Of a DNA stretch of 64,000 nucleotides, positions 1-64,000 are shown piece after piece (within the stretch, counting starts at the first letter, position 1; the number at the start of each line of letters is the position of its first letter). Source of the stretch: Lysobacteraceae bacterium SCN 69-320 (GTDB lineage: Bacteria > Pseudomonadota > Gammaproteobacteria > Xanthomonadales > Rhodanobacteraceae); assembly GCA_001725155.1 (NCBI GenBank), contig MEFP01000030.1:620001-684000 (forward strand), written 5' to 3'. The notes beneath the pieces were generated by a model. It ran no database searches. It had not been told where the DNA came from and worked only from the letters and a program-made list of their open reading frames with translations. The translations under genes and the position numbers were made by a program.

Positions 1-170
1 CGGACGCACGGAACGGCTTTTCGGCAGAGGCCGGAGACAACGCCCGGGGGGGGGGCGGCACCGCCGCGACGGCAGGCGACCCGCGACGAGAAACGGACGA
101 CCAGACCGGCACACGCAGGACAATGCACCACGCGCCCCGCCTCGCGGCGGAGCGACGACGGTACGCTTCA

Positions 171-191
171 GGCGCCGGCGTCGCCGGCGCC
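171..191 (-). terminator. Palindromic hairpin just past the hemerythrin gene
   Basis: A perfect 10-bp inverted repeat (GGCGCCGGCG, one central base, then its complement) begins 5 bases after the stop codon of the hemerythrin-like gene. No T-tract follows on the minus strand, so it may be a weak terminator or an mRNA 3'-end stabiliser. Bases 1-170 show nothing else recognisable. Confidence 0.4.
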
Positions 192-195
192 GATC

Positions 196-726
196 TCAGG
201 TCGGCATGTACAGCGGATAGAGGTTGCCTTCCTCGCGCTGGATGCGCTGCACGAGCAGGCCGCCGACCGTGCGGTAGTCGGCGAGGAAGCCGTGCATCAG
301 TCCTTCGGTGTCGCCCTGCGCCTGGTACTTCTTGACGAAGTCGATGACACCGCGCGCGATCGTGTTCATCTCGCGGCGGAAGTCGCGGATCAGGCTGAGA
401 TTTTCCGCGTCGTCGCGCAGGGTCGATTCGACGTAGTTGTAGAAGCGCACATTCTCCGTGAGCAAATGCGCCTCGAGCCGGGTCTTGAACGCAGTCAGCA
501 GTGCCGGGATCTCATGGAAGCGGCGCGCCTCGTAGGTACGACCGATCTGCTCGAACAGGGCGACCAGTTCCTGATGGTCGTTCTTCAGTGCCGGCACCAG
601 CCCCGAGTCGTAGCTCGGCGCACGCGGCGGCGGGATGCTGCCCTGCCGCAGGGAATTCGGCGCCGGGGCCGGAGCCGCGGCGGGTTTGGCCGGCTGGCCG
701 ATCAGCTTGCGCAGCATGTCGAGCAT
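196..726 (-). CDS. Hemerythrin HHE-domain cytoplasmic protein
   Basis: 176 aa. A Pro/Ala-rich linker (about residues 12-38) precedes a four-helix hemerythrin-like domain. Visible candidate metal ligands are H51 in KNDHQEL, H87 and E91 in LEAHLLTEN, and the acidic EEGNLYPLY near the C-terminus. Family members bind a diiron centre and serve in O2/NO sensing or iron handling; some resemble the anti-sigma protein Rsd. There is no signal peptide or membrane segment, so a cytoplasmic location is inferred. It is transcribed alone, divergent from the membrane-gene/tetR operon. The exact role cannot be read from sequence, but the domain call is good. Confidence 0.8.
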   Translation of the reverse strand: MLDMLRKLIGQPAKPAAAPAPAPNSLRQGSIPPPRAPSYDSGLVPALKNDHQELVALFEQIGRTYEARRFHEIPALLTAFKTRLEAHLLTENVRFYNYVESTLRDDAENLSLIRDFRREMNTIARGVIDFVKKYQAQGDTEGLMHGFLADYRTVGGLLVQRIQREEGNLYPLYMPT

Positions 727-1025
727 GGTATCTCCGATGCCGCGTCGGCGGCCTGCGATGACGAAACGCCGGAGCGCGGCGGCGCCCGGTTCATGGACTC
801 TGAGCTGGTTTCGGAGCGCCCCCTGTGGCGCGCCGTCGCGAGGAAAAGTGCGACGGATACAACATTTGGTCCGAGGTTAACCAATCGCGTGTACAAAAAA
901 AATAGCGAACAACTCTAATGTGATGATGTGCACATTTTTTCGACGGTGTGGCGGCGCGTCGCAGGGACTTGAGCATTCCATCACGGATGGTATGGTTGCA
1001 CCCGGCCCGACGACGGAGCGAAGGC
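727..1025. promoter_or_regulatory. Divergent intergenic region with AT-rich core and palindrome
   Basis: This 299-bp gap separates the divergent hemerythrin and membrane-protein genes. Around 893-940 it becomes clearly AT-rich against a GC-rich background and contains a perfect 10-bp palindrome, ATGTGCACAT (926-935), followed by a run of T. This is the likely promoter/operator zone. The TetR product of the downstream operon is an obvious candidate ligand for the palindrome, but that is inference. Confidence 0.4.
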
Positions 1026-1381
1026 ATGAACCCCTGGCAGGGCGCCGCGGCAGTCGCCGCCTTCTCGACGTTCCTGATCCATCTCGTCGTCGGCGGCCGT
1101 CGATCGCACGCCCGCTGCTGGCCGCCCGCGATCTTCCACGCGTGCCGCGGCTGACCGTCCACTGCTGCTGGCACATGATCGGCCTGCCGCTGTTCGGCAT
1201 GGCCGCTGCGCCGGCCTGGGCCGTGCACCGGACCAACCCGGTGCTGGGCGGCGCGCTCGCCGTGGCCCTTGCCGCGCCAAGCCGCGGCCTGATCGCCGCT
1301 TGCCGTGTCGAACCCTGGCACATGCCGCAATGGGCCCTGTTCCTGCCGATCGCCGCGCTGTCCGGCCCGGGCCTGCTTTGA
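1026..1381 (+). pseudogene. Small inner-membrane protein gene broken by a -1 frameshift
   Basis: The first reading frame starts MNPWQGAAAVAAFSTFLIHL and continues to GGR at about 1100. The next frame then resumes with IARPLLAARDLPRVPRL and runs through WHMPQWALFLPIAALSG to a TGA at 1379-1381. Both halves read like one hydrophobic protein of about 118 aa, and the join is consistent with one missing base near 1101-1102. I recall similar uncharacterised membrane proteins of this length with the same WHMPQW ending, but cannot verify that here. The stop overlaps the tetR start (TGATG), so the gene was coupled to the exporter operon. The break may be a real mutation or a sequencing error. Confidence 0.6.
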
Positions 1382-1932
1382 TGGCGCGGCACAGCGAGGT
1401 CGACTGGATCGCGGCCGGCCTGGAATTGCTGGCCGGGCCCGGCCATGCGCGGCTGACCGTCGCCGATCTCTGCGCGCGCACCGGGCGCACCAAGGGCTCG
1501 CTGTATCACCACTATCCCGATATGGCCGCGTACCGTGCGGAGCTGCTGGCGGTCTGGCGCGAACGGCATACCGAACAGCTGATCGCGGCGGCCGAACGCG
1601 AGAGCCGTACCGACGACAAGGCGCGCGTGCTCGACGCGCTGGCCCAGGCGCTGGATCTGCGCCTGGAGCGCGCCGTGCGCAACTGGGCGGCGCACGAGCA
1701 GCAGGCGCGCGAGGCCGTGCAGGCCGTGGACCGCCTGCGAATCGACTACCTGGCCGGCCTCTGTCGCGACGACGGACTGAGCGCAACCGATGCACGCGAC
1801 CACGCCATCCTGACCTATGCGCTCTACCTGGGCCTGCAACAGTTGTCCGGCGCCGACGAGCAGGCCGCACTGCGGCGGCTTTCGTCCAAGGTCGAGTTCG
1901 TGCTGCCGCCGGCCGCGGCGCGGGGCCCGTGA
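1381..1932 (+). CDS. TetR/AcrR-family transcriptional regulator
   Basis: 183 aa from the ATG at 1381, which overlaps the preceding stop. The N-terminal helix-turn-helix is clear (LTVADLCARTGRTKGSLYHH, about residues 24-43). The remaining three-quarters is the helical ligand-binding domain of the family. It sits second in an operon whose later genes encode an ABC exporter, and its stop overlaps the GTG of the permease gene. It is probably a local repressor of this operon that releases DNA on binding a small molecule. The ligand is unknown. Confidence 0.85.
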   Translation: MARHSEVDWIAAGLELLAGPGHARLTVADLCARTGRTKGSLYHHYPDMAAYRAELLAVWRERHTEQLIAAAERESRTDDKARVLDALAQALDLRLERAVRNWAAHEQQAREAVQAVDRLRIDYLAGLCRDDGLSATDARDHAILTYALYLGLQQLSGADEQAALRRLSSKVEFVLPPAAARGP

Positions 1933-3083
1933 ACGGCCTCGACGCCAGCCGCATCAGCGGCACCAGCCTGCTCGCCTGGCGCAATCTGAGCCACGACCGC
2001 GCGCGCTTCGTCGTGACCCTCGTCGGCGTGCTGTTCGCCGTGCTGCTGATGGGCGTGGAGCTCGGCCTGCTGCTCGGCTTCGCGCGTACGACCTCCGGCC
2101 TCGTCGACCATACCGACGCCGACCTCTGGATCACACCGGCCGGCACGACCAATGTCGACATCGCCGGCCGTCTCGACGAGCGCCGCCGCTTCGAGGCGCT
2201 GGCCGTGCCCGGCGTCGCGCAAGTCGACCCGCTGATGATGCAGTTCGCGTTCTGGCGCAAGCCCGACGGCGGCACCGAGAGCGTCAGCATCGTCGGTTTC
2301 AATCTCGCAACCGGTCAGGGCCGGCCGTGGAATCTCGTGCAGGGCACGATCGAGGATCTGCAGCAGGACGACGCCGTCATCGTCGACCGGCTGTATGCGG
2401 CCAAGCTCGGCGTCACCGCGCTGGGCCAGACCATCGAAATCAACAACCGCCGCGCGCGCGTGGTCGGCTTCACCGCCGGCATCCGCACGTTCACGCAAAG
2501 CCCCTACGTATTCACGACGCACCGCAACGCCCAGCGCTTCACGTTCTTCCGGCCCGACCAGACCACCTACCTGCTGGTGCGCCTGCGTCCCGGCAGCGAC
2601 GCGGCGGCCGTGCGCGACGCGCTGCAGACGCGCCTGGGCCGCGTCGACGTCTGGTTCGCCGCGGATTTCGCCCGCGCGGCCCAGCGTTACTGGCTGATTA
2701 CCACGGGTGCCGGCTCGGCACTGCTGCTGGCCGCCCTGCTCGGCCTCGTCGTCGGCATCGTCATCGTCGGCCAGACCCTGTATGCAACCACCGTGGACCG
2801 CCTGCCCGAATACGCGACCCTGCGCGCGATGGGCGCGCCGAACCGCTATCTGTATCGCGTGATCCTCAAGCAGGCCGCGATCAGCGCCGTGTTCGGCTTC
2901 ATCGGCGGCATGCTGCTGGTCGGACTCGTCGTGCTCGCGAGCGCCGGCAGCACGGTCGCCGTCGCGATGCCGCCCGGGCTGATCGGCGTACTCGGGCTGC
3001 TGACCCTGTGCATGTGCGCGCTGGGCGCGCTCGTGTCGATACGTCGCATCATGCGCATAGACCCGACATCGGTGTTCCAGTGA
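1929..3083 (+). CDS. ABC exporter permease, DevC/MacB-FtsX type
   Basis: 384 aa from a GTG that overlaps the tetR stop (GTGA). One membrane segment lies near residues 27-50, then a large extracytoplasmic domain (about 55-250), then three further segments near 256-285, 315-337 and 351-372. This is the four-helix FtsX/MacB/DevC topology, and the segment TVDRLPEYATLRAMGAP just after the second helix is the family's conserved cytoplasmic turn. With the ATPase and HlyD-like lipoprotein that follow, it should form a periplasm-spanning exporter. In cyanobacteria DevBCA exports glycolipids; the substrate here is unknown. Confidence 0.85.
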   Translation: MNGLDASRISGTSLLAWRNLSHDRARFVVTLVGVLFAVLLMGVELGLLLGFARTTSGLVDHTDADLWITPAGTTNVDIAGRLDERRRFEALAVPGVAQVDPLMMQFAFWRKPDGGTESVSIVGFNLATGQGRPWNLVQGTIEDLQQDDAVIVDRLYAAKLGVTALGQTIEINNRRARVVGFTAGIRTFTQSPYVFTTHRNAQRFTFFRPDQTTYLLVRLRPGSDAAAVRDALQTRLGRVDVWFAADFARAAQRYWLITTGAGSALLLAALLGLVVGIVIVGQTLYATTVDRLPEYATLRAMGAPNRYLYRVILKQAAISAVFGFIGGMLLVGLVVLASAGSTVAVAMPPGLIGVLGLLTLCMCALGALVSIRRIMRIDPTSVFQ

Positions 3084-3784
3084 GCGCCGTGATCACGCTG
3101 GATCGGGTCGGCGTCACCTACGGCCGCGGCGCAACCGCGCTGGCCGCGCTGCAGGACGTCAGCCTGGCCATCCATCCCGGCGAGATGACCTTGCTGCTCG
3201 GACCCAGTGGCTCGGGCAAGACCAGTCTGTTGCAAGTCATGGGCTGCCTGCTGCGACCCAGTCGCGGCCGCGTGCAGCTGTTCGGCGAAGCGCTGGCGCC
3301 GGACCTCGGCGTCGAAGCCCTGGCCGCGCTGCGCCTGGCGCACATCGGCTTCGTGTTCCAGCACTACAACCTGTTCCCGACCCTGAAGGCCTGGGAGAAC
3401 GTCGCGATCGCGCTGGACCTCAAGGCCCTGCCGCGCGCGCAGCAGCGCGAGCAGTCGCTGCACTTGCTCGAACGCCTGGGCCTGGCCGACCGCGCCGGGC
3501 ACTATCCGGCCGAGCTGTCCGGCGGCCAGAAGCAGCGCGTCGCTATCGCGCGCGCGCTGGCCGGCGGCCCGCGCATCCTGCTCGCCGACGAACCGACCGC
3601 GGCGCTGGACGGCAAGACCGGCCAGGGCGTCGCGGCGACCCTGCACGAACTCGCCCACGATGCCGGCGTCGCCGTCGTCGTGGTCAGCCATGATCCGCGC
3701 GTGGAGCCGTTCGGCGACCGCGTGCTGCATCTCGAAGACGGCCGCCTCGTCGACGACCGGCGTCCGCCCCGGAGCACCGCATGA
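3080..3784 (+). CDS. ABC exporter ATPase, DevA/LolD/MacB type
   Basis: 234 aa from GTG at 3080, overlapping the permease stop; a second in-frame GTG lies at 3089. All ATPase motifs are intact: Walker A GPSGSGKT, Q-loop FVFQHYNLFPTL, signature LSGGQKQR, Walker B ILLADEPTAALD, and the switch histidine in VVVVSHD. The sequence is closest in style to the LolD/DevA/MacB branch that partners FtsX-like permeases. It should energise export through the permease encoded immediately upstream. Its stop overlaps the start of the fusion-protein gene (ATGA). Confidence 0.9.
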   Translation: MSAVITLDRVGVTYGRGATALAALQDVSLAIHPGEMTLLLGPSGSGKTSLLQVMGCLLRPSRGRVQLFGEALAPDLGVEALAALRLAHIGFVFQHYNLFPTLKAWENVAIALDLKALPRAQQREQSLHLLERLGLADRAGHYPAELSGGQKQRVAIARALAGGPRILLADEPTAALDGKTGQGVAATLHELAHDAGVAVVVVSHDPRVEPFGDRVLHLEDGRLVDDRRPPRSTA

Positions 3785-4794
3785 AATCTGCAGTCTGGAT
3801 ACTCGTCGCGCTCGCCGCACTGCCGGCACTGACCGGCTGCGGCCGCAGCGCCAGCCCGCCGCCGGCCGCGCGGCCCGGCCTGATCGCGGCCGGCGGCCTG
3901 GTCGAACCCGACGGCGAGGAGCGCGTGATCATTCCGCAGCTGTCGGGCCGGCTGGCCAAGGTGCTGATCGTCGAGGGCGAAGCCGTGCAGGCCGGCCAGC
4001 TCATCGCCGAGATCGAAAACAGCGAATACCGTGCGGCGCTGGCCGCGGCCACCGCCGAACTCGTGCGGCGCGAGGCCGAACTGACGCGCCTGCGCAACGG
4101 CGCGCGCGCCGAGGAAATCGCCGCGGCTGCGGCGGCGCGCGACGAAGCGCTCGCGCTGGAGCGGCAGGCCGAGGCCGAGCGTGACCGCCGCGACAATCTG
4201 CTGCGCAACAAGCTGATCGCCGCGGAGACGGCGCAGCAGGCCCGTGCCCAGGCCGAAGCGGCCAGCGCACGCCGCGCGCGCGCCGATGCCGATCTCGCGC
4301 TGCTGCGTGCCGGCACGCGCGCCGAGGACATCGCCGCGGCGAGCGCCGCGGTCGACGCCGCGCGCGCCGAACGCGATCGCGCTCAGGCGCTGCTCGACAA
4401 ATCGCTGATCCATTCGCCGATCAGCGGCAACGTGCTCAAGCGCGACCTCGGCGAAGGCGAGACCGTGGTCGCGCTGTCGCCGCTGCCGCTGGCGCGCATA
4501 GGCAACCTGGCGAAGCGCTTCGTGCGTGCCGACATCGACGAACTGGACATCGGCCGCATCCGCGAAGGCCAGTCGGCCATCGTCACCAGCGATGCGTTTC
4601 CGCAGCAGCAATTCAGCGGCAAGGTCGTGCATGTGAGTCAGCGCATGGGCCGGCGCAATGCCTTGTCGGGCGACCCGGCCGAGAAGCAGGACGCCAAGAT
4701 CCTCGAGGCGCTGATCGAACTCGACGGCCAGCCGCCGCTGCCGATAGGCCTGCGCGTGGATGTGCGCATCGCGGCGACGCCGCAGGCGCAGTGA
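3781..4794 (+). CDS. HlyD/DevB-like periplasmic adaptor lipoprotein
   Basis: 337 aa. The N-terminus is a lipoprotein signal ending in the lipobox LTGC (Cys20), so the protein should be anchored in a membrane facing the periplasm. A biotinyl-lipoyl-like half (LIAEIENSEYRAALAAATAE), a long Ala/Glu/Arg-rich helical hairpin (about residues 90-200) and a C-terminal beta domain follow in the order usual for membrane-fusion proteins. It is the third component of the DevCAB-type exporter and overlaps the ATPase stop. An outer-membrane channel such as TolC is not encoded here and would have to come from elsewhere. Confidence 0.85.
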   Translation: MKSAVWILVALAALPALTGCGRSASPPPAARPGLIAAGGLVEPDGEERVIIPQLSGRLAKVLIVEGEAVQAGQLIAEIENSEYRAALAAATAELVRREAELTRLRNGARAEEIAAAAAARDEALALERQAEAERDRRDNLLRNKLIAAETAQQARAQAEAASARRARADADLALLRAGTRAEDIAAASAAVDAARAERDRAQALLDKSLIHSPISGNVLKRDLGEGETVVALSPLPLARIGNLAKRFVRADIDELDIGRIREGQSAIVTSDAFPQQQFSGKVVHVSQRMGRRNALSGDPAEKQDAKILEALIELDGQPPLPIGLRVDVRIAATPQAQ

Positions 4795-4836
4795 ATCCCT
4801 GGCGCGATATCCGCATCGAACCGTGCCGAGGTAGGC

Positions 4837-4870
4837 CGACGTTGCGGTTCGCCTTCGGCTCAGCACAACC
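4837..4870 (-). repeat. Dispersed intergenic repeat, copy A
   Basis: Read on the minus strand this is GGTTGTGCTGAGCC followed by GAAGGCGAACCGCAACGTCG. The same core occurs at 41786-41826, 41956-41989, 50213-50250 and 50318-50355. It lies between the convergent adaptor and dehydrogenase genes. Copies differ at a few positions and occur only between genes. Confidence 0.6.
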
Positions 4871-4930
4871 GGCCTCCGGAAACTGCGTCGCCCCTCTTGC
4901 GCGGCAGGCGTCGGTCGCAATCGACCGCGT

Positions 4931-6127
4931 TCAGCGGTCGATGCGGCTGCCGTCCTCGTGCCAGATGCGGCCGTTGGGATCGAATTCGTCGGCGGCGCGC
5001 CGCTGCGCGCGCGGGCCGAAACCGCAGACCGCGAGCACGCCTTCGACCAGTGGATCCAGGCCCAGCGCCTGCTCGATCTCGACTTCGTTGACCGCCGCGG
5101 TGACGAAGGCGCCGAGGCCGAGATCGGTCGCCGCGAGATACAAGGTCTGCGACAGATGGCCGACATCCAGCGCGGCCACGCGATAGGCCTTGGCGTGATT
5201 GCGGTATTTCCAGAAGCTGCGCGGAAAGCGCACGGCCAGCGCGATGAGCACCGGCGCCGCGGCGAAATACGCCTGCGCGGCGACGCCGCGCAGGGCCAGG
5301 TCGGACGCATCGTCCGCGGTCAGTGCCCTGATCGGTTCCAGCACATGCTCGACGGGCCGGTAGTGATAGAGCCCGGGCGCGAGGCCGGCGACGCGCTGCA
5401 CGATCAGATACGCACCGGTCGGATGCAGGCCGCCGCCCGAAGGACTGTTGCGCTTGAGCACCGTGGTCGCGCCGCCGCCTTCCAGAGTCAGCGTGCCCTG
5501 GGCGCCGAATACGCGGTGCAGCATCGTCGCGAGCTCGTCCTGCGCGAGCGCTGCGTCGGTATCGAAATTGCGGCAGGTCGCGCGCCGCTGCAACAGTTCG
5601 TCGAACGCGCTGCGCCGCGGCGGCGGCAGCGGCAGGCGCGCATCCTCGGCGGCGCAAGTCTGCGCGGCCGGCGGCGGCTCGCCGAGCTTGTCGATGAGCT
5701 CGCCAAGCGTGACGTAGCCGGCGCGCTGCAGCTCGTCGCCCGAACGCACGCCGTCCCAGCGGCCGAGGTAATGCTGCGCGGCCGACAAGGTGCGCCAGTT
5801 CGCCGCGCGCAGACGCTCGTCGCGCAGGTGGTCGACGGAGGCCGCGTCATCGGCAATCAGCAGGCCGCGCGCGAGCAGATCCTGCAGCGGCGCGGCGCCA
5901 TACACCGCGGCCAGCGCATCGAACTCGCTCCAGGCCGTGCACGGCACGGCGGCGAGTATCGCGACGTCCTGCGGCGATACGGCGATTTCCTGTTGCCGAT
6001 GCGGTGCCAGCGCGAGCAGCGACAGCTGCGTGCGCAGCCCGTCGCCGCCGGCGGCCAGTGAATCCAGGTCGAACTGCAGCGCCTCGCGCGGTTCGAACAG
6101 CAAATGGGCGCAGCGGCGCAGGCGCAT
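4931..6127 (-). CDS. SagB/nitroreductase-like dehydrogenase, putative peptide maturation enzyme
   Basis: 398 aa. The C-terminal two-thirds is an FMN-dependent nitroreductase fold of the SagB/McbC oxidase type: the RRATCRNF entry motif, the SPSGGGLHPTGAYLIV segment and the late helix around YRVAALDVGHLSQTLYLAATD are all recognisable. The N-terminal 170 residues are a separate, helix-rich region. I recognise it as resembling the TIGRFAM family 'putative peptide maturation dehydrogenase' (TIGR04511), named from its genomic partnership with NHLP-related precursors. SagB-type enzymes oxidise azolines to azoles in RiPPs; the reaction here is not known. It is divergent from the precursor gene at 6405, with a 277-bp shared promoter region. 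No cyclodehydratase partner is visible. Confidence 0.75.
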   Translation of the reverse strand: MRLRRCAHLLFEPREALQFDLDSLAAGGDGLRTQLSLLALAPHRQQEIAVSPQDVAILAAVPCTAWSEFDALAAVYGAAPLQDLLARGLLIADDAASVDHLRDERLRAANWRTLSAAQHYLGRWDGVRSGDELQRAGYVTLGELIDKLGEPPPAAQTCAAEDARLPLPPPRRSAFDELLQRRATCRNFDTDAALAQDELATMLHRVFGAQGTLTLEGGGATTVLKRNSPSGGGLHPTGAYLIVQRVAGLAPGLYHYRPVEHVLEPIRALTADDASDLALRGVAAQAYFAAAPVLIALAVRFPRSFWKYRNHAKAYRVAALDVGHLSQTLYLAATDLGLGAFVTAAVNEVEIEQALGLDPLVEGVLAVCGFGPRAQRRAADEFDPNGRIWHEDGSRIDR

Positions 6128-6337
6128 GGAAACTCCTGTGAGAACGGTTGCGGCGGCGATGCATCGGTCGCCGACCGGGAAGACGCCGACCGTGGCTGCG
6201 GTCTGCGGTGTCGACGGTAGTCAGGCGGCTGCGCCGCGGCAAGCCCGTGCCGTGCAGCCGCTCCGGATGCGCCTGCACGCAGCCCGGGATGTGTAGTTTT
6301 TCCGCGGAATAACCCGCTTTGCGGCCATTCCGGGGAT

Positions 6338-6366
6338 TTGTTGGCGCAGCTCTTGCTGGCTACACT
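6338..6366 (+). promoter_or_regulatory. Candidate promoter of the RiPP precursor gene
   Basis: A -35-like TTGTTG (6338-6343) and a -10-like TACACT (6361-6366) are separated by exactly 17 bases. This would start transcription near 6373 and give a leader of about 32 nt before the ATG. Both boxes match the sigma-70 consensus only partly. Confidence 0.35.
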
Positions 6367-6371
6367 CGACT

Positions 6372-6388
6372 AGCCACAGATCGTGGCT
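6372..6388 (+). promoter_or_regulatory. Short hairpin directly before the precursor ribosome-binding site
   Basis: AGCCAC and GTGGCT form a perfect 6-bp inverted repeat with a 5-base loop. It ends three bases before the strong Shine-Dalgarno AGGGGGA (6391-6397). In the predicted leader it would lie almost at the 5' end, so it could be an operator or an mRNA structure affecting translation or stability. Confidence 0.35.
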
Positions 6389-6404
6389 TCAGGGGGAAAT
6401 CGCA

Positions 6405-6659
6405 ATGGCAAATCTCACGCCCACGCAGGTGGACACACTGCTCGACAAGCTCGGTTCCGACGACCAGTTCCGCGCCTTGCTGCTCAGCGATCCGGCGTCC
6501 GCGCTCCGCCAGATCGGCGCACCGGAAGAACTGGCAGCCTGCTTCGCCAAGTGCAAGCAGCTCGCGGATCCGCAGACCCTGAAGGCGTCGCGCAGTGCAA
6601 TTCAGAAGCAGCTAGGCGGCACTATGAGCGCAAACATTCACGACTTGCGCACCAGCTGA
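6405..6659 (+). CDS. NHLP/Nif11-related RiPP precursor peptide
   Basis: 84 aa with a strong ribosome-binding site (AGGGGGA, 7-base spacing). The leader contains the Nif11/NHLP-style helix FRALLLSDPASALRQIGAPE (residues 22-41), typical of peptides recognised by RiPP enzymes. Cys46 and Cys50 (CFAKC) are in the leader half. A double glycine (G71-G72) precedes a 12-residue tail, TMSANIHDLRTS, with Thr73, Ser75, Thr83 and Ser84 as potential modification sites and no Cys. The protein resembles the TIGRFAM family 'NHLP-related RiPP peptide' (TIGR04509). The gene faces the dehydrogenase gene back to back and its last 22 bases overlap the 3' end of the convergent cyclase gene. The real product and its bioactivity are unknown. 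Confidence 0.75.
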   Translation: MANLTPTQVDTLLDKLGSDDQFRALLLSDPASALRQIGAPEELAACFAKCKQLADPQTLKASRSAIQKQLGGTMSANIHDLRTS

Positions 6660-9319
6660 GGGGCATCGCCCTTGAGCAAGGCTTCCACGCGCCGCTGCAG
6701 CGGCGCGGGGAGTTCCGCTTCCGGCCACAGACGCAGGAACTCCGTGAGCCGCTGCGCCGCCATGTCGGCCTTGCCCTGACGCTGCGCGAGTTCAGCTTCG
6801 TCGAGAACCGCCAGATTCGACTCGGCAACGTTCAGCGACTTCAGCATCTCGTCGCCGTTGTATTCCGCATAAGCTCGGCCGCGATGCTGCATGAGCCATT
6901 GCGTCTCGGCGGCGGCCGCATCGAGGGCACCGACTGCGGTCTGCGCGTCGCGCAGCCCCGCGTGAACCAGATACATCTCGGAGCCGTCGATACGTGCGCT
7001 CAGCAGCGGCAGTGCAGCCGCCTTGTCGTCGCCGAGCAGTACGAGCTGGGCCTGCGCCAGCGCTGCCATATCGGCGACATAGCGATAGCTGGCGACGTCG
7101 TCGTCGGCGGCGACCTTGGCAAGCAGTTCGCGCGCCAGCGCTGCATCGCCGTTGCGCGCCGCGACGTAGGCCGCAAAGAACACGCTGAATAGCGCCTGCT
7201 CGCGATCGTTGTTGCGCGGGTCGTGCAGGGCTTCGAGTTCGCTGCTCGCATAGGTGCCGATCTGCCGTCCGAGTTCGGAGCCCGGCATGGCGACCGCTTG
7301 CAATGACAACTTCATGCCGCGGTAGGTGCGCGCGATGACCGGACTGACCAGCCTGGCTGCCGCCTCCGCTTCATCGGCGCGCTTGAGGGCTTCGCGCCAG
7401 CGCCCCTGGTCGACGGCCAGGGCAATGCGCACACGATGCACCTGAATGTCGTTGCTCGGAATGCCGCTGGTGCGCAGATTGGCCAGCTCCTTTTCCGCAT
7501 CGACGAAACGCCGGGGTATCGCCGCCGCGTCGATGAAGCGAATGCCCCCAAGCCCGGCCGCGTTCATTTCCTTGGCCCGCTGCAGATGGGTCTGCGCCTG
7601 CTGCGGCTTGTCGCTGGCGAGATACAGCGCGCCCAGCAGGTAATGGGTGTTGCCGCTGCGCGGATAGTGCGGCGCTATGGCCTTGTTGGCCGCGGCAATC
7701 GCGTCGGCGAAACGCCCGTCGTAGACATAGATGAAGTGTGCGAGGTTGGCGAAGGCCGCGTAGTGGTCCGGATACATCTCGCCGAGCAGCGTCCATTTCT
7801 TCTGCATCTCGGCCGGCTTGCCGAAGCTCGCGGCAAGCGCATCCATATAGAGCTGCTCGCGTACCGGCAGACGATCGCGCAGCGCCACGGCACGGTCGAC
7901 GTCGGCCTTGGCCGCCGTCCGGTCTTCGGCACCGAGGCGCAGCGCCGCGCGTCCGAGATAGGCCAGGGCGAAATCCGGATCCAGCCGTATCGCCTGGGCG
8001 TAGAGCTCCAGCGCAGTATCGCCACCGCCGCCCTCGGTCGCCGCCTTGCGCGCAAGCGAATAGGCGCGCAGCGCGTCGAGGTTGTCGGTCGTGACCTTGG
8101 CCAGCGGCGGGCTGGCGGTGCCGACCAGGGCCAGCGACTCGCCGAGGCGGCCACGCAGCTGGCGGTTGATGCTGTCCACCGAGACCAGCAGCGAATCCAG
8201 GCCCTGCCCTTCGGCCGAATCGGTATAGACCGTGGCCTGGCTGCGCGGGTCGATGATCTCGGCCGTCACGCGCAGCTTGCCGCCGATTTCGGCGACACTG
8301 GGCAGCACGAACGCGCGCGCGCCTTCGCGCACGGCGATCTCGGCGCCGATGGCGCGGTCGATGCGCGTCTGTGTCGGATCACGGCGCATGCGCCGCACCG
8401 CCTCGCGCACCTGCAGGTCGGGCACGATGTTGACGTAGCGCGACTGCTCCACGCTCAGGCGCAGCGCAGTGCGCAGGGTATCGTCGAGCGAGGCCTGGCC
8501 GGTCAGGTTCTGCAGGTCGCCGAGCACGATCCAGTCGCGTTCGGCGAACGCGATCGCCGCGGGCGGCCGCAGCAGCAGCCAGACGCCCAGCAGCAATGCC
8601 GCGGCGGCGATACCGGCCTCGATGAACATGGTGCCGGGGCGGCGCCACCAGGGCACTTCGCGCCAGGCCTTGCCCGAATACGGCGGCAGGCGCAACGGCG
8701 CGATGCCGGCTTCGCCGACTTCGTAGACGACCAGCGGTTCGGGCACTCCCTTGAAACGGTAGCGGCCGTGATTGATCCAGCGCGTGCGATCGGCGTTGGA
8801 ACCGAGCTCGCCGTGGGCGCGCTGGGCCAGGCTTGCGGCGACGCCGGAAACGAGGATCTGGCCCGGCAGCGCCAGCGAGGCCAGACGCGCGGTCACCGGC
8901 TTGACCAGGCCTTCGACTTCCAGCGGCTTGGCGCCGTGGACCACGTCGCCGGGATCGTTCTGCCAGACCAGCACGTCGCCGACATGCACGCCGACGCGGG
9001 CGCGCAGCGGCTCTTTCTCCTCTTCGCTCAGACGCAGCAGCTCGCGCTGGTAGGCCAGTGCGAACGCGATCGCATGGATGGGCCGTTCGAACAGGATCAG
9101 GAAGCCGTCGGTCTTGTCGATCTCCTGGCCCTGGTGGCGCAGCATGAGATCGCGCGCCATGCGGTCGTGGCGGCGCAGCAGCGCCGCGGCGCGCTGGTCG
9201 CCCAGCCGCTCGACCAGGCTCGTGGAATCGACGAGGTCGCAGAGCGCGAGCGTGCGCAGCAGGGGCGCACCCTGGCGCGTGGACGGTTGCGGTTCCGCGG
9301 ACGATACCAAGGCATTCAT
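6638..9319 (-). CDS. Class III cyclase-like/TPR membrane protein of the peptide-modification cassette
   Basis: 893 aa. Residues 20-200 form a class III adenylate/guanylate cyclase-like domain with metal-site aspartates D28 (LCDLVDST) and D71 (DKTDGFLILF). The usual catalytic Asn before the Arg is not seen: the segment reads LVKPVTARL (138-146). A transmembrane helix (about 232-250) leads to a probably periplasmic region with a substrate-binding-like part and many TPR-like helices (about 430-880). This layout matches the TIGRFAM family 'putative peptide modification system cyclase' (TIGR04510). Despite the name it is a nucleotide-cyclase homologue, not a peptide macrocyclase. It is probably a signalling or scaffold protein of the RiPP locus, with enzymatic activity uncertain. 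Confidence 0.75.
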   Translation of the reverse strand: MNALVSSAEPQPSTRQGAPLLRTLALCDLVDSTSLVERLGDQRAAALLRRHDRMARDLMLRHQGQEIDKTDGFLILFERPIHAIAFALAYQRELLRLSEEEKEPLRARVGVHVGDVLVWQNDPGDVVHGAKPLEVEGLVKPVTARLASLALPGQILVSGVAASLAQRAHGELGSNADRTRWINHGRYRFKGVPEPLVVYEVGEAGIAPLRLPPYSGKAWREVPWWRRPGTMFIEAGIAAAALLLGVWLLLRPPAAIAFAERDWIVLGDLQNLTGQASLDDTLRTALRLSVEQSRYVNIVPDLQVREAVRRMRRDPTQTRIDRAIGAEIAVREGARAFVLPSVAEIGGKLRVTAEIIDPRSQATVYTDSAEGQGLDSLLVSVDSINRQLRGRLGESLALVGTASPPLAKVTTDNLDALRAYSLARKAATEGGGGDTALELYAQAIRLDPDFALAYLGRAALRLGAEDRTAAKADVDRAVALRDRLPVREQLYMDALAASFGKPAEMQKKWTLLGEMYPDHYAAFANLAHFIYVYDGRFADAIAAANKAIAPHYPRSGNTHYLLGALYLASDKPQQAQTHLQRAKEMNAAGLGGIRFIDAAAIPRRFVDAEKELANLRTSGIPSNDIQVHRVRIALAVDQGRWREALKRADEAEAAARLVSPVIARTYRGMKLSLQAVAMPGSELGRQIGTYASSELEALHDPRNNDREQALFSVFFAAYVAARNGDAALARELLAKVAADDDVASYRYVADMAALAQAQLVLLGDDKAAALPLLSARIDGSEMYLVHAGLRDAQTAVGALDAAAAETQWLMQHRGRAYAEYNGDEMLKSLNVAESNLAVLDEAELAQRQGKADMAAQRLTEFLRLWPEAELPAPLQRRVEALLKGDAPQLVRKS

Positions 9320-9516
9320 GCCCGAGACTCCAGGACGGACGGCGGCAGGCCTTTCCCCCTGCGTTCCAGCCAGAACCCCCTGGGCCTGGCCGAGACGCCG
9401 ATCACAATGTCGAGGCCTAGCGCAAAAGTGTACGCTGCCAGCTCATCAATGCGCATCTGCGCGCGTGCCGCCACATCATTTGCTGCACCGCAGCATGACG
9501 AGCACGCCCTCGCCGC

Positions 9517-10593
9517 CTAGGCGATGACGCGGAAGTTGTCGCCGCCCTCGCCCTTGACGAGATACAGGGCGCAGTCCGAATCGCTGTACCAGGCCGACCA
9601 CTCGGACGTCTCGTGACACAGGCTCGCGCCGATGCTGACGCTGACGAGCAGATTCTCGGCCGGCGCATGGAAGCGCAGTCCGCGCACGCCGGCGGCGATC
9701 TGCGCGGCCCGGCCGCGCAGTTCCTCGGCGTCGTGCACCTGGACCAGCACGGCGAATTCGTCGCCGCCGAGGCGGCACGGCAGATCGGTCGCCGCGGCGG
9801 CCTGCTGCACCTCGCGCGCGACCGCGCGCAGGGCCAGGTCGCCGGTCAGGTGACCGTAGTGGTCGTTGATCTGCTTGAAATGGTCAATGTCGATCAGCAG
9901 CAGGCCCAGGCGCATGCCCGGGTCGCGCCGGGCGCGCAGTTCGTCCAGGTAGTGATAGAGCCCGCGCCGGTTGCACAGGCCGGTCAGCTCGTCGGTACGC
10001 ACGAGGCGCTCGGCCGTGGACAGCTGGGTCTGCGTCTGGCGCAGCGAATCCAGGGTCACGAGCAGGTCTTCGTTGCGCCGCTTGAGGTTCTGGATCAGCT
10101 GCTGCTCGCTGGCCACGAGATAGGAGAACGAGCGGCGCATGAACTGGGCGAGCAGCGGTGCCTGGGTCTGCAGCAGGGTCTCGAATTCCGCATGCTCGAT
10201 GACGCGCAGCACGCTGGCCTCGGCCGCAACGGCATTGGCGACGCGGGCATGGTTGCCGATGAACAACGCGAGCTCGCCGAAGAATTCGCGCGGCCCGATC
10301 AGCTTGTCCGGCATACCGTCGCCGAATTCGAGCTGGATGCTGCCGGCCTCGATCACGAACATCGCACGGCCGAGCTCGCCCTTGCGGAAGATCATCTCGC
10401 GCGGCACGAGTTCGCGGCGCTGGCCGACGCTGACGAACAGCGCGAGTTCCTCGTCGGAGAGCTGGCGCGGCAGAAACACGGGGCGCGCCCGCGCAAAGGC
10501 GCTGCCCGGCGCGGCGGATTGCGCCAACGAGGCTCCAGGACTGACCTTGACCACGTAATCCCCCCCGGGAACGCTTGTCTGTCGGTCCGGCAT
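9517..10593 (-). CDS. Diguanylate cyclase with N-terminal cyclic-nucleotide-binding domain
   Basis: 358 aa from the ATG at 10593 (MPDRQTSVPGGDYVV). Residues about 45-165 are a cNMP-binding (Crp-like) beta-barrel (GELGRAMFVIEAGSIQLEFG, FFGELALFIGN). A helical linker leads to a GGDEF domain with an intact active site, GGDEF at 276-280, preceded by LLIDIDHFKQINDHYGH. No RxxD product-inhibition site is visible upstream of the motif. It should make c-di-GMP under control of a bound cyclic nucleotide. It lies 197 bp upstream of the cyclase-TPR gene on the same strand, which makes a cAMP-type signal from that neighbour an attractive but unproven input. Confidence 0.85.
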   Translation of the reverse strand: MPDRQTSVPGGDYVVKVSPGASLAQSAAPGSAFARARPVFLPRQLSDEELALFVSVGQRRELVPREMIFRKGELGRAMFVIEAGSIQLEFGDGMPDKLIGPREFFGELALFIGNHARVANAVAAEASVLRVIEHAEFETLLQTQAPLLAQFMRRSFSYLVASEQQLIQNLKRRNEDLLVTLDSLRQTQTQLSTAERLVRTDELTGLCNRRGLYHYLDELRARRDPGMRLGLLLIDIDHFKQINDHYGHLTGDLALRAVAREVQQAAAATDLPCRLGGDEFAVLVQVHDAEELRGRAAQIAAGVRGLRFHAPAENLLVSVSIGASLCHETSEWSAWYSDSDCALYLVKGEGGDNFRVIA

Positions 10594-10759
10594 GTTACCG
10601 CAGGCGTATGGTCGCCGCGGCAGGAAGTCGGCAGACAGTGCAGATTTTTCCGGTGTTCGGAACTTTTGCGCGGCGAACCGGTGGAAGAGCCCCCCTGCGC
10701 CGACGGCCGGGACCGCGGCCGTGCGGCGGACGCCGCCGGCACCGCCCCCGCTCGGCCGC

Positions 10760-11536
10760 TCAGGCGCGCAGACCGACCCCGCGGCGCAGCAGGTACAGGC
10801 CGAAACCCGCGAGTACCGCCGCCGTGACCAGCATGACGGCATAGGCCGCATAGAGGTTCACGTCGCTGACGCCGAGCAGGCCGTAGCGGAACGCGTTGAC
10901 CATGTAGACGATGGGATTGGCCAGCGAGATCGCGTGCCAGGGCTCGGCCAGATGGCTGACCGGATAGAACACGCCGCCAAGATAGGTCAGCGGGGTCAGG
11001 ATGAAGGTCGGCACGATCGCGATGTCGTCGAACTTCTTCGCATAGACCGCGTTGACGAAGCCGGCCAGCGCGAACACGACGGCAGTCAGCAGGAACGTCG
11101 TCAGGGTCACGAACACGTGGTGCAGGCGGATGTGCGTGAAGAACATGGCCACGCCGAGGACGATGGCGCCGACCATGAGGCCGCGCACGACGGCGCCGGT
11201 CACGTAGCCGGTCAGGATGACCCAGCTCGGCATCGGCGAAACCAGCATTTCCTCGACGTAGCGGCCGAACTTGGAGCCGAAGAAGGAACTGGAGATGTTG
11301 CCGTAGGCGTTCTGGATCACCGCCATCATGATCAGGCCCGGCACGATGAAGTCGATGTACTGCACGCCCGGCTGCATCTCGCCGATGCGGCCGCCGATCA
11401 GGTTGCCGAAGATGAAGAAATAGAGAGTCATCGTGATCGCCGGCGGCAACAGGGTCTGGCCCCAGATGCGCAGGATGCGCGCGATCTCGCGGCGGACGAT
11501 GGTGCCGAGGGCGACTAGGTTGGCTTGGGTCTGCAT
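10760..11536 (-). CDS. yadH: ABC-2 type transporter permease, YadH-like
   Basis: 258 aa with six hydrophobic segments, beginning with the short cytoplasmic MQTQANLVALGTIVRREIAR and ending with the basic RRGVGLRA tail. The order and length fit the ABC-2 permease family, and LVSPMPSWVILTGYVTGAVVR is the typical central loop region. It is encoded 64 bp downstream of its ATPase on the same strand. E. coli YadGH is the closest named model; its substrate is undefined, so no export substrate is proposed. Confidence 0.85.
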   Translation of the reverse strand: MQTQANLVALGTIVRREIARILRIWGQTLLPPAITMTLYFFIFGNLIGGRIGEMQPGVQYIDFIVPGLIMMAVIQNAYGNISSSFFGSKFGRYVEEMLVSPMPSWVILTGYVTGAVVRGLMVGAIVLGVAMFFTHIRLHHVFVTLTTFLLTAVVFALAGFVNAVYAKKFDDIAIVPTFILTPLTYLGGVFYPVSHLAEPWHAISLANPIVYMVNAFRYGLLGVSDVNLYAAYAVMLVTAAVLAGFGLYLLRRGVGLRA

Positions 11537-11600
11537 GGGAATCGTCAGGATTCGGAGTGGATGACCCGCCGGCGCGGCTCGCCGCGCGGCAGGCGCGCGG

Positions 11601-12536
11601 TCAGGCGGCCTTGCCGTGGTTGCCCTCGACGAGGCGCACGAACAGCTCTTCGAGGCGATTGGCCTTGTTGCGCATCGAGGTCACCGTGACGCCGCGCGCA
11701 CTCAATGCGGCGAACAGCGAATTGAGGTCGTGGGTGCGCGACATCTCGGCCTCCAGCGTGTGCGCGTCGACCGGGGTCAGGCGCACGCCGTCGACCTGCG
11801 GCAGCGACTCGGGCATCGCGGCGACGTCGAGCACGAACGTCTCCACGTCGAGCTTGGACAGCAGGCGCTTCATCGACGTGTTCTCGATGATGCTGCCCTT
11901 GTCGATGATCGCTATGTTGCGGCAGAGCTGCTCGGCTTCCTCGAGGTAATGCGTGGTCAGGATCACCGTCGTGCCGGCGCGGTTGATCTCGGTGACGAAC
12001 TTCCACATCGAGCGGCGGATCTCGATGTCGACGCCGGCGGTGGGCTCGTCGAGGATCAGCAGGCGCGGCTCGTTCATCATCGCGCGGGCGATCATCAGGC
12101 GCCGCTTCATGCCGCCGGACAAGGTGCGCGAGGCGACGTCCTTCTTTTCCCAGAGACTGAGCTGGCGCAGGTAGGTCTCGGCTCGGCCGCAGGCGACGCC
12201 GCGCGGAATGCCGTAGAAGCCGGCCTGGTTCACGCAGATGTCGAACGGCGTCTCGAACTGGTTGAAGTTCAGCTCCTGCGGCACGAGGCCGATCAGTTGC
12301 ATCGCGCCGCCGCGGTCACGGTGGATCGAGCGGCCGAACACTTCGGCCTCGCCGGCGCTGGCGTTCACCAGCGAGGACAGGATGCCGATCAGGGTGGACT
12401 TGCCTGCGCCGTTGGGCCCGAGCAGGGCGAAGAAGTCGCCGGGTTCCACGCGCAGCGAGACGCCCTTGAGCGCCTGTACGCCATTCGCGTAAGTCTTGGT
12501 CAGGTTGCGGACGTCCAGGGCCGGAGGCGCGCTCAT
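11601..12536 (-). CDS. yadG: ABC transporter ATPase, YadG-like
   Basis: 311 aa. The nucleotide-binding domain occupies the first 220 residues, with Walker A GPNGAGKST, signature LSGGMKRR, Walker B LLILDEPTAGVD and the switch His in TTHYLEEAEQL. The last 80 residues form the C-terminal regulatory extension common to this ABC-2 partner group. It forms an operon with the permease gene downstream. It is divergent from the ferredoxin reductase gene across only 65 bp. Confidence 0.9.
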   Translation of the reverse strand: MSAPPALDVRNLTKTYANGVQALKGVSLRVEPGDFFALLGPNGAGKSTLIGILSSLVNASAGEAEVFGRSIHRDRGGAMQLIGLVPQELNFNQFETPFDICVNQAGFYGIPRGVACGRAETYLRQLSLWEKKDVASRTLSGGMKRRLMIARAMMNEPRLLILDEPTAGVDIEIRRSMWKFVTEINRAGTTVILTTHYLEEAEQLCRNIAIIDKGSIIENTSMKRLLSKLDVETFVLDVAAMPESLPQVDGVRLTPVDAHTLEAEMSRTHDLNSLFAALSARGVTVTSMRNKANRLEELFVRLVEGNHGKAA

Positions 12537-12601
12537 GGGCTGCAGGGTCGGGGAGGGGCAGGTAGTATACGGTCCCCTTTGCCGCCGATTGGTTCCGTCC
12601 C

Positions 12602-13351
12602 GTGGCCGAACAGTTTCCGCTGCGCCTGGTCTCCAGCTACATGCTCGCGCCGGCCGTGCGCCATCTGGTGTTCGAGCGCGCCGACGACCAGCCCTTCGTG
12701 TTCGCGCCGGGCCAGTTCATCCAGGTGCATTTCCACTACGCCGACGGCAAGCCGACCAAGCGCAGCTACTCGGTGGCGACGGTGGGCGACGGCACGGCCA
12801 CGCCGGCCGAACGCATCGAGATCGCCGTGTCGTATGTCGAAGGCGGCGCCGCGACGGCCCTGCTGGCCGGCCTGCAGCCCGGCGACACGATCAGCGCGAG
12901 CGGCCCCTACGGCCGCTTCTGCCTGTTCGATACCGACACGAACCGCCGCTACCTGCTCGTCGGCACCGGAACCGGCATCACGCCGTACCGCGCGATGCTG
13001 CCGCAGCTGCGCCGCGTGATCGCCGGACGCGGCTGCACGGTCGACCTGGTCTTCGGCGCGCGCAACGAAGGCGAACTGCTGTACGACGCGGACTTCAGCA
13101 CATTCGAGCGCGAGGTGCCGGGCTTCCGCTACCACGCCTGCCTGTCCCGCGCGCCGCGCGCGCAGCCGCGCGCGCACGATTACCACGGCCGCGTGCAGGT
13201 TGCGCTGGAGGCGCTGCAGCCGGCGGCCGACAGCGACATCGCCTACCTCTGCGGCAATCCGAACATGGTCGACGAGGCCTTCACCCTGCTCAAGAACGTC
13301 GGTCTGGCCGTACCGCACATCCGGCGCGAGAAATACGTCTCGTCCAAGTAA
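12602..13351 (+). CDS. fpr: Ferredoxin--NADP(+) reductase
   Basis: 249 aa from a GTG at 12602. FAD-binding residues are in KRSYSVAT and the NADP-binding core is VGTGTGITPYRAML. The C-terminus YLCGNPNMVDEAF followed by EKYVSSK is typical of bacterial-type (Fpr) reductases of 240-260 aa. The enzyme moves electrons between NADPH and ferredoxin or flavodoxin in the cytoplasm. It ends 9 bp before the convergent cytochrome b561 gene. Confidence 0.88.
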   Translation: MAEQFPLRLVSSYMLAPAVRHLVFERADDQPFVFAPGQFIQVHFHYADGKPTKRSYSVATVGDGTATPAERIEIAVSYVEGGAATALLAGLQPGDTISASGPYGRFCLFDTDTNRRYLLVGTGTGITPYRAMLPQLRRVIAGRGCTVDLVFGARNEGELLYDADFSTFEREVPGFRYHACLSRAPRAQPRAHDYHGRVQVALEALQPAADSDIAYLCGNPNMVDEAFTLLKNVGLAVPHIRREKYVSSK

Positions 13352-13360
13352 GCACGGCGC

Positions 13361-13906
13361 TCAGCGGAGCATGCGGCGCAGGGTGTTGTCGCGGAAATAC
13401 AGGTGGTGCGCCAGCGCCGCCGCCGCGTGCAGGCCGATCACGACGTAGAAGGCCTTGCCCAGCGCGACGTGCAGATCCTCGGTCCACTCATGCAGGCCGC
13501 GATCCAGGCCGACGAAATTCGGCAGCGTGAAGCCGAGCAGCGGAATGGTCACGGCGCGGTCGCCGCTTTGCGCGGTCAGCAGGCCGAGCAGCGGCTGCAC
13601 GATCAGGAACAGATACAGCAGCAGATGCGCCGTGCGTGCGGCCAGATGCACGAAACGGCCGGGCGCCGGGACGATGGCCGGCGCCGGCTGGACGAGGCGC
13701 GCGCCGATGCGCGGCAGCACCAGCAGCCAGATCAGCAGGCCCAGCGCCATGTGCCACTGCATCACCGCCATGCGCGCCGGCCGGTCCGGCGCGAGACCGC
13801 GCAGCTCGGCGGTCGCATAGGCAGCGATCATCAGCAGCAAGGTGCCCCAGTGCAGCACGCGTACGAGGCGGGAATAGTGCGTGGCCGGTGATGCGATGAC
13901 GTTCAT
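13361..13906 (-). CDS. Cytochrome b561-type membrane protein
   Basis: 181 aa with four hydrophobic helices. Candidate haem-ligand histidines lie in RVLHWGTLLL (helix 1), MQWHMALGLLIW (helix 2), and LHVALGKAFYVVIGLHAAAA with LAHHLYF (helix 4). This is the bacterial CybB/YceJ-like diheme cytochrome b561, usually an inner-membrane quinol or superoxide oxidase. Its ATG overlaps the stop of tag (ATGA), so it is the last gene of a three-gene coupled operon. The functional link to DNA repair is unclear. Confidence 0.85.
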   Translation of the reverse strand: MNVIASPATHYSRLVRVLHWGTLLLMIAAYATAELRGLAPDRPARMAVMQWHMALGLLIWLLVLPRIGARLVQPAPAIVPAPGRFVHLAARTAHLLLYLFLIVQPLLGLLTAQSGDRAVTIPLLGFTLPNFVGLDRGLHEWTEDLHVALGKAFYVVIGLHAAAALAHHLYFRDNTLRRMLR

Positions 13907-14481
13907 TGGGCGGATTTCTCGCGACAGAAACAATCGAGCAGATGGTCGTTGACCATGCCGGTGGCTTGCAGGAAGGCGTAGCAGATCGTCGTGCCGACGA
14001 AGGTGAAGCCCTGCTTGCGCAGAGCCTTGCTCAGACGGTCCGACAGCGGCGTGCTGGCCGGAATGTCGCCGCGCCCGCGCGGGCGGTTGTCGAGCGGCTG
14101 GCCGTCGACGAAAGACCAGAGATAGGCATCCAGGCTGCCGTGCTGCTTCTGCACGGCCTGCGCGGCGAGCGCGTTGCGCCGCACCGCGTGGACCTTGAGG
14201 CGGTTGCGCACGATGCCCGGATCGGTCAGCGCCTCGGCGAGCTCGGCGTCGCTGAGCGCGGCGCAGCGTGCGATGTCGAAACGGTGGAAGACGCGGCGGT
14301 AGTTCTCGCGCTTTTCGAGCACGGTGCGCCAGGACAGCCCGGCCTGCGCACCTTCGAGACAGAGGAACTCGAACAGCGCCTGATCGCCGTGCAGCGGGCG
14401 GCCCCATTCGGCATCGTGATAGGCACGCTCGCTGTCGCTGGATTCGGCCCAGAAGCAGCGCGTGAGCGTCGCCGTGCTCAC
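13903..14481 (-). CDS. tag: DNA-3-methyladenine glycosylase I
   Basis: 192 aa from a GTG whose position is set by overlap with the upstream stop (GTGA, 14478-14481). Hallmarks of Tag are all present: TRCFWAES near the start, YHDAEWGRP, GAQAGLSWRTVLEKRENYR, and VGTTICYAFLQATGMVNDH near the end. The zinc ligands expected from the E. coli enzyme (Cys in TRCF, His in YHDAEW, His and Cys in NDHLLDCF) are visible. It excises 3-methyladenine from alkylated DNA. Genes on both sides overlap it by four bases. Confidence 0.93.
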   Translation of the reverse strand: MSTATLTRCFWAESSDSERAYHDAEWGRPLHGDQALFEFLCLEGAQAGLSWRTVLEKRENYRRVFHRFDIARCAALSDAELAEALTDPGIVRNRLKVHAVRRNALAAQAVQKQHGSLDAYLWSFVDGQPLDNRPRGRGDIPASTPLSDRLSKALRKQGFTFVGTTICYAFLQATGMVNDHLLDCFCREKSAQ

Positions 14482-14906
14482 GCGCGCACCTGCGCGAGCC
14501 AGTCGTCGAGGTTGTAGTAGTTGGTCACGCGGGCGATCTGGCCGTCGACGATCTCGAAGAACGCGCCGCCCGGCAGCACGTAGCGCTGGCCGCGCGCCGG
14601 CGGCAGGCCTTCGTCGCCGGCGAGGTATTCGCCATGGACGACGTACTCGGCTGCCGCGCGCGAGCCGTCGGCATTGGCCATGACGACGATGTCGCGCAGC
14701 TGTTCGCGATAGCAGCGGTTCATGCGCGCGAGGAATTCGCGGAACGCTTCGCGGCCGCTCTCGCGACTGCCCTGGTTGATGTCGTGCTGCACGTCCGCCG
14801 CGAGGCAGGCCAGCATGCCCTCCCAGTCGGCGCGGTTGAACGCCGTGTAGTAGCGCAGCAGCAGCTCGGTCGCGCGATCCATTGCGCGCACGCCGTCGAT
14901 GATCAT
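14478..14906 (-). CDS. NTF2/SnoaL-like protein
   Basis: 142 aa with the cone-shaped NTF2-like fold signature: YYTAFNRADWEGMLACLAAD at the front and FFEIVDGQIARVTNYYNLDDWL at the C-terminus. Families of this fold include ketosteroid isomerase-like enzymes and small binding proteins. Polar residues in the cavity are present, but no specific reaction can be assigned. It is the first gene of the NTF2-like/tag/cytochrome b561 unit, and its stop overlaps the tag start. Confidence 0.75.
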   Translation of the reverse strand: MIIDGVRAMDRATELLLRYYTAFNRADWEGMLACLAADVQHDINQGSRESGREAFREFLARMNRCYREQLRDIVVMANADGSRAAAEYVVHGEYLAGDEGLPPARGQRYVLPGGAFFEIVDGQIARVTNYYNLDDWLAQVRA

Positions 14907-15343
14907 GAGGACTCCGCCGGCAGGACGCCGGGACGATGCACGGGAGCGCCAAGCATAGCCGCCGCGCGCAGCGCTTGCAGCAGCAGGAAGGCTTGGCCTT
15001 CGTGTTCATGCGGGAATCCCGGCGCAGACGCTGCGCGATGTCGCCCCGGCGCGACGCCCGGTTCGCGCAACGCGCACTGTGGCGCCGTTCGCGCGCTGCG
15101 ACACCAGGTCGCGGAACCCCGGGCAGATACCTGCTGCACGAACACCGCGCAGTGCGCGAGATTCCGGCGGACCCGGGCGACGAAGGCTGCGGCTGCTCCG
15201 ATCGCGTTGCCTTTCTTGCGGCTTCCGCGAAGCATTCCGACGCGGACTTGCGACGAAAGTCGCGGCGGGCATACGGCCATCGTTCGACGGATGCCGTCGG
15301 CGCGCTCCCGTATCATCCGCGGTTTCCGCTGCGTGCCCGTTGC
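14907..15343. other. 437-bp divergent intergenic region
   Basis: This region separates the NTF2-like gene (minus) from the DMT transporter gene (plus). Open frames cross it on both strands, but none has a ribosome-binding site or recognisable protein, including a Cys-rich minus-strand frame starting at 15009. I see no RNA gene, repeat or clear promoter. Confidence 0.4.
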
Positions 15344-16225
15344 ATGTCCGAATCCGCTTCCCGCCGCGGCGCGTTGCTCGCGCTGATCGTGCTGACCCTG
15401 GTCTGGAGCTACAACTGGGTCGTCATGAAGCAGGTGCTGCAGTATTCCGGGCCGTTCGCGTTCTCGGCGATACGCGCGGTGCTGGCGACCCTGGTGCTGT
15501 TCGCCGTGCTGCTCGCCCGCGGCGAGACCTTGCGGCCGCCACCGCTGCGGCCGGTCGTGCTGCTGGGCCTCGCGCAGACCACGACGTTCCAGGCGCTGGT
15601 GCAATGGGCCCTGGTCAACGGCGGCGCCGGCAAGACCGCACTGCTCGCCTATACCATGCCGTTCTGGCTGTTGCTGCTGGCCTGGCCGCTGCTGCGCGAG
15701 CGGCCCGACGCGCGCCGCCTCGGCTTCGCCGCGCTGGCCGGCTTCGGCCTGCTCGGCGTGCTGCAGCCGTGGAACGGCCTCGGCGCGCAGCTCAGCACCG
15801 GACTGGCGCTGGCCGCCGGACTGGCCTGGGCGCTGGCCGTAGTCATCGCGAAGAAAGCGTTCGCCGACGGCAGCGTGACGGCGCTGCGCCTGACCGCCTG
15901 GCAGATGGCGTTCGGCGCGATCGGCCTGTGCCTGGTCGCGGTCGTCGTGCCGGAACGCGGCATCGTCTGGAATCTGCCGTTCGCGGCCGGACTGGCCTAC
16001 AACGCCGTCCTCGCGTCGGGTCTGGCCTGGGTGCTCTGGGCGCTGATCGTGCAGCGGCTGCCGGCGACCACCGCCGGGCTCGTCAGCCTGGCCGTGCCCT
16101 TGTGCGGACTGCTGCTGGCGTGGCTGCTGCTCGGCGAGCGTCCCGACGCCTGGGAAACCGCCGGTATCGCTCTGATCGCCGCGGCGCTGGTCGGCATCAG
16201 CCGCGCGCCGGCGCGCGCACGCTAG
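15344..16225 (+). CDS. EamA/DMT-superfamily inner-membrane transporter
   Basis: 293 aa from ATG at 15344 (MSESASRRGALLALIVLTLV). About ten hydrophobic helices occur as two EamA repeats; the hinge is near AALVGISRAP at the end and the helix pair around LRERPDARRLGFAALAGFG. Motifs VWSYNWVVMK and TTAGLVSLAVPLCGLLLAWL are typical of the drug/metabolite exporters. The substrate is unknown, with amino acids or metabolites usual for the family. It ends 5 bp from the convergent dehydratase gene. Confidence 0.85.
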   Translation: MSESASRRGALLALIVLTLVWSYNWVVMKQVLQYSGPFAFSAIRAVLATLVLFAVLLARGETLRPPPLRPVVLLGLAQTTTFQALVQWALVNGGAGKTALLAYTMPFWLLLLAWPLLRERPDARRLGFAALAGFGLLGVLQPWNGLGAQLSTGLALAAGLAWALAVVIAKKAFADGSVTALRLTAWQMAFGAIGLCLVAVVVPERGIVWNLPFAAGLAYNAVLASGLAWVLWALIVQRLPATTAGLVSLAVPLCGLLLAWLLLGERPDAWETAGIALIAAALVGISRAPARAR

Positions 16226-16229
16226 GCCG

Positions 16230-17189
16230 TCAGCTCAGCCACGGCAGCGCATCGAAATCGACGTTGCCGCCCGACAGCACGACGCCGACGCGCTTGCCGG
16301 CGAAATGCTGCGGATGACGCAGGATGGCCGCCAGCACGGTCGCGCTCGACGGTTCCACGACCTGCTTGAGCCGTTCCCAGATCAGGCGCATCGCGGCGAC
16401 GATCTGCGCTTCGCTGACCGGCAGCACCGCATCGACGTGCTCGCGCATCAGCGCGAAGTTGATCGCGCCGATCGTGCCGCGCAGGCCGTCGGCGATGGTC
16501 TGCGGCACGATGTCGGTGAAGCGTTCGCCGCGACGGAAGGACTCGTAGGCGTCCGGCGCGCCTTCGGGCTCGGCCGCATAGACGGCAATCGACGGTTGCA
16601 GGCCGCGCGCGGCAATGGCGCAGCCGCTGCTCAGGCCACCGCCGCCGACCGGCGTGATCAGCACGTCGACGCCGCCGCTCTGCTGCAGCAGTTCCAGCGC
16701 CGCGGTACCCTGCCCGGCGATCACGGCCGGATCGGTATACGGATGCACCAGGGTCGCGCCAGTCTGCTGCTGCACGGCCGCGGCCGTCTGCTCGCGCGCG
16801 GCGATCGTCGCGGCGCACGGGTGCAGCTGCGCGCCGTAGCGTTCGATCGCGGCAAGCTTGGCCCTGACCGCGCCTTCCGGCACGACGACGTGGCAGGCGA
16901 TGCCGCGTGTGGACGCGGCCAGCGCGAGCGCGGCGCCGTGATTGCCCGAGGAATGCGTGACCACGCCGCGGCGCGCGACGTCTTCCGGCAGCGACCAGAC
17001 CGCGTTGCAGGCGCCGCGGAACTTGAACGCGCCCATGCGCTGGAGCTGTTCGCACTTGAAATGCAGCTGGGCGCCGGCGAGCTCGTCGAGGCTGCGCGAA
17101 CGCAGTACCGGCGTGACCTGGGCATGCGGCGCGATGCGCGCGGCGGCGTCGCGGATGGCGGCGAGAGTGACGCGATGAGAGGTTTCCAT
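16230..17189 (-). CDS. Threonine/serine dehydratase-family PLP enzyme
   Basis: 319 aa from the ATG at 17189. Fold-type II PLP enzyme: the Schiff-base lysine is in RMGAFKFRGA, the substrate loop is THSSGNHGAALALAA, and the phosphate cup is the glycine string in PVGGGGLSSGCA. The length fits the short catabolic threonine dehydratase/serine racemase group, since no C-terminal regulatory ACT domain is present. It would deaminate Thr or Ser to 2-oxo acids, or racemise Ser; sequence alone does not separate these. Confidence 0.85.
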   Translation of the reverse strand: METSHRVTLAAIRDAAARIAPHAQVTPVLRSRSLDELAGAQLHFKCEQLQRMGAFKFRGACNAVWSLPEDVARRGVVTHSSGNHGAALALAASTRGIACHVVVPEGAVRAKLAAIERYGAQLHPCAATIAAREQTAAAVQQQTGATLVHPYTDPAVIAGQGTAALELLQQSGGVDVLITPVGGGGLSSGCAIAARGLQPSIAVYAAEPEGAPDAYESFRRGERFTDIVPQTIADGLRGTIGAINFALMREHVDAVLPVSEAQIVAAMRLIWERLKQVVEPSSATVLAAILRHPQHFAGKRVGVVLSGGNVDFDALPWLS

Positions 17190-17260
17190 GGCGCGGCGAC
17201 GATACAGGCCGCCGCGCACGCGTGCTAGCCTGCAGCCCCTGTAGTTGCGCCAGCCCGTCC

Positions 17261-19891
17261 ATGCCCGCATCCGAACACGGCCCTGTCCGTCTCGCCGACT
17301 ATCGCGCGCCCGCCTGGCGCGTCGTCGCGGCGACCCTGGAATTCGATCTCGACATCCACGCGACGCAGGTGTGCGCGCGGCTGGAACTGCGCCGCGCCAC
17401 GCCCGAAGCGGCGCCGCTGCAGCTCGACGGCATCGGCCTGCAGCTGCGCGCGATCCGTCTCGACGGCCGCGCGCTGGCGCCGCACGAATACGCCGTCGAC
17501 GAGGATGCGCTGCACATATTCGACGCGCCCGCCACGGCCGTGCTCGAAACCGAGGTCACGCTCGATCCCGCCGCCAACAGCGCGCTGTCGGGGCTGTACC
17601 TGTCCGGCAGCGCCGAGCACGGCTTCCTGCTGACCCAGTGCGAGGCCGAGGGCTTCCGCCGCATCACCTATTATCCGGACCGACCCGACGTGCTCGCGCC
17701 GTTCCATGTGACCCTGCGCGCCGACCGCGCACGCTTTCCGGTGCTGCTGGCCAACGGCAACCCGGCCGGTGCCGGCGAACTCGCCGACGGCCGCCATTGG
17801 GCCGCCTGGAACGACCCGCATCCGAAGCCGAGCTATCTGTTCGCCGTGGTCGCCGGCCGCCTCGAACAGATCGAGCAGGCCTACGTGACCGCCGACGGCC
17901 GCCCGGTCACCCTGCGCATATTCGCCGAAGCCGACGCGATCGACCGCTGCGGCTATGCGATGGACGCCCTGGTTCGCGCCATGCGCTGGGACGAGCGCGA
18001 GTACGGCCGCAACTACGATCTCGACGTGTTCCACATCGTCGCCACCCACGACTTCAACATGGGCGCGATGGAGAACAAGGGTCTCAACATCTTCAATGCG
18101 AAGTACCTGCTGGCCGATCCGCAGCGCTCCAGCGACGAGGATTACGCCCACGTCGAAGCCATCGTCGCGCATGAATATTTCCACAACTGGACCGGCAACC
18201 GCGTGACTTGCCGCGACTGGTTCCAGCTGTCGCTGAAGGAAGGCCTGACGGTCTACCGCGAGCAGCAGTTCAGCGCCGACATGAACTCGGCCACGCTCAA
18301 ACGCATCGAGGACGTGCAGTTGCTGCGCCGCGCCCAGTTCGCCGAGGATGCCGGCCCGCTGGCCCACCCGGTGCGGCCGGTCGAATACAGCGCGATCGAC
18401 AATTTCTACACCGCCACCGTCTACGACAAGGGCGCCGAGCTGGTGCGCCTCGTCGCCGGCCGGCTCGGCGCCTCGGCCTGGCGCCGCGGCATGGACGAAT
18501 ACTTCCGTCGTCACGACGGCGAGGCGGCGACCGTGGAGCAGTTCCTCGCCGCGCTCGGCGAAGCCAACGGTATCGACCTGTCGCCGTACCTGGCCTGGTA
18601 CGCCCAGGCCGGCACGCCGCAGCTGCATGCGCGCGGCGACTACGATGCGGCACGGCGCCGCTACCGCCTGAGCCTGCGCCAGCACACGGCGCCGACGCCG
18701 GGCCAGGCGCACAAGCAGCCGCTGCCGATTCCGGTACGTCTGGCGCTGTTCGGCGCCGACGGCGCCGTCCTGCCGCTGCGCCTGGACGCCGACGCGACAC
18801 CCGCGACCGAATGCGTCATCGAGCTCACGGACGCCGAACAGCATTTCGATTTCGTCGACATCGACGCGCCGCGCGCGGCCTCGCTGCTGCGGGGCTTCTC
18901 CGCGCCGGTGCGCCTGCAGACCGACCTCGACGCCGCCGATCTGGCCTTCCTGCTGCGCCACGAAAGCGACGGCTTCAACCGCTGGGAGGCTGCGCAGCAA
19001 CTTGCCCGGCGCGCGATGCGCGAGCTGCTCGCCGGCGCCGAGGCCGTGCCCGAACTCGCAGTCTGGTGCGACACCCTGGCCGGACTGTTCGATGCCGATC
19101 TCGATCCGGCGCTGCTGGCCGAGCTGCTGACGCCGCCCGACTACAACGAACTGGCCGCGCAGTGCGAGCCGCTGGACCCGGCCGCGCTGCACCTGGCGCG
19201 CGAGACCCTGGAGCAGGCGCTCGCGCAGCGCCTCGGCGAAGCGCTGGCGGCGCGCCATACCCTGCTGCTGCGCAGCGAGTCCGGTGACCTCGACGGCGCG
19301 GCGCGCGGCCGTCGCCGCCTGCTCAACCGCTGCCTGCGGCTGTGGCTGCGCGTCGACGCGGAGCTTGCCCCGGAAGTCGCCGCGACACGCTATGTGCTCG
19401 CGCCGAGCATGAGCGAACGCCTCGCGGCACTCGCCGGACTGCTCGCCCAGGACCTGCCGCAGGCGCAGAAGGCGCTGCAGGATTTCGCGCGCCGCCATGA
19501 CGCGGACGCAGTCACCCTGGACAAGTGGTTCGCGCTGCAGGCTACCGTGCCGCGTGCGGAAACCGTCGAGCGCGTCGCCGCGCTGCTGCGCCATCCGCGC
19601 TTCAGTCTGCGCAACCCGAACCGCGTCTCGGCGCTGCTGCAGGGCTTCGCCGCGCGCAATCCGATCGCCTTCCACCGCAGCGACGGTGCCGGCTACCGGC
19701 TCGTCGAACAGGCCCTGCGCGAAATCGACGCACTGAACCCGACCACGGCCGCACGCCTGGCCACGACCCTGAAAGACTGGCGCCGCCTGGAGCCGCAGCG
19801 GCGCGCCCTGCTGCAGGCCAGCCTGCAGCGGCTCGCGGCAACCGAGACCTCGCACGATCTCGGCGACATCCTGCGGCGCAGCCTCGGCTGA
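17261..19891 (+). CDS. pepN: Aminopeptidase N (M1 family)
   Basis: 876 aa from ATG at 17261; a GTG at 17222 would add 13 residues of low quality. The exopeptidase motif GAMEN is at about residue 268 and the zinc motif HEYFH at 304-308, with the downstream Glu of the HEXXH-(18)-E pattern in SLKEGLTVYREQQF. Length and the C-terminal helical domain match the long E. coli-type PepN (870 aa). It is a cytoplasmic broad-specificity aminopeptidase that completes peptide breakdown. No signal peptide is seen. Confidence 0.93.
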   Translation: MPASEHGPVRLADYRAPAWRVVAATLEFDLDIHATQVCARLELRRATPEAAPLQLDGIGLQLRAIRLDGRALAPHEYAVDEDALHIFDAPATAVLETEVTLDPAANSALSGLYLSGSAEHGFLLTQCEAEGFRRITYYPDRPDVLAPFHVTLRADRARFPVLLANGNPAGAGELADGRHWAAWNDPHPKPSYLFAVVAGRLEQIEQAYVTADGRPVTLRIFAEADAIDRCGYAMDALVRAMRWDEREYGRNYDLDVFHIVATHDFNMGAMENKGLNIFNAKYLLADPQRSSDEDYAHVEAIVAHEYFHNWTGNRVTCRDWFQLSLKEGLTVYREQQFSADMNSATLKRIEDVQLLRRAQFAEDAGPLAHPVRPVEYSAIDNFYTATVYDKGAELVRLVAGRLGASAWRRGMDEYFRRHDGEAATVEQFLAALGEANGIDLSPYLAWYAQAGTPQLHARGDYDAARRRYRLSLRQHTAPTPGQAHKQPLPIPVRLALFGADGAVLPLRLDADATPATECVIELTDAEQHFDFVDIDAPRAASLLRGFSAPVRLQTDLDAADLAFLLRHESDGFNRWEAAQQLARRAMRELLAGAEAVPELAVWCDTLAGLFDADLDPALLAELLTPPDYNELAAQCEPLDPAALHLARETLEQALAQRLGEALAARHTLLLRSESGDLDGAARGRRRLLNRCLRLWLRVDAELAPEVAATRYVLAPSMSERLAALAGLLAQDLPQAQKALQDFARRHDADAVTLDKWFALQATVPRAETVERVAALLRHPRFSLRNPNRVSALLQGFAARNPIAFHRSDGAGYRLVEQALREIDALNPTTAARLATTLKDWRRLEPQRRALLQASLQRLAATETSHDLGDILRRSLG

Positions 19892-19956
19892 CGTCAGATC
19901 CGGTTAACGGCGAAGCCGCTACACTGCGGCAGTCGTCCGGCCCGAAGGTGACCGTC

Positions 19957-20808
19957 ATGCGTCGAGTCTTCTGCTCCCTGTTTGCCGCGCTGGCCCTGGC
20001 CGGCTGCGCGAGCACCGGCTATTACCGCGAGGACGGCGCCGCCGACTACTACTACGAGCGCGACGCCTACTACAGCGGCGGCTCTTACGCCGGCTACGGC
20101 GCCAGCCGCTACGGCTTCTACGATCCGTTCTGGACGCCCGGCTTCTACCTCGGCATCAGCAGCTGGCCGTATTCCAACTATGGCTACGGCTTCGGCTACA
20201 GCCCGTACTACGCCGGCTGGCCCTACTTCGGCTACGCCCCCTGGTACGACAGCTGGTGGGGCGTGGGCTACAACGACTGGTCCTGGCAGCGCCATCAGCA
20301 GGCACTGGCCCGCGACCGCAATGCCGGCAGCGAGGCCGCCGCCGTCGCAGGCCTGCGCAGCCGCGGCGCACCGGACCGCTACGGTACGGCCCTGACTCCC
20401 GGCGCGGCACAGTTGGCACCGGAAGGCGCCAGCAGCCGCCGCGGCACTCCCGACTCGGCACGCCGGGCCGGCGCCGATCGCATCGACCCTTATTACGGCA
20501 CGCCGCGCATCCGCCGCGGCGAAGGTCTGCCGCAGCGCGAGACGCCGCCGCCCGGGGCGGGCGACCCGTCGCAGCGTCGTCTGCCCGTGCGCGAGGCGCA
20601 GGGCCTGCCGAACCGCGACGAGCGGCCGTTCCGCACCGGACCGGCGAATAGCGAAGGCCGCTTCGCACCGGCGCCGCACGCACCGATGCGCAGTCCCGCC
20701 CCGGCGCCGGCCAGGAGCGTCGCGCCGGCTCCGTCGTTCGAGCGCACACCAAGCGCGCCGTCGCGCAGCAGCGACGGCGGCGGCGGCCGCCGCGCCCGCG
20801 AAGACTGA
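19957..20808 (+). CDS. Tyr/Gly-rich lipoprotein of unknown function
   Basis: 283 aa with a lipoprotein signal MRRVFCSLFAALALAGC (lipobox LAGC, Cys17). Residues about 20-115 are extraordinarily rich in Tyr, Gly, Trp and Ser (for example YGYGFGYSPYYAGWPYFGYA). The rest is Arg/Pro/Ala-rich and probably disordered. No catalytic motif is recognisable. Aromatic-Gly segments of this kind are seen in uncharacterised xanthomonad lipoproteins. It stands alone between pepN and a minus-strand small gene. Confidence 0.7.
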   Translation: MRRVFCSLFAALALAGCASTGYYREDGAADYYYERDAYYSGGSYAGYGASRYGFYDPFWTPGFYLGISSWPYSNYGYGFGYSPYYAGWPYFGYAPWYDSWWGVGYNDWSWQRHQQALARDRNAGSEAAAVAGLRSRGAPDRYGTALTPGAAQLAPEGASSRRGTPDSARRAGADRIDPYYGTPRIRRGEGLPQRETPPPGAGDPSQRRLPVREAQGLPNRDERPFRTGPANSEGRFAPAPHAPMRSPAPAPARSVAPAPSFERTPSAPSRSSDGGGGRRARED

Positions 20809-20904
20809 ACCGGCCGCCGCCGCGGCAGTCGTCAGACGCGATCCATCGGAGACGGGGCCTGCGCAGGCGGGCCGCTGCCGCCAATCCGATCCTGCCGCCC
20901 CCCC

Positions 20905-20931
20905 AAAAAAAAGGCCCCGCAAAGCGAGGCC
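20905..20931 (-). terminator. Intrinsic terminator of the 66-aa gene
   Basis: The hairpin GGCCCCGC/GCGAGGCC (20913-20931, AAA loop on the plus strand, one mismatch) is followed on the minus strand by eight T residues (20905-20912). It lies 46 bp past the stop of the small minus-strand gene. Confidence 0.75.
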
Positions 20932-20977
20932 CATGCAAGTCCGCGCGGGTCGGGCGCGGAGGAGAGAGACGGTGATT

Positions 20978-21178
20978 TCAGGCGCTGAGGCGGCCGAGCG
21001 CTTCGTTGATGCGGGCGACGCGCGAGGCCAGCGGGGCGACCAGGGACTCGACCTCACCGGCCACTTTCTGGCGGCGGATGCTCGCGATGGCGAGCTCGAG
21101 CTTGCTGACTTCGATCAGCAGATCCACGCGCATGAACAGCGGGTTGACCTGAATTGTCGGATCAATGGCAGCGTTCAT
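20978..21178 (-). CDS. Small helical protein, 66 aa, unknown
   Basis: Starts MNAAIDPTIQVNPLFMRVDL with a good ribosome-binding site (AGGGGAT, 5-base spacing) at 21178. A longer frame to 21337 exists, but the Shine-Dalgarno decides the start. Residues 18-65 look like two amphipathic helices with regular Leu/Ile/Val spacing, suggesting a coiled-coil or helical bundle. It has its own intrinsic terminator. I do not recognise the family; it could be a small regulatory or structural protein. Confidence 0.6.
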   Translation of the reverse strand: MNAAIDPTIQVNPLFMRVDLLIEVSKLELAIASIRRQKVAGEVESLVAPLASRVARINEALGRLSA

Positions 21179-21403
21179 GGGACATCCCCTGGGCCTTCGT
21201 TCAGCTACGTGATCTGTGATGCAGTTCTCGTGCCAGTCCTGGGAAACTGAGTTGGGCGTCACGGTTGACGCATTTTTTCCCGGAAGTGACCGCGTAGGTC
21301 GCTTCCTGACGCGGCCGAACAGGTCGATCCGGCGCACTGCAGAGTTCGATGAGCTTCACGGTTTGATAATGCGCGGCACGGATACTCTGCGCCCGTCACA
21401 ACG

Positions 21404-21438
21404 AAAAACGCCGCAGCTGCTTGCGCAATCTGCGGCGT
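21404..21438 (-). terminator. Intrinsic terminator upstream of mnmG, minus strand
   Basis: A perfect 9-bp stem, ACGCCGCAG with CTGCGGCGT (arms 21408-21416 and 21430-21438, 13-nt loop), is followed on the minus strand by TTTTT. No gene precedes it on that strand, so it suggests an unannotated minus-strand transcript. Confidence 0.6.
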
Positions 21439-21632
21439 CTGGCCGGTTACTGGCGCCCGGCATACGGTCCTCTTGGATTCCCCCTGTTCCTAAGACCGCC
21501 GGGCGCCAGCCTCCACCCCTGTAGCGGGAAGCGTCACCACGGCCATCCTAGGGTGCGTCCTCCCACCGACGCGGAGCCGGCCCCTGAATTCCGACTATCG
21601 ACGTGCTCGCAAACGTCGTGCGTCGGTGGGAG
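21404..21632 (-). ncRNA. Candidate structured non-coding RNA ending in an intrinsic terminator
   Basis: Read on the minus strand, four nested or successive pairings occur in 230 nt. They are a 12-bp perfect hairpin (21632-21621 with 21571-21560), an outer TGGCCG/CGGCCA stem (21545-21540 with 21445-21440), an inner 11-bp stem CTGGCGCCCGG (21509-21499 with 21460-21450) extended by 5 bp past a bulge, and a 9-bp terminator stem (21438-21430 with 21416-21408) followed by TTTTT. No open frame explains this. It does not match features I know of tmRNA, RNase P, SRP or common riboswitches. The 5' end is a guess. Confidence 0.4.
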
Positions 21633-21769
21633 TGCAGGACAGGTAATGCAGAGGGCGTGCCAACGCTGACTGCATTGACCTGGAACGTGCGGCCGAGCCC
21701 GCCGTCCGCCTGCGCGCCGCCGCCACAACCGCTAGAATTCGCGCCGTTTCCGCGCCCCGCTCGCCCGCC

Positions 21770-23644
21770 ATGGACTATTCCAGAACCTTCGACGTCATCG
21801 TGATCGGCGGCGGCCACGCCGGCACCGAGGCCGCCCTGGCCGCGGCGCGCTGCGGCGCACAGACCCTGCTGCTGAGCCACAACATCGAGACCATAGGCCA
21901 GATGAGCTGCAATCCGGCCATCGGCGGGATCGGCAAGGGGCATCTGGTCAAGGAAGTCGACGCGCTCGGCGGCGCGATGGCGCATGCCGCCGATCAGGCC
22001 GGCATCCAGTGGCGTGTGCTCAACGCCTCGAAAGGCGCCGCGGTGCGTGCGACACGCTGCCAGGCCGACCGCGCGCTGTACAAGGCGGCGATCCGCCGCA
22101 TCGTCGAGAACCAGCGCAACCTGAGCCTGTTCCAGCAGGCCGTCGACGATCTGCTGCTGGACGGGGACACGGTCGTCGGCGCCGTCACGCAAATGGGCCT
22201 GCGCTTCCATGCACGCGCCGTCGTGCTGACCGCCGGCACCTTCCTCGCCGGCAAGATCCACATCGGTTTCGCCAACTATGCCGGCGGCCGCGCCGGCGAT
22301 CCGCCGGCGACGACGCTGGCCTCGCGGCTGCGCGAACTCACCCTCGGCGCCGATCGCCTGAAGACCGGCACGCCGCCGCGCATCGACGGCCGCAGCATCG
22401 ACTACAGCGGCCTGCAGGCCCAGCCCGGCGACGATCCGCTGCCCGTCATGTCCTTTCTCGGCGACGTGGCCGAACATCCTCGCCAGCTGCCGTGCTGGAT
22501 CACGCATACCAGCGAGCGCACGCACGACATCATCCGCGCCGCACTGGACCGCTCGCCGCTGTATACCGGCAAGATCGAAGGCGTAGGCCCGCGCTACTGC
22601 CCGTCGATCGAGGACAAGGTCGTGCGCTTCGCCGACAAGACCTCGCACCAGATCTTCATCGAGCCCGAAGGGCTGCAGACGCACGAGATCTATCCGAACG
22701 GCATATCGACCTCGCTGCCGTTTGACGTGCAGTTGGAGCTCGTGCGCTCGATCCAGGGCTTCGGGAACGCGCACATCACGCGGCCGGGCTATGCCATCGA
22801 ATACGACTATTTCGATCCGCGCGGCCTGAAGGCCTCGCTGGAGACCAAGGCGATCAATGGCCTGTTCTTCGCCGGCCAGATCAACGGCACCACCGGCTAC
22901 GAGGAAGCCGCGGCGCAGGGCCTGCTCGCCGGCCTGAATGCAGCGCGCCAGACGCAGCAGCGCGAACCGTGGACGCCGCGCCGGGACGAGGCCTACCTCG
23001 GCGTGCTCGTCGACGATCTCGTGACCAACGGTACCAGCGAGCCGTACCGCATGTTCACCTCGCGCGCCGAATACCGCCTGCAGCTGCGCGAGGACAATGC
23101 CGACCTGCGCCTGACCGAACGCGGCTACGAACTCGGCTGCGTCGACCAGACCCGCTACGACGCGTTCCGCGCCAAGCGCGATGCCGTCGCGGCGGAAAGC
23201 GCGCGGCTCGGCGCGATCTGGGCCGCGCCGGGCAACGCCCTGGGCCGCGACATCGAGTCCACGCTCGGCCTGAGCCTGACGCGCGAAGCCAGCGCGCTCG
23301 ACCTGCTGCGCCGGCCCGAGCTCGATTACGCGAGTCTCGCGCGCGTACCCGGCATAGGTCCGGCCGTGGGTGATGCGCGCGTGGCCGAACAGGTCGAGAT
23401 CGGCGTGAAGTACGCCGGCTATCTGGAACGTCAGCGCGGCGAGATCGAACGCCAGCGCCGCCACGAGGACACGCGCATTCCGGCCGGTTTCGACTACGCC
23501 AGCGTGTCCGGCCTGTCGGCCGAGGTCGCGCAGAAGCTCTCGCGCGCGCTGCCGCAGACCATAGGCCAGGCCAGCCGCATCGCCGGCGTCACGCCGGCGG
23601 CGATTTCACTGCTGCTGGTGCACCTCAAGCGGCGCGCGGCCTGA
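21770..23644 (+). CDS. mnmG: tRNA uridine-5-carboxymethylaminomethyl modification enzyme MnmG (GidA)
   Basis: 624 aa, the normal length. The FAD dinucleotide motif [12 protein letters not shown] is at residues 10-21. The MnmG signatures [17 protein letters not shown] and [36 protein letters not shown], and the C-terminal helical domain ([20 protein letters not shown]) are intact. With MnmE it installs the cmnm5 group at wobble U34 of certain tRNAs. MnmE is not in this window. Confidence 0.97.
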
Positions 23645-23806
23645 CCAGCGGCGCGACCGTCGCGCTGCGCGCGGACTGCCGCAACGGAAAGCGTGCCGCG
23701 CCTCCGGCGACTCATGGATTTCCCCTGCCCTGAATGAAGCACGAGCCTCGCACAGGCGCCCGTGCACGGCGATCCGTACGCAGGCGCCCATCGGGTTGTG
23801 GCAGGA

Positions 23807-24421
23807 TCAGAAGCGATAGCCGACGGCCAGACCGTAGGCCAGCGGGTCGATGTTGACGGTGCCGACCTTGGCGCCGTTCACGCGCGCCTCGGTGTCGATG
23901 TCCATCCAGCGCAGATCCACCGACATCAGCCAGCGCTCGCTCAGGGTGAAGTCCAGGCCCGCATGCGCCGCAGCACCCCAGGATTTGCCCAGGGTCAGCT
24001 GGGTGCCGGCCAGCGGACCGCGCTCCTTCACGTCGAAGAACGCCGTGTAGTTCAGGCCGATGCCGACGAACGGCGACACCTTGCCGCCCGGATTGAAGTG
24101 GTACTGCACCGACACGGTCGGCGGCAGGTGCGAGACTTCCGCCGCCTTGACGCCGTTGAGCTTCACGTCGTGCTTGAACGGCGTGGCCGCGAGCACTTCG
24201 ACGCCCCAGTTCGGATTCAGGAAATACTCCAGCTGGAAGGTCGGACGCCAGTCGCCGGAAACGTCGGTCTTGAGCGTGCCGCCGGCGAGCGTGCCATTGT
24301 CCGATTTCGGATCGACCTGATGCGCGCCGACCTTGAAGGTCCAGTCGTAGGCGCTGGCCGAGGCGCTGGCCAGCAGCGACGACGCAAGCAGCGCGAGCGT
24401 GGCGGAGATACGCATTACCAT
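23807..24421 (-). CDS. ompW: OmpW-family outer-membrane beta-barrel protein
   Basis: 204 aa. A signal peptide (MVMRISATLALLASSLLASASASA) precedes an eight-strand barrel with alternating hydrophobic segments. PTVSVQYHFNPGGKVSPFVG and the C-terminal YGLAVGYRF, ending in Phe, are typical of OmpW. OmpW forms a small hydrophobic channel in the outer membrane. A GAGG ribosome-binding site supports the ATG at 24421; an alternative ATG is at 24415. A perfect FNR-type box lies 59 bp upstream of the start. Confidence 0.9.
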   Translation of the reverse strand: MVMRISATLALLASSLLASASASAYDWTFKVGAHQVDPKSDNGTLAGGTLKTDVSGDWRPTFQLEYFLNPNWGVEVLAATPFKHDVKLNGVKAAEVSHLPPTVSVQYHFNPGGKVSPFVGIGLNYTAFFDVKERGPLAGTQLTLGKSWGAAAHAGLDFTLSERWLMSVDLRWMDIDTEARVNGAKVGTVNIDPLAYGLAVGYRF

Positions 24422-24479
24422 GGGAAAACCTCGTTGTTGAAGACTGTGCGCATCGTCTCAGCCGTGCGCACGACGGCTA

Positions 24480-24493
24480 TTGATCCGGATCAA
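24480..24493 (-). promoter_or_regulatory. FNR/Anr box upstream of ompW
   Basis: TTGATCCGGATCAA is an exact match to the FNR consensus TTGATnnnnATCAA and a perfect palindrome. Its centre is about 65 bp upstream of the ompW ATG, so a class II site at -41.5 would place the transcription start near 24445. OmpW is FNR-activated in E. coli, which fits. The divergent tex start lies 105 bp on the other side, so an effect on tex is possible but less likely. Confidence 0.8.
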
Positions 24494-24597
24494 ATCGCAG
24501 CGCTGCCGACAGCAAAGCCCCGCGTCAGGCACTAGAATGCCAAGCCCGGCGCACGCTTCCGGCGCGCGCCGCCGCTCAACCAGGAAGACCAGGTTTC

Positions 24598-26931
<2,334 letters not shown>

Positions 26932-26986
26932 GCCGCGGCGGCCGTGCACGCGGCCGCCGCTTTCACTGACGGCAGCGGATATTCCC

Positions 26987-27829
26987 ATGCGTTTCGAAGG
27001 CACCGACCGTTATGTCGCGACGGACGAGCTCAAGCTCGCCGTCAACGCCGCGATCACCCTGCAGCGTCCGCTGCTGATCAAGGGCGAGCCGGGCACCGGC
27101 AAGACCCTGCTCGCCGAGGAAGTCGCGCGGGCGCTCGGCGCGCCGCTGATCGAGTGGCACATCAAGTCCACGACCAAGGCGCAGCACGGCCTCTACGAAT
27201 ACGATGCGGTCGCGCGCCTGCGCGACTCGCAGCTCGGCGAGGCGCGTGCGACCGACATCGCCAACTACATCGTGCCGGGCAAGCTCTGGCAGGCGTTCGC
27301 GAGCGACCGCCGCGCCGTCGTGCTGATCGACGAGATCGACAAGGCCGACATCGAATTCCCGAACGATCTGCTGCGCGAACTCGACCGCATGGACTTCCAC
27401 GTCTACGAGACCGGCGAGACCGTACGCGCGAAGCAGCGCCCGATCGTGATGATCACGTCCAACAACGAGAAGGAACTGCCCGACGCGTTCCTGCGCCGCT
27501 GCTTCTTCCACTACATCCGCTTTCCCGACGCGGACACGCTCGCAGCCATCGTCGAGGTGCATTTCCCAGGCCTCAAGCGCGAGCTGCTGCACGAGGCGCT
27601 GACGGCCTTCCTCGCCCTGCGCGAAACGCCCGGGCTGAAGAAGAAACCGACCACCTCGGAGCTGCTGGACTGGCTCAAGCTGCTGCTGGCCGAGGATCTG
27701 GCCGTCGACACCCTGCGCGAGCGCAACGCGAAGAAGGCGATTCCGCCGCTGTACGGTGCGCTGCTCAAGAACGAGGCCGACGTGCAGTTGTTCGAGCGCA
27801 TCGCCTTCATCGCGCGCCGCGGCGGCTGA
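26987..27829 (+). CDS. MoxR-family AAA+ ATPase
   Basis: 280 aa from ATG at 26987. Walker A GEPGTGKTLL (residues about 31-40), Walker B VVLIDEIDKADIEFPNDLL, sensor 1 ITSNNEKELPDAF and an arginine-rich FLRRCFFHYI define a MoxR/CoxD-type AAA+ chaperone. These proteins work with VWA-domain partners to mature metallo-enzymes or complexes. The matching VWA gene lies 1.2 kb downstream on the same strand, separated by an opposite-strand lipoprotein gene. A bidirectional terminator follows its stop. Confidence 0.9.
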   Translation: MRFEGTDRYVATDELKLAVNAAITLQRPLLIKGEPGTGKTLLAEEVARALGAPLIEWHIKSTTKAQHGLYEYDAVARLRDSQLGEARATDIANYIVPGKLWQAFASDRRAVVLIDEIDKADIEFPNDLLRELDRMDFHVYETGETVRAKQRPIVMITSNNEKELPDAFLRRCFFHYIRFPDADTLAAIVEVHFPGLKRELLHEALTAFLALRETPGLKKKPTTSELLDWLKLLLAEDLAVDTLRERNAKKAIPPLYGALLKNEADVQLFERIAFIARRGG

Positions 27830-27846
27830 AAGCCGGCGCCACACGC

Positions 27847-27874
27847 AAAAACGGCCGGCAATGCCGGCCGTTTT
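27847..27874. terminator. Bidirectional intrinsic terminator
   Basis: A perfect 10-bp stem, AACGGCCGGC/GCCGGCCGTT, with an AAT loop (27850-27872) is flanked by an A-run on the left and a T-run on the right. It can stop both the MoxR gene (plus) and the lipoprotein gene (minus), which converge here. Confidence 0.85.
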
Positions 27875-27928
27875 CATTGCTGGGCGCCGCTGCCGTGCTG
27901 CAGGAGCCGGCGCCGCGGTCGCGCCGGC

Positions 27929-28774
27929 TTACTTGCCCGGCGGACGCTTGGAAATCGTGTCGTACTTGCCGACCGCGCGGTCGTACAGCGTCTTGGCTTC
28001 GGCATCGGCCAGCACGCTGACGTTGCCGCCGTCCCTCTTGGTCTTGAGCACGAGCGTGCCGGCTTCGCTCCAGCCCGCGCGCGTGACCGCATTCGGCTTT
28101 TCCGCCATCGCCGGCACGCGCTCCTGGACCACGGCCATCGGCTTGCCGTCGCGGTAGGCGTACTGGAAGTTGATGCGGCCCTTGTCGCCGTAGTCGGTGA
28201 CTTCGCGGATATAGCGCAGCGCGCCTTTGTTGTCGAAAAAGCCGTCCCAGGCGGTCGTGCTGGTCTCGTCTTCGCTGGAGCCCTGCGAACGCTTCATGCC
28301 GCCGATCGCGCGTTCGAGGCTGGCGTATTCGGATTCGAGCTTCTCCGACGCGGTCGGTTCCGGCGTCATGACCACGTCGACCTTGGCCGGCGAACCCTTG
28401 GTGATGACCGGATATTCGCGCGGCGCGACGTAGCGGCGCTCGCCGTCGATGAGTTCGACGGTAAGGATGTACAGCGCGTTCTTGTCGATCTTGCCGGTCT
28501 CGAACGGCAGCTGGAACTGGGCCGGCAGCGTGCCCGGATTCGTCGTGCTCTGCGCGACCGTGACCGGCGGCTTGAGGCTGACGTTGACCAGCGCGAGCTT
28601 GAGCTGCGCTTCCGCACCGACCGGCGCCGGCACCTTCAGCGAGATCGAGCCGGTCACCGACGTCGGCATGGGCGCCTGGGCCGAGGACGCTGCCTGATTG
28701 CCGGCGTTGTTGGATTGGCCGCAGGCGGCGAGAGCCAGGCTGGCGATCAGCAGGGGAAGGGCAAGCTTCTGCAC
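27929..28774 (-). CDS. YbaY/YscW-like lipoprotein
   Basis: 281 aa if started at the GTG at 28774, which has a clear GGAGA site 6 bases upstream; an ATG at 28801 would add nine Arg-rich residues. The lipobox LAAC gives a lipidated Cys after VQKLALPLLIASLALAAC. Residues about 40-140 form a beta-sandwich typical of the YbaY/YscW (type III secretion lipoprotein chaperone-like) family, with TGSISLKVPAPVGAEAQLKL and YILTVELIDGERRYV visible. The C-terminal 130 residues are unassigned. It sits antisense between MoxR and its VWA partner gene. Confidence 0.7.
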   Translation of the reverse strand: MQKLALPLLIASLALAACGQSNNAGNQAASSAQAPMPTSVTGSISLKVPAPVGAEAQLKLALVNVSLKPPVTVAQSTTNPGTLPAQFQLPFETGKIDKNALYILTVELIDGERRYVAPREYPVITKGSPAKVDVVMTPEPTASEKLESEYASLERAIGGMKRSQGSSEDETSTTAWDGFFDNKGALRYIREVTDYGDKGRINFQYAYRDGKPMAVVQERVPAMAEKPNAVTRAGWSEAGTLVLKTKRDGGNVSVLADAEAKTLYDRAVGKYDTISKRPPGK

Positions 28775-29002
28775 GGGAAATCTCCGCAAACGTAGAATCA
28801 TGGCCGGCGCCGACACGGCGACAGTTTGAGACAAGACTGCGCAGACTAGCGGGTTTGGCCGCCGCTGTCGCGACTACGAAGGTGCAATGATGCCATCAAC
28901 CCTGTTGCATAAGTGTTTATCCGGCCCCGGCCGAAGCGGTGCGGCGGCAGCGCGAACCGGCCGGCCCGCCGCCGCACCGCGGCCCCAGCGGGCCACACGA
29001 TC

Positions 29003-30181
29003 ATGCTGATCCGCTTCTTTCTCTGGCTGCGCAGCCAGGGACTCAAGCCCGGCATCCATGAGCTGCTGGCCCTGCTCGATGCGCTGCGCGCGGGCTTTTC
29101 GCGTCTTTCACTGGACGAATTCCATACCTTGGCGCGGATTTGCCTGATCAAGGACGAAACCCAGTTCGACCGCTACGACCGCGCCTTCGGCAGCTTCTTC
29201 AGCGGCGTGGACGCCGCCGCACAGCAGCTCTACGGCGCGGTGCCGGAAGAATGGCTGCGACGCGAATTCGAGCGTGCGTTCAGCGCCGAGGAAAAAGCCG
29301 CCGTGGAAGCGCTCGGCGGGTTGCAAAAATTGCTCGATGAGCTGACCAGACGCCTGGCCGAGCAGCAGGAACGCCATCAGGGCGGCTCGCGCTGGATAGG
29401 CACGGGCGGCACCTCGCCGTTCGGCCATTCCGGCTACAACCCCGAGGGCGTGCGCATCGGCGGACGCTCCAGCCAGCGTCGCGCGGTCAAGGTCTGGGAG
29501 CAGCGCCAGTTCCGCAATCTCGACGACACGCGCGAACTCGGCACGCGCGACATCAAGCTCGCCCTGCGCGCGCTGCGCCGGCTCGCCCGCAGCGGTGCCG
29601 AGGAGGAGCTGGATCTCGACGGCACCATCCGCGCGACCGCGCGCAATGCCGGCTGGCTGGATCTCAGGCTGCGGCCCGAGCGGCACAACGCGGTCAAGGT
29701 TCTGCTGCTGCTCGACATCGGCGGTTCGATGGACGACCACGTGCGCGTCTGCGAAGAGCTGTTCTCGGCCGCGCGCAGCGAGTTCAAGCACCTGCAGCAT
29801 TTCTATTTCCACAACTTCATCTATGAACGGCTCTGGCGCGACAACGCGCGGCGCTGGGACGCGCATCAGTCCACGCTCGATCTGCTGCACACCTACGCCG
29901 CCGACTACAAGCTCGTCATCGTCGGCGACGCAAGCATGAGCCCGTACGAGATCACCGAACCCGGCGGCAGCATCGAACACCACAATGCGGAGGCCGGCGC
30001 GGCCTGGCTCGCACGCCTGACCGAGCTCTATCGGCGTGCGGTCTGGCTCAATCCGGTCGAGCCCTCGCGCTGGGAATGGACGCCGTCGATCGGCATCACG
30101 CGCGAACTCATGGACGGCCGCATGTATCCGCTGACCCTGGCCGGGCTGAACGAGGCCGTGGAGTCGCTGCGCGGGCGCTGA
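29003..30181 (+). CDS. VWA-domain CoxE-like protein, MoxR partner
   Basis: 392 aa from ATG at 29003. The N-terminal half is helical (LKPGIHELLALLDALRAGF). The C-terminal half is a von Willebrand A domain with a MIDAS-like DIGGSMDDH and a later Thr/Asp region around LVIVGDASMSPYEI. The canonical DxSxS is altered to DxGxS-like (DIGGS). The protein belongs to the CoxE-like group that pairs with MoxR ATPases in metal or complex assembly. The target complex is not encoded here. Confidence 0.82.
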   Translation: MLIRFFLWLRSQGLKPGIHELLALLDALRAGFSRLSLDEFHTLARICLIKDETQFDRYDRAFGSFFSGVDAAAQQLYGAVPEEWLRREFERAFSAEEKAAVEALGGLQKLLDELTRRLAEQQERHQGGSRWIGTGGTSPFGHSGYNPEGVRIGGRSSQRRAVKVWEQRQFRNLDDTRELGTRDIKLALRALRRLARSGAEEELDLDGTIRATARNAGWLDLRLRPERHNAVKVLLLLDIGGSMDDHVRVCEELFSAARSEFKHLQHFYFHNFIYERLWRDNARRWDAHQSTLDLLHTYAADYKLVIVGDASMSPYEITEPGGSIEHHNAEAGAAWLARLTELYRRAVWLNPVEPSRWEWTPSIGITRELMDGRMYPLTLAGLNEAVESLRGR

Positions 30182-30205
30182 AGCGGCAACTGCACCTCGG
30201 CGCGG

Positions 30206-31084
30206 TCACTCCCCGCGCCGGCGTATGCGCAGCTGATCGACCGGAAACGTCGCGATGTCGGTGCCGCCGTGGCGGCGCGGCTGGCCGGGGCGCGGCCCCC
30301 AGGCATGCGCGTAGATGACTTCGTAGGTCGCCGGCAGGCGGCCGTCGTCGCGCCGGTACTGCTCGTAGGCGCTTGCGACGGCCTGCAGCCGCGACTTGCC
30401 GGTCAGCCCGCGGCGCCGGTGCAGGTCTGCGTTGGTCGCGCCTATGGCCTTGAGATCGCGCATCAGCGCGTTCGCGTCGGCATAGGTCAGCGTGAATTCT
30501 TCGCCGTCGAGCACCGGATCGCGGAAACCCGCCGCCAGCAGCGCGTCGCCGATGCGCTGGATGTCGGCGAACTGGCTCACGTGCGGCGAGCGGTCGACCT
30601 CGCCCCAGGCTTCGCGCAGCTCATAGAGGGTCAGCGGACCGAACGTCGACAGGGCCAGGAAACCCTCCGGACGCAGCACGCGGCGGAATTCGTCGAACAG
30701 CGCCGGCAGATCGACGATCCACTGTATGCAGAGACTGGAAAACAGCACGTCGACGCTGTTGTCGGCCAGCGGCAGCTGACGCGCGTCGGCGCAGATGCGC
30801 GCGAGCGGGCGCAGCCAGCTGCCTTCGCGGCGCGCCTGCTGCAGCATCGGCAGCGCGAAATCCATCGCGATGACCTCGGCCTTGCGCCAGCGCTTGCGCA
30901 GCTGGCCGCTCGCGCGGCCCGGTCCGCAGCCGAGATCGAGCACGCGCTGCGGCGGCACGGTCACGTAATCCAGGCGTTCGAGCAGGCGGTCTTCGACTTC
31001 GTGCTGCAGCACGGCATGTTCCGCATAGCCGGCGGCGGCGCGGCCGAACGCGCGGCGTATCTGATCGGGATCGAACGGCGTCAT
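30206..31084 (-). CDS. bioC: Malonyl-ACP O-methyltransferase BioC
   Basis: 292 aa from ATG at 31084, which overlaps the bioH stop (ATGA). The SAM-binding motif VLDLGCGPGRAS, the acidic loop VIAMDFALPML and VDVLFSSLCIQWIVDLPALF are characteristic of BioC. It methylates malonyl-ACP so that pimelate is built by fatty-acid enzymes. It is the last gene of the five-gene biotin operon. Confidence 0.93.
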   Translation of the reverse strand: MTPFDPDQIRRAFGRAAAGYAEHAVLQHEVEDRLLERLDYVTVPPQRVLDLGCGPGRASGQLRKRWRKAEVIAMDFALPMLQQARREGSWLRPLARICADARQLPLADNSVDVLFSSLCIQWIVDLPALFDEFRRVLRPEGFLALSTFGPLTLYELREAWGEVDRSPHVSQFADIQRIGDALLAAGFRDPVLDGEEFTLTYADANALMRDLKAIGATNADLHRRRGLTGKSRLQAVASAYEQYRRDDGRLPATYEVIYAHAWGPRPGQPRRHGGTDIATFPVDQLRIRRRGE

Positions 31085-31854
31085 GCGGCCAGCTCCGTGT
31101 GAAACGCGCGCACGGCCTCGGCCACGCGCTGCGCATGGCCGATGAACGGCGCATGGCCGGCCGACAGTTCGAGATAGCGCCCGCCGGGACTGTGCTGCGC
31201 GGCCCATTGCATCGCGGCCGGCGGAATCAGCTTGTCGCGCCGGCCGGCGATCCACAGACTCGGCGCGCGCAGGCCCGGCAGCAGCGCACGCAGGTCGGCG
31301 CGGTCGAGGATGTCCAGGCCGTCGCAAAGCACGCTCAGCGCCGGCTCGCCGCGCGCGAACACCTGCGCGCGCAACTCGCGCAGTTCGCTCTGCGCATGCT
31401 CAGAGCCGATCGCCTCCAGCGCCAGGAAGCGCTCGATCGTGCGGTGATAGTCGCTGTGCAGGCCGTCGGCGAACTGGCGGAACAGATCCGGCGAGACGCC
31501 CTGGGGCCAGTCCTCGCCGACGACGAAACGCGGGCTCGTTGCAATCAGCACCAGCGCGCCGACGCGGTCCGGCCGATGCCGCGCGGCTTCGAGACAGACC
31601 TGTCCACCGAGCGACCAGCCGAGCCAGGTCGCGGCCGGCAGTTGCGCGGCCAACTGCAGCGCGCACTCGTCCAGGCGCAGGCGCGTATCGCTGTCGCGGC
31701 TGTAGCCGTGGCCCGGCAGGTCGACGAGATGCAGGCGGAAATGCGGCACGAGCTCGCGCGTCAGCGGCGCGAAGATGCCGGCGTGCATGGCCCAGCCGTG
31801 GATCAGGACGAGATCGGGCCCGTGGCCCAGGGTTTCGATATGCATGGGGTTCAA
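31081..31854 (-). CDS. bioH: Pimeloyl-ACP methyl ester esterase BioH
   Basis: 257 aa, the usual size. Alpha/beta hydrolase with oxyanion region LVLIHGWAMHAGIF, nucleophile elbow LGWSLGGQ, Asp in WIAGRRDKLIP and catalytic His in LSAGHAPF. It removes the methyl ester added by BioC, releasing pimeloyl-ACP for BioF. Start and stop overlap the neighbouring genes by four bases each. Confidence 0.93.
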   Translation of the reverse strand: MNPMHIETLGHGPDLVLIHGWAMHAGIFAPLTRELVPHFRLHLVDLPGHGYSRDSDTRLRLDECALQLAAQLPAATWLGWSLGGQVCLEAARHRPDRVGALVLIATSPRFVVGEDWPQGVSPDLFRQFADGLHSDYHRTIERFLALEAIGSEHAQSELRELRAQVFARGEPALSVLCDGLDILDRADLRALLPGLRAPSLWIAGRRDKLIPPAAMQWAAQHSPGGRYLELSAGHAPFIGHAQRVAEAVRAFHTELAA

Positions 31855-32210
31855 TCGGCGGCGGCGGACCGCTCGCGTTCTTCACGAATGAGCACGGCGA
31901 GGCGCCGCCAGTCGTCGCGGGGAAACAGACAGGGCAGGCGCAGCCGACGCCGCCGCCCGATTATGGATTGCTCCAGCCATTCCGGATCGAAGCCTTCCCA
32001 GACGCCGGCGACCGGAACCAGGTTCCACTGCAGCAGCGGCTGCAGCTCCCGCCGCAGGATCCAGTCCAGTTCCGCCTCGCTGTAGCCCGAAGCGGCCAGA
32101 CTCTGCGCCAGGGACGGCAGCCGCGCGTCGACGTCGGTGTCGAGAAACAGTTCGGACAGGGCCAGCCAGACCGGCCGGCGCTGTAAGAGATCGGCAGCGG
32201 CCGGCGTCAT
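31851..32210 (-). CDS. DUF7079-like protein inside the biotin operon
   Basis: 119 aa from ATG at 32210. The motifs RRPVWLALSELFLDTDVDAR and VAGVWEGFDPEWLEQSI resemble a family I know as DUF7079, small soluble proteins of unknown role. It has no catalytic motif and no signal peptide. It lies between bioF and bioH with ATGA overlaps on both sides, so it must be co-translated with biotin enzymes. It may simply be an operon passenger, or a small partner protein. Confidence 0.7.
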   Translation of the reverse strand: MTPAAADLLQRRPVWLALSELFLDTDVDARLPSLAQSLAASGYSEAELDWILRRELQPLLQWNLVPVAGVWEGFDPEWLEQSIIGRRRRLRLPCLFPRDDWRRLAVLIREERERSAAAD

Positions 32211-33379
32211 GTCTTCTGCACCGCCTGCACGGTGTCGAGCAGCTGCTCGACCATCGCTTCGCTGTGCAGCGCCGACAGGGTGATGCGCAGGCGCGCGGTG
32301 CCGGCCGGCACGGTCGGTGGGCGAATCGCCGGCACGTAGACACCGCGCGCTTCGAGCGCGCGCGACAGACGCAGCGCGGTTTCGCTGTCGCCGACCCGCA
32401 GCGGCTGGATCGCGCTGCGCGACGGCAGCAGCGGCAAGCCGCGCGCCGCGGCACCGTCGCGCAGATGCGCAATCAGGATCTGCAGCCGGTCGCGGCGCCA
32501 GGACTCGTAGCGGGCGATGTTCACCGCGACGAGCGCGGCCGCGGCAACCGCGGGCGGCATGGCCGTGGTGTAGACATGACTGCGCGCGAACTGCACGAGG
32601 CCGTCGATCAGGTTCGCGCTGCCGGCAATGAACGCGCCGGCGCAGCCGAGCGCCTTGCCCAGCGTGGCCATCAGCACGGGCGCGGCATCCTGGTCCAGGC
32701 CGGCCTCGGCCAGGCTGCCGGCGCCGTCGCGGCCGAGCACACCCAGGCCGTGCGCATCGTCGACGTGCAGGGTCGCGCCACGCGCACGGCACAGCACGGC
32801 CAGCTCCGCCAGCGGGGCGACGTCGCCGTCCATGCTGAACACGCCGTCGGTCGCGAGCAGCGCCGCGGCATCGGGCATCGCATCGAGCTGGCGCCGCGCG
32901 CTGGCCACGTCGGCATGCACATAGCGTTTCAGGGTCGCGCCGCTGAGCCGCGCGCCGTCGATCAGGCAAGCGTGATTGAGCTTGTCCTGCAGGCACAGGT
33001 CGCCGTCGCGCAGCAGCGCGACGAGCACGCCGATGTTGGCCAGATAACCGCTCGAAAACAGCAGTGCCCGCTCGCGGCCGGTCCAATCCGCGAGCGCCTG
33101 CTCCAGTTCCTCATGCGGCGCGCGATGACCACCGAGCAGATGCGCCGCGGTTGCGCCCACCCCCCAGCGCTGCGCCGCATCGACGAGCGCTTCGCGCAGA
33201 CGCGGATGCTGCGCCAGGCCCAGATAGTCGTTGCTCGCGAAATTCAGCAGCCGGCGGCCGCCGATGAGGACGTAGGCTCCGTCGACCGCGTCGACGCCGC
33301 GCAGCCGCCGCAACAGGCCGGCCTCGGCGCGGGCGGCCTGGGCCTGGGCCAGTCGGGCGAGCAGATCGGGTCGGGACAT
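32207..33379 (-). CDS. bioF: 8-amino-7-oxononanoate synthase BioF
   Basis: 390 aa from ATG at 33379. PLP lysine in ATLGKALGCAG; LLNFASNDYLGLAQHPRL at the N-terminus, ALLFSSGYLANIGVL and HVDDAHGLGVLG are diagnostic of the alpha-oxoamine synthases, and length and biotin-operon context point to BioF rather than glycine C-acetyltransferase. It condenses pimeloyl-ACP with alanine. It follows bioB after 26 bp. Confidence 0.95.
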   Translation of the reverse strand: MSRPDLLARLAQAQAARAEAGLLRRLRGVDAVDGAYVLIGGRRLLNFASNDYLGLAQHPRLREALVDAAQRWGVGATAAHLLGGHRAPHEELEQALADWTGRERALLFSSGYLANIGVLVALLRDGDLCLQDKLNHACLIDGARLSGATLKRYVHADVASARRQLDAMPDAAALLATDGVFSMDGDVAPLAELAVLCRARGATLHVDDAHGLGVLGRDGAGSLAEAGLDQDAAPVLMATLGKALGCAGAFIAGSANLIDGLVQFARSHVYTTAMPPAVAAAALVAVNIARYESWRRDRLQILIAHLRDGAAARGLPLLPSRSAIQPLRVGDSETALRLSRALEARGVYVPAIRPPTVPAGTARLRITLSALHSEAMVEQLLDTVQAVQKT

Positions 33380-33405
33380 GGCCGACGGCGGCGCACGCCG
33401 CCGCT

Positions 33406-34461
33406 TCAGGCAGCCAGTTCGGCGTCGGAACAGGCGCCGCCGCAACCGCCGCCGGCACAGGCCGCCGCGTCGGTCTCGACGATGTCCGCATGCACGGTCG
33501 AGGACTGTTCCACGACCTGCATCGCATGGATGCCGAGGCGGCGGAACAGGGCCTGATCGTGCTCCACGTCCGGATTGCCCGTGGTCAGCAGCTTCTCGCC
33601 GTAGAAGATCGAGTTCGCGCCGGCCAGGAAGCACAGGGCCTGCAGTTCGTCGTTCATCTCGGCGCGACCGGCCGACAGGCGCACCATCGACAGCGGCATC
33701 AGCAGCCGCGCCACGGCGATCGTGCGCACGAATTCGAACGGATCCAGCAGCGCGGTGCCGGCCAGCGGCGTGCCGGCGACCTGCACGAGCCGGTTGATCG
33801 GCACCGACGTCGGATGCTCGGGCAGGTTGGCCAGGGTCTGCAGCAGGCCGGCGCGCTGCTCGCGCGTCTCGCCCATGCCGACGATGCCGCCGCAGCAGGT
33901 CTTGAGACCGGCCTGGCGCACGTGTTCCAGGGTATCCAGACGATCCTGGTATTCGCGCGTCCTGATGACGTCGCCGTAGAACTCCGGCGCCGTGTCGAGA
34001 TTGTGGTTGTAGTAGTCCAGGCCGGCGCTCTTCAGCGCCTGCGCCTGTTCGGGCTGCAGCATGCCCAGCGTCGCGCAGGTTTCCAGGCCCAGCGCCTTCA
34101 CCGCGCCGATCATTTCGGCGACCTTGGCCACGTCCTTGTCCTTCGGCGAGCGCCAGGCCGCGCCCATGCAGAAGCGCGAGGCGCCGGCGGCCTTGGCCTG
34201 GCGCGCGCGCTCGACGACGACGTCCAGGCTCATGAGCTTCTCGGCCTTCAGGCCGGTCGCGTAGCGCGCGCTCTGCGGGCAGTAGGCGCAGTCTTCGGGG
34301 CAGCCGCCGGTCTTGATCGACAGCAGGGTGGAGACCTGCACGGCGTTGGCGTCGAAGTTCGCGCGATGCGCCTGCTGGGCGCGGTGCATCAGGTCGGCGA
34401 ACGGCAGGTCGAACAGGGCGAGCACTTCCTCGCGCGTCCAGTCGTGGCGTAGGGCTGTCAT
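33406..34461 (-). CDS. bioB: Biotin synthase BioB
   Basis: 351 aa. The radical-SAM cluster motif is [16 protein letters not shown], and [11 protein letters not shown] plus the late [11 protein letters not shown] segment are typical BioB. The C-terminus is Cys-rich ([17 protein letters not shown]). BioB inserts sulfur into dethiobiotin. It is the first gene of the bioB-bioF-DUF7079-bioH-bioC unit and is divergent from comF across 62 bp. bioA and bioD are not in the window. Confidence 0.96.
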
Positions 34462-34523
34462 GGGCGGTCGCTTGCGGGCTAAATTCGGGCGCGAGTGTCG
34501 GGGCCGGGACGGGGGCTGTCAAC

Positions 34524-35243
34524 GTGAACGCGCGTACGGCGGTTGACGGCTGGCTGCAGCGGCTGGGTTTCGCGCTGCTGCCGGCGCGCTGCCTGCTCTG
34601 CGGCGGAGCCGGCGCCGCGCGGCGCGATCTCTGCTCGGCCTGCCTGGCCGATCTGGCGCGCAATACCGCCGCCTGTGCCTGCTGCGGCCTGCCCCTGCCG
34701 CAATCCCGGCCCTGGTGCGGCCGCTGCCTCAGGCGCCGGCCCGCGTTCACCGCGACCTGGGCGCCGTTCCTGTACCAGCCGCCGCTGGCCGGCCTGGTCA
34801 CGCGCTTCAAGTTCGCCGGCGACCTCGCCGCGGGCCGCGTGCTGGCCGAGATCGCGCTGGAGGCCTGGCGCGCCGCGCCGCCGGCTCTGCCTGCTGCGCT
34901 GCTGCCGGTGCCGCTGCATCCGGACCGCCTGCGCGAGCGCGGTTACAACCAGGCGCTGGAGCTTGCGCGGCCGTTCGCCGCGGCAGCCGGCCTGCCCTTG
35001 CCGGTCGATCTGCTGCAGCGGCTGCGGCCGGCGCCGGCGCAAAGCGGTCTCGGCGCACTGGCGCGGCGGCGCAACCTGCGCGGCGCGTTCGGCCTGCGCG
35101 CCGGTGCCGCGCTGCCGGCCCACGTCGCCGTGTTCGACGACGTCATGACGACCGGCGCGACTGCGCAGGAATGCGCGCTGGCGCTGCGCCGGGCCGGTGT
35201 CGGACGCGTCGACATCTGGGCCGTCGCGCGATCGCCGGTGTGA
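34524..35243 (+). CDS. comF: ComF-family phosphoribosyltransferase-like protein
   Basis: 239 aa from a GTG at 34524. A zinc-ribbon-like N-terminus with four CxxC-type pairs (CLLCGG, CSAC, CACCGL, CGRC) precedes a PRTase fold with VPLHPDRLRERGYNQALELA and the PRPP loop VFDDVMTTGATAQEC. ComF proteins are needed for natural transformation in several bacteria, acting in DNA processing. The rest of the competence machinery is not encoded here. Confidence 0.88.
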   Translation: MNARTAVDGWLQRLGFALLPARCLLCGGAGAARRDLCSACLADLARNTAACACCGLPLPQSRPWCGRCLRRRPAFTATWAPFLYQPPLAGLVTRFKFAGDLAAGRVLAEIALEAWRAAPPALPAALLPVPLHPDRLRERGYNQALELARPFAAAAGLPLPVDLLQRLRPAPAQSGLGALARRRNLRGAFGLRAGAALPAHVAVFDDVMTTGATAQECALALRRAGVGRVDIWAVARSPV

Positions 35244-35295
35244 TTGGCGCCGGTCAGCCGCGCGAGGCGGACCGCGCGATGTTCCCGGCTATCGC

Positions 35296-37527
35296 CTAGG
35301 TGTGCTGCAGCGCGAGCGCCAGGCAGATCGCCGCCCAGACCGCCATGCCGAGCCAGAGATTGTTGCGGAACGCCGCAAAGCAGGCCGCGCGTTCGCGTGC
35401 GCGGATCAGGTACTGCTGCCAGCCGCACAACCCGGCCGCCGCGATCACGCCGAAGTAATAGGTCCAGTGCAGGCCGGCGCGCGTGCCGACCAGTATCAGC
35501 GCGAGCAGGAAGGTGCCCATGAGCACGCCGAGAATCACCTTGTCGTCGTCGCCGAACAGGATGGCCGTGGATTTGGAACCGGCCTGGATGTCCTCGTCGC
35601 GGTCGACCATCGCGTATTCGGTGTCGTAGACCGTCGCCCAGACCACGTTGGCCAGGAACAGCAGCCAGCACAGCGGCGGCAGCGCCTGGAACCAGTCCAC
35701 GGCCGGCGCGCCGCCCTTGACCGCGGCGAAAGCCATCGGAATCGACCAGCCGAACGCCGCGCCGAGCACGACCTGCGGCAGGTGGGTATAGCGCTTGGCG
35801 AAGGGGTACAGGGTGGCCAGCGCGGCGCCGGCCAGGGACAGCTTGACCGTCATCGCATTGGTCAGCAGCACCAGGCCGAACGCGATCAGCAGCAGCACGC
35901 CGAACAGCACCAGCGCCGCCCGCGGCGTGACCCGGCCCGCAGCAATCGGCCGGCCGCGCGTGCGTTCGACCTGCGGGTCCAGCCAGCGGTCGGCGTAGTC
36001 GTTGATGACACAGCCGGCCGCGCGCATCAGGAACACGCCGATCGTGAAGATCGCGAGCAGCGACGGCGGCGGAAAATCGCCGGCCGCCAGCCACAGCGCC
36101 CACCACGTCGGCCAGAGCAGCAGCAGCGCGCCGACCGGCCGGTCCATGCGCATGAGCACGAGATAGTCGCGCGCAGTGTTGCGCCAGTCCTTCGGCAGCA
36201 GACGCAGCAGCGCTTCGAGCACACTGCGCGAACGCGCCGACGCATCGGCCGGATGAGCCGGCGCGGCCGCCGCGGCGCGCGATCTGTCGTGGCTGCCCTT
36301 GGCCGCTTTCGACTTGCCTGCTGCCTGCGCCGGCGTCGGCGCCGCCTGCGGGGCCGATGCGGGCCGGACGGCCGCTCTGGCGCCATGCGGTTGCAGGAAG
36401 GCCGGCAGCGGGCCGCTGTCGGCAGGCTCGGGCGGCGGCGCGGTGGAAGACGGCTGCGCCATCGGCGCTGCGGCCGTCTGCGGCGGCGCGGTGGAAGGCG
36501 TTGCGGACGCCGCCTGCCGTGCGTTCGGTGGCGCGGCATGCGCCGTGGCGGCGGTCTCGCGTTCGCCGGCCGGCGACGTGGGTGCGGCGGCCGGGGTTTC
36601 GCGCGTGGCGGGCGGCATGGCAGCGGTTGAGCCGCGCGAGGCCGGGGAAGCCAACGCCGGGCTTGCCGGTGCCGGCGTCGTCGGCCTCGCCGGTTGCACC
36701 GAGGAAGGCGTCGAGGTCGCAGCGCGAGTTGCCGCGGCAGACGCGGATTGCGGCGTCGGAGTCGACGCAGCGGCCGGCGGCGGTGGCGTTGGACGGACAC
36801 TGCCCGGCGCGGCGGACGGAGTCGCAACCGGTGCCGGCACGACCGGCCGCGCCGGCGGCGGATTCGTTGCCGTAGCCGCCGGTGCCGTGGTTCTCGCGCC
36901 GGCAGCCGGCGCGGCACTGGCGATATGCGCGCTCGGTGCGGCGGCCGCAGGCGTCGGCGAGGCCGCCGGAGCCGGCCTTGCCGACGCGGCAGCCGGCCGC
37001 GCGGTGGCCGGCGCTGTCGGCATCGTTGGCACTGCCGGCACGGCTCGCGTCGCTGCCGCGGCCGGCGGCTCCTTCGGCATGACGGAGACAGCCGGCGAGG
37101 ATGCCGCATTCTTCGCTGCCGCCGGCGGCGTGGCCGCCACGGGATTCGGCGGCGAGGACGACGCCGCGCCGAGCAGATCGCGCGTCATCGGCGCGTTCGG
37201 TGTCGGCATTGGCGCAGAACTGGCCGGAGCACGCGCCGCCAGCGGCGCTGCTGATGCCGCCGGCACCGTTGTTGCCGTTGCCTGGCCCGCTGCCGGCGCC
37301 GCCGCCCGCGGCGCGCGCGTGCGCGGCTTGGGCGGAACCGGCGCGCCGGCATCGGCCGGCGTCTGCGCCGCCGTATCCGCATCCGCGCTCTTGCGCGGCG
37401 CGCGCGGACGCGGCGGCGGCTTGCTCGCCGTGTCGGCGGATTCGGTGGCTCGGCTGCGGCTGCGCGGTCTGGCCGGGGACGCCGGCGTCGCGGCGTCGCT
37501 GTCCGGCTCGTCGGTCTTCTTGCTCAT
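35296..37527 (-). CDS. ubiA: 4-hydroxybenzoate octaprenyltransferase UbiA with long disordered N-terminal extension
   Basis: 743 aa from ATG at 37527 ([15 protein letters not shown]), against about 290 aa for normal UbiA. The last 300 residues are a complete membrane prenyltransferase with [19 protein letters not shown] and [12 protein letters not shown], both Asp-rich Mg-diphosphate motifs, and nine or so helices. The first 430 residues are Ala/Pro/Thr/Ser-rich, with a basic Arg/Lys start, and must be disordered. The frame is open and continuous into the enzyme. UbiA makes the ubiquinone precursor in the inner membrane. An internal start near the domain is possible but no strong ribosome-binding site was seen. 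Confidence 0.85.
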
Positions 37528-37736
37528 GGGGCGAGTGTAGCCCGCGGCACCGGCGCCGCAGTGTGCAGGCGGCACGCTATCACAGGGATCTCAGCGTGGC
37601 TGAACGCCGCAGCCGCGCGCGACGGCGTCGACACCGGCACCACCGCCGGCAGGTTCCCGCACGAACACGACGCCGATGAACCTCTCAGCCGCGCGCCGGG
37701 CCTTCGGCACGGCGCGCGGGCGATGCCATTGCACGC

Positions 37737-39731
37737 TTACGGCGAGAAGCTGTAGGTCGCCGTACCGTCGCCGTTGTCCTTGAGCTCGCGGATCGCACCG
37801 GCGACGCCGTTGGCCCTGGCCACGTCGGCCTGGCCGGCGCGTGCGCGGAAGGTTGCCGGCGTCTTGAGCCTGAGCGGCGCGAAATGCACCGGGCTGGCGT
37901 CGATGTCGCTGCGCTTGAGCGTCGGATGCGCCTTGAGCCAGGCAATGACCACGTCGCGGTTGGTCGTCTCGGCCGACATGACGATGTTCTTGCCGTCCAG
38001 GCCCGGGATGCCACCGCTGCCGCTGGCGCGGTAGTTGTTCGTCGCGACGATGAACGGCTGGCCCGGCTGCACCGGCTTGCCGGCGTAGTCGAGCCTGACG
38101 ATGCGATCCCCGGGCGCGCGCGACAGGTCGATCGTGTAGCTCAGACCGCCGCCCTGGATCACGTCGAAGTTGTAGGTCGGCACGCGCGTGTTGATCAGCG
38201 CCTGCGCCTCGGCCGACTGCGGGTCGAGGCGATTGAAGCGTTCAGCGGATTTCTCGAGCCAGTTCTTCAGCGTCGCGCCGTCGACCTTCACCGCGGCGAT
38301 GGTGTTCGGATACAGGTACAGATCGGCCGCGCTCTTGATCGTGACCTGGCCCGGCTTGACGTCGCTGTAGTCCTCCGGACCGGCGAAACCGCCCTTGAAT
38401 GCGGCCGCGGCCGACAGCACCGGCACGCCGGCCAGGTCGGGCCGCTCGCTGGCGATCCAGTCCTGGGTGAACGCGCGCTGCGCGGCATTGATCACGCCCA
38501 GCGCGCTGACGTCGCCCTGGTCGGCGAAATAGGTGCTCAGACGGAAGTCGGTGCGGCCTATGGCCGTGTCGACCCAGTTCATCGTCGCGCGGTGTTCGGC
38601 GTCGACGAGGCGACCGATTTCCGGATCCGGTGCGACGCAGTCCTGGTCCTTCGCGCAGATGCTGCGCACCTGGCTGAAGGTCTTGTCCTTGACGATCTGC
38701 CAGCGGCCGTCCTGGCGCACCAGCGCCAGCTTGATCACGCCGAGCGCCTTGCCCCAGAAGCTGCCCATGACCGCCGGCACCCCGCGTACGAAGCCGCGCT
38801 CGTTGTCGACCTCGGCCATGTTGTTGAAGCGCGATTTCGGATTGCTCGCGTTCGGGAACGTGTCGTGGGAGTGGCCGAGCATGATCGCGTCGATGCCGGC
38901 GACGCCGGCCAGATGCCAGTTCGCGTTCTCCATGTCGTTGCTGTACGGCGACGGATTCAGGCCGCCGTGGGATACCGCGACGACGAGGTCGACCTTCTGC
39001 GCACGCAGTTCGGGCAGGTATTTCTGCGCCGCCTCGACCACGCCGAGCACGGTGACCTTGCCTTCGAGATTGCGCTTGTCCCACTTCAGGATCGGCGGCG
39101 GCGCGAAGCCGAGCACGCCGATGCGCAGCGGCACCTGCAGCGCACTGCCGTCGGGCGTATAGGCCGTGATCGTCTTCTCGACCACGAGCCAGGGCCGGTA
39201 CAGCGGCTTGCCGTCGCGCGCGGAGAACACGTTGGACAGCACCAGCGGGAAAGCCGGGCCCTTGCAGGCATTGGCGCTGACACCGTCGGCCGCGAACGGC
39301 GTGCCGGTAACCTGGGCCAGGAAATCCAGGCCGTAGTTGAACTCGTGATTGCCTATCGTGCCGGCGTCGTAACCCAGCGCGTCCATGGCCTTGTAGGTGG
39401 CCAGTTCCTGCGAGCACGGCAGGCGCTCGGCCAGGGCCTGGTAATCGGCGAGCGAGGTGCCCTGGATGGTGTCGCCGTCGTCGAACAGGAAATGGTTCGG
39501 ATTCTCGCGGCGCACCTCGCGGATCAGGGTCGCGACGCGTTCGAAGCCGATGGTCGGATCGACCACGCCCTTGAAGTAGTCGAAGCTCAGCACGTTGGCG
39601 TGCAGGTCGGTGGTTTCCAGCAGCGCGACGTCGGCGCGGGCACCGTCTTCGAGGCGGGAAACCTTGCCGCCGCCGCCGGCGCAGGCGGACAGGGCGAGCG
39701 CGAGGCTCAGGGCGATCAGGGCGCGGGACAT
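37737..39731 (-). CDS. cpdB: Periplasmic 2',3'-cyclic-nucleotide phosphodiesterase/3'-nucleotidase-like lipoprotein
   Basis: 664 aa with a lipoprotein signal (MSRALIALSLALALSAC). The metallophosphatase domain shows ETTDLHANVLSFDY, FLFDDGDTIQGTSL, TIGNHEFNYGLDF and GHSHDTFPN, and the C-terminal 5'-nucleotidase domain has VPTYNFDVIQGGGLSYTIDL. This matches CpdB, which degrades extracellular 2',3'-cyclic nucleotides to scavenge phosphate and nucleosides. E. coli CpdB is soluble; here a lipobox suggests anchoring. It is divergent from an alkaline phosphatase gene. Confidence 0.9.
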   Translation of the reverse strand: MSRALIALSLALALSACAGGGGKVSRLEDGARADVALLETTDLHANVLSFDYFKGVVDPTIGFERVATLIREVRRENPNHFLFDDGDTIQGTSLADYQALAERLPCSQELATYKAMDALGYDAGTIGNHEFNYGLDFLAQVTGTPFAADGVSANACKGPAFPLVLSNVFSARDGKPLYRPWLVVEKTITAYTPDGSALQVPLRIGVLGFAPPPILKWDKRNLEGKVTVLGVVEAAQKYLPELRAQKVDLVVAVSHGGLNPSPYSNDMENANWHLAGVAGIDAIMLGHSHDTFPNASNPKSRFNNMAEVDNERGFVRGVPAVMGSFWGKALGVIKLALVRQDGRWQIVKDKTFSQVRSICAKDQDCVAPDPEIGRLVDAEHRATMNWVDTAIGRTDFRLSTYFADQGDVSALGVINAAQRAFTQDWIASERPDLAGVPVLSAAAAFKGGFAGPEDYSDVKPGQVTIKSAADLYLYPNTIAAVKVDGATLKNWLEKSAERFNRLDPQSAEAQALINTRVPTYNFDVIQGGGLSYTIDLSRAPGDRIVRLDYAGKPVQPGQPFIVATNNYRASGSGGIPGLDGKNIVMSAETTNRDVVIAWLKAHPTLKRSDIDASPVHFAPLRLKTPATFRARAGQADVARANGVAGAIRELKDNGDGTATYSFSP

Positions 39732-40002
39732 CGGTCTGGAAACCTCGGAATTCGGTGGCGGTGGTCACAGCCCCCGCGGGGGCGGCGGGATGCTCGTGAC
39801 GCGGCATCCGGCGGTGTCGCGGGGAAATGCGGCAGGGCGGCCTGGCCCCGTGCCGATGCGTATCCGCATCGCCCCGAAGGCGCGAACCTTAGCATCGGCC
39901 TGCGTCCGTCGCATGTCCGGCCGGCCCGGGGTCGGATGGCCGCGCCGACGCCGGGCTGTCACACTGCCTGCTTAACGTCGCGAACCCGACCGGAGAATTG
40001 CC
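39732..40002. promoter_or_regulatory. Divergent promoter region between two phosphatase genes
   Basis: This 271-bp gap separates cpdB-like and phoA-like genes read in opposite directions. It holds a GCCCCCGCGGGGGC palindrome near 39770 and a GATGCG-TATC-CGCATC hairpin near 39857-39872. CTGTCACACTGCCTG at about 39956 weakly recalls a Pho-box half-site, but no second proper half is seen. Shared phosphate control is plausible but not shown. Confidence 0.35.
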
Positions 40003-41727
40003 GTGAAGCCACTGCGTGTGCTGCCTGCCGCCGTCGCCCTCATCCTCACTGCCTGCGCCAGCCAGCCCGGCCCGGCGACGCACCAGGCCGCCGCCTCGGC
40101 AGTGACCGTGCCGCAGATCCAGCGCCCGCAGGAAGAGACCGCACAATGGTGGTTCACCGCCGGTGCCGCCACGGCCCGGGCCAACGTCGGCGCGACGGCG
40201 CCGAAAGCGAAGAACGTCATCGTGTTCCTCGGCGACGGCATGAGCATCACGACGATTGCCGCGGCACACATCCTGCTCGGCCAGCGCCAGGGCAAGGACG
40301 GCGAAAGCGCGCGGCTGTCGTTCGAGAACCTGCCGTATACCGCGCTGAGCCGCACCTACGAAACCGATTCGCAGACCCCCGATTCGGCCGGCACGATGAC
40401 CGCGATCATGACCGGCGTGAAGACCAAGGCCGGCTTCATCGGCATCGGCCAGGCCGCCGACCGCGCCGACTGTGCATCCAGCCGCGGCCAGGAGCTCGTC
40501 ACCGCGCTGGAACTCGCCGAGCTGTCCGGCATGTCCACGGGCGCGGTGACCACGACCAAGATCACCCATGCGACGCCGGCGGCGACCTACGGTCATCTGC
40601 CCGAGCGCAACTGGGAATCCGACGTCGACGTCGGCCAGTCGCCGGCCGGCGGCGACTGCGTCGACTTCGCGCGCCAGCTGGTCGAGCAACCCTTCGGCGA
40701 CGGCCTCGAAGTGGCCCTCGGCGGCGGCCGCGAGAACTTCATGCTGCCGATCCAGCGCGATCCGGAAGAACCCGGCCGACCGGGCAAGCGCCTCGACCAG
40801 CGCGACCTGATCGCGCAATGGAGTGCGCGTCCCGGCGCGGCCTACGTCTGGAACAAGCAGCAGTTCGACGCCGTCGATCCGGCCAGGACGACGCATCTGC
40901 TCGGCCTGTTCGAGCGCTCGCACATGCGCTTCGAGCACGACCGCACGAATCCGCCGGCCAACGAAAGCGGCCGTGTCGCCGCCGACGAGCCCAGCCTGGC
41001 CGAGATGACGCGCACGGCGCTGAAGGTTCTGAAGAAGAATCCCAAGGGCTATTTCCTGATGGTCGAAGGCGGCCGCATCGACCATGCGCACCATGCCGGC
41101 AATGCCTATCGCGCGCTGACCGACACGATCGCGTTCTCCGAAGCCGTGCAGGCCGCGCTCGACGAGACCGACGCGGCCGACACGCTGATCGTCGTCACGG
41201 CCGACCACGCGCACACGCTGACGTTCGCCGGCTACCCGCAGCGCGGCAATCCGATACTCGGCCTGGTCCACGGCGGTTCCGATTTCGAGGACTCCGGCTC
41301 GGCGCTCGCGCTGGACCAGCACAAGCTGCCGTACACGACCTTGGGCTACGCCAATGGCCCCGGCTACGCCGGCGCCAGCGACCAGCAGCCCGAGGGCCCC
41401 AAGACCTATCCGCACTACTACCGCAGCCTCGGCAAACCGGCCAGCCGCCGCCCGGACCTGACCAGGGTCGACACGCAGGCGCCGGACTACATGCAGGAAT
41501 CGACCGTGCCGTTCATGAGCGAAAGCCACGGCGGCGAAGACGTCGCGATCTTCGCGCGCGGTCCCGGTGCGCAGGCCTTCCACGGCGAGCTCGAACAGAA
41601 CGTGATCTTCCACATCATCGTGCAGAGCTCGCCGCTGCTGCGCGACGCGCTGTGCCGGAACGGCAGCTGCAACGCCGACCAGGTGCCGGTCAACCTGCCG
41701 GTTCGCGCGAAGCTGCTCGCGAAATAG
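40003..41727 (+). CDS. phoA: Alkaline phosphatase, lipoprotein
   Basis: 574 aa with lipobox LTAC (Cys18). Catalytic elements of the PhoA superfamily are all visible: FLGDGMSITT (metal D78), the nucleophile Ser in TPDSAGTMTA (S128), VEGGRIDHAHHAG, VVTADHAHTLTF and SESHGGEDVAIF. It is longer than E. coli PhoA (471 aa) and lacks a Sec-cleaved soluble signal, so outer- or inner-membrane anchoring is expected. It removes phosphate from organic esters in the periplasm. Confidence 0.9.
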   Translation: MKPLRVLPAAVALILTACASQPGPATHQAAASAVTVPQIQRPQEETAQWWFTAGAATARANVGATAPKAKNVIVFLGDGMSITTIAAAHILLGQRQGKDGESARLSFENLPYTALSRTYETDSQTPDSAGTMTAIMTGVKTKAGFIGIGQAADRADCASSRGQELVTALELAELSGMSTGAVTTTKITHATPAATYGHLPERNWESDVDVGQSPAGGDCVDFARQLVEQPFGDGLEVALGGGRENFMLPIQRDPEEPGRPGKRLDQRDLIAQWSARPGAAYVWNKQQFDAVDPARTTHLLGLFERSHMRFEHDRTNPPANESGRVAADEPSLAEMTRTALKVLKKNPKGYFLMVEGGRIDHAHHAGNAYRALTDTIAFSEAVQAALDETDAADTLIVVTADHAHTLTFAGYPQRGNPILGLVHGGSDFEDSGSALALDQHKLPYTTLGYANGPGYAGASDQQPEGPKTYPHYYRSLGKPASRRPDLTRVDTQAPDYMQESTVPFMSESHGGEDVAIFARGPGAQAFHGELEQNVIFHIIVQSSPLLRDALCRNGSCNADQVPVNLPVRAKLLAK

Positions 41728-41785
41728 TCCGATCCCGGCGGCGTGGGTTGCGGCAACCCTCCGGCGAGCTGCAACGGTGCCGCGC

Positions 41786-41826
41786 GTAGGTTGTGGTGAG
41801 CGCAGCGAACCGCAACGTCGCGGCAT
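41786..41826 (+). repeat. Dispersed intergenic repeat, copy B
   Basis: GTAGGTTGTGGTGAGCGCAG followed by CGAACCGCAACGTCGCGGCAT. It is the best-preserved copy with full left (GGTTG) and right (CGGCAT) ends. Confidence 0.6.
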
Positions 41827-41955
41827 CAACGGCGCAAGAACGGCACGAGCCCACACTGCGGGGCGGTCCACGACGCCCCCTCACTGCCGGAAAGCTTGAC
41901 CACTTCACGCCACGCCACGCCGCATCGTCGCGGCTGGCCTTGTGTAGCGGATAGA

Positions 41956-41989
41956 CCGCGACGTTACGGTTCGCTGCGCTCACCCAACC
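41956..41989 (-). repeat. Dispersed intergenic repeat, copy C (inverted)
   Basis: Minus strand: GGTTGGGTGAGCGCAGCGAA followed by CCGTAACGTCGCGG. It is an inverted partner of copy B with one mismatch in the shared core (T for C). Confidence 0.6.
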
Positions 41990-42081
41990 GAGGGCATCTC
42001 CTAGCCCCCGCACGCGTATGCCTGCGCTGCGCAGGCGCGACACGACTCGGCCACGCCGAGCGCACCGGCGAGCCCATCCGC

Positions 42082-42675
42082 TCACGGCTCGTAGCGGTAA
42101 TGCCCGGTGATCGGGTAGTCGAACAGCATGTCCTCGATCTGCGTGCCGGCACCGATGTTGTGCACGATCAGCGGCCGGCCGTTGCGGCGCTGCGCGGTGA
42201 CCAGGCCGATGTGCGGCAGGTTGCCGGGCAGCATCCAGGTCACGATGTCGCCGGGTGCGTAGACCGCGGCATCGGTGCGGCTGACCGGCAGGCTGCGGCC
42301 ATGGCGCGCGAAGAACGTCGCGAGGTTCGGCACGCGGCGGTGGTCGATGTTGCGGTCGGGGCCGCGCAGTCCCCAAAGTTTCGGATAGGCGGCCCAGTGC
42401 GCGCGCATGTCCTCGTGCACGCGCTGCTGCAGGTCGACACCGATCCCGCGATAGGCGCGGATCACGACGTCGGTGCACACGCCGCGATCCACCGGCACGT
42501 CTCCGCCGGGATAGGCGACGCGCGCGTAAGCCGCGTCGTAGCGCAAGGTGACGCCGACCTGGGCCGCCGCCGCGTCGAGCAGGCCGGCCGGAAACGCCGG
42601 CGGCGTCGCCGCTGCCGGCGTTGCGGCGAGCAGCAGCGCCAGCAGGCAGCCGGTACCGCGCAACCGCGGCTTCAC
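42082..42675 (-). CDS. DUF1287-family exported protein
   Basis: 197 aa with a signal peptide (cleavage near AATPAAATPP). GVTLRYDAAYARVAYPGGDV, RGVCTDVVIRAYRGIGVDLQ and VTWMLPGNLPHIGLVT are characteristic of the DUF1287 (YijK/YiiX-associated NlpC-like) family. Cys in RGVCTD and His in LPHIGLV form a plausible Cys-His pair, so a periplasmic amidase or cysteine peptidase is likely though unproven. The stop of the hydrolase gene upstream overlaps its ATG by four bases. Confidence 0.82.
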   Translation of the reverse strand: MKPRLRGTGCLLALLLAATPAAATPPAFPAGLLDAAAAQVGVTLRYDAAYARVAYPGGDVPVDRGVCTDVVIRAYRGIGVDLQQRVHEDMRAHWAAYPKLWGLRGPDRNIDHRRVPNLATFFARHGRSLPVSRTDAAVYAPGDIVTWMLPGNLPHIGLVTAQRRNGRPLIVHNIGAGTQIEDMLFDYPITGHYRYEP

Positions 42676-43514
42676 GGCCCACCCGCCGGCAGCACGCCCT
42701 GCGCGCGCAGGAAGCCGCCGATCAGCCGCGTGAAGTCGCGGCTGAAATAGGCGCAGTCGTTGTGCCGGCAGGCCTCGCGATACAGCTGCGTGCGCGGCGA
42801 GGCGGCCGCCATGCGGCGCGCATGAGCCGGCGCAATCAGCGTGTCCCGGTCGCCGTGCATCAGCAGCACCGCATGCGGAAACGCGGCGATGCGCGCCGCC
42901 GTGTCGAAGCGATCGCGCACGAGCCAGGACGGCAGGAAGCGGTCGTTCGCGAGATCGGCGGTCGAGGCGAAGGTCGACAGCAGCATCAGCGCCGCCAGTG
43001 CGCGATGGCGCGTGAGTTCGGCCGCGGGAGCGCCGCCGATCGAGCGGCCCAGCGCAACGATGCGCGCGGCGTCGACCTCGCCCTGTTGCGCAAGCCAGTC
43101 ATAGGCGGCAGTCGATGCTTCGACCAGACTGTCGAAACCCGGCGCACCGTCGGCACCGGCATAGCCCGGCAACTCGACGAGCAGCACGTGCAGGCCCCGC
43201 GCGCGCAGCGCGTCGAATGCGTTCAGGTGCTGGTCGGCGGTCTCGCCGTTGCCGTGGAAGAACAGCAGTGCGGGCGCCGGCGCCATCGCAGTTGTGGCCG
43301 GCAGGAACGCGCAGCGCGCGCGGCCGTAGGATACGGGCAGCTCGACCCACCGCGCCGGCGCGGCCAGCGCCGCGCTGGACGGATGCGGCGCGCCGGCCAG
43401 CGGGAACAACAGCTGGCGCTGCACGGTATAGAAGAACGCGGCATAGCCGGCATAGGCCAGAACTGCCAGCACCAGCGCCGCGATCGTCAGGCGTCTCCCG
43501 CGTGATTTCATCAT
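42672..43514 (-). CDS. Membrane-anchored alpha/beta hydrolase
   Basis: 280 aa from ATG at 43514 (GGGAA upstream at a spacing of 6 bases). One N-terminal hydrophobic helix (LTIAALVLAVLAYAGYAAFF) anchors the protein. The catalytic domain shows the oxyanion loop LLFFHGNGETADQH, nucleophile ALGRSIGGAPAAE, Asp in HGDRDTLIAP, and His in CRHNDCAYF. It resembles the BEM46/YfhR-like serine hydrolases that face the periplasm. The substrate is unknown. It is followed with overlap by the DUF1287 gene. Confidence 0.82.
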   Translation of the reverse strand: MMKSRGRRLTIAALVLAVLAYAGYAAFFYTVQRQLLFPLAGAPHPSSAALAAPARWVELPVSYGRARCAFLPATTAMAPAPALLFFHGNGETADQHLNAFDALRARGLHVLLVELPGYAGADGAPGFDSLVEASTAAYDWLAQQGEVDAARIVALGRSIGGAPAAELTRHRALAALMLLSTFASTADLANDRFLPSWLVRDRFDTAARIAAFPHAVLLMHGDRDTLIAPAHARRMAAASPRTQLYREACRHNDCAYFSRDFTRLIGGFLRAQGVLPAGGP

Positions 43515-43535
43515 TCACCATTCCCGGACAGGATC

Positions 43536-44180
43536 ATGGTCAACCCGGTTGGACGTCGTCATCCGCTCGCGCACGGACACCGCCGGTTCGTGCTGCTGTG
43601 CCTGGCCGTCGCCGTGCCCGCCGCCGCCGCGCCGCCGAGCTTGCGCGATGGCGACGTCATCTTCCATACCTCGCGGTCGGCGCAGAGTGCCGCGATTCAA
43701 CGTGCCACGCATTCGCGCTACAGCCACATGGGTCTGATCCTGCATCGCCAGGGCCAGCCCTACGTCTTCGAGGCCGTCGCGACCGTCCGCTTCACGCCGC
43801 TGGCGCAATGGATCGCGCGCGGTACCGGCGGCCATTACGTGGTCAAGCGCTGGCGCGAGGCCGACGCACGCCTGGACGCCGCCGGCACCGCCCGTCTGCG
43901 CAGTGCGGCGCAGGCGCTGGCCGGCAAGCCCTACGACCTGACGTTCGAATGGTCGGACGCGCGCATCTATTGCTCCGAACTGGTCTGGAAAGCCTACGAG
44001 CGCGCATTCGGCCTGCGACTCGGTGAAACCCAGCGCCTGGCCGAGTTCGACCTCAGCGATCCGATCGTCGCCGCCAAGCTGCGCGAGCGCTACGGCACGC
44101 GGCTGCCGCTGCAGGAACCCGTGATCTCGCCGCAGGCCATCCTTGACAGCCCGGAACTGGTGCCCGTCGACGAACACTGA
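43536..44180 (+). CDS. YiiX-like permuted papain-fold cysteine hydrolase
   Basis: 214 aa with an N-terminal secretion signal (RRFVLLCLAVAVPAAAA). RDGDVIFHTSRSAQSAAIQR, the His in RYSHMGLIL and the catalytic Cys in RIYCSELVWKAY are the signature of YiiX/YebB-like, NlpC/P60-permuted hydrolases. Members trim lipids or peptidoglycan in the envelope. Only 21 bp separate it from the divergent hydrolase gene, so their promoters must overlap. Confidence 0.85.
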   Translation: MVNPVGRRHPLAHGHRRFVLLCLAVAVPAAAAPPSLRDGDVIFHTSRSAQSAAIQRATHSRYSHMGLILHRQGQPYVFEAVATVRFTPLAQWIARGTGGHYVVKRWREADARLDAAGTARLRSAAQALAGKPYDLTFEWSDARIYCSELVWKAYERAFGLRLGETQRLAEFDLSDPIVAAKLRERYGTRLPLQEPVISPQAILDSPELVPVDEH

Positions 44181-44226
44181 GCGACGCCGGCTCTGCCGAC
44201 ACCGCACGATACGGCAGACGTCAATG

Positions 44227-44255
44227 CGCCTGCGCCGGACTGGCCGGCGCAGGCG
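44227..44255. terminator. Strong hairpin between convergent genes
   Basis: CGCCTGCGCCGG and CCGGCGCAGGCG form a perfect 12-bp stem with a 5-base loop between the stop codons of the yiiX-like and VWA genes. No T-tract is seen on either side, so it may be a non-canonical bidirectional terminator. Confidence 0.5.
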
Positions 44256-44278
44256 TCCATGGGCAGCGTTCCGCAGCA

Positions 44279-46123
44279 TCAATCACTGGCGACCGCGATT
44301 TCCTGCTGCCCGTTCTCCCCCTGCTTGAGCTTGCGCGCCGTCTCGACCAGACGCACGAACTCGGCGCGATAGCCTTCCGCGTCATCGGCACCGCCGGCGC
44401 CGCGGGCGAGCGCAGCGATGCGATCCAGGCCGAAATCATCGAGATGCGTGCCGCCGCGCAGGCTGTCGGCGAACGCGGCCACGGCCGCGGCGAAGCGCAG
44501 GCGCGGACTGGCGCTGGGCTGCAGTTCGCTCTTGCGCAGCGGCCGTTCGATCAGGCGGCTGACGTCGGCATCGGGCTGCTTGTAGCGCAGCTTGACGAAG
44601 GCCAGCTCGTCGGCCGGCGTGGCGGCGGCCGCGGGCTTGTCGCCGCCGTAGCGCAGCGGATCGACCTGCGCCCCGCCGTCGCCGACCAGGGTCAGCTCGT
44701 ACAGCGCGGTCACGTCATGGCCCGCGCCGATCTCGCCGGCGTCGACCTTGTCATTGTTGAAATCCTCGCGCCGCAGCTGGCGGTTCTCGTAGCCGATCAG
44801 CCGATATTCCGCGACGGCCGCCGGATTGAACTCGATCTGGATCTTCACATCCTTGGCGATCGTGTACAGGGTGCCGCCGGCTTCGGCCACGAGCACCTTG
44901 CGCGCCTCGCTCAAGGTGTCGATGTAGGCGTGGTTGCCGTTGCCGATATCGGCCAGCTGTTCGGCCAGCTGCTCGTTGTAATTGCCGGCGCCGAAGCCCA
45001 GCGTGGTCAATGCAACGCCGTGTTCGCGTTCGCGCGCGACCAGAGTCTTCAGCGCGGTGTCGTCGGTCGTGCCGACGTTGAAGTCGCCGTCGGTCGCGAG
45101 CACGACGCGGTTGACGCCACCCTTCATGAGGTTCTGCCGCGCCACCGAATAGGCCAGCTGTATGCCGGCGCCGCCGTTGGTCGAACCGCCGGCGCTCAGG
45201 CCGTCGAGCGCGTCGATGATCTTCTGGTGCATGTCGCCCGGCGTCGGCGGCAGCACGAGGCCTGCGCTGCCGGCATAGGTCACGATGGACACGCGATCCT
45301 TCGCGCGCAGGTTCGGCACCATCTGCTTGAATGCGTCGACCAGCAGCGGCAGCTTGTCGGCCGAATACATCGAACCGGACGTGTCGATCAGGAACACGAG
45401 ATTGGACGGTGGCAGGTCGCTGGTCGGCAGCTCGTAACCCTTGATGCCGACCAGCAGCAGCTTGCGCTGCGCGTTCCACGGCGCCGCGGCGAGTTCGGTC
45501 GTCACGCTGAACGGCACGTCGCGCGTGGCCGGCGGCGTGTAGCCATAGTCGAAATAGTTGAGAAATTCCTCGGCGCGGACCGCGTCGGCCGGCGGCAGCT
45601 GGTTGGCGACGAGCATGCGCCGCACGTTGGTGTAGCTGCCGGTGTCGACGTCGATCGAGAACGTCGACACCGGATTCTGCACGGTCTGCTGCAGCGGATT
45701 GTCCGCATGGTCCTGATAGCGCTCGGTATTGGCCGGCTGGCTGTAGGCCGGAGCGATCGCGCCGGCGACGGGCTGGGAGCTGCGGTGACGCTGCAGGCCC
45801 GAGTAGTTCGACAGCACGCCCGGCGGCGGCGCGGCGGCGAGCTGGGCCGGTGCCGGCATCGCGGCAGGCGTGGACGCGACAGGCTTGAGCGCGGCAGGCG
45901 GCGGCGGGGCGGCCGCGTCGGCGCGAACCGCCGGAGCCTCGGCGCGGGTTTCGGCCTTCTTGTCCTTGTCGGCCGGCGCGGCCTCGGCGATCCGTTGCGG
46001 AACCTGTTCGGTCTCGGCCTGGCGCACCGCCCTGTCAGGCGAGGTCGAGGACTTCGGCGCGCAGGCCGCAAGACCCAAGGTCAGGGCAAGGCTGATCGCT
46101 ACGGTGAGGCGGGTGCTGCGCAT
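44279..46123 (-). CDS. YfbK-like VWA-domain lipoprotein
   Basis: 614 aa from ATG at 46123 with lipobox LAAC (MRSTRLTVAISLALTLGLAAC). A disordered Pro/Ala stretch (about residues 30-110) precedes the YfbK N-terminal domain (PVSTFSIDVDTGSYTNVRRM). A VWA domain with intact MIDAS DTSGSMYSADKLPL and a C-terminal DUF3520-type domain follow. It should be an envelope metal-ion-dependent adhesion or scaffold protein; the partner is unknown. It is longer than E. coli YfbK (575 aa). Confidence 0.88.
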   Translation of the reverse strand: MRSTRLTVAISLALTLGLAACAPKSSTSPDRAVRQAETEQVPQRIAEAAPADKDKKAETRAEAPAVRADAAAPPPPAALKPVASTPAAMPAPAQLAAAPPPGVLSNYSGLQRHRSSQPVAGAIAPAYSQPANTERYQDHADNPLQQTVQNPVSTFSIDVDTGSYTNVRRMLVANQLPPADAVRAEEFLNYFDYGYTPPATRDVPFSVTTELAAAPWNAQRKLLLVGIKGYELPTSDLPPSNLVFLIDTSGSMYSADKLPLLVDAFKQMVPNLRAKDRVSIVTYAGSAGLVLPPTPGDMHQKIIDALDGLSAGGSTNGGAGIQLAYSVARQNLMKGGVNRVVLATDGDFNVGTTDDTALKTLVAREREHGVALTTLGFGAGNYNEQLAEQLADIGNGNHAYIDTLSEARKVLVAEAGGTLYTIAKDVKIQIEFNPAAVAEYRLIGYENRQLRREDFNNDKVDAGEIGAGHDVTALYELTLVGDGGAQVDPLRYGGDKPAAAATPADELAFVKLRYKQPDADVSRLIERPLRKSELQPSASPRLRFAAAVAAFADSLRGGTHLDDFGLDRIAALARGAGGADDAEGYRAEFVRLVETARKLKQGENGQQEIAVASD

Positions 46124-46253
46124 GATCGTGCTCCGTGTCGGGGAATGGCGCAGCCTGCAACGGCAGCCCCGCAATGGCGGGGTTAGCGTTCTCGCGACGA
46201 TTGCGGCGCTACCCTTGGGCCGGCCCTTTGCGGGCTTACGGGAGGCGATGCTC

Positions 46254-46865
46254 ATGAACCGATTCACGGCAGTCGCAGTGAGTGCGTTGGCGGTGCTGGC
46301 AGCGGGAGCTGCCCAGGCCGAAGATCCCAAGCCGGCGGCTGCGCCGGCGATGAGCGCCGAGCAGCAGGCGCAGATGGCCGCGTTCGAAAGAGTCAGCACA
46401 CCCGGTCACGAACATCAGCAGCTGGCGTATTTCGTCGGCAGCTGGAGCGCGAAGGCCCGGGTCTGGCAGGACCCCGAGTCGCCGCCGCAGGAAACCACCG
46501 GCACCTCGAAGGGCGCAGCGATCTACGGCGGCCGCTACGTGGCCATCACCTATGACGGCAGCTTCATGGGCCAGCCGTTCACGGGCCAGGGCCTGTTCGG
46601 TTTCGACAAGCTGCGCGGGAAGTTCCTGAACACCTGGACGGATTCGATGTCGACGAGCTTCTGGCTGGCCTGGGGCGACTACGACAAGGCCACGGACGCC
46701 TGGACCTTCCATGGCGAGATGCCCGATCTGCTGAAGCCGAAGACGATGGTGAAAGTGCGCCAGGTCATCCGCATCCACGACCCGGACCGCTACACCTTCG
46801 ACTGGTACGAGACGCGCAACGGCAAGGAAGCGCACACGATGAACATCGACTACCGGCGCCAGTAG
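46254..46865 (+). CDS. DUF1579-family secreted protein
   Basis: 203 aa from ATG at 46254; the GGAGG site (46241-46245) is 8 bases away and rules against the ATG at 46248. A signal peptide ends near AAQAEDPK. HEHQQLAYFVGSWSAKARVW, KGAAIYGGRYVAITYDGSF and FGFDKLRGKF are the hallmarks of DUF1579, a lipocalin-like beta-barrel of unknown function. No catalytic residues are obvious. It is monocistronic. Confidence 0.85.
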   Translation: MNRFTAVAVSALAVLAAGAAQAEDPKPAAAPAMSAEQQAQMAAFERVSTPGHEHQQLAYFVGSWSAKARVWQDPESPPQETTGTSKGAAIYGGRYVAITYDGSFMGQPFTGQGLFGFDKLRGKFLNTWTDSMSTSFWLAWGDYDKATDAWTFHGEMPDLLKPKTMVKVRQVIRIHDPDRYTFDWYETRNGKEAHTMNIDYRRQ

Positions 46866-46883
46866 CGCGGCAACGCGGGAAGA

Positions 46884-46925
46884 CAGCAGCCGGGATCGTC
46901 GCCTGCGGCGCGACCCCGGCTGCTG
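46884..46925. terminator. Hairpin between convergent DUF1579 and barrel genes
   Basis: CAGCAGCCGGG (46884-46894) pairs perfectly with CCCGGCTGCTG (46915-46925), with an inner GTCGC/GGCGC part. It occupies the 66-bp gap and can end transcription from both sides, although no T-run follows. Confidence 0.5.
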
Positions 46926-46931
46926 CGGGGC

Positions 46932-47621
46932 TTACTGGCCGAAGCGGTAGGCGAGGTTCAACGACACGAAGTCGATATGGTCGAAGCGGCCGTTGCCGTC
47001 GTTGGTGAGCGCGAAGCGGCGACCGGCGTCGGTGTAGCGATCCCAGTCCAGACGCGCATCCCAGTTCGGTGTCACGCGCAGGTTCAGGCCGAGGCCATAG
47101 GTCAGCTTGGTATTGCTGCCGCTGTTGCTGAAGTGGTGCGCCAGGCCGTCGGCGCCGGTACCGGTCTCGGTGTAGTCGACCTGCGCATTGTAGGCACCGA
47201 TGCGCAGGATGCCCGAAGTGCGCTGGTTGAAGTCGAGCTCGCCGAACACCGTCGCGCTGGGACCGGCGATCTCGTAGCGGCCGAAGATGTTCGCATTGGC
47301 GTTACTCAGCGGCACCTGCGAGTGCAGCACGTAGTTGCTGCCGACCTGGCCGAAATCGACCCAGGCGAACTCGACGCCGAGCCACGGCAGGAAGCGGTAG
47401 CCGCCGAACAGTTTCCAGGCGTTGTCGGTGTCGTCGGTCAGCCGTCCCGAAACGAAGGCATAGCCGGGGTCGTTGTTGTAGGCGGAGCGGATCTGTCCGG
47501 TCAGGGTGTCGTCATAGCGCGCCTGGCCTATGCCGCCGCCGACGTAGAAACCGGGGTCCGCCGCATGCGCGGCGCCGATGCCGGCGGCGATCAGGGCAGT
47601 GACGAGTATTTTTTTCAACAT
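46932..47621 (-). CDS. Outer-membrane beta-barrel protein
   Basis: 229 aa from ATG at 47621; the GGAGAT site 8 bases upstream fits this ATG rather than the one at 47630. Signal peptide MLKKILVTALIAAGIGAAHAA, then GFYVGGGIGQARYDD and repeated amphipathic strands ending in FVSLNLAYRFGQ, as in OmpA/OmpX-type barrels. It is not the same protein as the ompW product 23 kb away, but of similar type. Function is unknown. Confidence 0.82.
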   Translation of the reverse strand: MLKKILVTALIAAGIGAAHAADPGFYVGGGIGQARYDDTLTGQIRSAYNNDPGYAFVSGRLTDDTDNAWKLFGGYRFLPWLGVEFAWVDFGQVGSNYVLHSQVPLSNANANIFGRYEIAGPSATVFGELDFNQRTSGILRIGAYNAQVDYTETGTGADGLAHHFSNSGSNTKLTYGLGLNLRVTPNWDARLDWDRYTDAGRRFALTNDGNGRFDHIDFVSLNLAYRFGQ

Positions 47622-48085
47622 TGCAGTCATCTCCAATTGGTGAAGCCTGGCGCACCGGCGACGCCCCTGGCCGTCCCACCGGCCGCGGCGGGCCGAGACC
47701 GCCTCCCCGTGGCGATCGGCGGGCACGCTAGCACACGATATTCGCCGGCGCATGATCCAGGCGACGTCGCGGATTCGCGCCGCCGCCGTTCTTCCGGAAT
47801 CTTCCGCCACCCGATCTGGCGGGTCGCCGCCGCCCTGGCCGCCATCCCTGGCTGCAGAACCCCCGGCGATGCAGACGACGGTCGTGCGGGTGCACACTCA
47901 CGGGAGCACTCCCGGCCGTCGTCTGCATCGCTGCGGTTCGCGCGCACATTCCTGCGCGCCGGCGGCGCCACGACCTGTCGCCACCGCCTGAGACGTGCGG
48001 CCAGAGCGATTCCCCCAACGCCACGCTGCCGCCGCGATGGCATCATCGCCAGGCCGCCGTCGCGCGCCGCCGATTCAGGAATGTC
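47622..48085. other. 464-bp intergenic region with a long hairpin
   Basis: Between the barrel gene (minus) and ygiD (plus). It contains one perfect 15-bp inverted repeat at 47867-47930 (see that entry). No convincing coding frame, RNA gene or dispersed repeat copy was seen. Confidence 0.45.
47867..47930. repeat. Perfect 15-bp inverted repeat, 34-nt loop
   Basis: CGATGCAGACGACGG (47867-47881) is exactly complementary to 47916-47930. The loop holds a smaller CGGGA-GCAC-TCCCG hairpin. There is no T-tract, and the sequence occurs nowhere else in the window. Candidates are a structured RNA, a recombination or protein-binding site, or an unusual terminator. Confidence 0.5.
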
Positions 48086-48910
48086 ATGAGCATCGCCACT
48101 CGCCAGCCCGTGCTGTTCATCGGCCACGGTTCGCCGATGAACGCGATCGAACGCAACCGCTGGAGCGAAGCCTTCCGCACCCTCGGCGCCAGCCTGAACA
48201 AGCCGCGCGCGGTGCTCGCGGTCTCGGCGCACTGGTTCGTGCCGGGCAGCCGGGTCACCGCGCAGCCGCATCCGACCACGATCCACGACTTCGGCGGCTT
48301 TCCGCCGGAACTGTATGCGGTGCGCTATCCGGCACCGGGCGATCCGGCGCTCGCAGGCGCGATCGCCGAGGCCAGCGCAGGCCAGATCCGTACGACGACC
48401 GACTGGGGGCTGGATCACGGCAGCTGGAGCGTGCTCTGCCATCTGTTTCCCGACGCCGACGTGCCCGTGGTTCAGCTCAGCATCGACCAGCGCGCCACGC
48501 CGGCGCAGCATGCGCGTCTCGGCGCCTTGCTTACGCCGCTGCGCGACCAGGGCGTCCTGATCCTCGGCAGCGGCAACATCGTGCACAACCTCAGCCACGC
48601 CTTCCGTGCCTGGCGCGCCGGCGAACGCGCGACACCGGATTGGGCTGCCGGCTTCGACGCGGCAATGGCGGCCGGGCTGCGCGGCAGCGAGCGCGTCGCC
48701 AGCGTCGTCGACGCACTGGACCGCCCCGACGCCGCGCTCGCTCATCCGACGCCGGAGCACTTCCTGCCGCTGATCTATGCGACGGCCGCAAGCGACGCCG
48801 GCGACGAAGTCGACTTCCCGATCGAGGGTTTCGACATGGCATCGCTGTCGATGCGCAGCGTGCGCTTCCGGCCGCGCGACCCGGCGCAGGCCCCACCTGG
48901 AGGTGCATAG
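48086..48910 (+). CDS. ygiD: 4,5-DOPA dioxygenase extradiol-like protein (YgiD/DODA)
   Basis: 274 aa. PVLFIGHGSPMNAIE, AVLAVSAHWFVPGSRVTAQ, WGLDHGSWSVLCHLFPDAD and ILGSGNIVHNLSHAF match the LigB-superfamily class III extradiol dioxygenases; the three ligand His are in GHGS, SAHW and DHGSW or NIVHN. In plants DODA makes betalamic acid; bacterial YgiD acts on catechols with unclear natural substrate. It is followed by a GNAT gene after 42 bp. Confidence 0.9.
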   Translation: MSIATRQPVLFIGHGSPMNAIERNRWSEAFRTLGASLNKPRAVLAVSAHWFVPGSRVTAQPHPTTIHDFGGFPPELYAVRYPAPGDPALAGAIAEASAGQIRTTTDWGLDHGSWSVLCHLFPDADVPVVQLSIDQRATPAQHARLGALLTPLRDQGVLILGSGNIVHNLSHAFRAWRAGERATPDWAAGFDAAMAAGLRGSERVASVVDALDRPDAALAHPTPEHFLPLIYATAASDAGDEVDFPIEGFDMASLSMRSVRFRPRDPAQAPPGGA

Positions 48911-48952
48911 CGCAGTTGCCTAGACTGCGCCGGACGAGGACGGGAGAGCGGC

Positions 48953-50191
48953 ATGGGCAACGGTCTGGGCGGCGCGGTGGACGGCATCAAGGCGGCGCTG
49001 CAGCGCCACGGCAAGCGCGCACGCCCCGGAGGGCTGGACTGCGCACTGGCCGACCGCATCGACTTCCTGAACCCGGAACATTGGGATGCGCTGACGCGCG
49101 ACGCCTCGTTCTTCCTGTCGCGCGACTACCGCCGCCTGCTCGAAACGCATACGCCCGAAGGGATGCAGCTGCGCTACGCGCTGGTCTACCGCGACGGCCG
49201 GCCGATCGTCGCACTGGCCGCGCAGGTGCTCGAAGTGCGCGGCAATCAGCTTGCGAACCTGCCGGGCTCGCGCCTGCGCCGCAAGGCACTCGAACAGCTG
49301 ACCACGCGCCTGCTGGTTTGCGGCAGCCTGGTATCCAGCGGCTTCCACGGACTCGCGTTCGCCGCCGGCGAAGACCCGGCGGTGCTCTGGCATGGCGTCG
49401 CCGAAGCGCTGTACCGCCTGCGCCGCGCCGACCGGCTGCACGGCCAGATCGACTACGTGATGATCAAGGATCTCGACGAGGCGCGCCACGCCGGCGCTGC
49501 GCCGCTGCGCGACTTCAGCTATCGGCCGCTGACGACCGAGCCGGAAATGGCCATGGCCGTACGGCCGCACTGGCGCAGCTTCGCCGACTATCTGGCCGAT
49601 CTGAACTCGAACTACCGCAGCAAGGCAAAGAAGGTCGCCAAGCAAGTCGCCGACGCCGGATACCGCATCGAGCGCAACGCCGATGCGGCACTGCACGACG
49701 CGCGCCTGCACGCGCTGTACAGCGCCGTCGAACAGCGCGCGAGCACGCGACTGTCGGCGCTGCCGCCAGGGTATTTCGGTGCACTCGCGCAACTGGCCGG
49801 CCCACAGCATTTCCGCTGCACGCTGATCCGCAACGAGACGGACGTCGTCGGCTTCATCACGACGATCAAGGACGGCAGTCGCGCGCTCGGCTATTACGTC
49901 GGCCTCGACTACGCCGTCAACGCGTCCGTGCCGCTGTATCTGCGCCTGCTGCAATGCCTGATCGAGGACGCGATCGAACTGGGCTGCGACGAACTCAGCT
50001 TCGGCCGCACCGCCGCCGAACCCAAGGCCTCGCTCGGCGCGACCGCACAGACCAGCCACGTCTGGCTGCGCCACCGCCTGCCGGCAGTCAACGCGCTGAT
50101 CCGCGAAGTTTTCACGCGCGTGACACCCGACGCGGCGCCGCAGCGCACACCGTTCAAGGACGCCAGGCCGGCCGCAGCCAGCGAAGACTGA
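48953..50191 (+). CDS. GNAT/FemAB-like acyltransferase
   Basis: 412 aa. The protein has the twin GNAT-fold layout of the FemAB-like (Acetyltransf_6 type) family: VVGFITTIKDGSRALGYYVG and YLRLLQCLIEDAIELGCDELSFGRT near the C-terminus are the conserved part. LADLNSNYRSKAKKVAKQVA is the basic region seen before it. Such enzymes transfer aminoacyl or acyl groups in cell-wall or lipid synthesis. No signal peptide. The specific reaction is unknown. It ends where repeat copy D begins. Confidence 0.75.
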   Translation: MGNGLGGAVDGIKAALQRHGKRARPGGLDCALADRIDFLNPEHWDALTRDASFFLSRDYRRLLETHTPEGMQLRYALVYRDGRPIVALAAQVLEVRGNQLANLPGSRLRRKALEQLTTRLLVCGSLVSSGFHGLAFAAGEDPAVLWHGVAEALYRLRRADRLHGQIDYVMIKDLDEARHAGAAPLRDFSYRPLTTEPEMAMAVRPHWRSFADYLADLNSNYRSKAKKVAKQVADAGYRIERNADAALHDARLHALYSAVEQRASTRLSALPPGYFGALAQLAGPQHFRCTLIRNETDVVGFITTIKDGSRALGYYVGLDYAVNASVPLYLRLLQCLIEDAIELGCDELSFGRTAAEPKASLGATAQTSHVWLRHRLPAVNALIREVFTRVTPDAAPQRTPFKDARPAAASED

Positions 50192-50212
50192 AGCCGCGAC
50201 GCGGGAACCGTC

Positions 50213-50250
50213 GGTTGCGATGAGCAACGCGAACCGCAACGTCGCAGCAT
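50213..50250 (+). repeat. Dispersed intergenic repeat, copy D
   Basis: GGTTGCGATGAGCAACGCGA followed by ACCGCAACGTCGCAGCAT. The central AGCAACGCGAACCGCAAC is shared exactly with copy E. Confidence 0.6.
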
Positions 50251-50317
50251 TTCCGCGAAGCACCTGCATCGAAAGAACCCGGCACCTCGACGCTGCGCTC
50301 AGCGCAACCTACGCGTG

Positions 50318-50355
50318 GGTTGCGCCGAGCAACGCGAACCGCAACATCGAGGCAT
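50318..50355 (+). repeat. Dispersed intergenic repeat, copy E
   Basis: GGTTGCGCCGAGCAACGCGA followed by ACCGCAACATCGAGGCAT. Direct copy 105 bp after copy D. Confidence 0.6.
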
Positions 50356-50494
50356 ATCCGATACGGAAGCCTTCGCCCGAAGCAATCGCACCGGCCAGAA
50401 CCTCGCCATACCCTGCCCCGATTCGCCCGCGGCACGCCGCCCGCCCGCCCGCCGCAGACGGCACCGTCACGACTCCGTCCGCCGGAGTTCCGCC

Positions 50495-51406
50495 ATGCCG
50501 TTTCTCAAGCCCGCCGCGCGCCCCTGGCGCGCCACCGATTTCAGCTATTCGCGCGTCGCGCCCGAATCCAGCGATGCGGATCTGCTCCACATCCTGCGCA
50601 CGACGGCGCTGGTCGAATCCCGTGCCGATCAGTACGGCGACTACCTGCGGGCCGTGTTCGCCGCACGCGGCGAATCCTGGCGCGATGCGATTGATCAATG
50701 GAATCGCGAGGAGCGCGAGCACGGCCGCGCCCTGCGCCGGCTGGCCGAGGCTGCCGGCGGCGGCTTCGCGTTCGAGCGCGTCATGGACGCCTATCTCGAC
50801 GGCGTCGCCTACCACCCCTGCGACGGCCGCTCGGTACGCGGCAGCGTCGCGGGCGAGCTCGTTGCGCGCTGCATCGTCGAGGCACTGGCCAGCACCTTCT
50901 ACCGCGCGCTGCGCGACAGCAGCCGCGACGAAACCGGCCGCAGCGTGCTGCATACGCTGGCCCTCGACGAAGCCCGCCACTACGGCATGTTCAAGGCCAT
51001 GCTCGACGCCGAATGCGCGCAGCGCCGGCTGAGCCTGTGGCAGCGCCTGCGCGTCGGCCTCGGCCGCATGCTCGAACTCGGCGACGAACAGATCATGGTC
51101 GCCGCCTGGCTGGTCGACCCCGCCGCAGCACCGCGCTACCGGCGCCGAGCCGTCGCGCGGCGCTATCAGACCGCGCTGTATCCGCGCTATCGCCTTGCGC
51201 ATCTGAACTTCGCCGCACGGCTGATCGGCCCGGTGCTGTTCGGCCGACGCAGCGAACTGCTGAACCGCAGCTTCGCCGTGCTGCTCTGGCTCGGCCTGCG
51301 TTTGCGTACGGCGCTGAACCGCGCGGCACTTGCATTCACTGCCTGCACCTTCGCCGCCGCGGCAACCGCTTCTCCACAGACGGAACACATCGCAGCTCGA
51401 AAATGA
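50495..51406 (+). CDS. Ferritin-like diiron protein of unknown function
   Basis: 303 aa from ATG at 50495, supported by a GGAG site 6 bases upstream. Two diiron motifs of ferritin-like/desaturase type stand out: EEREHGRALRRLAE and LALDEARHYGMFKAMLDAE, separated by about 90 residues of helix. The C-terminal 100 residues contain a hydrophobic stretch (LLNRSFAVLLWLGLRL). It could be an oxygen-dependent oxidase or desaturase-like enzyme; no known pathway is nearby. Repeat copies lie just upstream. Confidence 0.7.
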   Translation: MPFLKPAARPWRATDFSYSRVAPESSDADLLHILRTTALVESRADQYGDYLRAVFAARGESWRDAIDQWNREEREHGRALRRLAEAAGGGFAFERVMDAYLDGVAYHPCDGRSVRGSVAGELVARCIVEALASTFYRALRDSSRDETGRSVLHTLALDEARHYGMFKAMLDAECAQRRLSLWQRLRVGLGRMLELGDEQIMVAAWLVDPAAAPRYRRRAVARRYQTALYPRYRLAHLNFAARLIGPVLFGRRSELLNRSFAVLLWLGLRLRTALNRAALAFTACTFAAAATASPQTEHIAARK

Positions 51407-51627
51407 ATCGCAACAGCGAGCCGTTGCAGATCGCGCGCATCAAAGCGCTGTTCGCAATCGTGCATGGATTGAAACTTTGAGGAACTACCGGTTTGAGCCT
51501 GCGGCGCGAGGCCATGCTTTCGAGAAATGCTGAATCGAAACTCCCGCGATCACGGACTGAAGCACGCCGTCATCACGCACGCCGTTGCAACGCGGCTGCC
51601 GTGCGCTATCGCGGCGTCGCAGCGGAT

Positions 51628-52527
51628 TCAGGTGGCCGGCACAGGCATCTCGCTCATGTCATGCGCACGTTTCGGCGGCCGTCGGCCGCGCTCCAGCAGC
51701 ATGAAGCAGATCAGGCCGGCGCCAAGCGTGAGCAGCAAGTGCAGTACGTCGACGTAGATCTGCGGCATGGTCATCTTGAGATTGCTGATGACGCCGATTT
51801 CGATGGAGTTGCCTGCACCGTGGGCGAAGGCTGCCGGCCAGAACGAGCCGGCGCGCAGGGTGAGCCAGGCCATGAACAGCGAGGCGCCGATCAGCTTCAG
51901 CGGGAACAGTACGAAGCCGCCGAGCACCGGATGGTCGGGATAGTTGTAGCCGGCCAGCAGCGACGGCAGGTGCCAGAACGACCAGACCAGCGCGAGCATG
52001 GCGAGGCCGCGGCCGATGCCGAACCGGTCGATCAGCGCGCCCTGCAGCAGGCCGCGCCAGCCCAGTTCCTCGCCGATTGCCGGGATGGCGCTGATTGCGG
52101 CGAACCAGGCGCCGGTGACCACTACGTTGGCGGCGAACTGTACCCAGCCCTGCGTGCCCTTGCCGAGCATCCACGGACCGCCGGAAATCTGCACGCCGTC
52201 GACCGAAAACACGAACCAGCCCGGCGCCCCCCAGCCGAATGCCAGCACGACGGCGACGGCGCCGAAGCCGATCAGGATGGGGATGCACAGGGCCGGGATC
52301 GCCATCGGCCACATGCGCCAGGTCGGTTTCCAGAGGATCTGCCGGCGCGCCGGCGCATGGAAGATCGCGAACAGCAGGGTCGCGATGGCCGGCGTCGACA
52401 TCAGCACGATCAGCCAGTACGGCGGGGCGTTTTCCGGGTTGCCGTAGGCGGCGACGATGCCGAGCTGCGTACCCCAGCCCAGCGCGAAGGTCAGCAGGCA
52501 GAAGAATAAAATTGCACGTTTGCTCAT
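51628..52527 (-). CDS. CPBP-family intramembrane metalloprotease
   Basis: 299 aa with about eight hydrophobic helices. The Abi/CPBP active-site motifs are present: GEELGWRGLLQG, SFWHLPSLLAGY and AAFAHGAGNSIEI, giving the conserved EExxxR, FxxxH and HxxxN residues. The family (type II CAAX prenyl protease/bacteriocin self-immunity) cleaves within membranes. Its target is unknown. It lies 156 bp downstream of the padR-membrane gene pair. Confidence 0.87.
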   Translation of the reverse strand: MSKRAILFFCLLTFALGWGTQLGIVAAYGNPENAPPYWLIVLMSTPAIATLLFAIFHAPARRQILWKPTWRMWPMAIPALCIPILIGFGAVAVVLAFGWGAPGWFVFSVDGVQISGGPWMLGKGTQGWVQFAANVVVTGAWFAAISAIPAIGEELGWRGLLQGALIDRFGIGRGLAMLALVWSFWHLPSLLAGYNYPDHPVLGGFVLFPLKLIGASLFMAWLTLRAGSFWPAAFAHGAGNSIEIGVISNLKMTMPQIYVDVLHLLLTLGAGLICFMLLERGRRPPKRAHDMSEMPVPAT

Positions 52528-52638
52528 AGTCTTGCTCCGGTGGAGGAACTCGCGGACAACTGGAAATCCGGCTGCTGCCGCTACCGCGACGCAAAAGGCG
52601 GCCCTGCGCCCGCGCTGCGGGCGTCTTGCGAAGTTCTG

Positions 52639-52671
52639 AAAAGGCGCCGGCCGCCCTGTTCGCGCCGGCGC
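52639..52671 (-). terminator. Intrinsic terminator of the padR operon
   Basis: On the minus strand GCGCCGG (52671-52665) pairs with CCGGCGC (52650-52644) across a 14-nt loop and is followed by CCTTTT. It lies 13 bp past the stop of the membrane-anchored gene. Confidence 0.55.
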
Positions 52672-52683
52672 AGCGGCGATGGA

Positions 52684-53244
52684 CTACCGGTTTCGGGCCA
52701 GGCGCCGCACGGCCCAGACCAGTACCAGCCGCACGATCAGCAGCGGCACCACGACGGCGCCGAGCGCGGCGGGCAGCAGCCAGATGCCGAGCAGATCGAC
52801 GGCCTTGGAGGGGTCGTCGATCAAGCCGACGAACAGATTGCCGCCGCCGCTCCAGAGGCCGGTGCGCAGCGGATCGCTCAATTCGAAATACATCAGCGAG
52901 GCACCGGTGACGGCGAGCAGCACACAGGTCAGCACGACGGCCGCCGCCGTAGCCGCGATCAGGCTGCGATGCACACGGTGCAGCACGACGCGCAGCATGG
53001 GGCCGGAACGGCCGGCGCCGAGTGCGCCGGACAGCTCCATCTGATCCACGAACTGTTGCGCGTAGTCCTCCGCGCTGCCGAAGCCGGCCAGCACCTGTTC
53101 CGCCGTGCGGCCGGTGTCGAGCGCATCGCGCAGATGCGCGCGCGCCTCGGCGACGATGTCGTTCTGGTCCTGCGCCGGCAGTGCCGACAGGGCCCATTTC
53201 AGCCGCCGCAGCCAGGCGTCGAATTCGCCGGTCTCGGTATTCAT
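52684..53244 (-). CDS. Membrane protein with HAAS/DUF1700-like N-terminal domain
   Basis: 186 aa from ATG at 53244, overlapping the padR stop (ATGA). Residues 1-80 are a helical HAAS-type domain (FDAWLRRLKWALSALPAQDQ, AEARAHLRDALDTG, VLAGFGSAEDYAQQFVDQME). The rest has three hydrophobic helices (for example SLIAATAAAVVLTCVLLAVT and LLPAALGAVVVPLLIVRLVL). PadR/HAAS pairs are common sensor-membrane units. The signal is unknown. Confidence 0.75.
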   Translation of the reverse strand: MNTETGEFDAWLRRLKWALSALPAQDQNDIVAEARAHLRDALDTGRTAEQVLAGFGSAEDYAQQFVDQMELSGALGAGRSGPMLRVVLHRVHRSLIAATAAAVVLTCVLLAVTGASLMYFELSDPLRTGLWSGGGNLFVGLIDDPSKAVDLLGIWLLPAALGAVVVPLLIVRLVLVWAVRRLARNR

Positions 53245-53606
53245 GGCTTGCCACCTCGATTCAGGAACGCGCCCAGCGCCGCCGCGATGCGCTGCCAGTC
53301 GGCCAGTTGCAGGGCCAGATCGCGCCGCCCCGCGTCGGTCAGCGCGTAGTACTTGCGCGGCCGGTTGCCGCCCTCGTCCAGGCGCCATTCGGCCTGGGTC
53401 AGGCCGGAACGTTCGAGCCGGTGCAGCAGCGGATAGATCGTGCCCTCGGCCAGCCCCAGCCCGGCTTCGCCGCGCAGACGCTCCAGGATTTCCAGCCCGT
53501 AGTGCGCGCGCTCGTCCAGCAGGCTCAACAGGGCCAGTTCGGCCAGGCCTTTGAGCAGCTGGGCCTGGCGGGTTTCCTCGGCCGGTTTTCTTGTCTTGTC
53601 AGTCAT
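53241..53606 (-). CDS. PadR-family transcriptional regulator
   Basis: 121 aa from ATG at 53606. AELALLSLLDERAHYGLEIL, the wHTH segment EGTIYPLLHRLERSGLTQAE and KYYALTDAGRRDLALQLADW are clear PadR. An upstream reading frame exists, but the ATG at 53606 fits the family. The start codon is covered by a palindrome that is likely its operator. It is first in an operon with the HAAS-type membrane gene. Confidence 0.9.
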   Translation of the reverse strand: MTDKTRKPAEETRQAQLLKGLAELALLSLLDERAHYGLEILERLRGEAGLGLAEGTIYPLLHRLERSGLTQAEWRLDEGGNRPRKYYALTDAGRRDLALQLADWQRIAAALGAFLNRGGKP

Positions 53607-53645
53607 CTTGTAATGCAAGATATATTGCCAGGCATCGACGATCAA
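53604..53645 (-). promoter_or_regulatory. Promoter and PadR-type operator over the padR start
   Basis: The palindrome ATCTTG-5 bases-CAAGAT (53605-53621) overlaps the ATG. A possible -35 TTGATC (53645-53640) and -10 TATCTT (53622-53617) have a 17-base spacing, so the mRNA would be almost leaderless. Autorepression by PadR through this site is inferred. Confidence 0.5.
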
Positions 53646-53728
53646 GCCTGGCATTCGTCATGGTCGCGATCCGGGCGTGTGGGGATCGCGCCCCCGGCGG
53701 ACACCCAGGCGTGATCCCCGCAACGAAA

Positions 53729-53750
53729 AGGGGCGCCTCGCGGCGCCCCT
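53729..53750 (-). terminator. Intrinsic terminator of the subtilase gene
   Basis: AGGGGCGCC/GGCGCCCCT form a perfect 9-bp stem with a TCGC loop. On the minus strand it is followed by TTTCG and the stem is further extended by CAACGA/TCGTTG. It starts 28 bp past the subtilase stop. Confidence 0.75.
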
Positions 53751-53777
53751 CGTCGTTGCGGATTGCGGCTGTACCGA

Positions 53778-56700
53778 TTACGGCGCTTCGAAGCCGTCGC
53801 GGAACAGCAGGTCGGACGGCGTCGTGACGTTCAGCGAGATCACCGCGCCGCCGCTGCGGCTCTGGGCGTCGGTCAGCGTCGCCGGCAGTACGACAGTGCC
53901 GATCGGCGTGGACGACTGGACGGTGGCCGTATACGAGAACACGCCGTCGCCGGCGGTCTGGTCGCCGTGGCTGCCGTCGTCGTAGAACGCCTGCGTCGCG
54001 CTGCCGCCGATCGCGCCGAGGTTGGCGCGAACGGTCAGGCCGGTCGAGGCCGGATTGGAGCCCGGCGTCGTGGAGACCAGCAGCAACGTCGTGGCGCCCT
54101 GGCCGACCGTGGCCGGCGCGGCGAGGCCGACGCCGGTCGGGCTGCCCTGGGCCGGCACGTTCAGGCCGAGCACGCTGCTGGCCTGACGGCCCTGCGCGTC
54201 GCTGATCGTGACCGGCAGCAGCTTGACGCCCGGCGCGGTGCCGGCGGCGACCGTGGCCGTGTAGGTGAACGTCGTGCCGCTGGCGCTGAATGCCTGCGTC
54301 GCGCTGCCGCCGATGCCGGACAGGTCGGCGACGACCTGCAGGCCGGTGCTCGGCGGATTGTTGCCGGGCGCGACCACCACCGTAAGCTCGGTGGTAGCGC
54401 CGAGCACGACGACGGCCGGTGCGGCCTGGGCGCTGGTCACCGCCGGCTGAGTGGCGGCGGCAACGATGTTCAGCGCGATCGACGTGGTCGCGGTGCGCGC
54501 CTGCGCGTCGCTGGCGCTGGCCGGCAGGGTCCTGGCGCCCGTGGTCAGGTCGCCCGGCAGGATCGGGCGGAACGAGAACAGGCCGTCGCCGGCGACCGCG
54601 TCGCCGTGCGTCGCGTCGTCGTAGAACGTCTGCGTCGCGCTGCCGCCGATGGTGCTCAGGTCGGCCGTGACGGCCACGTTCGTGCTGGCCGGATCGGTGC
54701 CCGGCACGATGGAGACCACGAGCAGCGGCGAGTCGCCCGGATGAGCCAGCGAAGGCTCGGCCACGCCGCTGGCGCTCAGCGGGTTGCCGTTCGGCGGCGC
54801 GGAAACGGCCAGCGCGAGGTTCACGTTCGCGCTGCGGCTCTGCGCGTCGCTGACGGTCACCGGAATCACGCGGCCGCCGAGCGGTGCGGCAGCCGGAACG
54901 GCGGCGTCGAACGCATAGGTGCTGCCGCTGACCAGGGTGAAGGCCTGCGCCGCGCTGCCGCCGAGGCTGGAGAGATCGCCGCGCACCTGGATGCCGCTGC
55001 TGGCCGGATTGGTGCCCGGCACGACGTCGACCGACAGATGCGCCGTGCCGCCCTGATAGACCACGCCCGGTATCGCCGCACCCGTCGCCGTCAGCGGCTC
55101 GGAAACCGCATTGACCGTCAGAGTGACCGGGATCAGCAGGCTGTCCTGGCCCTGGCCCATGAACGGCGGCGAGGTGCCGTTGCCGCTGAGGCAGACGTAA
55201 GCCTTGTAGGTGCCCGGCGCGAGACCGGTCGTGTCGAAGGTCACCGCGAGGCTCTTGTTCGCCAGCGAACCGAGGCTGCCGCCGGTGCTGTCGTAGCTGA
55301 GCCACGGCGCGCTGCAGGCCGCGTTGACGACGACTTCCATCGCATAGCCCGTGTAGCCGGCGCCGCCGAGCGACGAGGTCGTCGTCGCACGCCAGGCCTT
55401 GTTCGCCTGCGTCGTGCTGTTGGGCAGCGCGTACTGGGCGATCGGCGTCTTGCCGGCTTCCTGGGTCAGGAACTGGTAGAACACCGTCGCCGTGCCGCTG
55501 ATCGACGGTGCGACGTTGAGCCAGTAGCGCCCCGGGGCCAGCGGCGTAGCCGGCGCGCCGGCGGCGGCCAGGTCGATGCGCACCGCATCCTTGGGGTAGC
55601 TCAGGCCCGTCGCGTTCACCGGCAGTCCGCCGCTCGCGCTCGGGAACTGGAACACCGGACTGGCGTCGCCGCTGATCGTGTTGCCCGGGCGGCCGGCCGG
55701 CACGCCGTTGTTGTCGGCCCAGACGCGCCAGGCCAGCTGCGTGGCGAACGACGACAGCGCCGGATAGTCGCCGGTGCTCGAGGTGTAGCCGAAGCCGCTC
55801 ATCTGCAGCTCGGCCAGGGTGGTGCCGTTACCGTAGATCTCGAACCAGTCGGCGCCGTAGGCATTGTTCGCATTGGTCGACTGGATGTCGCCGGTCGTCG
55901 TCGCGGTCACGATCGTGCGGTCGCTGAGGCCCTGCGTCGTGGCCTTGCGCTTGGCGACGCTGCCCTTGAGCGTCGTCGTCGACACGCTCCAGTTCAGCGA
56001 CGGATTGCCCGCGTTGGTGATGACGACGTTGCGCGTCAGGCTCTGGCCCACCGTCGCCGATGCCGTGATCGCGGCGGTGTCGGCGGTCAGCTTGGCCGTG
56101 GACGGACGGATCGCGATCGGGAAGCGCGCGGTCGGGATCGAGCTGTCGGCCGGCGTGGCCGTCAGTTCGCCGTAGTACCACTGGTTCTGCGTCAGCAGGG
56201 TCGAGTTGACGCTGAGCGAGAACGAGGTGATGCCGCTCGCGCCGAGCGGGAACGAGGTCTTGTTCAGCGTGTAGCTGCCGGCCGGCAGCCCGCTGACCGC
56301 GAGCGTCCAGGTCGTCGCCTTGCCGGTGCTGCGCACCGTGCGCGGGAACACGCAGGTGCCGACGCAGTCGGCGTGGTAGTAGCTCGCGAGGTTCAGCGTC
56401 TCGGGCTTGCCGCCGGTGGCCGGATTGGCCGCCTGGAAGTTCACGCCGGTTTCGTTGAGCACGATGCCGGCCTTGTACGCCTTGGTCAGATCGACGCGGC
56501 CCGCGCCGCGCTGGTTCGGCGTCGCGGCGGTGACGCCGTCGCCGAGCGGGATCGCCGTCTTGGCCGTGGTCATCATGGCCGACTTCACTTCCATCGGCGT
56601 CCAGTCGCGGTGCGCCTGGCGGATCAGCGCGGCCGCGCCGGTGATGTGCGGGGTCGCCATCGAGGTGCCCGACTCGGTGCCGTAGATCACCGCCGACGTC

Positions 56701-58535
56701 GCCGGCGTGTTGTAGCCCGAAGCCGCGGTCGGCGACATGGCGGCGAGGATGATGTCGCCGGGCGCCGAGAGATCGGGCTTGAGCGTGCCGAACGTGGTCG
56801 GACCGCGCGAGCTGAAGCCGGCCAGGCGATCGCCGGCGCGCGGCGTCGGACTGGTCGGCCAGCTGATCGAGGCAACGGCGTTGCCGGTCGTGCCGCTGAC
56901 GTCGCCGACGGCCGCCTTGATCGCGGTCCAGTCTTCCGACAGCAGCGCGTAGGACGCGCCGGTCGCGCCGAGGTTGATGTATTCCGGATCGACGTAGGCT
57001 ACGGCGATCGCGCCGGCGTTCGCCGCATTGGTGCGCCGCGTGCCGCTGCCGCAGGTGCTGGTGTTCTGATCCAGGCGCAGCACGGCGATGCCCTGCGTGC
57101 CGCCGGCGGCCTGCGGCCGGCGGAAATAGTTCGCCGGATACGCCGTGCAGCCGTCGGTCGCGCCGTCGGCAAAGTTCGGACTCTCGATCAGCGGCAGGTT
57201 CGTGTAGGCCTGGCTCGGCACCGGCGCGGCGCCGGGCACCATCGGCGCCGTGCCGCTCCAGCCCTGCACGGTCAGGCCGAAGCCCGGCAGCTTGTCCGGT
57301 GTGGTCGCGCCGACGGTGGTGTACCACGGCGCGTAGCTGTCGGTCGTCGCCTCGCCCGGGCCGTCGTTGCCGGCCGCGGTCGCGACGAAGATGCCGGCGT
57401 TCAGCGCGCCGAGGAAGGCCTGGTCGGTGGAGTCCAGCCACGGACCGTCGTTCGGACCGCCGATCGAATAGTTCACGACGTCGACGATGCCGTTCGCGAC
57501 GGCCTGATTGATCGCCGCGTTCAACGTCGTGCTCGTGCAGCTGTTGAGGCAGGCGAGGTAGGAGATCACGTTCGCATGCGGCGCCAGGCCGGACAGGTTG
57601 AACTGGCCGCCGCCGAACGGCGCATTGACCACGACGTTGCCGCCGGCCGTGCTGGCCGTATGCGTGCCGTGGCCGTCGAGATCGCGGCCGCTCGCGCTGG
57701 TCGTGCCGCTCTCGGTGTTGTACATGCCGATCAGCTTGCTGTTGCAGCGGTTCGCGTCGCCGCGACCGGTCACGCACTGGCCGAGATAGGTGCCGGTGCC
57801 GAGCGGATTGACCGGCGTATAGCCGTCGTCGCCGGTGGCCTTGAACGAATTGCTCGTGTAGTTGATGCCCGAGTCGATGCCGCCGATGACGACGCCTTCG
57901 CCCTTGTAGCCGATGCCGTTCGGCGCGGCCGTGTCGGTCCACATCGCCGTCGCGCCGATGTAGGACGGACTGCCGTAAGTGAAATGACGGAACACGCGCT
58001 CGCGGTCGACGATCAGCACGTCGTCGCGCTTGAGCACGGCTTCGACTTCCTCGTCGCTCAGGCGCACGACCACGGCGTTCAACGCATGCTGGAACTGGGC
58101 TTCGGCCGCAACCGGACGTCCCAGCGCCGCGGAAATGTCGCTCAAGGCCTGCTGCTGCGCCTGGACCAGATGCGCGACGTAGGCCTGCGCTTCGGTCGAG
58201 TTCACGTCGGGGCGTCCGGGCCGGTCGCTCGACCGGGTCAGCGGCACGCGCGCGAAACTCGGATATTCGCCGCGGTACGAGGCCAGCGCCGGCTGCCTGA
58301 GCACGACGGTATAGCGCGCGCGGCCGTCGGCATCGACGTCGGTAAAGCCCTTGCCGGACATGCGTTCGGTGGTGCTTGCGGCCGGAACGGCGATGCCGAG
58401 CGCCTGGCCGAGCCGGGACGTCAATGCTGCCGACGGGGCGGCAGCGAACGCATCGGCGCCTGCCAGCAACGTCATGGCAATTGCGCCCGCGAGAACGCTC
58501 GCACGCCGAGGCGCGCGAAGTCGCGTTAGCTTCAT
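53778..58535 (-). CDS. Secreted S8 subtilisin-family protease with repeat domains
   Basis: 1585 aa from ATG at 58535 with a GGAGAT site 7 bases upstream. Signal peptide about residues 1-32, then an inhibitor I9-type propeptide. The catalytic triad is D221 (GGIDSGINY), H289 (DGHGTHTAS) and S625 (GTSMATPH), with a PA-type insertion before the Ser. After Fn3-like and other beta domains come four roughly 100-aa repeats, with TFYDDATHGDAVAGDGLF and QAFYDDGSHGDQTAGDGVFS in two of them (choice-of-anchor X type). The protein ends LLFRDGFEAP, a motif also found inside the neighbouring Kelch protein. It should be an extracellular endopeptidase. Confidence 0.9.
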   Translation of the reverse strand: MKLTRLRAPRRASVLAGAIAMTLLAGADAFAAAPSAALTSRLGQALGIAVPAASTTERMSGKGFTDVDADGRARYTVVLRQPALASYRGEYPSFARVPLTRSSDRPGRPDVNSTEAQAYVAHLVQAQQQALSDISAALGRPVAAEAQFQHALNAVVVRLSDEEVEAVLKRDDVLIVDRERVFRHFTYGSPSYIGATAMWTDTAAPNGIGYKGEGVVIGGIDSGINYTSNSFKATGDDGYTPVNPLGTGTYLGQCVTGRGDANRCNSKLIGMYNTESGTTSASGRDLDGHGTHTASTAGGNVVVNAPFGGGQFNLSGLAPHANVISYLACLNSCTSTTLNAAINQAVANGIVDVVNYSIGGPNDGPWLDSTDQAFLGALNAGIFVATAAGNDGPGEATTDSYAPWYTTVGATTPDKLPGFGLTVQGWSGTAPMVPGAAPVPSQAYTNLPLIESPNFADGATDGCTAYPANYFRRPQAAGGTQGIAVLRLDQNTSTCGSGTRRTNAANAGAIAVAYVDPEYINLGATGASYALLSEDWTAIKAAVGDVSGTTGNAVASISWPTSPTPRAGDRLAGFSSRGPTTFGTLKPDLSAPGDIILAAMSPTAASGYNTPATSAVIYGTESGTSMATPHITGAAALIRQAHRDWTPMEVKSAMMTTAKTAIPLGDGVTAATPNQRGAGRVDLTKAYKAGIVLNETGVNFQAANPATGGKPETLNLASYYHADCVGTCVFPRTVRSTGKATTWTLAVSGLPAGSYTLNKTSFPLGASGITSFSLSVNSTLLTQNQWYYGELTATPADSSIPTARFPIAIRPSTAKLTADTAAITASATVGQSLTRNVVITNAGNPSLNWSVSTTTLKGSVAKRKATTQGLSDRTIVTATTTGDIQSTNANNAYGADWFEIYGNGTTLAELQMSGFGYTSSTGDYPALSSFATQLAWRVWADNNGVPAGRPGNTISGDASPVFQFPSASGGLPVNATGLSYPKDAVRIDLAAAGAPATPLAPGRYWLNVAPSISGTATVFYQFLTQEAGKTPIAQYALPNSTTQANKAWRATTTSSLGGAGYTGYAMEVVVNAACSAPWLSYDSTGGSLGSLANKSLAVTFDTTGLAPGTYKAYVCLSGNGTSPPFMGQGQDSLLIPVTLTVNAVSEPLTATGAAIPGVVYQGGTAHLSVDVVPGTNPASSGIQVRGDLSSLGGSAAQAFTLVSGSTYAFDAAVPAAAPLGGRVIPVTVSDAQSRSANVNLALAVSAPPNGNPLSASGVAEPSLAHPGDSPLLVVSIVPGTDPASTNVAVTADLSTIGGSATQTFYDDATHGDAVAGDGLFSFRPILPGDLTTGARTLPASASDAQARTATTSIALNIVAAATQPAVTSAQAAPAVVVLGATTELTVVVAPGNNPPSTGLQVVADLSGIGGSATQAFSASGTTFTYTATVAAGTAPGVKLLPVTISDAQGRQASSVLGLNVPAQGSPTGVGLAAPATVGQGATTLLLVSTTPGSNPASTGLTVRANLGAIGGSATQAFYDDGSHGDQTAGDGVFSYTATVQSSTPIGTVVLPATLTDAQSRSGGAVISLNVTTPSDLLFRDGFEAP

Positions 58536-59199
58536 CGTTGGATCTCCAGAAAAAGGTCGTTCTTCAGCCACGCGCCGACGACGACACGCTGTCGCTGCTG
58601 CCTGCGAATGGCCCCCTGAATGTGGTGTCCGGACCTGTCGGAAGCGGCTGGACGTCCATCGAGCCTCACCACGACGTCAAGGGTTAGCACGCGAATTTTC
58701 CGCTGCCAATACGCCGCCCGGCGGAGCCGCGCGCGACACGTCAGTGATTTTTGTAGCGGCCACCGATTTGCGTAGCGCACTGCATTTTTCCGCGATCGCC
58801 GCGCCGCCGCACCGGCCCGGCGACGACGCGCGAAAATCCTTTCGGGACAATGCTGTCCTTCAGGATCGTCAGATTGGACACGCAACGCCGATACGATCGA
58901 GGCGCTGCAGGGCACGAGAAAATGTCGGGAAGAAAAATCGACGCTGCGCTGCGCCAGAAGCGCCGAAGATGCGGTGATTCGCGCCGGCGGTCGCGGCAAA
59001 CGCGCGTTGGAGGCAGGCGTGCGCGCCAGACAGCGACCGCGCATTCACTGGAACTTTCGCCCTCCGGCCGGAAGTTCGTTGCGCCGGCCTGAGGGGTTCC
59101 GTCCCGGCGCAGGCCGGAACGGAACCGGAGCCGCCCGGTTCCGGATGGAACGAGCGCGACGGCCTGCGCACGGGATCGGAAAATGCCTCCCGGCGCACT
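58536..59199. other. 664-bp intergenic region
   Basis: Between two large minus-strand genes. It should hold the subtilase promoter, but no pair of boxes is clear. A ggttccgt...acggaacc inverted repeat (59095-59126) with an inner CCGG hairpin lies 75 bp past the Kelch gene and may be its terminator; no T-run follows. No open frame or RNA gene is supported. Confidence 0.4.
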
Positions 59200-62100
59200 T
59201 CACGGCAATGCGATCGCCGATTCGGCGCCATCGAGGACCACCGCGCGCAGCGGCGCGGAAGCGCCGGCGGGCGCGCCTGCCACGGCGACGCTGCCCAGGG
59301 TGAGCGTGACGCCGGGCTGCACCGCGCTCCACGCGCTGACGCGTTCGCCGCCGCCGGCGCCGCGCTCGAACAGACGTACCAGCACGACGCCGGCCACGCG
59401 GCGGCTGTCGATGCGTACCTCGCGCGCGGCGGCGCGGAGGATGAGCAACGGCGTCGTCGCCGTACCGGCCGATGCCGGCACGGCGACCTGGACCACGCCG
59501 TCGCCGTCGAGGATTGCTCTCGCCTGCGCGCCGTCGACGACGCGCACCGCGGCTGCGCCGTTGCTGCCCGACGCAGCGAAGCCGTCGCGGAAGAGCACCA
59601 GCAGGTTCGTGTCGGCGAGATTGCCGGCCGCACTCACGCTGGCGAATGTCACGTCGCCTTCCGTCGCATCCGGGCGCACGCGCGCACTGGCCAGCCAGGT
59701 CAGGGCGCGCCCCGGCTGCAAGGTGACGGCGAACTTCAGCGGGTCGTTCGCATCCTGGCTGCACAGGGCATCGCCGCCGGGAACGAAACAGTCGATCCGC
59801 AGGCTGTCGCGATCGAAACCGCCCGACAGCGTGAACGTCACCGGTATCGCGGCCGCCGCACTGCCCGCGTTGGTGAGCGTCGCCACGTAGTCGACGACCT
59901 GCCCGTAGCGCGCATGGTCGCGGCCGTCGCCGATCAGCAGCGCGAGCGGCGGCGCGGCCACGGCGATCGTCACCGTCGCAGCCGGCGAAACGCCGTTGGC
60001 CGACGCGACGGTGAAGGTGAAATCATCGGGACCGATGTAGTCGGCGGCCGGCGTGTAGGTCAGCGTGCCCGTCGAGGCATTCAGAGCGTCGATCGTGCCG
60101 TGCGCGGGCGCGACGTCGATCGCATAGGTCAGCGCATACGGACCGCCGATGTTGCCGTCGCTGCCGGCGAGCTGGATCGTGCGCGCCGTGTTGAGGATCA
60201 CGCCTGCCGATTGCGCCTGCGCCGACAGCGGCGCGGCGGGCTGCACGGCAATCGTCGCGGTCGCGCTCGCGGCGTCGTGGTTCATGTCGCCCGCCTTGGT
60301 CGCGCGCATGAGGCAGGTGCCGACGCCGGCCGCTGCGGCGACGCTGCCGTTGAGGCCGCACGGACCGCTGACCACGGCGTAGCCGACGGCGCCGCTGCCG
60401 GAACCGCCGCTCGCGGCGAGCTGGCTGTGCATGCCGGGAATCAGCACGTCCGGCGTCGCAACGAGGCTCAGCGCCGCCTGCGCGGCGCGCTCGATGGTCA
60501 GCGCGGTGAGATTGACCGCCGCCTGCGCGAAAACGTAGTTGCCGTGGTTCGCGACGAGGCCGCCGCCGCTGATCGGATACTGGCCGACCGTGCTCGACGC
60601 GGTCGCCGTGGTCGTGAAGCTCGCCGTGCCGGTCGTCGCGGTGGCCTGCGACTCGCCGGGGATGAAGCCGCTCACCGTGCCGGTGAAGCCACCGGGCGTA
60701 GTGCCGTAGGACATCGTCGCCGGCGTCGCCGTGTAGGTCAGCGTGACGGGCGTGATGTCGGCACCGAGGCCGGTCGGCTGGGTCAGCGCGTAGTTGCTCG
60801 CGGCGCTGCCGCCGATCGACGCATTTGCCGTCACCGCGATGCCCGCGCCGACGTTGGCCTGGGCGAAGGCGCCGGCCCAGTTGAGGCTCACGCTGCCTGC
60901 GTCCGCCGCGAGCACGCCGACGAGCATGCCGCCGCTCAGCGTTGCCGCCGCGGTGCCGTCATACGGTTTGTTTAGCGCGCTCATGCCGGTGACCGTCAAC
61001 GGCGCGCGTGTCACGGCTATCGGCACGGTCGTCGTCGCACTCGCGTAATGCACGGTGTCGGTCGGCGTGAAAGTCACCGACAGCGTCTGCGCCTTGCCCG
61101 CGGGCAGCAGGCTGCCGGCGGGTGGCGCATAGACCAGGATGCCGGGGACCGGGTCGCCGCCGACCGTCGCCGTCGCGTTCAACTGCGCCGCGCCCAGCGG
61201 CGTGCCGTAGACGATCGCGCCGGGCGCGGTCCAGTTCAGCACGGGAGTCATCCGCTCGGTCACGCCGGCGGCGTTGCTCGCCGGCGATTCGGGGCCGTTC
61301 CCGGCCAGGTTCGTGGCGTGGACGGTGAACGTGTAATTGCCGGCCGCGAGCGGGGAAACCACGATGCTCGTGCAGGGCGCCGTGCAGCTGGCCGTCATGC
61401 CGCCGGGCGACGCCGTCGCGGTATAGCTCGCGACCGGCGCGCCGCCGCTTTCCGTCACCGCGGCGAAATCCACGGTCGCCTGCTCGACGCCGCCTGCCGC
61501 GGAGGGCGCGGCGGGCCGGCCCGGCGTCGTCGCCAGGGTCGAATGACGCGCCGCGCTCGGCACGCCGTTCACCCACACGCGCACGAGCACCGGACCGGCA
61601 GGGAAGCCGGCGAGCGCATTCGCGCTGCCGGTGAACGCCGTGTCGGTCATGGCGACCGAACCATCGTTCGGCACGAAACGCATCAGGTCGTTGTCGATGC
61701 GCTGCACCTGGAATACCGGCGCATTGCTCGCCGACTGCTGGAACGCGCCGCTGCTGCCTTCGCGCAGCGGCATGAAGCCCGTCGCCGTCACCGCATGGGC
61801 AAGGGTCGCGCTGCCGGAGCTGGTCGCGGCGAGCGGGCTGGTCTGCGACAGGAAGGCGTTGACCGCGCTCAGGTCCGGCTGCAACGCGGCGACAGGGGCG
61901 AGGCCGGGGTCGTACAGCTCGGTACTGGCGCGAAAGATCCCCGTGCTGGTTGCTCCCCCCGTCACCAGCAGCTGGCCCGAGGACAGCAACGTTGCCGTGG
62001 GCTGGTAGCGCGTCTCGGCCAGATTGCCGGCCGCGCTCCAGGCATTGGTCGCAGGATCGTACGACTCGGCACTGGCGAGCGTGCCGCTGCTGCCGTTACC

Positions 62101-64000
62101 GGCCACCACCAGCACCCGGCCCGAGGGCAGCAAGGTCGCGGCGTGTACATAGCGCTTCGCGACCAGCGTGCCGGCAGCACTCCAGGCGTTCGTGGCCGGA
62201 TCGTACCGTTCGGCGGTCGCCACGGTACCGCTGCTGCCATATCCGCCCGCCACCAGCACTTGTCCGGATGGCAGCAAGGTCGCGGTGTGCCAGCGCCGTG
62301 CCGCAGCCAGAATGCCGGCCGCGCCCCAGGTGTTCGTTGCAGGATCGTACAACTCGGCGCTGGCGAGATAGCCGCTGTTGCTGTCGCCGCCCGTCACCAA
62401 CACCTTGCCCGAGGCGAGCAGCGTTGCCGTGTGGTTGAGGCGCGCCGCCGCCATGGGAGCAGCCGGGCTCCACGTGCTCGTCACCGGGTCGTAGAGCTCG
62501 GCACTGGCGAGATAACCGCTGTCGCCATATCCACCCGCCACCAGCACCTTGCCCGAGGGCAGCAGCGTCGCCGTGTGGCCATTGCGCCGCACAGTCAGGG
62601 TGCCGGCGGCACTCCAGGCGTTCGTCGTCGGGTCGTACAGCTCGACGCCGGGAACATTGCCGCTGCTGCTGTTGGAGCCACCGGCCACCAACACCTTGCC
62701 CGAGAGCAGCAGCGTCGCCGTGTGGCCATAGCGCGCCACGGCCAGAGAGCCGGCCGTACTCCATGTGCTCGTCGCCGGATCGTACCGTTCGGCACTGGCG
62801 ACAGAACCGCTGCCGTCTCCACCGCCCGCCGCCAGCACCTGGCCCGAGAACAACGGCGTCGCCGTGTGAACAGCACGCGCCGCGGCCAGGGCGCCCGCCG
62901 CACCCCAGCTACCCGCCGCCGGGTCGTACCGTTCGGCGCTGGCGAGGATGCCGCCGTCGGTTCCGCCCACCGCCAGCACCTGGCCCGAGGGCAGCAAGGT
63001 GGCGGTGTGGTTGTAGCGCGCGCCCAGGGAACCGGTCGAAGCCCAGCCATTCGTCGCCGGGTCGTAGACCTCGGCACTGCCGAGGATGGCTTCCATGCCG
63101 CCGCCGCCGGCCACCAGCACCTTGCCGGAAGGCAGCAAGGTCGCCGAATGGCTGTACCGCGGCTGGGCGAGAGAGCCGGCCGCGGTCCACGCGTTCGTCG
63201 CCGGGTCGTACAGCTCGGCGCCGGCGGCGCTGAACGTGGGGCTGACCTGGCCGCCCGCCATCAGCACCTTGCCCGAGGGCAGCAAGGTCGCCGTATGGCT
63301 GTAGCGCGATGTGATCGGCCAGCCGGCCGCGCTCCAGGTGTTCGCCGCCGGGTCGTACAGCTCGGCGCTCATGAGAGCGCCGGTGACGTCGCGGCCTGTC
63401 GCCACCAGCACCTTGCCCGTGGGCAGCAGGGTCGCCGTGTGCAGATAGCGCGCCGTGACCAGAGGAGCAGCCGCGCTCCAAGTATTCGTCGCCGGATCGT
63501 ACAGCTCGGCGCTGGCGAGGACGGGGCCACGGGACCCGCCGACCACCAGCACCTGGCCCGAGGGCAACAGGGTCGCCGTGTGGCCGTATCGCGCTGCGGA
63601 CAGATTGCCGGCCGGCGTCCATGCATCCGTCGCCGGGTCGTACAGTTCGGCGCTGGCAAAGAAGCTGTTGCCGTTGCGCCCGCCCGTCACCAGCACTTTT
63701 CCCGAGCGCAACAGTGTCGCCGTGTGATACGCGCGCGCCGTGGACAGGCTGCCGGCGGCGCTCCACGCGTTCGTCGCCGGATCGTACAGCTCGGCGCTCG
63801 CGAGGCTGGCGCTGGCGCTCCCGCCCGCGACCAGCACCTTGCCCGAGGACAGCAAGGTGGCCGTATGGCCATAACGCGCCGTGTTCAGACCGCCCGCCGG
63901 CGCCCAGGTATTCGTGACGGCCACCGCCGGCGCCGCAATCAGCGCGAGCACCAGCAGCACGAAAGTGATGACATGGGCGCGTGCGCGCTTGGCCGGCGCG
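59200..64000 (-). CDS. Large secreted Kelch-repeat and immunoglobulin-like protein (5' end beyond window)
   Basis: About 1600 aa visible. The frame continues to the window edge, and the KRARAH stretch before the hydrophobic VLLVLALIAAPAVAV suggests the real start lies past 64000, though a GTG at 63960 exists. Residues up to about 690 hold 14 near-identical repeats of about 48 residues of the form RYGHTATLLPSGKVLVAGG then ASAELYDPATNTW, which fits two seven-bladed Kelch-type propellers. Then come fibronectin-III-, YDG/MBG- and cadherin-like beta domains and an NLLVLFRDGFAASGS segment. It should be extracellular and binding rather than enzymatic. Confidence 0.85.
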   Translation of the reverse strand, partial: APAKRARAHVITFVLLVLALIAAPAVAVTNTWAPAGGLNTARYGHTATLLSSGKVLVAGGSASASLASAELYDPATNAWSAAGSLSTARAYHTATLLRSGKVLVTGGRNGNSFFASAELYDPATDAWTPAGNLSAARYGHTATLLPSGQVLVVGGSRGPVLASAELYDPATNTWSAAAPLVTARYLHTATLLPTGKVLVATGRDVTGALMSAELYDPAANTWSAAGWPITSRYSHTATLLPSGKVLMAGGQVSPTFSAAGAELYDPATNAWTAAGSLAQPRYSHSATLLPSGKVLVAGGGGMEAILGSAEVYDPATNGWASTGSLGARYNHTATLLPSGQVLAVGGTDGGILASAERYDPAAGSWGAAGALAAARAVHTATPLFSGQVLAAGGGDGSGSVASAERYDPATSTWSTAGSLAVARYGHTATLLLSGKVLVAGGSNSSSGNVPGVELYDPTTNAWSAAGTLTVRRNGHTATLLPSGKVLVAGGYGDSGYLASAELYDPVTSTWSPAAPMAAARLNHTATLLASGKVLVTGGDSNSGYLASAELYDPATNTWGAAGILAAARRWHTATLLPSGQVLVAGGYGSSGTVATAERYDPATNAWSAAGTLVAKRYVHAATLLPSGRVLVVAGNGSSGTLASAESYDPATNAWSAAGNLAETRYQPTATLLSSGQLLVTGGATSTGIFRASTELYDPGLAPVAALQPDLSAVNAFLSQTSPLAATSSGSATLAHAVTATGFMPLREGSSGAFQQSASNAPVFQVQRIDNDLMRFVPNDGSVAMTDTAFTGSANALAGFPAGPVLVRVWVNGVPSAARHSTLATTPGRPAAPSAAGGVEQATVDFAAVTESGGAPVASYTATASPGGMTASCTAPCTSIVVSPLAAGNYTFTVHATNLAGNGPESPASNAAGVTERMTPVLNWTAPGAIVYGTPLGAAQLNATATVGGDPVPGILVYAPPAGSLLPAGKAQTLSVTFTPTDTVHYASATTTVPIAVTRAPLTVTGMSALNKPYDGTAAATLSGGMLVGVLAADAGSVSLNWAGAFAQANVGAGIAVTANASIGGSAASNYALTQPTGLGADITPVTLTYTATPATMSYGTTPGGFTGTVSGFIPGESQATATTGTASFTTTATASSTVGQYPISGGGLVANHGNYVFAQAAVNLTALTIERAAQAALSLVATPDVLIPGMHSQLAASGGSGSGAVGYAVVSGPCGLNGSVAAAAGVGTCLMRATKAGDMNHDAASATATIAVQPAAPLSAQAQSAGVILNTARTIQLAGSDGNIGGPYALTYAIDVAPAHGTIDALNASTGTLTYTPAADYIGPDDFTFTVASANGVSPAATVTIAVAAPPLALLIGDGRDHARYGQVVDYVATLTNAGSAAAAIPVTFTLSGGFDRDSLRIDCFVPGGDALCSQDANDPLKFAVTLQPGRALTWLASARVRPDATEGDVTFASVSAAGNLADTNLLVLFRDGFAASGSNGAAAVRVVDGAQARAILDGDGVVQVAVPASAGTATTPLLILRAAAREVRIDSRRVAGVVLVRLFERGAGGGERVSAWSAVQPGVTLTLGSVAVAGAPAGASAPLRAVVLDGAESAIALP
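61900..63950 (-). repeat. Tandem array of 14 Kelch-type coding repeats
   Basis: Repeat units of about 141-150 bp encode blades with the consensus RxxHTATLLPSGKVLVAGG and SAELYDPATNxWSAAG. The number is a count from the protein, and the DNA copies are diverged at third positions. The array is inside the Kelch protein gene and should not be read as a CRISPR or satellite. Confidence 0.85.

What the first reader, a model, noticed from the sequence alone, without database searches (positions are those of the whole stretch)
4931..9319. Compact RiPP-type locus: precursor, SagB-like oxidase and a cyclase-TPR membrane protein, without a cyclodehydratase
Three adjacent genes read as the TIGR04509/04510/04511 trio (precursor, 'cyclase', dehydrogenase), a widely noted but chemically uncharacterised peptide-modification system in Lysobacterales. 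Normal SagB enzymes need a cyclodehydratase (SagC/D-like YcaO), and none is encoded nearby. The core has no Cys and only Ser/Thr, so azole formation is doubtful. A different modification may take place. The family names come from my recall; the gene arrangement is seen.
Basis: partly seen in the sequence, partly recalled or inferred. Interest (0 to 1): 0.92.

Follow-up and report, generated by a model that had tools for sequence, protein, structure and literature searches.

The report
Swappable peptide-sensor cassette driving cGMP signalling
A small gene set thought to make a modified peptide turns out to be part of a four-gene unit in which peptide, peptide-modifying enzyme and membrane sensor are exchanged together between related bacteria while the cGMP/cyclic-di-GMP output stays the same, as expected of a peptide signal and its matching receptor.

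Summary
The trio is real: dehydrogenase, precursor and 'cyclase' match TIGR04511, TIGR04509 and TIGR04510 far above cut-off, and the genome has no YcaO match. But the locus is a quartet: a cNMP-binding GGDEF protein lies directly upstream of the cyclase in 110 of 119 sampled loci. The pair corresponds to XC_0250/XC_0249 of Xanthomonas campestris, a published guanylate cyclase and cGMP-activated diguanylate cyclase whose TPR domain is uncharacterised (PMC3770947). The 'cyclase' therefore most likely signals rather than modifies the peptide.

Main result: in pairs chosen for conserved cyclase domain and GGDEF protein (both at least 85% identical), periplasmic TPR domain, precursor and dehydrogenase are usually kept together or replaced together, with the break inside the cyclase gene after the catalytic domain. 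Within a type the peptide tail is under strong purifying selection. Cognate peptide/receptor (pherotype) cassettes behave so. One group of five loci keeps the sensor with unlike precursors.

Best explanation: a RiPP-like peptide, oxidised by the SagB-like enzyme without azole chemistry, is the ligand of the TPR sensor and tunes cGMP, then c-di-GMP. Binding, export and the chemical change are inferred.

The parts
9517..10851 (-). cNMP-binding + GGDEF protein (ORF 444 aa; true start probably further in, as matches to homologues mostly begin near residue 85-135): predicted cGMP receptor and diguanylate cyclase, counterpart of XC_0249
   Evidence: PF00027 and PF00990; cNMP domain matches PDB 5h5o at 89 bits; equivalents of XC_0249 F73, E90, H98 and E146 are F176, E193, H201 and E249, invariant in 110 of 110; N145 is S248 here; GGDEF motif invariant
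6638..9319 (-). TIGR04510 protein: class III cyclase domain, TM segment, periplasmic alpha/beta domain and TPR superhelix; predicted peptide-regulated guanylate cyclase, counterpart of XC_0250
   Evidence: 884 bits; XC_0250 positions D41, D71, A150, A161 identical, F for L73 and V for L157; fold model, pLDDT 72.9
8660..9268 (-). Cytosolic class III nucleotide cyclase domain (residues 18-220): constant part
   Evidence: 81-100% identical among Xanthomonas loci that carry different sensor types; two searches were selected for at least 85%; PDB cyclase Ma1120 match
8567..8638 (-). Transmembrane segment (about residues 228-251)
   Evidence: one TM-like segment in 97 of 105 homologues, positive-inside on the N side in 102 of 104 (the window protein is one of 7 with a second, weak segment, near residues 146-164 inside the cyclase domain); helix 228-250 in the model
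6665..8089 (-). Periplasmic TPR superhelix (residues 411-885): swapped sensor
   Evidence: helical repeats in the model; from residue 424 on, identity is 15-40% per block in 57 switched pairs against 63-87% in 29 unswitched pairs
6405..6659 (+). TIGR04509 NHLP-type precursor peptide, 84 aa
   Evidence: 69 bits, cut-off 34; conserved antisense position
6621..6656 (+). Proposed product tail TMSANIHDLRTS after LGG (cleavage not shown)
   Evidence: position inferred; 5 of 6 precursors of the genus keep (V/I/P)HxL near the end (by eye); equivalent tails in three Xanthomonas types have dN/dS 0.01-0.10
4931..6127 (-). TIGR04511 SagB-like flavin dehydrogenase, 398 aa
5828..6127 (-). N-terminal domain of the dehydrogenase (residues 1-100), RRE-like by position and secondary structure
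   Evidence: secondary structure and pLDDT; ThcOx alignment spans model residues 1-375; RRE assignment inferred
6128..6404 (.). Divergent intergenic region between precursor and dehydrogenase starts
   Evidence: sequence; no sigma-70-like promoter or terminator found by a simple scan

Best explanation
This is a peptide-signal/receptor unit built on a cGMP relay. (1) The precursor is bound by the RRE-like N-terminal domain of the SagB-like flavoenzyme, which oxidises one residue of the C-terminal tail directly, most likely a Calpha-Cbeta desaturation; no azoline is made because no cyclodehydratase is present (inferred). (2) The tail is cut off and reaches the periplasm by an unknown route (inferred). 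(3) It binds the periplasmic TPR superhelix of its own cyclase and changes the output of the cytosolic cyclase domain (inferred from cassette exchange and topology). (4) That domain makes cGMP (by homology to XC_0250, where this was shown). (5) cGMP binds the adjacent cNMP-GGDEF protein and raises c-di-GMP synthesis (by homology to XC_0249, where this was shown). Peptide, enzyme and sensor are exchanged between strains as one specificity cassette against a constant output module (shown by sequence comparison).
For: Quartet: cNMP-GGDEF directly upstream on the same strand in 110 of 119 loci, 34 genera, 5 families, median spacing 8 bp. Output identity: XC_0250 residues D41, D71, A150, A161 present in the window, and D41 in 123, D71 in 126, A150 in 126 and A161 in 120 of 126 homologues; XC_0249 ligand residues F73, E90, H98, E146 invariant in 110 of 110, numbering fixed by one offset of those tried in PDB 5h5o. 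Cassette exchange: L104 and L141 share 97.3% DNA identity over 7.5 kb up to inside the cyclase gene, no listed DNA match for 3.5 kb, then 98.7% over 6.3 kb, with GGDEF 99, cyclase domain 100, periplasmic 29, precursor 24, dehydrogenase 33% protein identity. Of 86 close pairs, 29 keep the sensor (60% or more) and all 29 keep precursor (50% or more) and dehydrogenase (60% or more); 57 switch the sensor, and in 53 the precursor and in 49 the dehydrogenase falls below its threshold. Within 12 genera (353 pairs) sensor and precursor identity correlate at r 0.72 after removing GGDEF and cyclase-domain identity, reached by 0 of 5000 permutations, while GGDEF against precursor is r 0.01. Five records titled X. 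arboricola carry three types. Tail dN/dS 0.03, 0.10 and 0.01 in three Xanthomonas types against 0.10, 0.13 and 0.13 for the leader. The window's genus shows it too: L090 against the window GGDEF 87, cyclase domain 87, periplasmic 46, precursor 45, dehydrogenase 61. N-side positive in 102 of 104, so the TPR part is predicted outside.
Against: No binding, cGMP or peptide measurement exists for the trio. Counter-example: among all pairs of the 105 loci, 50 have sensor identity of 60% or more and 6 of these have precursor under 50% and dehydrogenase under 60%; all 6 lie among five loci of four genera (L088, L089, L123, L127, L133), where the sensor is kept at 64-76% (TPR 56-72%) and precursor and dehydrogenase differ. 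No C39 peptidase match in the genome, and the ABC/HlyD genes beside the locus recur only in the same genus, so export is unexplained. Physical linkage alone can make contiguous genes co-vary; pairs within a genus are not independent. The tail does not covary with the TPR better than the leader does (tail 0.21, leader 0.37 after controls that differ slightly). In the window's own genus the dehydrogenase is less switched than the sensor. The guanine contact N145 is Ser here and in 21 of 21 f1 homologues, so cGMP preference is less sure than in Xanthomonas. 9 of 119 loci lack the adjacent GGDEF gene in the fetched stretch.
Confidence: 0.6

Rival explanations
1. A polymorphic antimicrobial RiPP with self-sensing: the tail is a narrow bacteriocin, the TPR protein reports (or protects against) the own type, and cGMP/c-di-GMP is a competition response.
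For: NHLP-type leader; discrete swapped types are also known from bacteriocin/immunity cassettes (recalled).
Against: The ABC/HlyD exporter genes recur only in the same genus and no immunity gene was recognised among the ten recurrent neighbour families scanned (gene calling there was rough, six of ten had no Pfam match); the sensor is fused to a second-messenger enzyme; the tail is nearly invariant within a type.
Confidence: 0.16
2. A private, cell-internal checkpoint: peptide and oxidase make a small redox product or cofactor sensed by the same cell, with no cell-to-cell role.
For: No C39 peptidase match and no conserved ABC/HlyD exporter; the dehydrogenase and precursor show no exported form (inferred).
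Against: The TPR domain is predicted outside the membrane; a cofactor would not need four or more allelic types within one genus.
Confidence: 0.15
3. Hitch-hiking only: the sensor domain diversifies for another reason and neighbouring genes are replaced because they are next to it; no functional link between peptide and cyclase.
For: The genes are contiguous, so one recombination tract replaces them all; five loci keep the sensor with unlike precursors.
Against: The identity break recurs inside the cyclase gene; in 86 close pairs precursor or dehydrogenase is not switched without the sensor at the thresholds used; the three families co-occur across 5 families of the order.
Confidence: 0.09
4. 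A thiazole/oxazole (TOMM) pathway whose cyclodehydratase lies elsewhere in the genome.
For: SagB-family dehydrogenase with the KY motif.
Against: No YcaO match in the genome; 110 of 119 dehydrogenase genomes have none (cross-read by eye); the window tail has no Cys.
Confidence: 0.02

Closest known systems
cGMP pathway of Xanthomonas campestris, XC_0250 and XC_0249 (An et al. 2013, PMC3770947)
   Same: Linked pair with the same two domain architectures; catalytic and ligand residues largely conserved; the g56 loci of this study are Xanthomonas.
   Different: The paper (abstract and parts 1-3 of 4 of the main text read) does not mention a precursor or dehydrogenase there and calls the TPR domain uncharacterised. 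The window protein has F73 and V157 in the cyclase and S for N145 in the receptor. X. campestris itself was not among the fetched loci.
NCBIfam TIGR04509/04510/04511 system (modified peptide, cyclase, dehydrogenase)
   Same: All three over the curated cut-offs.
   Different: The family names place the cyclase in a peptide modification system; here it is argued to be the receptor, and a fourth gene is added.
SagB/McbC/ThcOx azoline oxidases
   Same: Fold, FWKY motif shared with CyaGox/ThcOx, extra N-terminal domain as in ThcOx.
   Different: No YcaO match in the genome; no Cys in the tail.
AlbAB-type cyclodipeptide oxidases (C-C oxidation)
   Different: Act on cyclodipeptides, no leader-binding domain; resemblance of fold only, and plain nitroreductases score as high.
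Allelic peptide-pheromone systems (Agr, Com, Rap-Phr/RRNPP; recalled)
   Different: Gram-negative, periplasmic TPR fused to a guanylate cyclase, SagB-like modification, c-di-GMP output.

Membership tests
TIGR04509/04510/04511 trio | Each protein over its curated cut-off | tested here: met
TIGR04509/04510/04511 trio | Genes adjacent, precursor between the two enzymes | tested here: met
   cyclase, antisense precursor, same-strand dehydrogenase is the plain order in 83 of 122 loci
TOMM (thiazole/oxazole) pathway with SagB | YcaO cyclodehydratase partner | tested here: not met
   whole genome, no match; control positive in 5 of 14
TOMM (thiazole/oxazole) pathway with SagB | SagB-family flavin dehydrogenase | tested here: met
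   TIGR03605 128 bits (cut-off 78.4), PF00881 88 bits
NHLM/NHLP export system | C39 peptidase-ABC exporter | tested here: not met
   no PF03412 match in the genome; control positive in 8 of 14
XC_0250-type guanylate cyclase | Residues D41, D71, A150, A161 (reported necessary in XC_0250) | tested here: met
XC_0250-type guanylate cyclase | L73 and L157 | tested here: inconclusive
   F73 and V157 in the window; F in 37 and V in 7 of 126 homologues
XC_0250-type guanylate cyclase | cGMP synthesis in vitro | not testable with these tools
   needs enzyme assay
XC_0249-type cGMP receptor | F73, E90, H98, E146 ligand contacts and GGDEF motif | tested here: met
XC_0249-type cGMP receptor | N145 guanine contact | tested here: not met
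   S248 in the window; S in 21 of 21 f1, N in 74 of 85 f2
Allelic peptide-receptor (pherotype) system | Peptide and sensor domain switch together against a constant output | tested here: met
   one exception group of five loci
Allelic peptide-receptor (pherotype) system | Secreted peptide that activates its own type | not testable with these tools
   needs peptide and reporter assay

The most novel reading that the evidence does not exclude
A new class of bacterial peptide pheromone: an oxidised, azole-free RiPP recognised by the periplasmic TPR domain of a receptor guanylate cyclase, relayed from cGMP to c-di-GMP, with allelic specificity cassettes throughout the order that holds Xanthomonas. 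It would be a bacterial counterpart of peptide-activated receptor guanylate cyclases and would supply the missing input of the XC_0250 pathway.
Probability: 0.43. Interest if true: 0.95.

Novelty: new variant of a known kind. Interest (0 to 1): 0.85.

Why it matters
Two separate lines of work meet here: a named but uncharacterised RiPP-like trio, and a published cGMP to c-di-GMP relay that controls biofilm formation and virulence in Xanthomonas and whose TPR domain is still called uncharacterised. The cassette exchange makes a direct prediction (each sensor answers to its own peptide) that a few in vitro tests could settle. It would also show SagB-like chemistry on a peptide without a cyclodehydratase.

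Tried and rejected
Azole formation through a distant YcaO: rejected for this genome. Dedicated export by a C39 peptidase-transporter: no match in the genome. The ABC permease/ATPase/HlyD genes at about 1929-4794 as the exporter: HlyD and permease homologues lie beside the locus in 4 of 146 loci searched, all of genus g1, so not part of the conserved unit. CRP-like sites (6 in the window, fewer than the chance mean) and sigma-70 promoters or terminators in 6000-6800: nothing found. Rfam in 1-16000: nothing at gathering score. Attributing sensor covariation to the tail alone: not supported, all precursor parts covary. TPR fold search: unrelated TPR proteins score as high as or higher than pheromone receptors, so it is no evidence of function. 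The dehydrogenase fold does not decide the chemistry, since plain nitroreductases score as high as azoline oxidases. The cyclase domain itself was poorly predicted. A wider distribution: 3 of 185 genomes in a class sample and 4 of 200 in a phylum sample pass the dehydrogenase cut-off, all of the same order; 4 more of the 200 match below the cut-off. Fetching X. campestris itself: the named scan returned 24 loci, none titled X. campestris. Gene calls by longest ORF gave many antisense families in this high-GC DNA; of ten recurrent neighbour families scanned, four had Pfam matches (LysR regulator, isocitrate lyase, malate synthase, prolyl oligopeptidase family), so recurrent neighbours were not exhaustively tested. 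In one search the terms XC_0251, XC_0252, XAC0424, PXO_02715 and XOO4215 were guesses from memory; 15 of 25 papers were listed, most for PXO_02715, and none of the 15 counts XC_0251 or XC_0252.

One search used 105 of 122 sampled loci (17 dropped for lacking one full component in range) and left out the 24 named loci; where a locus has several precursors (12 of 105) the one nearest the cyclase end was used. One search dropped 4 partial cyclases. One search used hand-picked members of three types (6, 12 and 3 loci). A1 and A2 hold 16 and 17 sequences, mostly Xanthomonas. Paper listings were capped: 25 of 104, 20 of 71, 15 of 25.


Full report
What is there. The three genes described are present and unambiguous. 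The dehydrogenase (4931-6127, minus) scores 494 bits against TIGR04511, the 84-residue precursor (6405-6659, plus) 69 bits against TIGR04509, and the 893-residue protein (6638-9319, minus) 884 bits against TIGR04510, all far over the curated cut-offs. The precursor runs antisense between the two enzymes. The genome, rated 100% complete, has no YcaO match and no C39 peptidase match; both searches had positive controls (5 and 8 of 14).

It is common in the order and nearly confined to it. In 398 genomes of the order, the dehydrogenase, cyclase and precursor models pass their cut-offs in 119, 120 and 120. In class and phylum samples the dehydrogenase passes in 3 of 185 and 4 of 200, all of the same order. 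YcaO passes its cut-off in 48 of the 398; reading the two lists together by eye, 9 of the 119 dehydrogenase genomes also have one, on another contig or at least 0.8 Mb away.

The unit has a fourth gene. I fetched 120 stretches around the hits and, with L026 and the window, compared 122 loci. Cyclase, antisense precursor, same-strand dehydrogenase is the plain order in 83 of 122; the other 39 include extra precursors, doubled cassettes, a flipped dehydrogenase (8 loci) and contig ends. The gene at 9517-10851, with a cyclic-nucleotide-binding domain and a GGDEF domain, has a homologue directly upstream of the cyclase on the same strand in 110 of 119 loci that hold the cyclase start, in 34 genera and 5 families, with a median gap of 8 bp and 198 bp in the window. 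The 9 without it are L080, L098, L103, L109, L110, L114, L121, L126 and L138; L098 and L110 have under 3 kb of upstream sequence.

This pair is already known from another field. An et al. 2013 (PMC3770947; abstract and parts 1-3 of 4 of the main text read) showed that XC_0250 of Xanthomonas campestris, a class III cyclase with an uncharacterised TPR domain, makes cGMP and not cAMP, and that the linked XC_0249 binds cGMP (Kd 0.29 uM) and then makes more c-di-GMP; loss of either reduces biofilm and virulence. The parts I read do not mention a precursor or dehydrogenase there. A 2019 review (PMC8042644, two passages read) still calls the TPR domain uncharacterised. The identity rests on three results. 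The genus g56 is Xanthomonas (L152 is L099 again, and 23 of the 24 named loci are titled Xanthomonas). The residues reported for XC_0250 (D41, D71, L73, A150, L157, A161) sit at exactly these numbers in the Xanthomonas homologue L099. The residues reported for XC_0249 (F73, E90, H98, N145, E146) fit PDB chain 5h5o under one offset of the twenty tried, and that chain is 125 of 129 identical to the gene in X. hortorum (L170, L175). The tool does not name the organism of 5h5o, the paper gives another accession (4KG1), and X. campestris itself was not among the fetched loci. In the window D41, D71, A150 and A161 are kept, L73 is F, L157 is V; in the receptor F73, E90, H98 and E146 are kept and N145 is Ser, as in 21 of 21 homologues of this family.

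The central result is cassette exchange. Among 34 Xanthomonas loci (26 distinct) the GGDEF protein and the cytosolic cyclase domain are 79-100% identical in the comparisons made, but periplasmic domain, precursor and dehydrogenase fall into discrete types that change together. The extreme pair, L104 and L141, is 99% and 100% identical in GGDEF protein and cyclase domain and 29, 24 and 33% in periplasmic domain, precursor and dehydrogenase. At DNA level they match at 97.3% for 7.5 kb into the cyclase gene, have no listed match (over 150 bp, E 1e-10) for 3.5 kb, and match again at 98.7% for 6.3 kb. Five records titled X. arboricola carry three types with GGDEF identity of 92-98%; as the collection holds one genome per GTDB species, these may be different species under one name. 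A gap of the same kind is seen for pairs in g65, g36, g84, g59 and in the window's own genus g1. Its right edge varies: in g1, g59 and g84 the dehydrogenase DNA still aligns at 70-81%, and in L069/L086 and L070/L068 the match resumes inside the dehydrogenase gene.

Numbers. Of all close pairs among 105 loci (GGDEF and cyclase domain both at least 85% identical, by selection), 86 in all, 29 have periplasmic identity of 60% or more; all 29 also keep dehydrogenase (60% or more) and precursor (50% or more). Of the other 57 (periplasmic 26-59%, precursor 19-63%, dehydrogenase 28-71%), the dehydrogenase is under 60% in 49 and the precursor under 50% in 53. These pairs are not independent (24 are in g65, 23 in g56), so I also permuted labels within 12 genera (353 pairs): the partial rank correlation is 0.72 for periplasmic domain and precursor, 0.44 for periplasmic domain and dehydrogenase, 0.50 for precursor and dehydrogenase, each reached by 0 of 5000 permutations; GGDEF against precursor is 0.01. 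The change point in the cyclase protein lies at a median of residue 275 (interquartile 235-353, range 192-461), that is at or after the end of the catalytic domain, and identity in switched pairs is lowest in the TPR part at residues 612-752 (15-24%). The TM segment is at about 228-251, with the positive side on the N side in 102 of 104, so the TPR domain is predicted outside the cytosol.

A result against it. Among all pairs of the 105 loci, whatever their relatedness, 50 keep the periplasmic domain at 60% or more, and 6 of these have precursor under 50% and dehydrogenase under 60%. All six lie between L088/L089 and L123/L127/L133 (genera g89, g45, g79, g74), with TPR identity of 56-72%. So sensor and precursor can be uncoupled, at least once.

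The tail is selected as a product. In three Xanthomonas types (6, 12 and 3 loci chosen by hand) the C-terminal 19-21 codons have dN/dS of 0.03, 0.10 and 0.01, against 0.10, 0.13 and 0.13 for the leader and 0.15-0.27 for the loop before the LASK motif. It is constant within a type and replaced between types, unlike a freely drifting stretch. The per-part test does not single out the tail: leader, second helix and tail all covary with the TPR domain.

Chemistry. The dehydrogenase keeps the FWKY motif of CyaGox/ThcOx, invariant K307-Y308 in 16 sequences, and its model (pLDDT 70.6, pTM 0.49) matches BmdC, ThcOx, McbC and, lower, the AlbAB cyclodipeptide oxidases; plain nitroreductases score in the same range. 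With no YcaO match and no Cys in the window tail, direct Calpha-Cbeta desaturation is my preferred guess. This is inference; the modified residue is unknown. A Cys before the LASK motif is conserved in the leader of most homologues and could also be a site.

What is shown and what is not. Shown here: the quartet, the residue conservation, the cassette exchange and its boundary, purifying selection on the tail, no match to YcaO or C39. Shown by others for relatives: cGMP synthesis and cGMP-stimulated c-di-GMP synthesis. Inferred: modification by the dehydrogenase, export, binding to the TPR domain, cell-to-cell action. Physical linkage could explain joint replacement without binding, but not easily why the break falls so often inside the cyclase gene between output and sensor, or why in the 86 close pairs precursor and dehydrogenase are not switched without the sensor.

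Novelty. The families are named and the relay is published; I found no paper that links them in the searches made (open-licence PMC library only, some listings capped). I therefore rate it a new variant of a known kind (allelic peptide signalling), with the bolder reading, a pheromone-controlled guanylate cyclase, left open.

Noticed in passing
L083 (G289, same genus): Two complete cassettes in tandem (cyclase, precursor, dehydrogenase twice) behind one GGDEF gene, with unlike precursors.
   Followed up: partly
L077 and L078 (g36): A second cyclase-like gene follows the dehydrogenase that matches only from residue 221 or 236 on, i.e. sensor without cyclase domain.
   Followed up: partly
L151 (G278): Cyclase and GGDEF gene, but no match for precursor or dehydrogenase in the genome-wide searches: a possible receptor-only genome.
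   Followed up: no
L126 (G237): Expanded locus with at least nine precursor and four dehydrogenase matches in 20 kb, no GGDEF gene of this kind found in it.
   Followed up: no
L164 (X. vasicola), L172 (X. phaseoli), L132 (G327): Incomplete or interrupted copies: no dehydrogenase found in the 14.5 kb of L164; in L172 the cyclase match ends at residue 646 and the precursor match is split; in G327 the dehydrogenase matches in two pieces about 14 kb apart.
   Followed up: no
L088, L089, L123, L127, L133: Similar sensors (64-76%) with two unlike precursor/dehydrogenase types, the exception to joint exchange.
   Followed up: partly
L140-L147: A variant with the dehydrogenase flipped and short precursors, several without the conserved leader Cys, in families f1, f2 and f4.
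   Followed up: partly
window 1929-4794: ABC permease, ATPase and HlyD-like adaptor beside the locus; HlyD and permease recur only in genus g1.
   Followed up: yes
L036:2482-4815 and relatives; L099:10191-12332: A prolyl-oligopeptidase-family gene near some loci (cluster of 17 loci in 7 genera); a role in peptide processing was not tested.
   Followed up: no
many g36, g65, g84 precursors: A recurrent tail motif (H/V)(C/F)FEAG or close to it, so in many types the tail does contain a Cys.
   Followed up: no
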